Positions 1 through 39,528 of a stretch of DNA of 39,528 nt are shown here, in pieces. Position 1 is the stretch's first letter, and the number at the start of each line of letters is the position of its first letter. The stretch covers positions 1 through 39,528 of the forward strand of contig JAFWQT010000111.1 in the NCBI GenBank assembly GCA_017508965.1. The letters are read 5' to 3'. Both the position numbers and the translations under genes were made by a program. The notes under the pieces were generated by a model. The model worked only from the letters and a program-made list of their open reading frames with translations. It did no database searches and was not told the origin of the DNA. The stretch is from Prevotella sp. (GTDB taxonomy: Bacteria > Bacteroidota > Bacteroidia > Bacteroidales > Bacteroidaceae).

Positions 1-158
1 AATAGAATAATAACTTCAATAATGTAGTTCCAGATTCAATACTTGACAAAAAACTTGTATTGTTATTCATAATGTGTGACAAACGGATTTCCAACAACTA
101 TTTCATTTTTGCTCACATAGGCACCTCCTATGAATAAAAGAAGTGCCTTGATGTCAGC
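1..158. other. No gene recognised
   Basis: AT-rich stretch with no open frame of useful length and no RNA gene that I recognise. A weak imperfect hairpin with arms AGGCAC and GTGCCT lies at about 119-155 and could end transcription of the gene remnant next to it, but it has no clear U-tract. Confidence 0.4.
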
Positions 159-290
159 CTATTTCCCCACCAATACCTTCCGCCCATCGCGGATATAGAT
201 GCCCTTAGAGGGAAGGCTGTTTATGCGACGGCCTTGCAGGTCGAAAGGAATAGATTTTGTAAGCACAGGGGGACAGACCCCTTGTGAGCA
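159..290 (-). pseudogene. Orphan C-terminal sorting-type tail (gene remnant)
   Basis: Reading the minus strand toward the TAG at 159-161 gives a typical Prevotella secreted-protein C-terminus: 'FDLQGRRINSLPSKGIYI' followed by a basic end. The same kind of tail ends the proteins at 19106-26188, 31422-32510 and 34267-35421. Here nothing precedes it: the frame reaches only to about 290-320, and no in-frame ATG or signal peptide is visible. An ATG lies just after the promoter at 327-334 but in another frame. The simplest reading is that a gene for a secreted protein lost its body by deletion, leaving promoter and tail. Confidence 0.65.
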
Positions 291-326
291 CTGCAAAGAT
301 AATATTTTTTTATAATAATCATGTTG

Positions 327-422
327 CAAATATAGATAAATATATTTATTCCGTAAAATTATCGACTAAACAAAATTACACAAAATTATTTGGCTCCGAT
401 GAAACGGGCGATTTTTAAAGTT
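327..422 (-). promoter_or_regulatory. Repeat-promoter module, copy 1
   Basis: A 60-bp block at 363-422 matches 9065-9124 at about 56 of 60 positions in the same orientation. In both copies the block is followed, on the minus strand, by exactly 28 bases and then TATATTTGC, a Bacteroidetes -7 element (here 327-334). The block overlaps the stop codon of the TPR-HTH gene (415-417). The transcript it would drive runs into the orphan tail at 159-290. The role of the conserved block is unknown; a binding site for a shared regulator is an inference. Confidence 0.6.
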
Positions 423-2043
423 TCATAATCAGTCGGTCGAACTCCTTTGAGCCTCCCTCGCTCTGATGAAATACCCGGGGGAGAAGTCTGCGGCGGATGT
501 TTGAGATGCTTTGAGGAGACATTCCTGTCAGGTTTGCTATTTCCTTGGCTTTGAACTGTAGCCGAATCAGCAGGCACACGTCAACTTCCTCCATCCTCAA
601 TGGTGGTTTGCATTCCTGCAATTTGTTCCAGAATGACGGCAATTTATCCCTAAGTAGAGAGCGCAACTGACTCCATTCTTCGCGGGTGGGCTTTTCGGTC
701 GATGATTTTGCCATCATACGGAAGGTATTTATCAGCGGCGAGTCAAATAACTCTTTCTCCACATCCTTTATTTCCTTTATTGTCAGTTGGTTTTCCAACT
801 CTGCAAGCCTGAACAGTAACAGCCTCTCCCTTTCATCTGCTTCTCTCTTATATCGCTTGATGTGCTGGACGATAATATAAACAGCAAGCAGGCAGAGTAA
901 GAACAGCATTCCAAAGAAAATCGCTGCATTCCTGTTCTTGTAGGCCTCATTCTCCTTCTGCACTGCCAAACGCTTATGATATGAATAGTCGTACATGGCT
1001 TTCATACGTTCCACTTCTTCTGTTGCCATGTGGGCATAGACGGAATCGTTCATCTCATAACTGTAAAGCGCATATTTGGCAGCGGAGTCCGGCTGATGTG
1101 TCTTCTGGTAAAGCAGCGCAAGACCTCTTGATGCGGCATTCTGGTTGTTGAAGTCTTTTCCTTCGCGAAGTTCTTTGCGGAAGAAGAACTCAGCGGAATC
1201 GTTTTGTTCTTTAGCCAAATAATAGCGTCCTTTGGTGTAATAGTAAACCTCACGTCCTTTAACTATATCATGGTTTTCGTCGAAGAAACCGGATTCTGGT
1301 TCGTATATGTCCATGAAGGTTTTGGCTTTGTCCAAAGAATCTTTCTCAACAAGTATTGTAATGGCTCCTCCTAAGATTCCGGCAGACAATTTTTGATATC
1401 CGTGTTTTTTTGCCAGCATGGATGACTGTTGGCTAAAGTAGAGTGCGGAATCTAATTCACCTTTTCTTTCATAAGCGATTGCCTTCTGGGATTTGTTTAA
1501 AATTGCACCAACTGAATCGTTAGATAATAAAGCGTATTTTACTGATAAATCGATATGTTTCAATTGGTCGTCAATCAAGTTTTGTTGAAAAAAGATATTG
1601 GAAATCTGGGCGTGAATGCGAGTTAACAGATAATAATCTTTTTCTGTTCCTGTTGTATCAGCCAATGCTAATTGGTAGGCATTCAGGGCCATTGGCATCT
1701 CTCCCATATCATAATAGGCTCTTCCTAACAGATAGTGGGCAAGCATGCAGTCGTTGGCTGTTCCGTGGCTTTCGTAATAGTCAACGAGCAGGCGCTGGAT
1801 GCTGTCGGAGCGGAACACGGTGTCGCACTTGTTCTGGGCATTGGTGAGCAGCAGCAGGCGGCGCATACGCTGACTGCGGGAAAGTCCAGAGTCGCCGATG
1901 CTATCCAAAACGGCAATGGCCTCACTGGGGGTTTCGTTTATAACATTTTCTGCCCGTTCGAGCATGCGCTGGGCTGTCCTGTCGCCGCAGGCACAGAGCG
2001 ACAGTACAACTGAAAGCAGGAGTATCAAAGGGGCACGTCTCAT
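415..2043 (-). CDS. TPR / membrane / HTH regulatory lipoprotein
   Basis: 542 residues. The N-terminus carries a lipoprotein-type signal (LLLSVVLSLCAC, lipobox near residue 18). Residues about 25-350 are helical and TPR-like (repeated A..Y...G-type helices). A single membrane helix sits at about 370-391, followed by a charged coiled coil. A LuxR-like helix-turn-helix lies at about 485-525 (motif AKEIANLTGMSPQSISNIRR). This layout belongs to a common Bacteroidetes family of predicted transcription regulators in which a periplasmic TPR sensor is joined through the membrane to a DNA-binding tail. The lipobox and the transmembrane helix are hard to reconcile, so the N-terminal signal may simply be a membrane anchor. 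It is the last gene of the five-gene operon, 21 bases after the preceding stop, and may control that operon. Function inferred from architecture only. Confidence 0.75.
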   Translation of the reverse strand: MRRAPLILLLSVVLSLCACGDRTAQRMLERAENVINETPSEAIAVLDSIGDSGLSRSQRMRRLLLLTNAQNKCDTVFRSDSIQRLLVDYYESHGTANDCMLAHYLLGRAYYDMGEMPMALNAYQLALADTTGTEKDYYLLTRIHAQISNIFFQQNLIDDQLKHIDLSVKYALLSNDSVGAILNKSQKAIAYERKGELDSALYFSQQSSMLAKKHGYQKLSAGILGGAITILVEKDSLDKAKTFMDIYEPESGFFDENHDIVKGREVYYYTKGRYYLAKEQNDSAEFFFRKELREGKDFNNQNAASRGLALLYQKTHQPDSAAKYALYSYEMNDSVYAHMATEEVERMKAMYDYSYHKRLAVQKENEAYKNRNAAIFFGMLFLLCLLAVYIIVQHIKRYKREADERERLLLFRLAELENQLTIKEIKDVEKELFDSPLINTFRMMAKSSTEKPTREEWSQLRSLLRDKLPSFWNKLQECKPPLRMEEVDVCLLIRLQFKAKEIANLTGMSPQSISNIRRRLLPRVFHQSEGGSKEFDRLIMKL

Positions 2044-2064
2044 CGGAGCGAATGCAAAGTTTGT

Positions 2065-3894
2065 TTATTCTTTCTTCAATACGATTTTCTGATTATAGGC
2101 GTTGCTGACGCTGCGGAAGAAGTCGGAGAGTTGGGGGAAGAGGGCTTTGTCGAATCGTCCTGAGCGACTGAGCAGACGGTTATGGACACGGATTGTGTTG
2201 CCGTCAATCTTTATGGAAGAAGAGAACGAACCGAAGGGCTGCTCTATTTGCACATTCTTGGGACGTGCCTCTACGGCATAGCCTTCTGGAATGGTAATTG
2301 TAATCTCGTCGTCGTCAAGATAACCTGCCTTCAGCCAAATGTTTTCCTGTCGCGTTTCCGAAGTTTGGGGAATAGCATAACCCCTATGGATGGGACATAC
2401 GGGGACAAAAAGGCGCTGCCCCGTCAGCGTGGCATAGTTGTTACTTCTGATACTGGCATCGAGCAGCATCTTAGCATTGTCTTCGCGGATGTCGATTTTG
2501 CTGAACGCGGGTTGAGGCGTATGGATCATGCGCTGGAGCAGTTCCTGGCGTTCCTTCTCGTCCATCTTCAACATCGGGATGCTGTTCTCGTATTGGAAGT
2601 TGCTGTACTGCTGGGCGATGGTCATATCGGCAGCACCCCCGGGTGTCAGGTTGATATGAAGAATGCTCTTCATCAGGTTGGTGCTGTCTGCATAGACGGG
2701 CAACTTCACGAGTCGGCCTCCACGCTCGCTGACTTCAATGGCATCGTGTCCGGCAATGTCCTGGTGCACATAGCCCATGGGCAGTTGCGGATTGGTGCAT
2801 TCCAGCCAGAGCGTGTCACCATGAAGCGGCACTTGCAGGATGACGTGGTTCATCTGTCCTACACTGGCAAAGTCTTTCAGCAGTTGGCGGTTGGTGGTGC
2901 TGATGGTGGTATAGTTGGAGGGTATGCCTACCTCTTTCAGCATAGCGCGCAAATAATTCGACAATCCCTTGCAGTCGCCAAAGCCGCTTTTGCAGACTTG
3001 GGCTGCCGGGGCAGGCTTCTGACCTCCTATGCCAAGGAGGACAGCCACATAGCGGGTGGTCTTCTCTAAATAATGATAGAGAACTTCCACCTTTTCTCGG
3101 TCGGTATTGAGTCCATCAGTCATTTGGTGGATTTCTTTTCTGATATCCTCAGGCAAAGTCTCACTTCCGTTGATGAGACTGTACTCCCACTTGCCATAGT
3201 CGTCCCAACTGCTTAAACTCCCTTTTGTGCCATAATAGATAAAATCTGTAGGCGCGAAATAAGCCATCGGTAACCGTTCTTGCAATGGTCTGGCGTACGG
3301 TTCTTTTTTCAAGGCAGGCAAATTATCAAGCTCGAGGATGAACGTTTTCCCATCGTCTGAGGTCTTCACCTTTTCATCGATATTCAGCAAGGCATGCCTG
3401 ATGGCAAATCCCTTGGGAGCAGTCAGCCGATAGACTGCCTTCTTCACACTGACGTCATAGCTGGTCTGCGGACAGAAACGGGGAAACTCTATCAAGTCGT
3501 CGTGGCTCTCCATCGTCCATTCGTAGGTGATGGTGACAGGATAGACAGGTGGCGTGTAGTCAAGATACATCTTATAGTCATCAATGGCGAGATACTGGGA
3601 GTATTCCGTTTGTTTCAGTTCACTTTCCTTGAACTTGCGAATAACGCGCCCCGTGGCATCCGTGGCTTGACCCTTGAAACCTGTCAGCTTATTGTTCTTG
3701 CTACATGAACAGACGAACACGGCAAGCCCGGCTCCATGCTCGTTGAGAATGGTCGTCACTTCTCTGAAATGGATGATGGCTTGTGTAGGACTGAAGCATT
3801 CGACATCGGTCGAAGACTCATCTACTACGGCATTCTGTGCCTTGACATTTAGGACTGCCGTCAGCAATAGCACCAAAAAGAATATCTGCCTCAT
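2065..3894 (-). CDS. DUF3857 / transglutaminase-like exported protein, catalytic triad largely kept
   Basis: 609 residues from the ATG at 3892-3894. This start is preferred because it begins a signal peptide (MRQIFFLVLLLTAVLNVKAQ), whereas an upstream in-frame start would add a charged extension overlapping the preceding gene. The N-terminal half is a DUF3857 beta-domain and the middle a transglutaminase-like domain. The catalytic Cys is C308 in FGDCKGLS and the His is H350 in QMNHVIL. The third position is Glu (E365, WLECTNP) where the family usually has Asp. A beta-rich tail follows. Family members are secreted or periplasmic; the substrate is unknown (peptide cross-linking or proteolysis are both possible). 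Fourth gene of the operon, 10 bases after the previous stop, and the only one of three paralogues that could be an active cysteine enzyme. Confidence 0.8.
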   Translation of the reverse strand: MRQIFFLVLLLTAVLNVKAQNAVVDESSTDVECFSPTQAIIHFREVTTILNEHGAGLAVFVCSCSKNNKLTGFKGQATDATGRVIRKFKESELKQTEYSQYLAIDDYKMYLDYTPPVYPVTITYEWTMESHDDLIEFPRFCPQTSYDVSVKKAVYRLTAPKGFAIRHALLNIDEKVKTSDDGKTFILELDNLPALKKEPYARPLQERLPMAYFAPTDFIYYGTKGSLSSWDDYGKWEYSLINGSETLPEDIRKEIHQMTDGLNTDREKVEVLYHYLEKTTRYVAVLLGIGGQKPAPAAQVCKSGFGDCKGLSNYLRAMLKEVGIPSNYTTISTTNRQLLKDFASVGQMNHVILQVPLHGDTLWLECTNPQLPMGYVHQDIAGHDAIEVSERGGRLVKLPVYADSTNLMKSILHINLTPGGAADMTIAQQYSNFQYENSIPMLKMDEKERQELLQRMIHTPQPAFSKIDIREDNAKMLLDASIRSNNYATLTGQRLFVPVCPIHRGYAIPQTSETRQENIWLKAGYLDDDEITITIPEGYAVEARPKNVQIEQPFGSFSSSIKIDGNTIRVHNRLLSRSGRFDKALFPQLSDFFRSVSNAYNQKIVLKKE

Positions 3895-3904
3895 GTCTGT
3901 TTTC

Positions 3905-5893
3905 TTAGATTTTCTTGAGCACCAGCATGTCCTTGCTCCTGCTTGAGAATATATCAAATAGTTGGCGCAGTGTGTCATAACTGTCTTTGTAACAGGTCAT
4001 CCTGCTTTGGCGGAACAGGACCTGAACAGAAAGCACACGTTCGTCATTGTTTTCATAAAGGATATGACCGCTAATACCCTTGTCTGGGGTCGTAATCTTT
4101 ATGTTTTGGGGCTTCTCCTCCAACTTCCATCCTTCAGGCAGTTCGAGACGAATGGTCATGTTGAAAGTCTGTTTGTAGGGGAATTCTACTGGCAACAGCC
4201 GTTCAGCTTCCGTGAAAGGGTTGTTATTGATAGGGAAGTCAGTAAAAGGGTTGATATAGATATGGTCGGAGGTGATTTCGCCCTTTTTGGTAATTTTCAT
4301 CTCCTCCTTGACATTTGCAGCGAATCCACGATGACCTGTCATCTGACAACTGACTATTTCCATGCCACAGTCTGCTGATTTCTTGGCAATGAAAGCGACA
4401 CTGTCGTTGGCCTCATGAAAAGCCCTTCGCTCTTTGTATGCAGCATTGCCGGTGTAGAGCACTGTACGTTCACCGCTCATCACGCCTTCCGACGAAATGG
4501 ACCCGACTACCATTATCTGGCTCACGGCCTCACTCACGTCCTGCAGGTTCACCCATTGGCTGGGCTTGCCTTTCTGGATAAGACGAGCCTGTTCAGCATA
4601 AAGATTGGGCGACAACACATTTACGTAGCCGTCGTCCGATGTGGCATCAAGATACAGCCAAGAGTTACCATTGGGGATGGCAACGATGAAGGTGTTTAGC
4701 TTGTTCAGGCTTGGATAAGTCTGCGGCAAACGTCCGTGGCGGCGAGTACTCATGACAACGGGATATGCCTGTATGCCGACATCTCCGAGCATGTTGATGA
4801 GCATCATATTCAGGTCACCGCTTGTGCCGCTTCCTTTTTTGATAACCTCCGAGGCTGGATGTGCCAGCAATCCATATTCTCCATTCCATGCTAACTTCTG
4901 GCGCAGTATTCTGAATGTTGCCGCCGCCTTTTCCTTTAAGTCTGTTATTTCGGCAATTCCTGCAGCGACAAGATCATCTCGGAACTTGCTATGATCGTTC
5001 AGGCGTAAACCAAATTCTGAATGTTGCATGAGAATGTTGTCCACCTGCTCCCACGTCTTCTTTACTTCACGATAGTTTCCTCCTGATGATGCGTAGCTTT
5101 TCAGTTCAGCGGTGACTTTGGTAACATAGTCGCGTTCGTTCCAGACATAGTCGTCTTTCTTCAGTGCTGGCAGGTTTCGTCCTGTGCAAAGATAAATGTT
5201 TGTCTTGCACGAGGACGTTCTCGCCATCTGGCCCGTAGAAATATTAAAGTTGAGGTTGCCTGTCGAAAAAGAACTCTGAAGGTTTTGAAGGCCGCTCGTT
5301 TCCACGTTGAAGATAAAAACGGAAGGTATCTCCAACCTGTATTGGGCAAACGCAACAGGAATCTCTTCCTGTGCATCCCAATCGAAGATGTGGAAGAATA
5401 CGTTGCTGTGGCGTTTGAATTCGTACTCAATCACTGTGCCAGCCCTCACCTGAGGTATGGCAACTTTTGCAAGCATATAGTCTTCATCGATGCGCTCCGT
5501 GTGTATTTGCTCCATGCCAATTCTTTTCTTCACCACCTTCCCATCCACGATGTTATAGGCTGTTGCCTTGAAATCCTCAATTGATTCCACGCCATATTCT
5601 TCATTCATGTTGTAGATGTAGGGAATGCTGATGTTGGCATATTCTTTGCCATCGTCCTTCAGGATCTTGATACGTTTCTTGACATGATAGTCCACCAAGT
5701 AATTGTATAGATCCATGGTATAGTTAACAGATGTCAGATGATAGAGCACCACGGCCTTAGCCTCCTTGTCGGCGGCATATTCCGTCATGTTAAGTTCCTC
5801 GTCAGTCGGCTTACCCCATTTTGGGTTAGGCTCTGACGTCTGTGCCACAACCTTCAAGGCACAAAAGGCAAGGAGTAATAGATATTTTTTCAT
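3905..5893 (-). CDS. DUF3857 / transglutaminase-fold protein, catalytic Cys and His replaced
   Basis: 662 residues with signal peptide (MKKYLLLLAFCALKVVAQ). After the signal comes the stretch KWGKPTDEELNMTEYAADKE, also present almost unchanged in the next paralogue. The DUF3857 domain is followed by a transglutaminase-like domain that aligns without gaps around the active site with the neighbour at 2065-3894. The Cys position is S358 (SGTSGDLN) and the His position is T401 (LNTFIV); only the Asp of LDATS remains. It is therefore probably not a cysteine enzyme; a structural or binding role is inferred. Third gene of the operon, 11 bases after the previous stop. The C-terminal 150 residues are beta-rich. 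Confidence 0.8.
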   Translation of the reverse strand: MKKYLLLLAFCALKVVAQTSEPNPKWGKPTDEELNMTEYAADKEAKAVVLYHLTSVNYTMDLYNYLVDYHVKKRIKILKDDGKEYANISIPYIYNMNEEYGVESIEDFKATAYNIVDGKVVKKRIGMEQIHTERIDEDYMLAKVAIPQVRAGTVIEYEFKRHSNVFFHIFDWDAQEEIPVAFAQYRLEIPSVFIFNVETSGLQNLQSSFSTGNLNFNISTGQMARTSSCKTNIYLCTGRNLPALKKDDYVWNERDYVTKVTAELKSYASSGGNYREVKKTWEQVDNILMQHSEFGLRLNDHSKFRDDLVAAGIAEITDLKEKAAATFRILRQKLAWNGEYGLLAHPASEVIKKGSGTSGDLNMMLINMLGDVGIQAYPVVMSTRRHGRLPQTYPSLNKLNTFIVAIPNGNSWLYLDATSDDGYVNVLSPNLYAEQARLIQKGKPSQWVNLQDVSEAVSQIMVVGSISSEGVMSGERTVLYTGNAAYKERRAFHEANDSVAFIAKKSADCGMEIVSCQMTGHRGFAANVKEEMKITKKGEITSDHIYINPFTDFPINNNPFTEAERLLPVEFPYKQTFNMTIRLELPEGWKLEEKPQNIKITTPDKGISGHILYENNDERVLSVQVLFRQSRMTCYKDSYDTLRQLFDIFSSRSKDMLVLKKI

Positions 5894-5904
5894 TCGTCCT
5901 GTAT

Positions 5905-7911
5905 TTATGGTTGCTTCTTCAGCGTTATGATTTGCTTGTTGCTCTCCACGACACGGTCGAAGAATGCTTTCAGGTCCTGATACTCCGTTGAGGCGAAGAA
6001 GTTTTTATCTAAATTCATCATATACTGTATGTTCAACATTTTGTCAAGCACACTAAAGGCGATGCGGGCCGTAGCGCCGTCAAGTTTGATTACAATGGGC
6101 TTTGGGACCTCTTCCACGACATATCCTTCTGGTAGTGTAATCATCACATTCTGCATCTCCGACTGCTTATAGGGGAACTCTATAGGCAAAATGCGCTCTA
6201 CAGTGGTGAAGGGAGACTCTCGCTGTGGGATGAAGATCAGCGGGTTCAGGTAAATCAAATCGCCAGCAGCATCGCATTGTTTGGTAAATGTCAGTTCTTC
6301 CTTAACAGTTGGCGAGAAGTCATAGCGTCCCTCTAAGCTATAGGACTGAATCTCTATTCCATCACGCTCCTGCATCTTATGAATCAACTCCACGCTGTCC
6401 TTAGCCAATCGCCATTCGTGACGTTTTGCAGCGGCAGCTTCATCAAGAAAAATGCTCGACTTATTTCCCTTCAGCAGTCCATCGGTGCCAAGTTGGGCCT
6501 GAATGGAAGTCGTCTCACGGCCACGGGCATTGTCTTGTAGGTTTACCCATAAGTCTGTTCCTGTCGTCTGTAAGACACGAGCCCTGCTGACGAGAAGCCT
6601 CGCGGGAAGCACGTTCAGATAGCCATCCTCGGCAGAGCCGTCCAGATAGGCCATGCCTGTATCCGTCATCGGGATGCCAACCACAAAGGTGTTCAAGTAT
6701 TTCAAACTGGAATGGGAAAGCGGAAGGATACCGCTGTCACGTGTTCTCATGATGACAGGTGTTGACCCGATACCGGCATCTTTAAGCATATTAATCAGCA
6801 GAAAGTTGATATCGGCATTAGTTCCTGTACCCTCTTTCAGTACCTTTGAGGCCGACTCACCCCAAAGAGAATATTTGCCGTTCCAGCGCACTTTGCTCTT
6901 GAGTAGCTTCCACACGGCAGCTATCCGCTCCGTCTTATCGCTGATGCCGGGAATTCCTGCTGCATTGATTTCATCTTTCAGCGGACTGCTTCTCTTCAGG
7001 CGTCCTCCGAAATCCTCGTCGTTCATCAGTTGGGCGTCAACATCAGTCCATGTGGAGGTGAAATTCTCGTAGACAGCACCAGGAACGAAAATGTTGGCCA
7101 GTTCGGCAGTCACTTTGTCGCCATAGTCGGCTGCATGCCATACGAAATCGTCGTCTTTCAAGGCAGGCAAGTTTCTCCCCACGAAGGTCTTTATGTTCGT
7201 AAGGATGTTTTCTGTTCCTCCGCTGAATAGTAATGTCAGAGGCTCGCTGTAGGCTTTCTTTTCCAGATTGTTCATGCCTGTTTCCTCAATATTGAAACTG
7301 AACCATTCAGGAATCGACAGTTCGTAGCAAGTATAGAGCACAGGAATTTCGTGCTGGGCATACCAGTCGCGGATGTTGCCATAGAAATCACTTTCAATAC
7401 GGTACTCATACTCGATCACCGTTCCCACTTTCACTTGAGGCACGCTGAATTTCATGACCATCTGGTTTTTATCGAGACGCTCTTCACTGGTCATCGAGCG
7501 TTCCATCTTCGTCTTCACCAGTTTTCCATTCTCCAGATTATAGGCTGTTGCCTTCAGTCCTGCCACCAACTCATGGCGCCCACGGTTGGCCGGACCATCC
7601 AGATAAACAATCTGCCCGTCAGCCAGCCGCTTGCCCTCTGGCTTCAACACCTTCAGGCGAGTATTCACACGATAATACACTTTGAAGTCGTTGCTGATGA
7701 ACTGATAACTCACATCGGTCTTATGGTATAACACAACAGCCTCTGCATCCTTGTCAGCGGCATATTCAGTCATTTGCAACTCCTGATCTGTGGGCTTTCC
7801 CCATTTCAAATTGGGTTCGATAGTCTCAGATTTCTGGTCAAAATGCGGTGTTGCAGCTTGTGCCAATACCGCCAAGGTCAGCAATGACCATAATAAAAGA
7901 TTAAATTTCAT
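5905..7911 (-). CDS. DUF3857 / transglutaminase-fold protein, catalytic Cys and His replaced (paralogue)
   Basis: 668 residues with signal peptide (MKFNLLLWSLLTLAVLAQAA). Closely related in length and order to 3905-5893: the KWGKPTDQELQMTEYAADKD motif, then DUF3857, then a transglutaminase-like fold. The catalytic Cys position is N365 (TGTNADIN) and the His position is T408 (LNTFVV), with LDGSA at the Asp. Two successive paralogues that lost the same two residues in different ways suggests selection for the fold rather than the chemistry. Second gene of the operon, 15 bases after the lipoprotein gene. They might act together as a multi-subunit envelope complex; that is inference. Confidence 0.8.
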   Translation of the reverse strand: MKFNLLLWSLLTLAVLAQAATPHFDQKSETIEPNLKWGKPTDQELQMTEYAADKDAEAVVLYHKTDVSYQFISNDFKVYYRVNTRLKVLKPEGKRLADGQIVYLDGPANRGRHELVAGLKATAYNLENGKLVKTKMERSMTSEERLDKNQMVMKFSVPQVKVGTVIEYEYRIESDFYGNIRDWYAQHEIPVLYTCYELSIPEWFSFNIEETGMNNLEKKAYSEPLTLLFSGGTENILTNIKTFVGRNLPALKDDDFVWHAADYGDKVTAELANIFVPGAVYENFTSTWTDVDAQLMNDEDFGGRLKRSSPLKDEINAAGIPGISDKTERIAAVWKLLKSKVRWNGKYSLWGESASKVLKEGTGTNADINFLLINMLKDAGIGSTPVIMRTRDSGILPLSHSSLKYLNTFVVGIPMTDTGMAYLDGSAEDGYLNVLPARLLVSRARVLQTTGTDLWVNLQDNARGRETTSIQAQLGTDGLLKGNKSSIFLDEAAAAKRHEWRLAKDSVELIHKMQERDGIEIQSYSLEGRYDFSPTVKEELTFTKQCDAAGDLIYLNPLIFIPQRESPFTTVERILPIEFPYKQSEMQNVMITLPEGYVVEEVPKPIVIKLDGATARIAFSVLDKMLNIQYMMNLDKNFFASTEYQDLKAFFDRVVESNKQIITLKKQP

Positions 7912-7926
7912 ACGTTTGATTCTGTT

Positions 7927-8961
7927 TTAGAAATAATAACGCAGGCCAGCTAGCAAGCCCACATGCCTGATGCCATAAGACTCGTTCTTCTCCAGTTCCA
8001 AGTCATCCGGTTTCTTCATATTTACGGAAAAAAGGTTAAACTGCGTGCCCAGGGCAAGGTGATTGGCCACCTTCCACTCCGCGCCGACACGAAACATCAG
8101 ACCGACGCGGTTTGCTGTGTTGGAGATTCCCTCGTAGGATTCGCTGTAGTGGCAATAACCAATGCCTAAAGCTACGTCCCAACGGAAATTTTTCTTCAGG
8201 GGTGAGGCAATCACCATACTGGGCCCCAGATAGTCAAGCCTCGTCTTGATGCCCTCATCGAACGAGGTGTAGTTGTGCAGATAGTTGATGCCTAAGCCGA
8301 AGCTCGACTTCCAAACATGGTCATAGTCTACGCAGATGTCAAAGCCCAAACGGGTTTTATAGAGATGATTGCCCACTTGATATTTCGAGTACATCAGTGA
8401 AGGGCCTGCACTTACCCGAAGCACGTTGCGTGGCGAATTGTTTATCATCTCCTGGATGATTTTCTTGCGTTCGTCATGTTCTTTCAGTTTCAATTCATAG
8501 AACTGTTTGGCTGCCTTAAATTCCATGAACTCTGCGTATTCATCTTCCGGAAGAATCTGTTTCAAAACAGAATAGTCCACACTATCGGGAGTGTCGATCT
8601 CAGCAAGAGCTGATTCAGGAATGCGCAGCATGGTTCCCCATACGCGGTGAATGGTGCTACGGCCATCGGGCCAACGGTGTTCGTCAACCATCAGGCCGTT
8701 CCCACCGTGCTCAGCCGTGGCATTGATGGCCAGCGTCATCACAAGATCGAAACTACCTTTCGTGGAAAATCCAGTATCAACAACCTTCACCTTACCTATG
8801 GTCTGACTATTTTGTGGTACAACGTCAGTCTTGTGGAACACATGCACGGAGTCAGGCGAAGTGGCAGGCCATTCGTTGGTTAACATATCGGTCACCACCC
8901 TCGGGTTACAACTGGTCAGTAGAAAGACCAGAAGTAAATTTACAAACAGATGTCTTTTCAT
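7927..8961 (-). CDS. Outer-membrane lipoprotein with probable beta-barrel domain
   Basis: 344 residues from the ATG at 8959-8961, chosen because it starts a clean lipoprotein signal (MKRHLFVNLLLVFLLTSC, Cys about 18); the in-frame ATG eight codons upstream would only add a charged leader. Residues about 20-150 form a soluble domain, about 150-180 are charged and helical, and about 185-344 are alternating beta strands ending in LRYYF, the terminal aromatic signature of outer-membrane barrels. No named family recognised. First gene of the operon with the three DUF3857 proteins and the TPR-HTH protein, so it may be their outer-membrane anchor or exit. The leader contains a promoter with TATATTTG at 9029-9036. 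Confidence 0.65.
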   Translation of the reverse strand: MKRHLFVNLLLVFLLTSCNPRVVTDMLTNEWPATSPDSVHVFHKTDVVPQNSQTIGKVKVVDTGFSTKGSFDLVMTLAINATAEHGGNGLMVDEHRWPDGRSTIHRVWGTMLRIPESALAEIDTPDSVDYSVLKQILPEDEYAEFMEFKAAKQFYELKLKEHDERKKIIQEMINNSPRNVLRVSAGPSLMYSKYQVGNHLYKTRLGFDICVDYDHVWKSSFGLGINYLHNYTSFDEGIKTRLDYLGPSMVIASPLKKNFRWDVALGIGYCHYSESYEGISNTANRVGLMFRVGAEWKVANHLALGTQFNLFSVNMKKPDDLELEKNESYGIRHVGLLAGLRYYF

Positions 8962-9028
8962 CGTTAATTCTTCTTTTTTCAGCATTGATTGAGAATTCTC
9001 TTCTTAGTCGTAATGTTTTATCAAACTG

Positions 9029-9124
9029 CAAATATAGTTGAAATTATTGGTTCCGCCAAATAAACGACTAAACAAAATTACACAAAATGCTTTGGCTCCG
9101 ATGAAATGGACGATTTTTAAAGTT
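9029..9124 (-). promoter_or_regulatory. Repeat-promoter module, copy 2 (operon promoter)
   Basis: The -7 element TATATTTG (minus strand, 9029-9036) is preceded by TTTG about 20 bases upstream, a good Bacteroidetes sigma-ABfr promoter for the five-gene operon. The 60-bp block at 9065-9124 is the second copy of 363-422, with the same 28-base distance to the -7 element and the CGGAA at the same place in that spacer. Confidence 0.7.
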
Positions 9125-9229
9125 AGTAACGGAATTGTTTTTTATTTCACCACCACTTTCTGTCACGACAGTACTTACGTCTCGGCAAATCCCTGCTTTA
9201 TAGCCGTCCCTTATCAAGGGACTCAAAAT

Positions 9230-9343
9230 GTTCTGCTCTCTACTTTTTGTATCTTTGCGACTAAGGTCGCGAAGATACTTGCGCCTCGGCAGAAAAAACA
9301 AACAGGTTTGTTTTGTTCTGCTCTCGACTTTTTGTATCTTTGC
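9230..9343 (+). promoter_or_regulatory. Duplicated promoter of the 2-hydroxyacid dehydrogenase gene
   Basis: A 29-base block at 9230-9258 recurs at 9315-9343 with one mismatch. Each copy ends in TATCTTTGC (-7 elements 9250-9257 and 9335-9342). The downstream copy would start transcription about 10 bases before the ATG. The upstream copy is also one arm of an imperfect palindrome at 9250-9277 with the centre GCGACTAAGGTCGC, which puts a second, opposite -7-like element on the minus strand. The rest of 9125-9229 shows no gene. Confidence 0.6.
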
Positions 9344-9358
9344 ACCAAAACTGTAAGG

Positions 9359-10312
9359 ATGATGAAAATAGTTGTACTCGACGGATTCACCGCAAACCCC
9401 GGCGACCTGCCCTGGACGGAACTGGAACAGATGGGACAGCTTTCGGTATATGAGCGCACAAAGCCCGATGAAACCGTGGAAAGAGCCAAGGATGCCGACA
9501 TCGTGCTGACCAACAAGGTGATTATCGGCGGAAAAGAGATGGAGCAGCTGCCCCGGCTGAAATACATCGGCGTGCTGGCAACGGGCTATAACGTGGTGGA
9601 CATTCCCGCGGCCCGCCAGCGTGGCATCGTTGTGACCAACGTGCCGGCCTACAGCACCGAGAGCGTCAACCAGATGGTATTTGCCCATCTGCTGACCGTT
9701 ACGAACCGCACCGAACACTACGCCCAAGAGAACCGCAACGGGCGATGGAGCAACTGTCACGATTTCTGCTATTGGGACACCCGACTGACGGAACTTGCCG
9801 GAAAAACTTTCGGCATCGTAGGACTGGGAAACATCGGACAGCGCGTTGCCCAGACAGCACTTGCCTTCGGCATGAAGGTGAAAGCGCTGACCAGCAAGGC
9901 AGCCGACGCAATCGCCCCGGGAATCGCCAAGGTCAGTCTGGAGGAACTGCTTTCTTCCAGCGACGTGGTATCGCTGCATTGCCCCCTGACCGACGACACC
10001 CATCATATTATAAATAAGGTGACGCTGAAGCTGATGAAGCCAACAGCCATCCTTATCAACACCGGTCGCGGACCGCTCATCGACGACCAGGCCGTGGCCG
10101 ATGCCCTCAGCGAAGGACGGCTCGCCGCCTTCTGCGCCGACGTGCTCACCCAGGAGCCTCCCCGCCACGACAATCCCCTGCTAGGCGAACCCAATGCTTT
10201 CATCACTCCCCATATTGCATGGGCCACGAAAGAAGCCCGCACCCGACTGCTGCAGACGGCCATCGCCAACGTGCGCGCCTTCATAAGCGGGACGCCGCAG
10301 AACACGGTATAA
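9359..10312 (+). CDS. D-2-hydroxyacid dehydrogenase (glycerate dehydrogenase / hydroxypyruvate reductase type)
   Basis: 317 residues. The start is placed at the ATG pair 9359/9362, after AAGG and just behind the promoter; a longer frame to 9038 would run through the promoter region and is not credible. NAD-binding Rossmann motif VGLGNIGQRVA lies in the middle. Catalytic residues of the family are visible: R237 (NTGRGPLI), E266 (TQEPP) and H285 (TPHIAWAT). Length and motifs fit the HprA/GyaR-like group that reduces hydroxypyruvate or glyoxylate with NAD(P)H, but other D-2-hydroxyacids cannot be excluded. Single-gene unit, divergent from the DUF3857 operon. A GC-rich inverted repeat follows the stop. 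Confidence 0.88.
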   Translation: MMKIVVLDGFTANPGDLPWTELEQMGQLSVYERTKPDETVERAKDADIVLTNKVIIGGKEMEQLPRLKYIGVLATGYNVVDIPAARQRGIVVTNVPAYSTESVNQMVFAHLLTVTNRTEHYAQENRNGRWSNCHDFCYWDTRLTELAGKTFGIVGLGNIGQRVAQTALAFGMKVKALTSKAADAIAPGIAKVSLEELLSSSDVVSLHCPLTDDTHHIINKVTLKLMKPTAILINTGRGPLIDDQAVADALSEGRLAAFCADVLTQEPPRHDNPLLGEPNAFITPHIAWATKEARTRLLQTAIANVRAFISGTPQNTV

Positions 10313-10365
10313 AGAATAACAATACAACCGTAAAAAAAATAAGTTGGTACAATGGGAAGTCATCT

Positions 10366-10438
10366 CACCACAGAGACACAGAGGCACAGAGCCTTTGTCT
10401 GGAAAAGAAAAACGCTGTGTCTCTGTGCCTCTGTGGTG
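10366..10438. repeat. CACAGAG-type inverted repeat after the dehydrogenase gene
   Basis: Arms starting CACCACAGAG at 10366 and ending CTCTGTGGTG at 10438 enclose an imperfect continuation made of repeated CACAGAG units. This is a familiar dispersed intergenic repeat type in Bacteroidetes genomes. It may act as a transcription terminator for 9359-10312, although the stem is not followed by a clean U-tract. Confidence 0.65.
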
Positions 10439-10466
10439 GAAAGTAAAAAGGAAAATGCGCTTCGCT

Positions 10467-10515
10467 AAATGATAAATGATAAATTGTAAAATCGTGAAAT
10501 CGTAAAATCGTAAAA
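10467..10515. repeat. Short AT-rich tandem repeats before the SprT-like gene
   Basis: Two copies of TGATAAA are followed by degenerate 9-base units of the form GTAAAATC / GTGAAATC, ending seven bases before the ATG. Copy number could vary between strains and change the leader length. Confidence 0.6.
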
Positions 10516-10521
10516 TAGAGA

Positions 10522-11205
10522 ATGATTGCATCGATTGACTATGTAAAACAAAAGTTCGCCGAATACAACGAACTGTGCTTCGGAGGGAAGCTAAATCCGC
10601 TTCCGTTCAGGCTGAGCCGTGCCCGAACCTTCCTCGGACAGTTGCGCTTCCGCCGGCGACCCTGCGGAAAAGGAACCTGGCAGTACTCCGACTTCGTGTT
10701 CGTCATCAGCACCAAATACGACTATCCCGAGGCAGAAATAGAAGACACCATCCTGCACGAGATGATTCACTACTACATACTGTCGAACCAGATTCAGGAC
10801 ACCGCTCCCCACGGCAAAGTGTTCAGGCAAATAATGAACGACATCAACAGGCGTTTCCACAGGAATATCTCCGTCACGCACCGTCGCACCAAAGAAGAAC
10901 AGGACAAAGACACCGAGGTGCGCCAGCATCTGGTTTGTGTGATACGCCTGAAATCGGGCAAGACGGGAATCACCATTGCCGCCCGGACGCGCCTCTTCCA
11001 GCTATGGGACCGGCTGCCCCGTGTTCCTGAAATAGCCGAATGCAAATGGTATGTCTCCACCGACCCCTACTTCAACCGCTTCCCAAGAGCTATCTCCCTG
11101 AAAGTTTACCCCATTCCATCGGATGAAATTAACGCACATCTATCCGGAGCACAGCCTTTGGAAAGACATGGCAATACGATAAGGGTGAAAAAGACTGATT
11201 GTTGA
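10522..11205 (+). CDS. SprT-like zinc metallopeptidase domain protein
   Basis: 227 residues, cytoplasmic, no signal. The zinc-binding HExxH motif is HEMIH with H79, E80 and H83, followed by HGKVFRQIMNDINRRF, where the downstream His is the likely third ligand. Upstream lies the SprT-type region YNELCFGGKLNPLPFRLSRA. The C-terminal about 90 residues resemble the extension seen in Bacteroidetes members rather than a Zn ribbon. By family it may act in DNA-protein crosslink repair like Spartan/SprT, but the bacterial role is not established. xerD starts 18 bases after its stop, so the two are probably co-transcribed. Confidence 0.8.
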   Translation: MIASIDYVKQKFAEYNELCFGGKLNPLPFRLSRARTFLGQLRFRRRPCGKGTWQYSDFVFVISTKYDYPEAEIEDTILHEMIHYYILSNQIQDTAPHGKVFRQIMNDINRRFHRNISVTHRRTKEEQDKDTEVRQHLVCVIRLKSGKTGITIAARTRLFQLWDRLPRVPEIAECKWYVSTDPYFNRFPRAISLKVYPIPSDEINAHLSGAQPLERHGNTIRVKKTDC

Positions 11206-11223
11206 TTCTAACGCGACCGCAAC

Positions 11224-12144
11224 ATGGAAAAGAAAGAACGGAAAGACGCACTCAGACAGTACCAGCGCTACCTGAAACTGCAAAAGGGTTTCACGGCAAA
11301 CACGCTGGATGCCTATCTGCGCGACGTGCAGAAACTGCTGGTTTATTTGAAAGACGAGCAGAAAGACCCGCTGGAAGTCACCATCGACGACCTGGAACAT
11401 TTCTCGGCCTCGCTCCACGACCTGGGCATCGCACCCTCCTCGCAGGCACGCATTCTCTGCGGCGTGCGCTCCTTCTACCGTTTCCTGCTGCTCGACGGAT
11501 GGATAGAAAAAGACCCGGCCGAACTGCTGGAAGCACCAAAGCAGGGCGAACACCTGCCCGAATACCTTACAACAGCCGAGGTGGACCGACTGGAGGCCGC
11601 CATCGACCTAAGCAAAGCCGAAGGCCACCGCAACCGTGCCATCATCGAGGTGCTTTTCTCGTGCGGACTGCGCGTCTCGGAACTGGTGAACCTGCCCATG
11701 AGCAACCTGTATCTCGACGAGGGATTCATAAGGGTAACAGGAAAGGGGCGCAAAGAGCGGCTGGTGCCCATCTCGCCGCGCGCCATCAAGGAACTGAACC
11801 TGTGGTTCGACGATCGCCGCCACATGACCATCAAGCCGGGCAACGAGGACTATGTCTTCCTGAACCGTTGCGGAGCACGGCTGACGCGCACCATGATTCT
11901 CATCATGATCAAGCGCACGGCCGAGGAAGCGGGCATCCAGAAAACCATCTCACCCCACACCCTGCGCCACTCGTTTGCCACTGCCCTGCTGGAAGGCGGG
12001 GCCGACTTGCGCGCCATTCAGGCCATGCTGGGGCACGAATCCATCGGCACCACCGAAATCTACACCCATATCGACACCACCACGCTGCGCGAGGAAATAC
12101 TGCAGCACCACCCCCGCAACATTAATCGGCAGAATGAAGAATAA
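11224..12144 (+). CDS. xerD: Site-specific tyrosine recombinase XerD
   Basis: 306 residues. An N-terminal SAM-like core-binding domain (about 5-90, YQRYLKLQKGFTANTLDAYL) is followed by a catalytic domain with the full tyrosine-recombinase set: R150 in GLRVSEL, the Lys in GKGRKERLVP, H245 and R248 in HTLRH, H271 in LGHES and the nucleophile Y280 in EIYTH. Length is that of XerC/XerD, which resolve chromosome dimers at dif together with FtsK. XerD rather than XerC is chosen from overall resemblance and the vicinity of aroQ, a common Bacteroidales neighbourhood; that assignment is less certain than the family. No mobile element borders it. A long palindrome follows the stop. Confidence 0.85.
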   Translation: MEKKERKDALRQYQRYLKLQKGFTANTLDAYLRDVQKLLVYLKDEQKDPLEVTIDDLEHFSASLHDLGIAPSSQARILCGVRSFYRFLLLDGWIEKDPAELLEAPKQGEHLPEYLTTAEVDRLEAAIDLSKAEGHRNRAIIEVLFSCGLRVSELVNLPMSNLYLDEGFIRVTGKGRKERLVPISPRAIKELNLWFDDRRHMTIKPGNEDYVFLNRCGARLTRTMILIMIKRTAEEAGIQKTISPHTLRHSFATALLEGGADLRAIQAMLGHESIGTTEIYTHIDTTTLREEILQHHPRNINRQNEE

Positions 12145-12232
12145 CAACGAATTTAACGAATTTAACGAATTCATCGGATTGTTTGCGGTTATAACCCCAA
12201 TAAAAATTCGATAAATTCGTTAAATTCGTTGT
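12144..12232. terminator. Long palindrome between convergent genes (bidirectional terminator)
   Basis: 21-base arms at 12144-12164 and 12212-12232 are perfectly complementary and consist of the unit ACGAATTTA, present two to three times per arm. The structure starts on the last base of the xerD stop codon and ends 25 bases before the stop of the P-type ATPase gene, as expected for a terminator serving both strands. Confidence 0.65.
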
Positions 12233-12257
12233 GAGAAAAATCACCTATTTTGTGCTA

Positions 12258-14183
12258 TTACGGACGCATAGCGCGAATAGCGTTGAGCACGGCAAGTATC
12301 AGCACACCGACATCGGCGAAGATGGCCAGCCACATGTTGGCAATGCCCAAAGCACCCAATACGAGACAGACACCCTTGATGCCAAGCGCCATGATGATGT
12401 TCTGCCAAACGATGGAGAGTGTCTTGCGCGAGATGCGGATGGCTCGCGCAATCTTCAGCGGGTCGTCGTCCATCAGCACCACGTCGGCCGCCTCGATGGC
12501 GGCATCGCTGCCCAGTCCGCCCATGGCAATGCCCAGGTCGGCACGTGTCAGCACAGGGGCATCGTTGATGCCGTCGCCCACGAAGGCCAGCCGCGCGTTC
12601 TTGTCCTGGGCAGCAAGCAGTTCGTCGACCTTTGCCACCTTGTCGGCAGGCAGCAGTTCGCTGTACACCTGGTCTACGCCCAATGCCGAAGCAACTTCTT
12701 CGGCCACCTTCCGGCTGTCGCCCGTCAGCATCACCGTACGACTGACACCCAGACCGTGCAAGGCCCTGACGGCCTCGGCGGCATGGGGTTTCACCACATC
12801 GCCCAGCACGATATGACCCAGATAGCGCCCGTCGGCAGCAACATGTACAACGGTGCCGGCGGCGCGGCAATGGCAGCACTCCACACCCTCGGCGAGCATC
12901 AGTTTCTCGTTGCCCACGGCCACACGGCGCCCGTCGACGACGGCTGTGATGCCCTTTCCGCTCAGTTCCTGAATGTCGGCCACCCGGCTATGGTCGATGG
13001 TTTTCCCGTAAGCCTTCTGCAGACTCTTGCTGATGGGATGCGACGAGGCACACTCGGCCAGGGCCGCCAGTTCCACCAACATTTGCTTTTCCTCCTCGTC
13101 GGTCTTGTCGGCATCGTCGATGTCGTGCATGGCGGTCACTTCGAAGACGCCCAGGGTGAGCGTTCCGGTCTTGTCGAGCACAACGGTCTTTATCTTTGAG
13201 AGCGTCTCCAGCATATTGGCACCTTTCACCAGCACTCCTTCGCGACTGGCTCCGCCGATTCCGGCAAAGAACGACAGCGGGATACTGACCACCAAGGCAC
13301 AGGGACAGCTGATGACGAGGAATATCAAGGCACGATAAATCCACTGGCTCCACATCGGGTCGGCTCCCATAAAGAGCAGGCGCACCAGCGGGGGAAGCAG
13401 CGCCAAAGCCAGGGCTGCATAGCAGACGGCCGGCGTATAGACGCGGGCAAAGCGCGTGATGAAATCCTCGGAACGCGACTTGTGGGAAGCGCTGTCTTCC
13501 ACCAGTTCCAGAATCTTCGAAACCGTTGATTCGCCAAACTCCTTGGTGGTACGGATTTTCAGCACTCCGGTCATGTTGATGCCTCCGCTAATCACCTCGT
13601 CGCCCTCGCCCACTTCGCGCGGCAACGATTCGCCCGTCAGTGCCGACGTATTTAGCGTGGATCTTCCATTTTCGACGATTCCATCGATAGGAACCTTCTC
13701 TCCGGGCTGTACCACAATGACCTGTCCCGTCTCCACATCATCGGGGTCGACACGCTCCAACGAGCCGTCTTCCTGCTCAATGTTTGCATAGTCGGGACGG
13801 ATGTCCATCAGTGCGGCAATGTTGCGGCGGCTCTTGCCCACGGCATAGCTCTGGAACAGTTCGCCCACCTGATAGAACAGCATCACGGCAATGGCCTCCA
13901 GATAGTCGCCGCTCTGCTCGTAAAGAGCCAGGGCAAAGGCACCCAGCGTGGCCACGGCCATGAGGAAGTTCTCGTCGAACACCCGACTGTTGCGGATGCC
14001 CATCAAGGCCTTGCGCAGAATGTCGTAGCCGATGATGAGATACACCACTATATAATAGAGCAGTCCGTGGGCCACTCCGCCCAGCGGCAGTATGCTGATG
14101 TCAGGCAGCAGTGCCAGCACGGCGGTAAGCACGGCTGCCACCACGATGCGCAAGAGCATCGTCCGTTGTTTCTTATTCATCAT
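12258..14183 (-). CDS. Heavy-metal P-type ATPase, Zn/Cd/Pb type
   Basis: 641 residues. An inner-membrane exporter that couples ATP hydrolysis to metal efflux. Visible motifs: TGES in the actuator domain, the metal-site CPC at C293-C295 (ISCPCALVVSIP), the phosphorylated Asp D337 in DKTGTLT, the HP motif in SSHPIS, MLTGDS and GDGINDAP. The CPC context SCPCALV(V)S.P is that of the P1B-2 group (ZntA/CadA) rather than copper pumps (ACPCALGLATP). No N-terminal metal-binding domain is fused; instead a separate 72-residue HMA protein is encoded 42 bases upstream in the same operon. Shorter than ZntA by about that domain. Convergent to xerD. Confidence 0.88.
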   Translation of the reverse strand: MMNKKQRTMLLRIVVAAVLTAVLALLPDISILPLGGVAHGLLYYIVVYLIIGYDILRKALMGIRNSRVFDENFLMAVATLGAFALALYEQSGDYLEAIAVMLFYQVGELFQSYAVGKSRRNIAALMDIRPDYANIEQEDGSLERVDPDDVETGQVIVVQPGEKVPIDGIVENGRSTLNTSALTGESLPREVGEGDEVISGGINMTGVLKIRTTKEFGESTVSKILELVEDSASHKSRSEDFITRFARVYTPAVCYAALALALLPPLVRLLFMGADPMWSQWIYRALIFLVISCPCALVVSIPLSFFAGIGGASREGVLVKGANMLETLSKIKTVVLDKTGTLTLGVFEVTAMHDIDDADKTDEEEKQMLVELAALAECASSHPISKSLQKAYGKTIDHSRVADIQELSGKGITAVVDGRRVAVGNEKLMLAEGVECCHCRAAGTVVHVAADGRYLGHIVLGDVVKPHAAEAVRALHGLGVSRTVMLTGDSRKVAEEVASALGVDQVYSELLPADKVAKVDELLAAQDKNARLAFVGDGINDAPVLTRADLGIAMGGLGSDAAIEAADVVLMDDDPLKIARAIRISRKTLSIVWQNIIMALGIKGVCLVLGALGIANMWLAIFADVGVLILAVLNAIRAMRP

Positions 14184-14225
14184 TTTTTCAGATAGTAATC
14201 ACCAACACCTATCACCAAACACCCA

Positions 14226-14444
14226 TCACCCAATAACTTCAAAATCGGGTTCCACCTTTTTGGCCACACGCACCACTTCTTTCATGATGGCATCGATATC
14301 GGCATCATCGTCGAACTCGATTTTCATCTTCTGAGTCATGAACACCACATTGGCGCTTTTCACGCCGGCCACTTTCTTCACTGCTTCTTCCACGAGGTTA
14401 GCGCAGTTGGCGCAATCTACCTCAATCTTAAACGACTTTTTCAT
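14226..14444 (-). CDS. Stand-alone HMA heavy-metal-binding protein
   Basis: 72 residues, a single HMA fold. The metal motif is VDCANCANLVEEAVKKV, a CxxC preceded by Asp, the form typical of Zn/Cd/Pb ATPase N-termini, in contrast to the MxCxxC of copper chaperones. It probably supplies or senses the metal for the P-type ATPase encoded just downstream, replacing the missing fused domain. Confidence 0.85.
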   Translation of the reverse strand: MKKSFKIEVDCANCANLVEEAVKKVAGVKSANVVFMTQKMKIEFDDDADIDAIMKEVVRVAKKVEPDFEVIG

Positions 14445-14484
14445 ATTTTATAATTTTAGAGTTCGTAATTTATCTTTCTTGGGT

Positions 14485-14520
14485 GCAAAGGTAGGACAAA
14501 AGAAATGCAACTTGGTTGCA
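14485..14520 (-). promoter_or_regulatory. Promoter and candidate operator of the metal efflux operon
   Basis: The -7 element TACCTTTG lies at 14485-14492 (minus strand). Thirteen bases upstream is a perfect 15-base palindrome, TGCAACTTGGTTGCA (14506-14520), covering the expected -33 region. This is where a metal-responsive repressor or activator would bind; no regulator gene is adjacent. Confidence 0.5.
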
Positions 14521-14597
14521 AAAATCAACACTTTGCTTGCTTTTATGACATAATTTTCGTAATTTCGCCGCCGAAATAAATGCTTACAGAAGAAAAA

Positions 14598-15023
14598 ATG
14601 AAAATCCTAATTCTAAACGGTCCTAACCTGAACCTGTTAGGAACACGCGAACCGGGCATCTACGGCAGCAGTTCGTTCGACACCTATCTGCCCCAGTTGC
14701 AGAAACGCTTTCCCAACGTGGAGATATCTTATTTCCAAAGCAACATCGAGGGAGAAATGATCAACAAGATGCAGGAAGTGGGCTTCACCTTCGACGGCAT
14801 CGTGCTCAATGCCGGTGCCTACACCCACACCAGCGTGGCGCTGCACGACTGCATCCGCTCGCTGAAATGTCCCGTCGTTGAGGTACATATTAGTAATGTG
14901 CACGCGCGCGAGGAATTCCGCCACAAGTCGATGATAAGCAGCGCCTGCAAAGGCGTAATCGCAGGTTTCGGGCTCGACAGCTACCGACTGGCCATTGAAG
15001 CACTCGTTTTAAGTGAAGAGTGA
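14598..15023 (+). CDS. aroQ: Type II 3-dehydroquinate dehydratase
   Basis: 141 residues. Third step of the shikimate pathway: 3-dehydroquinate to 3-dehydroshikimate. Type II signatures: ILNGPNLNLLGTREPGIYG at the N-terminus (with the catalytic Tyr), ..NAGAYTHTSVAL.., VEVHISNVHAREEFRHKS and SACKGVIAGFG. The start at 14598 is preferred to the ATG at 14580, since it gives the standard MKILILNGPN beginning and is preceded by AGAAGAAAAA. Cytoplasmic, normally a dodecamer. Divergent from the metal efflux operon. Confidence 0.95.
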   Translation: MKILILNGPNLNLLGTREPGIYGSSSFDTYLPQLQKRFPNVEISYFQSNIEGEMINKMQEVGFTFDGIVLNAGAYTHTSVALHDCIRSLKCPVVEVHISNVHAREEFRHKSMISSACKGVIAGFGLDSYRLAIEALVLSEE

Positions 15024-15090
15024 AGAATGAAAAGTGAAGAATCAAGACGTAAACTCGTCAACTCACAAACTCATCAACTCACAAACTCAC
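15013..15090. repeat. Short tandem repeats between aroQ and the methyltransferase gene
   Basis: GTGAAGA/GTGAAGAAT units overlap the end of aroQ, followed by AACTCACAAACTCATC-type units repeated up to the ATG of the next gene. No other feature is visible in the gap. Confidence 0.55.
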
Positions 15091-15091
15091 C

Positions 15092-15718
15092 ATGTCTATC
15101 GACGACTATATACTCGCCCACACGGAACCAGAACCGGAATACCTTTACCGGCTGTGGAGAGCCACTAACGTGCACCTGCTGCGAGGCCGTATGGCAAGTG
15201 GTCACCTGCAGGGACGACTACTGAAGATGCTGGTGCAGATGATCAGGCCGAAGAATATTCTGGAAGTGGGCACCTTCAGCGGCTATTCAGCCATCTGCAT
15301 GGCCGAGGGACTAGAGGATGACGGCCGGGTGTGGACTTTCGAAATCAACGATGAAATGGAGGATTTTACGCGAAAGTGGCTGGAAAACGCTCCCAATGGC
15401 GAGCGCATCAACTTCATCATCGGCGATGCCATCACGGAGGCTCCCAAACTGGGAATACAGTTTGACATGGCATTCATCGACGGCGACAAGCGTACCTATC
15501 TGGAAACCTACGAGATGGCATTGCGCGTGGTGCGCCCCGGTGGTTTCATTCTGGCCGACAACACGCTGTGGGACGGTCATGTGCTGGAGCAACCGAAGGC
15601 AGCCGACCGGCAGACACAGGGAATAGAGTCGTTCAACGACTATCTGGTGAAAGACAGCCGCGTAGAGCAGGTGGTGCTGCCGCTACGCGACGGACTGACG
15701 CTCATCAGGATTAAATAG
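15092..15718 (+). CDS. SAM-dependent O-methyltransferase (family 3)
   Basis: 208 residues. Class I methyltransferase fold with the glycine-rich SAM motif LEVGTFSGYSAICMAEGL, the acidic strand FEINDEME, and the metal/SAM region AFIDGDKRTYLETYE followed by VRPGGFILADNTLWDGHV, where the D..DN residues would bind a divalent cation as in catechol-type O-methyltransferases. The bacterial group includes TrmR, which methylates 5-hydroxyuridine in tRNA wobble positions, so a tRNA substrate is plausible but not shown. Cytoplasmic. Probably follows aroQ in one transcript. Confidence 0.85.
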   Translation: MSIDDYILAHTEPEPEYLYRLWRATNVHLLRGRMASGHLQGRLLKMLVQMIRPKNILEVGTFSGYSAICMAEGLEDDGRVWTFEINDEMEDFTRKWLENAPNGERINFIIGDAITEAPKLGIQFDMAFIDGDKRTYLETYEMALRVVRPGGFILADNTLWDGHVLEQPKAADRQTQGIESFNDYLVKDSRVEQVVLPLRDGLTLIRIK

Positions 15719-15721
15719 GTT

Positions 15722-15763
15722 CGTCATAACGGCATCCCGTCATAACGATATAACGTCATAACG
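15722..15763. repeat. Three CGTCATAACG units at 16-base spacing
   Basis: CGTCATAACG begins at 15722, 15738 and 15754, exactly 16 bases apart, between the methyltransferase stop and the next ATG at 15772. The spacers differ. Confidence 0.7.
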
Positions 15764-15771
15764 AAAAAATA

Positions 15772-16635
15772 ATGAAAGAAAAAACCGGCTTGGTACTTGA
15801 AGGCGGAGCGCTGCGGGGACTGTTCTCGGCAGGCGTGATGGACGTGCTGATGGAGAACGGCGTGGAATTCGACGGGATTATCGGCGTTAGCGCCGGAGCT
15901 GCTTTCGGCTGCAACTACAAAAGCCGTCAGCCGGGACGGGCCATCCGTTACAACATGAAATTCGCCAAAGACTGGCGCTACTGCTCGGTGCGCTCGCTGA
16001 TAAAGACGGGCGACCTCTTCGGCGGCGAGTTCGACTATCATTACCTGCCTACCTATCTGGACATCTTCGACACCAAGGCGTTCGACGAGAATCCCATGGA
16101 GTTCTATGCGGTCTGCACCGACGTGGAAACAGGAAAGGCAGTCTATAAGAAACTGGACAAGTGTTCCTACGAGTGCTATGAATGGATAAGGGCCTCAGCA
16201 TCGATGCCCCTCGCCTCGAAGATTGTGAACATCGGCAACCAGAAACTGCTCGACGGCGGCATCAGCGACAGCATCCCCCTGAAATACTTCCAGAGCATCG
16301 GCTACGAACGGAACCTTGTGGTGACCACACAACCCGAGGGATACCAGAAAGGAAAGAACCGACTGCTGCCCCTGATTCGACATTCAATGCGAAAATTTCC
16401 CCATTTCATCGAGGCTTGCAACAATCGGCACCTGATGTATAACGAGCAACTGAAACATCTGGAAAACGAAGAAAGGAAAGGAAAGACGCTCGTGGTGCGC
16501 CCGGATTCGAAACTGGAAATCGGGCACATTTCGCATGACCCCGACGAGATGAAAGAGACCTACGAAATAGGACGGAAGACCGCTGAACGGCGTCTCAGCG
16601 AAATGCTCGACTTCATCGCCGCAGGCCAGAAATAG
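15772..16635 (+). CDS. Patatin-like phospholipase family protein
   Basis: 287 residues. Patatin fold with the oxyanion-hole region LEGGALRGLFSAGV, the nucleophile S40 in the GxSxG motif IGVSAGAAFG, and the catalytic Asp D161 in LLDGGISDSIP. Similar to bacterial YjjU/RssA-type patatin proteins; no signal peptide, so probably cytoplasmic and acting on phospholipids or acyl esters. Substrate unknown. Preceded by spaced decamer repeats and followed by the separate rnr promoter. Confidence 0.88.
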   Translation: MKEKTGLVLEGGALRGLFSAGVMDVLMENGVEFDGIIGVSAGAAFGCNYKSRQPGRAIRYNMKFAKDWRYCSVRSLIKTGDLFGGEFDYHYLPTYLDIFDTKAFDENPMEFYAVCTDVETGKAVYKKLDKCSYECYEWIRASASMPLASKIVNIGNQKLLDGGISDSIPLKYFQSIGYERNLVVTTQPEGYQKGKNRLLPLIRHSMRKFPHFIEACNNRHLMYNEQLKHLENEERKGKTLVVRPDSKLEIGHISHDPDEMKETYEIGRKTAERRLSEMLDFIAAGQK

Positions 16636-16711
16636 GCGGGAATACTGTCCCGATAACTGCATTTTTATAAAAAAAATGCCCGTTCGCTGAACTTCTTTTC
16701 AAAAATAATTG

Positions 16712-16719
16712 TATCTTTG
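16712..16719 (+). promoter_or_regulatory. rnr promoter -7 element
   Basis: TATCTTTG about 30 bases before the rnr start codon, in an AT-rich context typical of Bacteroidetes promoters. Confidence 0.65.
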
Positions 16720-16748
16720 TGGAGTAATTAACTAAAAATCCAACTATT

Positions 16749-18998
16749 ATGGCTAAAGGAAAAAACAAGGGCAAACGCCTCAACAAGAAACAGCTGGTAG
16801 AAATGCTGAGCACCTTCTTCAAACAAAATCCCAACGAGACATATTCATACAAGCAGATTTTCAAGAAGCTCAACATCGAGCAGCATCCCGTGAAGATGCT
16901 GGCCATTGACATCCTGGAAGACATGACCTGGGATGACTTCCTGGCAAAAGAAGGCGACGGAAAATACCGCCTGAACTTGCAAGGACAGGTCACCGAGGGT
17001 ACGTTCATACGCAAGGCCAACGGCAAAAACTCGTTTATCCCCGACGGTTCCGACAAACCCGTGTTCGTGGCTGAGCGCAATTCGCTGTTTGCGCTAAACG
17101 GCGACCGCGTCAGGGTGACCATGATGGCACGTCGCGAGAAACATATCAAGGAGGCCATGGTGATTGAAATCCTGAAACGTGCCCACGACCAGTTTGTGGG
17201 AACGCTGAAGGTGGAGAAGAACTACGCCTTCCTCATCAGCGACTCGAAAATGTTCGTGCACGACATCTTCATCCCCAAGCGCAAGCTGAAGAACGGAAAG
17301 ACGGGCGACAAGGCCGTGGTGAAAATCACCGAATGGCCGTCGAAAGACTCGAAGAACATCGTGGGCGAGGTGGTTGACATACTGGGACAGACGGGTGAGA
17401 ACAACACCGAGATGCACGCCATCCTGGCCCAGTACGGATTGCCCTACAAGTATCCGAAGAACGTGGAAGATGCCGCCAAGAAGATTGACCCGGGCATCAC
17501 ACCCGAGGAAATTGCCCGTCGCGAGGACTTCCGCGACGTATGCACCTTCACCATCGACCCGAAGGATGCCAAGGACTTCGACGATGCCCTGTCGATAAAA
17601 ATCCTGACCCCCCACCCACTCCCCCGGGGGGGAGAGCAGAAAACCTCCCCTCGGGGAGGACTGGAGGGGGTCCTCTACGAAGTCGGTGTGCACATTGCCG
17701 ACGTGTCGCACTATGTGAAAGAAGGTTCCATCATCGACAAGGAGGCCGTGAAACGAGCCACCAGCGTCTATCTGGTTGACCGCACCATCCCCATGCTGCC
17801 CGAACGGCTCTGCAACTTCATCTGCTCGCTGCGTCCCGACGAAGAGAAACTTTGCTACAGCGTGGTCTTCAAGCTCGACGGCGAAGCCAACATCAAGGAC
17901 TGGCGGCTGGTGCATACCGTCATCAAGAGCAACCGCCGTTTTGCCTACGAGGAAGTGCAGGAAATACTGGAGAAGAACGGCGTGAAGGACGGCACGGGCG
18001 AACCCGCACCCCACAAAAAGAAATACGAGGGCGAGTTTGCACGCGAAATCATCATCCTCGACGCCCTTGCCAAACAGCTGCGCAAGCGTCGCTTCAACAA
18101 CGGAGCCGTGAAGTTCGACCGCGAGGAACTGCATTTCGACATCGACGAAAAGGGCAAGCCCACACGCTGCTACTACAAGAAATCGAAGGATGCCAACAAA
18201 CTGATTGAGGAATTCATGCTGCTGGCCAACAGGACTGTTGCCGAGTCGATTGGGGGAGGAAAGAAGAAAGGACAGAAGCCAAAGACTTTCGTCTACCGTA
18301 TCCACGACCAGCCCGACCCCACGAAACTGGAAAACCTGCGACAGTTTGCTGCAAAATTCGGCTATAGGATAAAGACCTCGGGCACAAAAGGTGCCATCTC
18401 GCGCTCGCTTAACAAACTGATGGACGATAGCAACGGCCGTCGGGAACAGAAAGCCATAGAGATGGTGGCCCTGCGCGCCATGATGAAAGCAAAATACTCG
18501 ACGCAGAACATCGGTCACTACGGACTGGCCTTCGACTACTACACCCACTTCACCTCGCCCATCCGCCGCTATCCCGACACGATGGTTCACCGGTTGCTGA
18601 CAAGGTATCAGGAAGGAGGCCGCTCGGCCAACCGCGACCACTACGAGGAACTCAGCGAACACTCGAGCGACATGGAGCAGATAGCACAGCAGGCTGAGCG
18701 CGAAAGCATCAAGTACAAGATGGTGGAGTTCATGAGCGACAAAATCGGAATGGAGTTCGATGCCCATATCTCGGGACTCACCAGCTATGGCGTATATGCC
18801 GAAATCGACGAGAATCACTGCGAGGGCATGATTCCCATCCACGACCTTGACGACGACTACTACGAGTTCGACGAAAACAACTACGTGCTCGTAGGCCGCC
18901 GCCATCACCATCAGTACCAGCTTGGCGACGATATCCGCATCCGGGTGGCGCGGGCCAATATCGAGAAACGGCAGCTTGACTTCACTCTTGCCGATTAA
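16749..18998 (+). CDS. rnr: Ribonuclease R with an in-frame repeat insertion
   Basis: 749 residues. A 3'-to-5' processive exoribonuclease for structured RNA. Order: basic N-terminus and winged-helix region (about 5-75), cold-shock domains (about 80-230), RNB catalytic domain, C-terminal S1 domain (about 665-745). Catalytic Mg-binding aspartates are D270, D276, D278 and D279 (TIDPKDAKDFDDA). Residues 286-308 (LTPHPLPRGGEQK and onward) are the translation of a palindromic repeat inserted between FDDALSIK and YEVGVHIADVSHYV; removing 69 bases restores a normal-looking join. The insertion falls in a surface loop next to the active-site segment, so activity is probably kept but this is not certain. 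Own promoter at 16712. Confidence 0.95.
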   Translation: MAKGKNKGKRLNKKQLVEMLSTFFKQNPNETYSYKQIFKKLNIEQHPVKMLAIDILEDMTWDDFLAKEGDGKYRLNLQGQVTEGTFIRKANGKNSFIPDGSDKPVFVAERNSLFALNGDRVRVTMMARREKHIKEAMVIEILKRAHDQFVGTLKVEKNYAFLISDSKMFVHDIFIPKRKLKNGKTGDKAVVKITEWPSKDSKNIVGEVVDILGQTGENNTEMHAILAQYGLPYKYPKNVEDAAKKIDPGITPEEIARREDFRDVCTFTIDPKDAKDFDDALSIKILTPHPLPRGGEQKTSPRGGLEGVLYEVGVHIADVSHYVKEGSIIDKEAVKRATSVYLVDRTIPMLPERLCNFICSLRPDEEKLCYSVVFKLDGEANIKDWRLVHTVIKSNRRFAYEEVQEILEKNGVKDGTGEPAPHKKKYEGEFAREIIILDALAKQLRKRRFNNGAVKFDREELHFDIDEKGKPTRCYYKKSKDANKLIEEFMLLANRTVAESIGGGKKKGQKPKTFVYRIHDQPDPTKLENLRQFAAKFGYRIKTSGTKGAISRSLNKLMDDSNGRREQKAIEMVALRAMMKAKYSTQNIGHYGLAFDYYTHFTSPIRRYPDTMVHRLLTRYQEGGRSANRDHYEELSEHSSDMEQIAQQAERESIKYKMVEFMSDKIGMEFDAHISGLTSYGVYAEIDENHCEGMIPIHDLDDDYYEFDENNYVLVGRRHHHQYQLGDDIRIRVARANIEKRQLDFTLAD
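17606..17670. repeat. GC-rich palindromic repeat inserted in rnr (with TCCT duplication)
   Basis: 65-bp element made of two hairpins: ACTCCCCCGGGGGGG-like and CCTCCCCTCGGGGAGG, beginning GACCCCCCACCC and ending CTGGAGGGGG. It is bounded on both sides by TCCT (17602-17605 and 17671-17674), consistent with a 4-bp target duplication. 65 + 4 = 69 bases, 23 codons, so the frame is preserved. Related copies lie at 19005, 36682, 36811, 36849, 39190 and 39442. Confidence 0.8.
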
Positions 18999-19004
18999 AG
19001 AAAG

Positions 19005-19039
19005 ACCCACCCCTGCCCCTCCCTGTGAGGGAGGAGGGA
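19005..19039. repeat. GC-rich palindromic repeat, short copy
   Basis: AGACCCACCCCTGCCCCTCC followed by CTGTGAGGGAGGAGGG: the short form of the family, just after the rnr stop. Confidence 0.65.
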
Positions 19040-19046
19040 ATAAAAT

Positions 19047-19080
19047 AAGTGCCGCTTCCTAAATCAGGGAAGCGGCACTT
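19047..19080. terminator. Terminator between rnr and the giant secreted protein gene
   Basis: 13-bp perfect stem (AAGTGCCGCTTCC and GGAAGCGGCACTT) with an 8-base loop, followed on the plus strand by a T-run. On the minus strand a T-rich stretch also follows, so it can serve both convergent genes. Confidence 0.85.
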
Positions 19081-19105
19081 TTTCGAGAGAAAGTGAGTAT
19101 GTTGG

Positions 19106-22100
19106 TTACTTTACATACTTCTTGCCATTCTTAATCACAATGCCCTTCGAATGCTTGCTGACACGCTGTCCCGCCATGTTGTAGACAGGAACATCGGTCT
19201 CGGCGGCCTCAACGCCGCGGATACCGGTTGCGGTCTCCATGGCATCGAGCAGACCGTTCAGGGCATCGAACAGTTCCTCTGAGCTGTCATTCTCAAGAGC
19301 CTCGTTGGCGGCATCAATGGCCTTCTTCACATCAGGATTGCCGGCAACTGCCTGTGCCTCAGGAATCAGCTCGTTGATAGCATTGCGCAGGTAAGCCTTC
19401 TGGGCCTTATCAATCTCGTCGGCATAGTTCTTGATGTGCTTCGGCTGGTTGCTGTAGTCTTCACGGACAACATCCTGCGTGTCGTACAGGCGCTGAATCT
19501 CGGCGGCAAGCTCGTCGGCGGAATCGGCACCGGCAAGGATGTCCTCAGACTCGGCCAACTCGTATTCCATCAGAGCGGTAGTGTAGTCAATCTCAGCCTG
19601 CTTCAGGTCTGCAAGAGCCATATCCAACTTCTTCTGGCTGGTAGGTGTATCGGCCACGCTTTCAGCATCGCGGATAGCATCGACAAGAGCCTTGCCCTCC
19701 GTCTCGGGAGACTCCTCGTTGTTCTCATCATAGTACGGCATCGAGAACTTCAAGAGTTTCTTGGCCTCCTCAATCTCTGACAGAAGGTCGCTGTTGTCAC
19801 CGCTTGTAGACTCGGCAACCGACACAGGAATCTTCAGGTATTGCGTCTTGCCCTTCTGCGTGCAGCTCACCACAACGGTGAACTCCTCGGCATCGGTACC
19901 CTCGATGATCAGCTTGCCGGCTTCGGCATCGAACGTGACGGTAGCCTTGACATCGCCAGGAAGTTCATCGGCCAAAGCATAGACCACAGTGCCAGTGGCA
20001 TCGGTCGTGAAGAGATCGGCCAGTGAGATTTCAGCCGCATCCTCTACGTTCTGCTGCGGAGCCTCCTTCTCAGGACGTGCGCTGTTGAAGTTATCCAGAC
20101 AGAAGTATCCGGGAGTGGTCATGCCGTACTTATTGTTGCGCGAGCTCGACAGGAAGAACTGGAGCGACTTCACGGTGCCCAGCGGCGAGAGGTCAACCCA
20201 CTGCCAAGTGTCGAGATAGTAGCGGTCGTCGGGATTCTCCTGCCGGTAGTCGGCCAGATAAACCTCCACAGACTTACCGTTGTCGGCCGTGACGGTCAGT
20301 TTGCACCAGTCGCCCTTGTCGAAGGCATCGCTACCCGTCTCGGCATTCTTGGTCATATCGTCCTTCACGGTATAGGCATACACGTTCCAGGCATCGTTGG
20401 TGACGAACATACCGCGCAGCTCATCGCCCTCAGGATTGTTGAGCACGGTAATCTTTCCGCCCTGCGGGAACGACACGACATAGTTCTCGGAACCGTCGTA
20501 GCCGCCGCCGGCAGCATTGTTGAACTGCTGCGTGAAGTAATCCTTGCCATCGTACAACGTAGAAGTGCTGTTGCTATAGCTGAAGTTGTACCAGTAGTTC
20601 CAGTCGGGCATGAATCCGTTGTCGAACTTATAGCTTCCGCTGACGAACGTACTGGTGGTTTCTTCGGTTGAACCGGGCCAGAATCCATCCTCGGGATCCA
20701 CATAGAGCGTCTCGAAGGTGGCGGTGACAGCCTCACCCGTCACGATGGCACGCACGGTGGCGGTGTCAGCCTTTCCGGCATTGTCGGTAACCATGAAGAT
20801 ATAGTCGGTACATTCTGTCGGAGTAATCTTGACGGTGAAGATATCATCGGGCATCTCTTCGAAGGTCTCCGTCTTCAGCACATTATGCTTCTGGTCCATC
20901 CAAGTGAGCACATAGGGAGCGGTGGTCTCGTCGACCGTCACCATAGCCATCAGCGAAACTTCTGTTCCTGATTCCACGGTCTCCTCGTCCTGTGAATTAT
21001 TGATGAATACCATAGCCTCGGGCTTCAGCGTCTCGGGCGGCGTAACCTCCATAGTGAAGGTTTCTGTCTCGCTCACCACACCGTCTACACCGCGCAGGCT
21101 GATGGGCAGGAAGTAAGCCTTGTAGTCGGCATTGCCTTCCAGTTCCTCCACCTCGATGACGGTCTCGGCATTGGCAGCCACGTTCTTCTTCGTCTCGCTG
21201 GCCTTCAGCTCTTCAACCGTAGGAGCAGCCTCGTCGGCTTTCTTCACGATGTAGTAGAGCGTAGAGGCAAGGTCGGTCTTGACGGTGAACGCTGCCTTTC
21301 CGTCGAGATGCGTGATAACCTGCGGATAACCCTCCTGAATCACAGGAGCACTCATAGCATTCGGGTCGTATTCGTAGGCACCGATGGTAATCTTCTCTGC
21401 CGGACGCTCCTTGCCTACGATGTCGGTCGTGACATAGCTCAGTGGCTGCGCCTTCAGCAACTCTTCATCAAGGTCGTTGGCCGGTTCGAGAATGTCTTCT
21501 GAGAGGAATTCCACCTTCTTGTTGATATTGGCCGTAGCACCCGTCTTCTCCTCGAATGCGGCGAAGTCGCCCGTGGTGCCTGATGAGGCACGGAAGAATG
21601 TCTCGCCGTTGGTGAAGATCACGTTGTTCTGGAAGTTAATCTTGTCGGTGCCGAGATTAACGTCGTTATAGAGGTTCACGGCGTAGCCGCTGGTCTCGTT
21701 CTGGATGATGTTGTTCACCACGCTGATGTTGCCGTAGCCGTCGGCCAGTTTCGACGAAGCCCAGAAGGCAGCGCCGCCATTGGAGCCCGTCATGCGGATG
21801 GTGTTGTAGGCCACGTTCACGTTCTTGATGTTTGCACCGTTGAACTTGAAGGCCGAGTAGCTGGCGCTTTGCGAAGCCAGGTTAATCACGTTGTTGGCAA
21901 TCAGCACGGGTGCCTCGGCCTTGCCTTCCAACTGGCGCAGGTTCATCACGGCACAGTAGGTCTTCGGTGCCACGTTGAAGATGTTGCCGGTGATTTCGGT
22001 GGCCTCATCGTACTCGTCACGCAACTGCATGTCGAGGATGCCCACGCTAATCTTCGTCTCGGCATCGGCATCGATGTTGATGGTATTGTTGCGAATCTTC

Positions 22101-25100
22101 ACGCCCAGCTCGTCCATCACGTAGATGGCCTTCTGGCCGTTGTTCTTGAAGGTGTTGCCCTCAATCACGCCGCCCACTTCCTTAGGCAGTCTTACGTAAC
22201 TGGTGCCGCCCATCGAAACGCCAATCTTACCGCCTTCGAGCAGACAGTTCCTGATGGTGAGGAAGTCGTTGTTGCGGTTCTCCTCGTCGATGATGGTGTG
22301 TCCCACGAGACTGACATCCTCGCCAGTCGTAGTGCAGATGGGAGCGTGCAGATAGCAGTTGTCGATAGTTGCATGACGGCTTTCGTCCTTCACCATCACC
22401 ACGGCCTTGTAGGCTTTGTCGGTGGTATAGATTTCGAGATCTTTCAGCGTGACGTAGTTGGCCTCGTAGAGTGTCACCACGCCGTAGTCCTTCAGGTGCT
22501 GGTCGTCGCTGTAGCCGCCGGTGGTGTAGTTGTTGTGGAAAATCTTCACGTCGCGCTGTCCGCTCTCGCTCTGCAGCGTGAGTGTGTTCGTGGCACCCAG
22601 ACCCTTTATATTAGGTATGCGTACCTTTTCGTTATATTCTCCGGCCTTAATCTTCAAGGTCACCGGACCTTCCATGCCCAGTGTGCCGAGGTCGTCGATG
22701 GCTCCCTGGATCGTGGCATAGTCGCCGCCCTGACCTACCGTGTACTCACCGCTCTTTCCGCTGGCAATAGTGACGGAAGCCGTTGCAGGCTCGTCGATGC
22801 TGACGGTCGTCTCGCCTGTAGCAATGCTGTTCAGCGTCACTTCGCCCGTCTGCCCTACTTCGGCGTCAGTCTTCATGTCGCTGCAAATCCAGAAGTAGTA
22901 GGTGCCGGCCTTAGTGAGCGTGTACTTCTCGCTGAACTCCTTGACGGGCGAGAATGTAGAGGCATTGTCGGTACAATAGATGTGGTTAGCCTCGATGGCT
23001 TCGCCCCCTGCGGTGAGGTTGAACGCCGTGATGTCGAGCGTGCCCTTATCCGCATCGCCTTCGGTCTCGACGGTCACCTTCAGCATCTTCACCTCGGTCT
23101 GTCCTTTCAGCACTTCGGTGGTACTAATGTCCTCGGTGGCAACACCTACCACTTCGACGGCCTTCTTCTTGTAGCCCTCCACCTCGATGGCGAAGTTCGG
23201 ACGGGTATAGCTGCCGGCACCAACATACTTAACGGTAATCTTTCCGCCGTCCTTCGTGGGGTCGGATACTATCGGGTCGAACTTAGCCGACGAGCCGGTG
23301 AGGTCCACGATGAGCTTTTCATCGTTCACCTCGCTGCCCTCATATATATAAAGGTGTGCGGTGTAGGCAAACGAGAGACTCTGGTTGGTCAGCCGGATGC
23401 TGCTGCCTTCCTCTTTCGGAGCAAAGGTGATGGTGCCGTTCAGTCCGTCGGTACCGTCTCCCTCAGGACCGCCATCGTCGTAGAACATGGTCTTTTGTCC
23501 CACGGCAAGGGTTATCACGCCGTTGTCGCCTTCACCAATCAGAATCATATTCTTCAGCGTGCGGGCACCCTCGGGGTCGCCGCTTTCCACGGCCACGTCA
23601 GTACCTGCATTCACGCTGACCATCTTGGCATCGATGGTCTGGCCTTCAGCGGCTTCAGAGCTCACGTCAGCCTTCACGGTGAACTTATTGTCGCCCTCGC
23701 TGAGCGCAACCGGCTCACTGAGACTAATGGTCACTTCGGCAGCAGCCGCAGCCTCGCCGAGTTTCTCACCATCCCGCCACAGACTCACATTGCTGATATT
23801 TGCCTCAGTTCCCTTCAGGTTTACCTTCACGTTGCTCAGCGTCAGCGGGTTCTGATCGCCGTCGGTCTTCACGTTCACGGTCAGCAGGTCTTGGTTGGAT
23901 GCACCGATAGAAGCATCGGCCGTTGAAGCCTGCGCCACCTCAACGGCAGCCACGGTCATGGGCTTCGACTGGTATTCGCTGACAACAGCCTCCCAGCCGG
24001 CAGCCGAAGAATACGAGTTGTTGGGGTTGAAAGAGATGGTCAGCGCACCGTCGGCAGCGGTAGAACGAATGGTCTTTCCAGGACCGTTCTTAAATTCTTC
24101 GCTCGTCTTTGGTTCCCACAGCACTTCACCCGAAGTGCCCTGTCCGCTATAAATCTTGAACTTTGCACACGACGACGGACTGTAACTGCTGTAATAAAGT
24201 GCAAACATCGAGAAGTCGATCTGGCAGATCATGCCCTCGTGTTTCGGAACGAAGATATTGACACGGTCGTCGGTTCCGCCTTCGTAGTTCTCGGAATACT
24301 CGCTCTTTGGATTCGTAAAGAAGTCCATAGCGCCGTTCACGGTCTTGGTGACAGTGCCCTGGTCGGCATGCGAGAACACCTCGTTCTTCACATAGCTCTC
24401 TGCAACGGCGCCGTCGGCAACGTTCTCCGTCTTTTCAGCGCCGTTCACCAGTGCCGTCACGCTGACAGCCTTGGCCGAAACCTTCTGTCCGTTGAGTGCC
24501 TCTTCAAAGATGTCGTACTTCAGCGTAAAGATGTTCTCGCCCTCCACAAGTGCCTGCGGAGTGGTGAGGGTAATCACGAAATTATCGGCATTCACCTCGG
24601 TCTCGCCCACCTTCGTGGAACCGAAGAAGAGCGATGCCTTGCTGATGAGCGAGCTTGTTCCCTCGGCCGAGAAGGCCATCTTGGTCACCTGCATGGCAGG
24701 CTCGGTGTCCTTTGCCTTTACCGTGACGGTCAGGAAATCCTGGCCGGCATCGCTTGCAGCAACCGTTTCGGGGGCGGCAGCCGATGCAGTTACGCCGTCG
24801 AAGTCCATGGCCTGCGGAGTGAACAGACTCACCTCGGCCTCGAAACCATCGGCCGCAATGTCGTTGCTGGCATCGCTGAACAGCACCACGGTCAGCGAAC
24901 CATCGTCGGCCGTTGAGCGCACCTTTGCCTTCTCGCCCTTCTGCAAGGTCTTCAGCAGGTTTGCTTCACTCACCGTCTGTCCTTTATAGATGCGCAGTTC
25001 CTGGTTATAGTAACTGCCATGCCAGATGCTGTTATTGGTGAAGTCGACCATCACTTTCTTGCCTTCAACGCCAGAAAGGAAGGTCACCTGACCATTAGTC

Positions 25101-26188
25101 TTCGACACGATGCCGCCGTCTTTTCCGCCTTCGTCATAGAACTGAAGCGGTGTCTCGCCTACGGTAATGGTCTGCGGGGTGGATGTCATGATGACGATGG
25201 CAGGATTCTCCACGGCCACCGATGTGCCGGCTGAGAACGGGCTGACGCCACCGGGCTGTCCTTCGGTAGTAATCTTTGTAACGTCGAGCTGCACTTTAGC
25301 TCCAATCGCTGCCGTGGCGAGGATGTCGCCCTTGACGACGAAGTTGTTGGTTCCGTCGCTGAGCGCCTGGTTCAGGGCGAATTTATAGCCGCTGCCATCT
25401 TCAGAAACGGTGGCAGAGACAGGTGCGTCGCCATAGTAGAGTTTCAGGGCAGTGGGGTCAACCATGCCCTCGTTCTTAGTCAAGCTGAACGAGATGGACG
25501 TCACCTTGTCGGGATTCATCACGCCGGTAGCGGTAACAAAAGCCGTTGCCAAGTCCACGTCCTGCTTCTTTGTAATGGTGGCAGAGACATTGTCGTAGCT
25601 TGAACCGGCACCGGTGACGGTCATGTTCTCCAGTGTGACCACCTTGACGGTAGCCTTCCAGCCTGTACACTTGTTGGAATTGCGGTGCATGAAAGCCACC
25701 GACAGTGCGCCGTCGCTCGTTCCCGAGGTATAGACGGCAGGCAACGAAGGCTTGTTCTTGTTGTTGATTTTTTCAGCCATCAACGTTCCCGAAAGACCTG
25801 TCAGATTCGACGATGAATTCACTTCGGAGCCCATTGTTGCCCACTTGAACGCATCGCCGGCATCGGCAATGCCGTCGTAAAGGTTGATGTAGAGGAAATA
25901 GCCGTCGCTGAATTGGTTCAGGTCGATTTCCTCGAAGGTAATCTGAACGGACTTTCCCGCCTCAACGGGCTTGAAGACCGTCAGTGACTGAGCGTTGTAG
26001 CTGTTGTTGTCGACGATGTTCTCTGTCCCCCAGGGGTCATAGAACGTGATGACCTCATCGCTTGCGACTTCAATCACTTGTTTTCCGAATTGCTGCTGAT
26101 TGACGTCGCGGTCGGCCCATGCCCCGAGAGGCACGCCAAGAAGCGCAACAAGCAATAGCAGCTGCAAATGTAATAAACGCTGTTTCAT
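19106..26188 (-). CDS. Giant secreted multidomain surface protein with DUF4465 domain
   Basis: 2360 residues. Signal peptide (LQLLLLVALLGVPLGAWA). Residues about 30-1110 hold four CUB-like beta domains (starting near 30, 333, 598 and 881; each contains an FYD.GG or similar strand and a ..DGSLTVVF-type strand) alternating with Ig-like modules that end in .EG.N.F.VK. Residues about 1149-1530 form a right-handed beta-helix (DYATIQGAIDDLG, then many N.I...-type turns). An Fn3-like stretch follows, then DUF4465 at about 1824-2034 (YWYNFSYSNSTSTLYDG, AGGGYDGSENYVVSF). A helical region lies at about 2133-2319, and the C-terminal sorting-type tail is YNMAGQRVSKHSKGIVIKNG. DUF4465 proteins often sit in cobalamin-uptake loci of Bacteroidetes, and this gene is downstream of a cobalamin riboswitch, so a role in corrinoid capture is likely but unproven; adhesion is the alternative. 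Its ATG overlaps the stop of a truncated upstream frame. Confidence 0.85.
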   Translation of the reverse strand: MKQRLLHLQLLLLVALLGVPLGAWADRDVNQQQFGKQVIEVASDEVITFYDPWGTENIVDNNSYNAQSLTVFKPVEAGKSVQITFEEIDLNQFSDGYFLYINLYDGIADAGDAFKWATMGSEVNSSSNLTGLSGTLMAEKINNKNKPSLPAVYTSGTSDGALSVAFMHRNSNKCTGWKATVKVVTLENMTVTGAGSSYDNVSATITKKQDVDLATAFVTATGVMNPDKVTSISFSLTKNEGMVDPTALKLYYGDAPVSATVSEDGSGYKFALNQALSDGTNNFVVKGDILATAAIGAKVQLDVTKITTEGQPGGVSPFSAGTSVAVENPAIVIMTSTPQTITVGETPLQFYDEGGKDGGIVSKTNGQVTFLSGVEGKKVMVDFTNNSIWHGSYYNQELRIYKGQTVSEANLLKTLQKGEKAKVRSTADDGSLTVVLFSDASNDIAADGFEAEVSLFTPQAMDFDGVTASAAAPETVAASDAGQDFLTVTVKAKDTEPAMQVTKMAFSAEGTSSLISKASLFFGSTKVGETEVNADNFVITLTTPQALVEGENIFTLKYDIFEEALNGQKVSAKAVSVTALVNGAEKTENVADGAVAESYVKNEVFSHADQGTVTKTVNGAMDFFTNPKSEYSENYEGGTDDRVNIFVPKHEGMICQIDFSMFALYYSSYSPSSCAKFKIYSGQGTSGEVLWEPKTSEEFKNGPGKTIRSTAADGALTISFNPNNSYSSAAGWEAVVSEYQSKPMTVAAVEVAQASTADASIGASNQDLLTVNVKTDGDQNPLTLSNVKVNLKGTEANISNVSLWRDGEKLGEAAAAAEVTISLSEPVALSEGDNKFTVKADVSSEAAEGQTIDAKMVSVNAGTDVAVESGDPEGARTLKNMILIGEGDNGVITLAVGQKTMFYDDGGPEGDGTDGLNGTITFAPKEEGSSIRLTNQSLSFAYTAHLYIYEGSEVNDEKLIVDLTGSSAKFDPIVSDPTKDGGKITVKYVGAGSYTRPNFAIEVEGYKKKAVEVVGVATEDISTTEVLKGQTEVKMLKVTVETEGDADKGTLDITAFNLTAGGEAIEANHIYCTDNASTFSPVKEFSEKYTLTKAGTYYFWICSDMKTDAEVGQTGEVTLNSIATGETTVSIDEPATASVTIASGKSGEYTVGQGGDYATIQGAIDDLGTLGMEGPVTLKIKAGEYNEKVRIPNIKGLGATNTLTLQSESGQRDVKIFHNNYTTGGYSDDQHLKDYGVVTLYEANYVTLKDLEIYTTDKAYKAVVMVKDESRHATIDNCYLHAPICTTTGEDVSLVGHTIIDEENRNNDFLTIRNCLLEGGKIGVSMGGTSYVRLPKEVGGVIEGNTFKNNGQKAIYVMDELGVKIRNNTINIDADAETKISVGILDMQLRDEYDEATEITGNIFNVAPKTYCAVMNLRQLEGKAEAPVLIANNVINLASQSASYSAFKFNGANIKNVNVAYNTIRMTGSNGGAAFWASSKLADGYGNISVVNNIIQNETSGYAVNLYNDVNLGTDKINFQNNVIFTNGETFFRASSGTTGDFAAFEEKTGATANINKKVEFLSEDILEPANDLDEELLKAQPLSYVTTDIVGKERPAEKITIGAYEYDPNAMSAPVIQEGYPQVITHLDGKAAFTVKTDLASTLYYIVKKADEAAPTVEELKASETKKNVAANAETVIEVEELEGNADYKAYFLPISLRGVDGVVSETETFTMEVTPPETLKPEAMVFINNSQDEETVESGTEVSLMAMVTVDETTAPYVLTWMDQKHNVLKTETFEEMPDDIFTVKITPTECTDYIFMVTDNAGKADTATVRAIVTGEAVTATFETLYVDPEDGFWPGSTEETTSTFVSGSYKFDNGFMPDWNYWYNFSYSNSTSTLYDGKDYFTQQFNNAAGGGYDGSENYVVSFPQGGKITVLNNPEGDELRGMFVTNDAWNVYAYTVKDDMTKNAETGSDAFDKGDWCKLTVTADNGKSVEVYLADYRQENPDDRYYLDTWQWVDLSPLGTVKSLQFFLSSSRNNKYGMTTPGYFCLDNFNSARPEKEAPQQNVEDAAEISLADLFTTDATGTVVYALADELPGDVKATVTFDAEAGKLIIEGTDAEEFTVVVSCTQKGKTQYLKIPVSVAESTSGDNSDLLSEIEEAKKLLKFSMPYYDENNEESPETEGKALVDAIRDAESVADTPTSQKKLDMALADLKQAEIDYTTALMEYELAESEDILAGADSADELAAEIQRLYDTQDVVREDYSNQPKHIKNYADEIDKAQKAYLRNAINELIPEAQAVAGNPDVKKAIDAANEALENDSSEELFDALNGLLDAMETATGIRGVEAAETDVPVYNMAGQRVSKHSKGIVIKNGKKYVK

Positions 26189-26376
26189 AAGCTATTGTTA
26201 TTAATTAGTATTGATGTATAAACTATCTCCCGGTAATGACACAGATGCACAGACTTATCCACAGCCAATAAATACTGGCTGTGAACAGTATCGACGGTCG
26301 TCTGTTGCGCCTCAAGCGGCCATACGCCAACGAATGCTATAAGGCACGTCAATGCCCTGATAGCTGGCTTTTTCAT
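26185..26376 (-). pseudogene. Truncated leader frame, remnant of a 31422-32510-type gene
   Basis: 63 codons. The first 43 residues, including the signal peptide (CLIAFVGVWPLEAQQ) and VHSQYLLAVD, match the N-terminus of the 362-residue protein at 31422-32510 at 26 of 43 positions. Similarity then stops and the frame ends in TGA, which overlaps the ATG of the giant gene (ATGA). The gene appears to have lost nearly all of its body by deletion, bringing the riboswitch and start region next to the giant gene. The remaining frame may still be translated and couple translation to the giant gene. Confidence 0.75.
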
Positions 26377-26401
26377 CGCATAACCATTAAATCATCTTCC
26401 A

Positions 26402-26602
26402 CCGTCTTCCGCGAGACGGGAAAGAACAATAGTGAGAGGCAGGTCTTCTGACTTGTTGCCGATGCAAACGTCTTCCCGAAAAAAGTTCAGTGACGCGTTT
26501 GTTTGCACCATGAAGGGCAACTCACAGCTGCGGGACAGTCCAGGATTCGCACCTGATTCCCATTTTAATCGCCTGTGCAGCGAACCAATCACGTTTCAGG
26601 GA
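26402..26602 (-). promoter_or_regulatory. Cobalamin riboswitch controlling the truncated leader and giant protein genes
   Basis: On the minus strand the aptamer contains the conserved core AATCCTGGACTGTCCCGCAG followed by CTGTGAG, a CACTG B12-box-like segment and the 3' signature GTCAGAAGACCTGCC. It closely resembles the second riboswitch at 38962. A small hairpin with arms CCGTCT and AGACGG (26402-26419) lies about 25 bases before the leader ATG and may be part of the expression platform. High adenosylcobalamin or a related corrinoid would be expected to shut expression off. Confidence 0.92.
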
Positions 26603-26603
26603 G

Positions 26604-26703
26604 CAAAGGTATAAAATTTTTGATTAAGTGAGCGCAAAAAAAATGAATTTATTATGCCGAACGTGAAAAAACAGGCAAATTATTGATTAAGAGAGCGCAA
26701 AAT
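26604..26703 (-). promoter_or_regulatory. Promoter of the riboswitch transcript, with upstream direct repeat
   Basis: The -7 element TACCTTTG is at 26604-26611. Upstream, a 20-base block (TGATTAAGTGAGCGCAAAAA on the plus strand, 26621-26640) recurs at 26684-26703 with two mismatches, 63 bases apart. It could be a regulator site or a simple local duplication. Confidence 0.5.
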
Positions 26704-26991
26704 CACATTTCAAATCACACTTACCCAACCGAATCTGCATACTATTTCACGAAGAAGATTGCGGTCGCTAACCGGAATAGTGATAGCGATAGTCTCTTTC
26801 TCCTTACTGCCCAAACAAGACAAAATTCCCAAATATGAGAACAGTTAGCCAAATAATTACCACTTTTTAACTTAAGACAAAAACCGCGGCATCCCCGTAG
26901 AGCAATGGCTGAGGCTGCTGTAGGAAGCTCATTAAACGCTGCTTCGTGGGTATCGGAATCGATTTGTTTGGGAAGTGGATATCAATTTCTG
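26704..26991. other. Non-coding gap at the left edge of the accessory island
   Basis: About 290 bases between the riboswitch promoter and the ORF6N gene. There is no convincing gene or terminator. A GC-richer patch at about 26880-26980 has a 31-codon plus-strand frame without recognisable features; I do not call it. Confidence 0.4.
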
Positions 26992-28029
26992 TTACTTTAG
27001 CAATTTTATGATTGTTTCAGCCGATACCTGCATCTTCGTGACAGCACACATACCTACACCCATGTCCTTAACGCTGGCACCAAGCAAATAAACCTCATCA
27101 TCAATAATCAAGAAACGGTCGTGATTCTTATGAGGTAATTGAACGAATTCTATCTCTCTATATTGCTCGTTGTGCTTTGTCAAATCCGTTAAGAACGATT
27201 CATAATAGCGGCTATGAATCGTGGCTTCAACACCTTTTGCACGTTTGTCAAGCAATGATAGTACACGGTCATCCACGAAGTTGTCTATCAATATTATCCT
27301 GTGCTTTGCGCTCCGAACCAAGTCGGAAACATACGACCATGCATCCCATACGCAACCTGTGGCGAAAACATGTTCAGGTAACTGCTGCGGAATTCGTTCC
27401 TCTATGGTGGTTAGTATCTGGTTTACTTTCTCGTCAGTTTCTGTTTGGTGCTGTTCGATGCTAAGGATGCGCTGCATCATTAGAGCATTATTGTTCAATA
27501 TCTCAGGTATTGCCGTGAAAGCACGCATAATACGAATGTTCACGCCTACTGCAGTTTCAGACCTCAGCACGCTACTTAACATGCCAATACCATTCCTGGT
27601 GAAAGCATAGGGTAGCGTTCTTATCTTCGACAAATCTTTTGTGGTCGCAATTTGCGACCGCAAAACAGCAATCATCTCATCCTCAGGTGTTTCTGTGGTC
27701 GCAAATTGCGACCGCAAAGTATTCCATTCCTCTTTTGTAAGTTGGAACATGAAGTCATCTGGGAAACGTTCAATATTACGCCTTACCTGCTCATTAAGAC
27801 GTTTGTTCTGAACCCCATAGAGCATTGCCAAGTCGAAATCAACAATCACTCTCTGCCCTCGGATTATGCGGATAAGTTTCTCAATGCAGACGTCTTTTCG
27901 GTCACCATTTGTGACCGAAAGCTGTGAATATACAGTTAACTGGTCGTAATTTGTGACTAGTTCACTCGTCACCTTGCTTTCGCTTTGACCTGCAACTTCA
28001 GTTTCCTTCTTCTTGCTTTTCTTAGGCAT
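26992..28029 (-). CDS. ORF6N-domain protein with C-terminal phospholipase-D-like domain
   Basis: 345 residues, no signal. The N-terminal about 55 residues are Lys/Ser/Thr-rich. An ORF6N domain follows (DFDLAMLYGVQNKRLNEQVR, then RFPDDFMFQLTKEEW and LPYAFTRNGIGMLSSVLRSE), a phage-type DNA-binding domain common in prophages and mobile islands. A linker leads to a C-terminal PLD-like domain with HDRFLIID, a variant of HxKxxxxD in which Lys is Arg. The ORF6N-PLD pairing is a known Bacteroidetes family of unknown function. The gene contains four palindromic DNA motifs (27643, 27697, 27900, 27942). Last gene of the island operon, 12 bases after the previous stop. Confidence 0.85.
   Translation of the reverse strand: MPKKSKKKETEVAGQSESKVTSELVTNYDQLTVYSQLSVTNGDRKDVCIEKLIRIIRGQRVIVDFDLAMLYGVQNKRLNEQVRRNIERFPDDFMFQLTKEEWNTLRSQFATTETPEDEMIAVLRSQIATTKDLSKIRTLPYAFTRNGIGMLSSVLRSETAVGVNIRIMRAFTAIPEILNNNALMMQRILSIEQHQTETDEKVNQILTTIEERIPQQLPEHVFATGCVWDAWSYVSDLVRSAKHRIILIDNFVDDRVLSLLDKRAKGVEATIHSRYYESFLTDLTKHNEQYREIEFVQLPHKNHDRFLIIDDEVYLLGASVKDMGVGMCAVTKMQVSAETIIKLLK
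27643..27958. repeat. Four related palindromes inside the ORF6N gene
   Basis: GGTCGCAATTTGCGACC at 27643-27659, GGTCGCAAATTGCGACC at 27697-27713, GGTCACCATTTGTGACC at 27900-27916 and a degenerate GGTCGTAATTTGTGACT at 27942-27958. The first two encode the duplicated peptide LRSQFATT / LRSQIATT, 18 codons apart. The last two encode VTNGD and VTNYD in the N-terminal extension. Confidence 0.7.
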
Positions 28030-28041
28030 ATTTAGTCATGC

Positions 28042-28347
28042 TTATACGTTATTCGATAGGATTCTGATGTCAGAGGTAGTTAGTCTTGCATCGTAATTAT
28101 CGTAATTGACAAGACCATGAATCTCGTTAGTTGTAGGACATCCTTCTTTATCAATATCTCCCCAAACCGTAAAGTATGGATATGGGGCTTCAGAATTACG
28201 CTCAAGTCCATTTGATGATAAATAGTCAACATCAGCCTCCCATCTGCCCTCATCTTCAAACAAAATGTCATGCTTAGAATCGATCTGCACAAGATAGATT
28301 ATTCCTTCATGTTTAATCTCAATCAGAATCTTTTCATTTATCCTCAT
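28042..28347 (-). CDS. Hypothetical protein, 101 residues
   Basis: Acidic protein without signal peptide or membrane segment and no recognised domain. It starts with alternating basic and hydrophobic residues (MRINEKILIEIKHEGIIYL), suggesting a small beta-rich fold. The start is 15 bases after the DUF3883 gene and the stop is 12 bases before the ORF6N gene, so it belongs to the same transcript. A partner or immunity-type protein for the neighbouring nuclease-like proteins is possible but unsupported. Confidence 0.6.
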   Translation of the reverse strand: MRINEKILIEIKHEGIIYLVQIDSKHDILFEDEGRWEADVDYLSSNGLERNSEAPYPYFTVWGDIDKEGCPTTNEIHGLVNYDNYDARLTTSDIRILSNNV

Positions 28348-28362
28348 AGCTTTGTTTTATCG

Positions 28363-29124
28363 TTACCACATCAAATCTTCTGAATAGAAGTTCGTTTGTA
28401 CTGCCCGTTGCTCTCTTGGAGTCAGTTGAAGCAGTTCTGTAGGATTCTCAAATAAACACAGTTTGGGTTTACTTACGAGGTTGCTGACAATCACAAGAAT
28501 ATAGTCACGCCTGTATTCAGAAGCCTTATTGTATTCATTTTGCGTCATGCGGATGGAGCCATGTTTCTCACGTACACCTTTTACTTCTACCAGTAGGTAA
28601 GAATTCCCTGTCTGTATCTGGAAGTCGTAGCCGTCACCCCAAAGACGTGCATCTTCCAGAATGCCATCCTCAAACCTTTCAACGCTTTTGTAGTTTCTCA
28701 TAAAGTAGAACTCTGCCTCTTTACCCGTTTCCTGCAACTGCTTGAACTTTGACTTTGTGGCAGGCGATGCACTGGCAACAGACAAGTTGATATTGGAATC
28801 AATGTCCTTGATGTACATCTTCACAACATTGGCAAACCCATGAGCGTCTTCGTTGCCAAACAAGCTGTCGATGAAGAACTTGATGTGTTCACGCTGATTG
28901 CGCTGATACCATCCTCTTCTTCCATTGTCGAAGTACGGATCAAAACTATCTTGTCTGTTAGAAACAGCTTTCCATGTATTCGCAAGACCTAAATCCACGA
29001 AGTACTGTCCGAACGCTGTCTTCGTCGTGAAGCCAAACTCTTGGATAAATGTATAATCGAATTTAGCCAGCCCATAGCCAATAAGGTTCATCACCTCCGA
29101 AATCTTCTCATTTCGTGTACTCAT
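28363..29124 (-). CDS. DUF3883-domain protein (PD-(D/E)xK nuclease-like)
   Basis: 253 residues, cytoplasmic. An N-terminal helical region (1-125) of unknown role precedes the C-terminal DUF3883 domain, with the PD-(D/E)xK-type pattern GKEAEFYFM, GDGYDFQIQ and LLVEVKGVREKHGSIRMTQN. DUF3883 is found in restriction and other anti-phage loci, usually fused to helicases or other effectors; here it stands alone behind a short helical domain. 36 bases after the PD-(D/E)xK/DUF4357 gene, same operon. Confidence 0.75.
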   Translation of the reverse strand: MSTRNEKISEVMNLIGYGLAKFDYTFIQEFGFTTKTAFGQYFVDLGLANTWKAVSNRQDSFDPYFDNGRRGWYQRNQREHIKFFIDSLFGNEDAHGFANVVKMYIKDIDSNINLSVASASPATKSKFKQLQETGKEAEFYFMRNYKSVERFEDGILEDARLWGDGYDFQIQTGNSYLLVEVKGVREKHGSIRMTQNEYNKASEYRRDYILVIVSNLVSKPKLCLFENPTELLQLTPREQRAVQTNFYSEDLMW

Positions 29125-29160
29125 ATTGCAAAAAAGTCGTCAAGAAGCACTATAGACGAG

Positions 29161-30609
29161 TTATTTCCTGTAAATATCAAGTTCATTATTGTTTTCATCT
29201 TTCCAGTCTTTCCAACCATTTGATGAGCCGCCAACGCAGAATACTGCAGCACCGCTTGGAGAATCGAAAGATGCATCTTTGATTAATACTAGTTCTTCAC
29301 CCTTACGTTCTGTATACTCAGCAATCAATGCTTCACGCTTGAGCTTGGTCTCTATTCTTATCTTTTCAAGATGGCGAGGATTGATTTTGCTGCCTTTCAG
29401 CACTACCAGAGTCTGTGTGGCAACGTCAAACAGTCCTTTGGCATCAGCATTGCGTGTAAGTGTACATGTTATCATTCCATCCTTCTTTGGCTCAACAGGT
29501 GCGAATGCAGGTGTCTCTCCTGAGGTTGTAATCACATAACCTAATTTCTTGGCTAACTCCACCACCCTGGGGGTATTTCCAATTCCCCATTGGGAACAAA
29601 CTGCGAAGGTGATGCCATCTGAACTATGCAGCAGTTCACTATCCTTCATCAGAAACCTGTATTTCTCAATTCCCTTTTCGCGAATGTAGTCTGTGGTGCG
29701 AATTACTCCGTATGAACCTTGCAACGTTGAAGGGAATGTCTGTTCCAAATCAGCGAATGTGGCAGATGGATGCTCTTCGACGTAGGTCCTCACAAGTTGA
29801 TAGACGAAGCGACGTTTACCTTGAAATGGGCCTCCATCTATCGAGTATTGAGTTTTATCGTGCTGTTGCTTGGGTTTTACTGTATCAGGAACTTGTTTCT
29901 TGGGAGCGACAACAGGCGTAGCTACTAAGGGCTGCTGCCCGTCTTTAGGTGTTGCCGTGAAGTTCAGCGATGCAAGCATACCCACGATGTCGCTTTCTGA
30001 GAAGGTGTTGCCGTATTTCTCCATTAAGTACATCTTCAAACCTTCCGCTATTTGTCCCTGGGCATCAGTAATCAGATGGTCTTTGATTTTGTTCAGACTC
30101 TCCTGATGGCGCATTTCCTTGATGCGATCCTCGCAGAACTGAACAATAGCCTCCTTACTAAAGCGGTCTTTAGAGAACAGATCAACGAAGCGGGCACCAC
30201 GCTTGTTGTCCAGTTCCAAAGGAATCGACAGCACAGATATTGCATTCTCACTATCAGGCTGGTCATAGAATATCTCGATATGTTCTCCGATGTAGATGCC
30301 TGCTTTCAGTTTCAACTGACGCATATAGGAAACCAATTGGTCTCTATCTTTCGCTATCTGCGTATGCAAAGGACGCTTCACTTCGATAACAAACTGTTTC
30401 TTATCATCCTTCTGAATGAGGATGTCTGGCTGTATATGTCCATTGTTGCCGATGGAAAGATTCGGCTTATGGCATATCTCATTCTTGTACCTCATCCAGC
30501 CCAACAATTGTAGCTGAGCCTCAATAGTAGAATGATATTCAGGCTCTTCCACACCGTTTTTCTTAGCTTCGCGCAGATAATATACAAATTGGTTCCACTT
30601 CTCTAGCAT
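29161..30609 (-). CDS. PD-(D/E)xK nuclease-like protein with C-terminal DUF4357
   Basis: 482 residues from the ATG at 30607-30609. A longer frame opening at 30645 begins with a non-ATG codon inside the promoter element and is rejected. The N-terminal domain (about 20-170) resembles HsdR_N / type I restriction nucleases: HIQPDILIQ followed by QFVIEVKRP gives the D...ExK core. The middle (about 250-350) is of unknown fold, with SIDGGPFQGKRRFVYQLVR. The C-terminal DUF4357 is recognised by VVLKGSKINPRH, KDASFDSPSGAAVFCVGGSS and NGWKDWKDENN. First gene of the island operon; probably DNA-targeting, with DUF4357 as a possible substrate-binding module. Anti-phage function is an inference from domains and neighbours. 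Confidence 0.78.
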   Translation of the reverse strand: MLEKWNQFVYYLREAKKNGVEEPEYHSTIEAQLQLLGWMRYKNEICHKPNLSIGNNGHIQPDILIQKDDKKQFVIEVKRPLHTQIAKDRDQLVSYMRQLKLKAGIYIGEHIEIFYDQPDSENAISVLSIPLELDNKRGARFVDLFSKDRFSKEAIVQFCEDRIKEMRHQESLNKIKDHLITDAQGQIAEGLKMYLMEKYGNTFSESDIVGMLASLNFTATPKDGQQPLVATPVVAPKKQVPDTVKPKQQHDKTQYSIDGGPFQGKRRFVYQLVRTYVEEHPSATFADLEQTFPSTLQGSYGVIRTTDYIREKGIEKYRFLMKDSELLHSSDGITFAVCSQWGIGNTPRVVELAKKLGYVITTSGETPAFAPVEPKKDGMITCTLTRNADAKGLFDVATQTLVVLKGSKINPRHLEKIRIETKLKREALIAEYTERKGEELVLIKDASFDSPSGAAVFCVGGSSNGWKDWKDENNNELDIYRK

Positions 30610-30634
30610 ATCTTTCCAAGTTTGTTCTTGTTTG

Positions 30635-30642
30635 CAAAGATA
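30635..30642 (-). promoter_or_regulatory. Promoter -7 element of the island operon
   Basis: TATCTTTG on the minus strand, 25 bases before the start codon, in a very AT-rich region. It implies a leader of only about 20 bases. Confidence 0.65.
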
Positions 30643-30844
30643 CAAATAATTTTCTTATTTATATATAAAGAGGTGGAATTTATAATTATTTAAATCGTTG
30701 GGGGATGTAGTAACTATTCTGCACCCTCTCACTTTCTTCAACAAAAAAATTCAAAAATCTAACTCGACCCGGTTAGCGTTATGGTTATCGTTATCGTTAA
30801 AACAATGGGGCGTGTTGGGTTGTGTTACTTTGTATTCTTAACAA

Positions 30845-31312
30845 GAAATTTGTTGAAAAATAGGTTTTAACTACACTAACACACTTTTCTTACTTATAAT
30901 CAATGTATTAGACTATGTAGTTAAACTACACTAAACTACATGCTAACTACACTATAACTACACGCAAACTTCATTTAGGCATCCTGAAATGCTGGTTTGA
31001 ATTTTCGCTAACGTCAGTTCCCGTCAGTTCCGAACTTGGGAACTGACAGTTCCGCCTATTGGAACTGACAGTTTCTCGTATCGGAACTGACAGTTTCCAA
31101 TATCGGAACTAATTCGGAACTGCCTGAAAAACAATTGATAAGAACGATAATTCGTGTGGAAAGCCCTATTTGGCCGAGGTCCGCCGAATGGGCATGTAGT
31201 TTCGATGTAGTTAGCATGTAGTTAAATGTAGTTTAACTACACGGGTTAACTATCAGCATATGAGCGGCTTGAAATGGGCGATGTAGTTAATACCTATTTT
31301 TGAGGAAATTTC
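30845..31312. repeat. Large mirror-symmetric heptamer array around an iteron core
   Basis: Non-coding dyad without a gene. AACTACA or its complement TGTAGTT occurs six times in each arm. Left arm: 30869, 30916 (reversed), 30924, 30934, 30945, 30956. Right arm: 31195, 31206, 31217, 31227, 31235 (reversed), 31282. Every pair is exactly symmetric about 31078.5. Inner spacing is 10-11 bases (one helical turn), and symmetry extends outward to GAAATTT / AAATTTC at 30845 and 31306. The inner 47-base arms match at 41 positions; mismatches fall between heptamers. Sequence outside the motifs in the outer spacer has diverged, so motif and spacing seem to be what is conserved. It lies upstream of the island operon and downstream of the terminator at 31361. 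Confidence 0.85.
31013..31124. repeat. GGAACTGAC iterons at 22-base period
   Basis: Core of the dyad. GTCAGTTCC at 31013 and 31023 (10 apart, reversed), then GGAACTGAC at 31039, 31061 and 31083, a degenerate copy at 31105 (exactly 22 apart each time) and GGAACTGCC at 31116 (11 further). 31023 and 31039 form a palindrome with a 7-base centre. The unit lengths place all copies on one face of the helix, as in protein-binding arrays. There are no CRISPR-type spacers. Confidence 0.85.
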
Positions 31313-31360
31313 TCAGAAAGGTATTTTTTTATTGCACATGTACATAGAAGAGGCTATACA

Positions 31361-31396
31361 AAAAAAACTTATCCCCCACACGGGTGGAGGATAAGC
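31361..31396 (-). terminator. Rho-independent terminator of the 31422-32510 gene
   Basis: On the minus strand, CTTATCCTCCACCC pairs imperfectly with GTGTGGGGGATAAG and is followed by a run of eight T. It lies 26 bases after the stop. Confidence 0.85.
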
Positions 31397-31421
31397 TTTG
31401 AGGGTAGCTTTTGCTCTATTC

Positions 31422-32510
31422 TCACTTATTCACAAATTGCTTTCCGTTCTTGATGCAGATGCCACGATAGGCGCGCGAGACGCGCTGGCCCTGTAAGTTG
31501 TAGAGAGCGCTCTGCTGTGCCGACTGCACCGGACTCACGATTGCCGTGGCCGTGCGGATGGCATCGAGCGAGGCTTCCAGATGCAGGTCGTGGGCTCCTG
31601 CCACTTCGGTGGATGTCTCGCCCAACTGGGAAACGGTCTGGTTCATGCCGTTATAAATACGAATAAAGTCGATGAAATCGAGGTTTTGGGGCTGTCGGTT
31701 CTCATCCACGGCCCAACTGATGTCGATTGAGCATCCTTCTTCATCGCTATTGGGAAGATTGTCGGCATAGCCGTAGCGCAGGAACATCAGCACCCACTGT
31801 TTCTTGTATTTCCCCTGTTCGAAATACCAGGCATTCTGCGGCAGACGGGTACCGCTGAAGGTCAGGTTGTCGTCGAGCCAGCCTGGATAATACTCCTGGG
31901 TGTGCTGAAACGCATCCATACGCTTGATAACACCCGATTCGCCACGGTTGTCGGTCCAGGGAATCTCCTTCATGGGATTCTTGCGGTAGGTGATGCTGTA
32001 GGCATAATCCACCTTCCCCACGCTGTCCACATCGGCCGAGCCGCTAATCTCGTACCAGGGGTCGTCGGGCACGCCGTTATGGTTCTCATCTTTCGAGACC
32101 ATGATGATGCCCGGCTCGCTACTGCCGCCGGGGATATCCGGGAACATCGCGCTCTGTATGGCGTTGCCAAGAATGTAGAAGTCGCGCTGCCCGCTGATAT
32201 TGGCAATGCTGTGGTCGAAATGGAAAGTGACGTAGCCGCCATAGCCGCCCAGCGTGATCATGCTGTGACGCTCGTCGGCATAGTCGCCGGCAATGGCCTC
32301 GGTGCATTTGGCTGCCATCCTGGCTGCATCGTCGCCCGCCTCCCAGACGGGCAGGTCGTTAACAAACTGTCCCGGAGCGGGCACATACTCGTCGACAGCC
32401 AGGACGTAAGGGCTGTGAACGGCGGCATCGGTCATCTGCTGGGCTCCAAGCGGCATCACGCCGATGAATGCCAGAAGGCAGGCCGATGCCGCGATTGTTG
32501 ATTTTTTCAT
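31422..32510 (-). CDS. Secreted surface protein of the cobalamin locus
   Basis: 362 residues. Signal peptide (ACLLAFIGVMPLGAQQ), then a conserved block (LAVDEYVPAPGQFVNDLPVW), GGYGGYVTFHFDHSI, the GIIMVSKDENHNGVPDDPWY segment (a Ca-binding-like DxNxNGxxD), NLDFIDFIRIYNGM, and the C-terminal sorting-type tail YNLQGQRVSRAYRGICIKNG. This family of uncharacterised surface proteins recurs in corrinoid-uptake loci of Bacteroidetes (recollection, not checked). A truncated relative lies behind the other riboswitch at 26185-26376. Last gene of the cluster, 33 bases after the lipase-like gene, with its own terminator. Confidence 0.75.
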   Translation of the reverse strand: MKKSTIAASACLLAFIGVMPLGAQQMTDAAVHSPYVLAVDEYVPAPGQFVNDLPVWEAGDDAARMAAKCTEAIAGDYADERHSMITLGGYGGYVTFHFDHSIANISGQRDFYILGNAIQSAMFPDIPGGSSEPGIIMVSKDENHNGVPDDPWYEISGSADVDSVGKVDYAYSITYRKNPMKEIPWTDNRGESGVIKRMDAFQHTQEYYPGWLDDNLTFSGTRLPQNAWYFEQGKYKKQWVLMFLRYGYADNLPNSDEEGCSIDISWAVDENRQPQNLDFIDFIRIYNGMNQTVSQLGETSTEVAGAHDLHLEASLDAIRTATAIVSPVQSAQQSALYNLQGQRVSRAYRGICIKNGKQFVNK

Positions 32511-32543
32511 TTAGTTTTTCCTTTAATAATTCGTTCTATAGAG

Positions 32544-34250
32544 CTACCATCCCCACTGACTGTAGTTGACGTCGATGCCGCCGAGCAGGAGCCAGTTGGC
32601 CAGGGTCTGCTCATACTGGCGCATCAGATAGACGGGAACCTCCACATTGTCGGCCAGCGTATTGACGGGAGCTGCCGAAGCGGGACTGTCGGAAGTGAGA
32701 TAGTTGTAGACAGCCATGACGTCGGCCAGCGTGATGCCTGAATCGTCGAGCATCTCGTAGGCATCTTCGATCGTCAGGTCCACCTTGGCCAGAGCGTCGG
32801 AGATTTTCGCGATGACTTCGAAGAAACTGGCACGCCGCGGCGCACTCAGCTGGCGCACGCTGCCCTGCGGGTCGAGGCTGCCGTCGCTGAAGCCACTGTT
32901 CATGTCCTCCACAAATGCGGGCGCGCTCTTCGCGCTCATGTTCTTCACCAGCGCGCGCAGGTCGATGCCCCACCCCTCGATATACTTGACGACCTTCATC
33001 AGGTTCATGTCGTGCACCACATCGTGGTAGTAGCGGTTCTGCTCGCCCTCATAGTAGACGACGGGCCAATACTGGATGGCAGCCATGGTCTGCACAAACC
33101 ATACGGCAGCAGAAATCTGATGATTCAGCTTGAACACCAGCGTATTGGTCTGCAGCGACGACTTGCCGGGCACCAGACTGGGCTTGAAGTTCTTTTTCTT
33201 CATCCATGTAATCATGGCTCGGCTGCTCTGTATGGGCACATAGTTGTCGTGGCGGCTGTGCTCGATAAAATAGTTCTGCGTGGGGTCGGGTTCCCAGCCG
33301 CTGGCAATCTTGAGTTCGGACAGTTTGGCTGACAGCGCCTTGGCCTGGTCGCTGTTCAGATTCATATAGGCGGGCTGCAGCAGCTGATGGAGCGAGTCGA
33401 TGGAAACGTCGCTGTTCTGGGTGAGCACCGACTTGTCTTTCTTCACGACGTATTCCTTAGCGTTTGAGGCCACCGGCTCCTTGAACAGGTCGCTGTAGTT
33501 GATGCCCAGATGGTAGTTCTCGTTGACGGAGATGAGGAAGGTGGCCACGTCTTTCCAACTGTCGCACACATCCTTCTTCACGAACTCGCTGTAGGCCTTC
33601 TCGCAATCGAGCACGCCACCGCCAGAGAAACTCTTGTCGAAGGTGATGCCCTTGTCCTTATACTCCATGTCGCGCAGCTTGGCTATGTACATTGTTTCTG
33701 TTCCGCCCTGCGAATAACCTATGTTGAACTGGAACTTGCCCAGCGGGACATTCTTGTCGGTAAGCATCTGGCGGGCAGCCACCAGTCCGTCGAGCGAGTT
33801 GCGCGCATTGGTATCGCCGCAGAGATAAGACACCTTGCGGTCGATGCTGGAGCCATAGCCAATGTAGTCGCTCGAAACGACGATATAGTTGGGCTTCAGC
33901 GGACTGGCCAGAATGCCCGTCTGCACTTCGATTCCGCCCTGCGAGGGAGCCTCCGAGGGATTGCCGATGGTGAAGTGGTTGTACAGGATAATGCCGTCGC
34001 AGGGCACGCTGCCGTCCATCACGTCCGAGGGAATCAGCACTACGCCGCTGACGGTGGCGTCCTTGCCTTCGCCGTCCTTCGAGGGATACTCATATATTAT
34101 ATAATGAACGGGGCGCGAACCCAGCGCCACGCTTTCTATCTTGGCCTTCACAATGGTGTCGGTCTCATACAGAATCTTGTAGGCGGTCTGTGCACTTGCA
34201 GTCGTCAGCATGGCGACCACAGCAATAAGGGTGAGTGTTATCTTCTTCAT
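32544..34250 (-). CDS. Secreted alpha/beta hydrolase, secretory-lipase-like
   Basis: 568 residues. Signal peptide (MKKITLTLIAVVAMLTTASA). Alpha/beta-hydrolase fold with the nucleophile motif NIGYSQGGTE (GxSxG), a strand and oxyanion region IILYNHFTIGN, and a late His in SRHDNYVPIQ as likely catalytic His. The middle insertion resembles the lid of secretory (LIP-type) lipases. No sorting tail is visible; the C-terminus ends DVNYSQWGW. Substrate unknown. 16 bases downstream of the EEP-fold gene, so co-transcribed. A link to corrinoid uptake is only by position. Confidence 0.78.
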   Translation of the reverse strand: MKKITLTLIAVVAMLTTASAQTAYKILYETDTIVKAKIESVALGSRPVHYIIYEYPSKDGEGKDATVSGVVLIPSDVMDGSVPCDGIILYNHFTIGNPSEAPSQGGIEVQTGILASPLKPNYIVVSSDYIGYGSSIDRKVSYLCGDTNARNSLDGLVAARQMLTDKNVPLGKFQFNIGYSQGGTETMYIAKLRDMEYKDKGITFDKSFSGGGVLDCEKAYSEFVKKDVCDSWKDVATFLISVNENYHLGINYSDLFKEPVASNAKEYVVKKDKSVLTQNSDVSIDSLHQLLQPAYMNLNSDQAKALSAKLSELKIASGWEPDPTQNYFIEHSRHDNYVPIQSSRAMITWMKKKNFKPSLVPGKSSLQTNTLVFKLNHQISAAVWFVQTMAAIQYWPVVYYEGEQNRYYHDVVHDMNLMKVVKYIEGWGIDLRALVKNMSAKSAPAFVEDMNSGFSDGSLDPQGSVRQLSAPRRASFFEVIAKISDALAKVDLTIEDAYEMLDDSGITLADVMAVYNYLTSDSPASAAPVNTLADNVEVPVYLMRQYEQTLANWLLLGGIDVNYSQWGW

Positions 34251-34266
34251 TGTATGAGTGCATTAA

Positions 34267-35421
34267 TTATTTGATGATACGTTTGCGGATGCCCTTGGCC
34301 GTCTGCTCGATGTAGATGCCACTGGCGGGATGGCTGACGCGCTGGCCGCTGATGTTGTAATACTCCGCATTACCTTCGGCCTGTGCATCATTGCCAATGG
34401 CCTGGATACCAGTAGACTTCCTGTCGGTCAGCTGGAACGTTGCAGCCACGGGGAAGTGGTCGCTCAGCGCCTTGCCATTATGCTTGAAGCCTTCCATGTC
34501 GCGACTATACGACAGAGGCTTGAGACTCATGCTGGCCGATGCTGGATTGATGTAGAGAATCTTGTCGAGCGACTCGCCGCCGTGCTCTTCTTCACGGTCG
34601 TCGCGCACGCGGTTGTCCTCCTGATAGTCGGGGAACTTGCCTTTGTTCTGCAGTTCCACCCACACGTCGGCTATCGTGGCCTTGCCCGAGGCGTTGATGG
34701 CATCAATGAAATCCTCCTTCGCCTTGTCGCGAAAATAGAATGTGTTGAAGTCGCCCAAGACGATGACGGGGCGGTCGTCCAGCCGGTTCAATATTTCATC
34801 GCGCAACTGCTTCCGCTGGTTCTGGCGGGCGGCGCGGTCGGGACCGGCCTTGCCTTCCTCGGTGTCAAGGTCGTCCTCGGCATCCATGTGCACGTCGTAA
34901 ACCACCAGCTGCATCCCGTTTGCCAGCGTCACCTCATAGCGGCGGAAGCCCTTGGTGGCCAGCAGGTCGTTGTTGTGGCTGAACTTTCCGAATCCGTCGG
35001 CCCATGCCGTGCGCTGTCCGGCCGACACGTTGTGGCCGTTCTTCCAGCAGGCCATCAGTCCGTCGCACTCGAAACGATGGTTCTGCAGGTGCAGGAAGTC
35101 TACCTTATGGCCTTCGAGCCCGACGTCGCCGCTCCATGTGTCAAACCGATAGTTATCCTCCATCACGATTGACAGTTCCTCGTGATAGTTGAAATCCTCC
35201 TGCAGGAACATCAGGTCGTAGTCCTTCTTCAGCAGGTACTTGCCAATGCGCACCGTGCCCGGGCTGCCAGGTCCTTCGGCATTGACGTTGAACACCAGAA
35301 TCTTCTGGGGCAGTCCGTCGATGTTCAGCGTGGCAATGCTGAACTGCTCCGTCTGCTGGGCCTGCCCCGAAACAGCCATGCCAAGCGCCACGACTGCCGA
35401 GAGAATGTGTCTTTTAAACAT
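34267..35421 (-). CDS. Secreted endonuclease/exonuclease/phosphatase-fold hydrolase
   Basis: 384 residues from the ATG at 35419-35421 (an ATG three codons upstream at 35430 is equally possible). Signal peptide (HILSAVVALGMAVSGQAQ). The DNase I-like / sphingomyelinase-type fold is shown by SIATLNIDGLP, LMFLQEDFN (metal-binding Glu), VVYDVHMDAEDD, VIVLGDFNTFYF, SLDKILYIN and ALSDHFPVAA (catalytic His). Ends in the sorting-type tail YNISGQRVSHPASGIYIEQT. Probable extracellular phosphodiesterase; substrate could be nucleic acid, phospholipid or inositol phosphate. Its own promoter is at 35470-35477. Confidence 0.82.
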   Translation of the reverse strand: MFKRHILSAVVALGMAVSGQAQQTEQFSIATLNIDGLPQKILVFNVNAEGPGSPGTVRIGKYLLKKDYDLMFLQEDFNYHEELSIVMEDNYRFDTWSGDVGLEGHKVDFLHLQNHRFECDGLMACWKNGHNVSAGQRTAWADGFGKFSHNNDLLATKGFRRYEVTLANGMQLVVYDVHMDAEDDLDTEEGKAGPDRAARQNQRKQLRDEILNRLDDRPVIVLGDFNTFYFRDKAKEDFIDAINASGKATIADVWVELQNKGKFPDYQEDNRVRDDREEEHGGESLDKILYINPASASMSLKPLSYSRDMEGFKHNGKALSDHFPVAATFQLTDRKSTGIQAIGNDAQAEGNAEYYNISGQRVSHPASGIYIEQTAKGIRKRIIK

Positions 35422-35469
35422 ACTTATCATTACGATTTGTTTGGTTACCAGATAGTTAAATACTGCGTG

Positions 35470-35477
35470 CAAAGATA
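35470..35477 (-). promoter_or_regulatory. Promoter -7 element of the EEP-hydrolase-surface protein unit
   Basis: TATCTTTGC on the minus strand about 50 bases before the start, suggesting that the last three genes of the cluster can be made apart from the riboswitch-controlled btuB-btuG transcript. Confidence 0.6.
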
Positions 35478-35561
35478 ATAATAAATTCGCAAAGCTGTTT
35501 CTGCAAAATGTTAAAAAAGCGGGAATCCCTGCTTTCCCCTACAACATAGACGCACAACTCC

Positions 35562-36758
35562 CTAAAACGAAGAATCCACGAAAACGGCATGGGCGGGAAT
35601 GTCGCCGGTGCGGACGCTCCAGTCGAATGTTCCGTCGGCCTTGAAGTGGAACAATTCGCCACTCGACACATAGTTCTTGGCATCCATCAGGTAGAAATCC
35701 TTGTCCATGGGATTGACAATCAGTCCATAGGGCATCCGGATATTGTTCAGTTCGGGAGCATCCGTCAGACGGTCAGCCACCACCCGATGACTTCGCACGT
35801 TGACGATGCCATAGCTGACGGTGTTGCGCTGTAACTCGTTGCTCCATTGCGTGCCTATATAATATAAGGAGTCGCCCACGATGCACATCTCGCTGATGGA
35901 CAGTTCCAAAGAATCACCCACGGCCGCTATCCCGTCGCTGCTCTGCTGCAGGCAATAGACGCGCGGAGGCACCTCTTCGTAGTTTCCGCGCGACGTTACC
36001 CACAGCTGTCCGTATCGGTCAACACGACAGCGGTGCAGGTTAAGCCCCACGTCGATTGTCTGCTCCACCCGGAACCTGTCCAGGTCGACCACGCTCACCC
36101 GGTGGTCATACTCAGGTGGCATATAGCCGCCGCTGTTGGCCACATAGAGTTTCCCGTCAACAATGGCCATCTCTTCCGGCTGATAGCCCACTTCCACACG
36201 GTCTACAATCTTTAGCGAAAGGGTGTCAACCTTATACACTACGCCCACCTGCGATTCGTCGCCCATCACCGGACCGGCAAAACTGCTCACGTAGGCAAAA
36301 CCCTTATGGAAAGCCAGATAGCGGCAGTTGGGGATGTCCACTTGTCCTATGCGCCGGGCATCCTTGGCGTAGGCCACCTCCACCTTGTTCGAGCAGTTGA
36401 TGACCATCCAGAGGCGTGAACCATATATCTTGATGTCGTTGCCCACGTCGCCCAGTTCCTTCACTGTGGTGGGATTCTGTGCCGAATAGATGTTGCGGTG
36501 ATACTGTGCTGTGGTCAGGTCCAGGTAGTCGAGCGTGCATTTATTGCTGCCCATATTCCCCTCGCAAAGCACATACATCCCCTTAGTGTTGCCCGAGGTA
36601 ACCGCCTCAGCGCCCGTCTCGTAGGTAGTCGCATAGATAATCGGGTCGTCGGTGCGGCAGGAGGAAAGGAGAAGACCAACTAGAAGACCCACCCCCACCC
36701 TCCCTATGAGGGAGGGAGCAAATACTCTCAGCCTATGTTGTAAATATTTATATGTCAT
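35562..36758 (-). CDS. btuG: BtuG-like cobalamin-binding surface lipoprotein (DUF5074 beta-propeller)
   Basis: 398 residues. Lipoprotein signal with lipobox LLLSSC (C34), then a DUF5074 / YncE-type seven-bladed propeller: VLCEGNMGSNKCTLDYLDL, GNDIKIYGSRLWMVINCSNK, CRYLAFHKGFAYVSSFAG, repeated .V.VDL..F.VE.TI.VG. BtuG proteins cap BtuB on the Bacteroidetes surface and bind cobalamin very tightly; the adjacent riboswitch and btuB support the name. Residues 14-26 of the signal peptide (APSLIGRVGVGLL) are encoded by a GC-rich palindromic repeat, so the repeat supplies part of the hydrophobic core. No later ATG gives a signal, so this start is kept. 135 bases after btuB. Confidence 0.82.
   Translation of the reverse strand: MTYKYLQHRLRVFAPSLIGRVGVGLLVGLLLSSCRTDDPIIYATTYETGAEAVTSGNTKGMYVLCEGNMGSNKCTLDYLDLTTAQYHRNIYSAQNPTTVKELGDVGNDIKIYGSRLWMVINCSNKVEVAYAKDARRIGQVDIPNCRYLAFHKGFAYVSSFAGPVMGDESQVGVVYKVDTLSLKIVDRVEVGYQPEEMAIVDGKLYVANSGGYMPPEYDHRVSVVDLDRFRVEQTIDVGLNLHRCRVDRYGQLWVTSRGNYEEVPPRVYCLQQSSDGIAAVGDSLELSISEMCIVGDSLYYIGTQWSNELQRNTVSYGIVNVRSHRVVADRLTDAPELNNIRMPYGLIVNPMDKDFYLMDAKNYVSSGELFHFKADGTFDWSVRTGDIPAHAVFVDSSF
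36682..36719 (-). repeat. GC-rich palindromic repeat inside the btuG signal-peptide codons
   Basis: 38 bases; on the minus strand it starts GCTCCCTCCCTCATAGGGAG and ends GGGTGGGTCTTCT. It differs at one position from the copy at 36811-36848, which lies in the opposite orientation. It encodes btuG residues 14-26. Confidence 0.85.
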
Positions 36759-36810
36759 TACTTATCTTAATTCAAACTTAGCGTTTATCATTCCGTGCTT
36801 ATCACTAATC

Positions 36811-36880
36811 GCTCCCTCCCTCATAGGGAGGGCGGGGGTGGGTCTTCTATCCCTCATAGGGAGGGCTGGGGTGGGTCTTC
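36811..36880 (+). repeat. Two tandem GC-rich palindromic repeats between btuB and btuG
   Basis: A full copy at 36811-36848 and a shorter one at 36849-36880, both ending GGGTGGGTCTTCT. They are inverted relative to the copy at 36682-36719 and could pair with it in the transcript. Confidence 0.85.
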
Positions 36881-36893
36881 TTCTTTTTTATTT

Positions 36894-38915
36894 TTATATC
36901 CCCCACTCCACCGTCACTCCATAGTTCCGCTTCGGCATCGGATAGTTCAGGATGACGTCGTAGTCCTGCGAAAACAGGTTGTTCACTTCGACGAGCACCT
37001 TCAGCCGGTTGCGCCCTATCTGGAACTGGCGACTCAGCGACAGGTCGCTGGTGTACCACGGCTGCATGTAGTTATACACGATGTTCTCCTGCTGGTTGTA
37101 GCGCTCGCCGGCATACAGGAAACTGTAGTTCAGGTCCCAGTCGTGATAGCTGATACCCAGAATGGCCGAGCCGCTATGCCAGGGGATATAGGGAATCTGG
37201 TCGCGATAGTAGGAGGTGGAAGGGTCGGTCACGTCGCGCGCATCCTGATAGGTGTATTGCACGCGCCCCGACAGCTGCAAGCCCTTCATCGGCGCTATGG
37301 CCAGTTCACCCTCCACGTCGATGCCCTTGATATGTACCTTGCCCAGATTGAGCATTGTCCAACGAAACTGCTGACCTTTGGGATAGGCCACAATCTTGTC
37401 GTGCACGGTGTTATAGTAGGCATCCGTCTGCCAGCGCACATGGCGCAGCAGTCCGTCGGTCCAATCTTTTTCCACCACGAAGCCTACGTTGTATTGCAAG
37501 GCCGACTCCGGCTGCAGCGAGGCATTGCCCAGATCGGTATAGTAGAGGTCGTTGAAGGTAGGCATGCGGTAGCTCTTCTTGGCAAAGGCCCGCAGCGAGA
37601 GCAGCTTGCTCCTCAGCGGATAGGCATTCACGAAGACGGCTGGCGTCAGCGCCCGTTGCGAGGTATGCACCGTTGCCGTGCGCTCGTGACGGGTGTCACC
37701 GATGAACTGTGCCATCAGCGAGCCCTGGATGTTGAACCACGGATGGTTGTAGGCCGTGGCCACCGAGGCATAATGCCCCACGCGGTGCGGACTGACAAAC
37801 GCCCGCATATCGGCATCCAGTTTGTTCCACTTCAGGTCGTAGGCCAGCGATGCACTCCAGCAGGGCAGTATTTCATAGACGTTAGAACTCGACACGAAGA
37901 ATTCCTGCTGGCGGTAGGTGTTGTCCACGCGCAGCGTGGTCGTGTCGCGGTTCACGTAGTGGGTGTTATAGTAGGCATACTTTGCCAGCAGCCGCGTACT
38001 GAAACGCTGTCCCACGCTCTTGTTCAGATAGGCTTGCAGGAAAGTGTTGTGGTCGGCCTGACGCTCGCCGCGCCGCCACACATTGTTCACGATAGCTCCG
38101 GGGATGCCACGCTCAGAATGATACGTGTAGGCCTTCAGGTTCCAGCCGCCGTCGTCAATCAGTCCATACACGTTGGCCTCGGCGCGCATCGCCCACACGT
38201 CGCCGTTATGGCGTGTGGCCGTGGTATCGTAGGCCACGGTGCCGTCCTGGTTCAGGCGACGGTAGCGGAAATCGTATTTACCGCTCGACGAGATAAACTC
38301 CGCATTCACCGACGAACTCACCATTCGCGACAGCCGCTGCTCCCAGAGCGTGGAAAGACGGAAATGGTCGCTTGAGGCATATTTCGTCTTTACCTTCAGG
38401 TTCCAGTCGCGCCCCTCGGTAAACTTCGGCCGGCGTGTCTTGATATACACCGAACCGGCATTGCCGAACTCCGAAGCCGGCTGGAAGATGGCACTCTTCT
38501 GTCCGTTGTAGAGCGTTATCTCATCCACATTGTCCATCGAGAACTGCCCCAGGTCCACCTGTCCGTTCTGCGCATTGCCCAGTTGGATGCCATCGTAGAA
38601 GATGCCCACATGGTTGCTGCCCATCGAGCGGATGTTCACCGTCTTGATGCCCCCCACTCCGCCATAGTCCTTCAGCTGCAGACCGGCAAAATAGCGCAGG
38701 GCATCGGCAATGTTGTGCGCGTTCAGCCGCTCCAGTTCCTTCCCTTTCATGGTGTGCGAGGGAATCACCTCGCGGTAAGTCAGGTTCTGGGTAATAACCA
38801 CCTCGCCGACATGCTGGATGCTGTCGAATGCCGTCTTGCGGCCAGACTTCGGCTGTGCTGCCGCAAAGACTACCACAAAGCACATCAGTGCAGAAATGGC
38901 AATGCCTCTCATCAT
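36894..38915 (-). CDS. btuB: BtuB-like TonB-dependent corrinoid receptor
   Basis: About 673 residues from the ATG at 38913-38915, which gives a compact signal peptide (MRGIAISALMCFVVVFAAAQ). An ATG at 38951 is also possible; any earlier in-frame start would lie inside the riboswitch. After the signal: a short linker, the plug domain (EVVITQNLTYREV, HTMKGKELERLNAHNIADAL, GGVGGIKTVNIRSMGSNHVG, IFYDGIQLGNAQNGQVDLGQ) and a 22-strand-type barrel ending VTVEWGI. It has no carboxypeptidase-like N-terminal extension, as in classical BtuB. Imports cobalamin across the outer membrane using TonB energy, with BtuG as lid. First gene of the riboswitch transcript. Confidence 0.88.
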   Translation of the reverse strand: MMRGIAISALMCFVVVFAAAQPKSGRKTAFDSIQHVGEVVITQNLTYREVIPSHTMKGKELERLNAHNIADALRYFAGLQLKDYGGVGGIKTVNIRSMGSNHVGIFYDGIQLGNAQNGQVDLGQFSMDNVDEITLYNGQKSAIFQPASEFGNAGSVYIKTRRPKFTEGRDWNLKVKTKYASSDHFRLSTLWEQRLSRMVSSSVNAEFISSSGKYDFRYRRLNQDGTVAYDTTATRHNGDVWAMRAEANVYGLIDDGGWNLKAYTYHSERGIPGAIVNNVWRRGERQADHNTFLQAYLNKSVGQRFSTRLLAKYAYYNTHYVNRDTTTLRVDNTYRQQEFFVSSSNVYEILPCWSASLAYDLKWNKLDADMRAFVSPHRVGHYASVATAYNHPWFNIQGSLMAQFIGDTRHERTATVHTSQRALTPAVFVNAYPLRSKLLSLRAFAKKSYRMPTFNDLYYTDLGNASLQPESALQYNVGFVVEKDWTDGLLRHVRWQTDAYYNTVHDKIVAYPKGQQFRWTMLNLGKVHIKGIDVEGELAIAPMKGLQLSGRVQYTYQDARDVTDPSTSYYRDQIPYIPWHSGSAILGISYHDWDLNYSFLYAGERYNQQENIVYNYMQPWYTSDLSLSRQFQIGRNRLKVLVEVNNLFSQDYDVILNYPMPKRNYGVTVEWGI

Positions 38916-38961
38916 ACTTAGTGTCAGCAAGCGCCTATCCTCGAAGCGCATGGTGAATAAA

Positions 38962-39120
38962 AGCCGACGGCAGGTCTTCTGACTTACTCCCCTCTGAAGG
39001 CGCCTTCCCGTCGGACGGACAGTGGCATCGTTGCCTTCACACAATGGGGACTTACAGCTGCGGGACAGTCTGGGATTCTCACCCAATTCCCTTTTCATCG
39101 CACAATGCGAACCAATCAGC
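38962..39120 (-). promoter_or_regulatory. Cobalamin riboswitch controlling btuB-btuG
   Basis: On the minus strand: core AATCCCAGACTGTCCCGCAG followed by CTGTAAGTCCCC, the B12-box segment GATGCCACTGTCCG, CGACGGGAAGGCGCC, and the 3' signature AAGTCAGAAGACCTGCCGTC. All conserved parts of the class are present. It ends just before the ATG at 38951, so control may be at translation if that start is used. Confidence 0.93.
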
Positions 39121-39124
39121 GCTG

Positions 39125-39132
39125 CAAAGATA
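39125..39132 (-). promoter_or_regulatory. Promoter -7 element of the btuB riboswitch transcript
   Basis: TATCTTTGC on the minus strand directly before the aptamer. Confidence 0.7.
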
Positions 39133-39189
39133 CGAAGAAACGAGCGAAGTGCATAACTTTTTATTGAAAAAAGTTGTTACAGAGTCATC

Positions 39190-39261
39190 AAACCCCCTCC
39201 AACCTCCCCGAGGGGAGGCTTCTGAACTCCCCTCCCATCGTAGGGGAGGGGCTGGGGTGGG
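39190..39261. repeat. GC-rich palindromic repeat, long form
   Basis: Two hairpins, CCTCCCCGAGGGGAGG and CTCCCCTCCCATCGTAGGGG, in the same double-hairpin layout as the rnr insertion, ending GGCTGGGGTGGGG. Confidence 0.75.
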
Positions 39262-39465
39262 GTCAGTATTCAGGATGGCTGTACATGGTCGGGCTTCGCC
39301 CTCGAAATTAAATTAAAAATTCATCATGTAAAGGGAGTGCCCTTAGGGCAGAAATCTCAGCGACCGTTGGTTCTCGCCGAGGCGACTTCAGAATAATTCT
39401 AAATATAATTTTAAAAATAATTTCGAGCGAAGCGACCATACAGACCCCACCCCTAACCCCTCCCC
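39243..39465. repeat. Nested inverted repeat at the right end
   Basis: The outer arms are the GC-rich repeat ends (GGGGAGGGGCTGGGGTGGGG at 39243 and its complement, with one indel, ending at 39465). Inside them are CTGTACATGGTCG and CGACCATACAG, then CTTCGCCCTCGAAATTA and TAATTTCGAGCGAAG. The centre (about 39320-39400) has no gene. The downstream repeat continues to about 39505. No coding frame is credible between 39133 and the end of the window. Confidence 0.7.
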
Positions 39466-39528
39466 TTGAGGGGCGGGGAGTTCAAGAGCCTCCCCTCGGG
39501 GAAAGGCTACGGGTAGGCGAGCTTGCTC

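Follow-up and report, generated by a model that had tools for sequence, protein, structure and literature searches.

A mirrored heptamer site in Prevotella: probable orphan copy of a predicted origin-like site of chromosomal primase-helicase modules

Results

A mirror-symmetric element between two minus-strand genes

The window analysed here is a stretch of 39,528 nucleotides from a Prevotella sp. genome (contig JAFWQT010000111.1; the genome is called G000 below). Between two genes on the minus strand it carries an element in which copies of the heptamer AACTACA and its reverse complement, TGTAGTT, flank a repetitive core.

29161..30645, minus strand: left neighbour gene, with DUF4357 and phage-defence-candidate matches (family scan); outside the element
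30840..31320, no strand: whole element, probable orphan mirrored-iteron site; similarity to the G000:C9 and G000:C162 copies spans 30841-31330
30840..30854, no strand: left outer short dyad AACAAGAAATTTGTT (sequence); not intact in every copy
30869..30875, plus strand: left outer heptamer AACTACA (motif scan)
30916..30922, minus strand: left reversed heptamer TGTAGTT (motif scan)
30924..30962, plus strand: left array, AACTACA at 30924, 30934, 30945 and 30956 (10/11/11 bp; motif scan)
31013..31122, no strand: core, GGAACTGACAGTTYC near-palindromes at 31039, 31061 and 31083, with half-sites on both sides (sequence)
31195..31233, minus strand: right array, TGTAGTT at 31195, 31206, 31217 and 31227, mirroring the left array (motif scan)
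31235..31241, plus strand: right reversed heptamer AACTACA (motif scan)
31282..31288, minus strand: right outer heptamer TGTAGTT (motif scan)
31301..31315, no strand: right outer short dyad TGAGGAAATTTCTCA (sequence)
31422..32510, minus strand: right neighbour gene, with no Pfam or NCBIfam match (family scan); outside the element

The right-hand neighbour gene has relatives among the 200 genus genomes searched with the window flank. Minus-strand genes in 26992-30645 match phage-defence-candidate families (PDC-S05 with ORF6N, NOV_C/TmtA-like, and PDC-S14/S57). An Rfam scan of 26500-33500 at the gathering threshold gave no match inside the element, the sole match being a cobalamin riboswitch at 26500-26604 (minus strand), before a 2360-residue ORF at 19106-26188.

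The original prediction had described twelve heptamers in exact mirror symmetry with a constant pair sum, and we recovered every one of them at its predicted position. The six AACTACA/TGTAGTT pairs share a single exact mirror axis, left start plus right end equalling 62157 for each pair. Counting both strands, the window holds 21 copies of AACTACA, as against a mean of 3.28 and a maximum of 8 in shuffles, and 12 of these copies fall within 420 bp. Each arm comprises an outer site, a reversed site 47 bp inward, and then four sites at steps of 8, 10, 11 and 11 bp. The core is built of a 15-bp near-palindrome, GGAACTGACAGTTYC, on a 22-bp period and flanked by half-sites, the reversed ones at 31013-31031. 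Exact GGAACTGAC repeats start at 31039, 31061 and 31083, giving steps of 22 and 22; the remainder of the predicted series of 22, 22, 22 and 11 is obtained only by counting the partial fourth and fifth repeats (GGAACTAAT at 31105 and GGAACTGCC at 31116). With a GC content of 0.38-0.52, the core of this copy is not AT-rich. The short outer dyads pair within each arm in letters that differ between the arms, as had been noted, but this feature is not universal, one end being broken in the C162 copy.

Heptamers are conserved over spacers among copies

Genome G000, which is 71% complete, contains two more copies of the element, on C9 (83% identical) and C162 (82% identical). The C9 copy has six pairs on a single exact axis, and the C162 copy has five pairs on the axis and one mutated heptamer; a copy in another genus genome, G341, also has five pairs. 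These second occurrences keep the spacing inside the arms; the arm-to-arm distance shifts by some bases between copies. The outcome named beforehand as refuting the original prediction, a lone occurrence or unkept spacing, was looked for and did not arise.

Spacers of the two further G000 copies diverge by 10-24%. Among the copies of this genome the heptamers differ at 0 or 1 of 84 bases and the spacers at 38-90 of 372-386, in agreement with the earlier proposal of selection for a protein-bound architecture. In all six comparisons among the three G000 copies and that of G341, heptamers (0 or 1 difference in 77-84 bases) are conserved over spacers (38-101 in 342-386), with p values from 0.003, for C9 against C162, the weakest contrast, to 1.6e-10, all calculated by bases as if these were independent, which they are not. 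This contrast is no artefact of selection, because the copies came from a whole-element BLAST and not from a heptamer search. The heptamers are also the more conserved part in 27 of 27 comparisons among 13 copies from G122, G340 and G112 (p about 0.05 or less), about half of these 13 copies having been collected by the heptamer pattern. Judged from these sequence comparisons, selection for a protein-bound architecture of the dyad is supported.

The element belongs to a family centred on Prevotella

A first search for the full element in 60 relatives returned only G000 itself. A wider search gave matches in 21 of 398 genus genomes, many of them to the core only. Three heptamers in register occur in 16 of the 398 and in both orientations in 9, compared with 1 for a backwards control; the triple-heptamer pattern was not found in 382. 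Scanning a collection of species genomes yielded at least 118 stretches with the heptamer pattern. Among the 80 matches listed, forward-then-reverse arrays 250-400 bp apart belong to Prevotella, Prevotellaceae or Xylanibacter records; the numerous single hits from other phyla look fortuitous. Further elements were found at L155 (a Bacteroidaceae record), L200, L219 and L231.

We read 36 elements of mirrored layout, most of them, where a title was available, from Prevotella or Xylanibacter records. On one exact axis, 318 of their 456 heptamers pair, and 398 do so within one base; distances between same-strand neighbours are mainly 11 bp (177), 10 bp (69), 8 bp (47) and 53-56 bp (58). Because the set was partly collected by the heptamer pattern, these figures describe the family rather than test it. 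The GGAACTGACAGTTCC core is found in the three G000 copies and in G341. In 22 of the remaining 32 elements the palindromes are of AAATTCTCTAGAGAATTT type, mostly 65-66 bp apart, and the arms contain ACCTACA variants; 10 have neither core type by exact match.

Searching by the core alone gave 20 GGAACTG arrays, of which three (L024, L028 and L036) have strongly mirrored arms in other letters, one (L020) is borderline and 16 are at or near the shuffle level; L028 also has a VapE gene. The GGAACTG arrays of 22-bp period without strongly mirrored arms include G000:C164:2120-2182 (L010, L013), which may lie in a coding region, although 22 is no multiple of three.

By blastn, the window element and one type-B element had no match in 72,556 plasmid records, and the window element had none in phages. 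In IMG/VR, three heptamers occur in 41 stretches, 17 of which were flagged by a loose count of nearby motifs, and by eye the layouts of the flagged stretches differ from that of the window; the VapE protein of G177 had no relative in IMG/VR by the search run. Four viral contigs there (L243, L248, L252 and L265) share nearly one AACTACA/TGTAGTT layout, with 9-11 bp spacing and unlike the window's, which may be an origin or operator of a phage that uses this heptamer too.

Linked copies lie directly upstream of primase-helicase genes

In seven of the nine genus genomes with arrays in both orientations (G032, G112, G155, G177, G304, G340 and G341), a primase-helicase gene with a PF08800 match (BT4734-like AEP primase) has one copy immediately upstream and adjoining it, while the other copies stand alone. 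Both Xylanibacter ruminicola genomes likewise have a copy directly upstream of a PF08800 gene, one of them, Ga6B6, carrying both a linked and a solo AACTACA copy, and G363 has a linked copy with GCCTACA-type heptamers. A family scan placed PF05272 (VapE) in the primase proteins of G112, G177, G341 and G363; those of G032, G155, G304 and G340 are 77-98% identical to a protein so scanned, and for the two X. ruminicola proteins the identity to relatives or to each other is 87-92%. Compared with solved structures, the VapE domain has a match to the VapE-like chain 7pds_A, titled "Similar to D. nodosus vapE" (E 1.4e-8). Across eight compared regions, VapE is the sole ORF common to all, other neighbours being common to some.

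Within the flanks examined, a divergent HU-HIG gene stands across the site from the primase-helicase in 9 of 50 PF08800 loci, all nine of which have arms; none was found in those of L091, L095, L096, L106 and L117. Beside the linked copy of G341 lies what we take to be a Cas9-like gene (L283:1457-5287), with a 66-bp-period repeat array between the two, and another presumed Cas9-like gene (L053:2-1936) lies beside a solo copy in G340.

The window copy is itself solo, having no adjacent primase-helicase gene. Control of the adjacent nuclease island, one of the original candidates, is unsupported, since the neighbours vary among copies and the recurring partner is the primase-helicase. BT4734-like primase genes are numerous, with up to 14 hits in one genome. 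In G122, which is 99% complete, three copies are intact and there are three PF08800 hits, of which two fall outside the iteron clades on the protein tree described below and the third is weak (26.6 bits) and left off the tree; G000 has two PF08800 genes, neither with mirrored arms. Copies therefore persist without a visible cognate primase-helicase. The partner may have been lost or may act on more than one type of site; alternatively, the copies may be moved by something else.

The same geometry recurs in other letters

Upstream of other primase-helicases we read, by eye, arms of CCTCTAC (two loci) or of AACCACC or TGTATAG-like units, and palindromic cores such as GGAAACAATTTGTTTCC or TTCCCACCTTGGGAA. 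A motif-free mirror test, with 200 shuffles for each locus, was applied to 48 of the 50 PF08800 loci, the other two being too short upstream. Sixteen of the 48 have at least 15 mirrored 6-mers, a level reached in 0 of 200 shuffles each, on an axis 207-353 bp before the gene. L097 scores 10 (0 of 200 shuffles as high), L110, L348, L352 and L356 show a slight excess (7 to 20 of 200 as high), and the remaining scored loci are at or near the shuffle level. L089 and L091 are non-significant or weak in this test, although arms were read there in a separate reading, which found arms in 12 of 30 loci.

On a tree of 45 PF08800 proteins, the 14 labelled as iteron-bearing need 3 changes, compared with 12.1 in shuffles; L103-L105 and L350, labelled "none" on that tree, were positive in the later mirror test. 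The mirror-positive loci fall in two clades. In clade I, arms are present in all 12 readable loci (weakly in L091), and in clade II the mirror is significant in six of nine loci and not in the other three. AACTACA heptamers occur both in clade I loci and in G341, of clade II, although the VapE proteins of these loci are only ~43% identical to that of G341. Because AACTACA serves both clades, heptamer letters do not simply track the VapE tree. G341 and G363 carry different heptamers, and of the 47 differences between their VapE proteins 15 lie in the C-terminal 75 residues (p 3e-5), an argument for the C terminus that is thin, coming from this single switched pair; four pairs with the same heptamer have 2 of 53, 12 of 90, 14 of 97 and 4 of 80 differences there, with no significant excess. 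On these sequence data, the site family and its link to primase-helicases are well supported.

Solo copies are intergenic and seem to spread on their own

Solo copies are intergenic and, by ORF calling, lie between divergent (L011), tandem (L049, L051) or convergent (L048) genes. Between the two solos of G112, 49 of 425 spacer bases differ, compared with 165-168 of 379 between either solo and the linked copy; those of G340 differ at 27-57 of 343-351 among themselves and at 37-71 of 297-328 from the linked copy. The solo copies therefore seem to have spread as their own lineage.

A tblastn search for remnants found no VapE beside 41 solo loci, some of which hold the same element, or in window positions 24001-38000, and HU-HIG near L146 alone, its gene about 2.3 kb off. 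A GCCTACA-type copy on G422:C6 (L329:1900-2400, X. ruminicola Ga6B6) is followed directly by nine VapE C-terminal residues, as though all but the end of the gene had been lost by deletion, and so a few solos may be remnants.

The copy on G422:C5, also in Ga6B6, is absent at the matching place in X. ruminicola SIG140 (G423:C27), where a 9.7-kb insert carrying a divergent PF08800 gene is found instead; the flanks match over a long stretch on the left and a short one on the right. This insert (L321:2995-12739) has a short direct repeat near both ends. Elsewhere, solo copy G423:C20 (AACTACA) and the G422:C1 copy (mostly GCCTACA) occupy the same neighbourhood and are mutual nearest relatives outside the motifs by a small margin (0.68 versus 0.66 and less), making a concerted heptamer switch or a second insertion possible.

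No convincing target-site duplication was found in the 36 elements. Their longest flank repeats average 7.2, compared with 6.8 in mismatched pairs; one 6-mer offset is common to four elements against 0.1 expected, all the words being A/T-only, and L219 has one 14-base flank repeat. Flanks of L070 gave only a partial match in 30 relatives of G304, and those of the L326 solo matched over just 67 bp in three genomes. In the DNA examined, 39 array pairs lie within 450 bp, two lie at 630 and 876 bp (L217 and L153) and none is wider, while 105 array rows, a figure that counts repeats and chance matches, are unpaired. The wider of these two pairs (L153:4531-5473, Prevotella sp. Tb.RUG.325) has extra GCCTACA units and damaged core palindromes between its arms, and no ATG-started ORF of 60 residues there.

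Discussion

The sequence itself shows the site family and its geometry, its placement upstream of primase-helicase genes in several genomes, the retention of heptamers in dispersed copies, and the recurrence of this geometry in other letters. We favour reading the 468-bp dyad as an orphan copy of a cis site belonging to chromosomal primase-helicase modules, and we predict that this site resembles a replication origin. In such a module, one protein joins a BT4734-like AEP primase to a VapE-type helicase, and a divergent HU-HIG gene is often present as well. Each arm, with about six heptamers on one helix face, would load one initiator-helicase hexamer by way of a DNA-binding domain at the protein's C terminus; between the two loaded arms the palindromic core would melt or be bound, and the fused primase would start synthesis. 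Two arms of about six sites would fit two hexamers. Gene-free copies would be daughters of such sites, scattered to other places with their binding sites intact and recognised in trans.

As described in a published account (PMC7581432), the Rep helicases of staphylococcal pathogenicity islands (SaPIs) recognise an iteron origin beside their gene by a C-terminal domain, load on it and appear to bind as two hexamers. The site described here resembles the SaPI Rep/PriRep origins and the SCCmec Cch2 site in having short iterons near a gene for an initiator-helicase, and an AEP primase. Iterons in two sets are present here too, and the adjacent helicase gene is present at linked copies only. As to an iteron sequence specific to each initiator, the letters differ between VapE genes and one switched pair has a C-terminal excess of differences, yet AACTACA is used in both clades. 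SaPI origins are described downstream of rep, whereas our site is upstream of VapE and, in nine loci, has VapE and HU-HIG genes diverging from its two sides; it also differs in having core palindromes that repeat every 22 or 65 bp and in its several gene-free copies per chromosome. Origins used by initiator-helicases and built of iterons would be expected to have an AT-rich unwinding region between the iteron sets, unlike the window copy, given the composition of its core. Plasmid RepA iterons, parC of R1 and stb of R388 consist of direct repeats spaced at ~11 bp, in two sets flanking a middle; compared with these plasmid sites, ours are mirror-symmetric, chromosomal and multicopy, and the two elements compared with the plasmid records had no match there.

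Chance or local duplication of the window dyad is already refuted, its probability being close to nil, by a heptamer count above that of shuffles, by copies in the same genome that keep the spacing and by elements in other genus genomes. A more serious rival, although an unlikely one, is that the dyad is a MITE, with the ends of a conventional transposon and a transposase acting in trans, the VapE-linked copy having been domesticated or having arisen by chance insertion. Like MITEs, the elements are small, gene-free, intergenic and multicopy, with several copies per genome in differing flanks and long imperfect inverted ends; one copy present in Ga6B6 is missing at what may be the matching place in SIG140, where another insert lies and the right flank match is short, and the G112 solos resemble each other more than they do the linked copy. 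Against this, convincing target-site duplications are lacking in the 36 elements and no transposase counterpart was seen, array pairs lie at most 876 bp apart in the DNA examined, in which 105 array rows stand unpaired, with no ATG-started 60-residue ORF between the L153 arms, and what is conserved is the internal arrays and core rather than the terminal bases. Chance insertion also fails to account for the sharing of one geometry, in different letters, among related VapE genes.

The linked site might instead be an operator that represses or activates divergent VapE and HU-HIG promoters, solos being stray regulatory sites. Its position between divergent genes in the HU-HIG loci and its arrays phased on one helix face, which suit cooperative binding, are in keeping with such a role, but solos keep both arms and the core without a constant orientation of neighbours by ORF calling, and a simple operator would hardly need a phased core and two arms that each have about six sites; we regard this explanation as quite improbable. 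The partition-like half of the original candidate "origin or partition-like" found no positive evidence, the origin-like half being the one favoured. Dispersed chromosomal copies and 10-11-bp iterons flanking a core do recall plasmid parC, yet a par-type, centromere-like or chromosome-organising site bound by HU-HIG or VapE is very unlikely: the few neighbours scanned by Pfam include no partition-type protein, HU-HIG was not found in the flanks examined of several linked copies, nor was the triple-heptamer pattern in most genus genomes.

Origin function of the site family is the reading that we infer to be the most likely, at somewhat better than an even chance. The originally proposed non-autonomous mobile element is favoured with it, as the other side of an origin-like site. 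Tentatively, and with the balance of probability against it, we suggest that orphan origins are selfish DNA without a transposase: they would hijack a chromosomal primase-helicase in trans, be copied from their own mirrored iterons, insert without target duplication and outlive the loss of their partner. They may also be decoys that titrate the initiator of incoming relatives.

In the literature searched, mostly without subscription papers, we found no account of this site family and no described target of BT4734-like primases. A defined mirror-symmetric site beside the genes for these primases offers a concrete handle on their role. The spread of the orphan copies is the surprising part of the finding, and the dispersed gene-free copies pose the question of whether an origin could be spreading through the chromosome without a transposase of its own.
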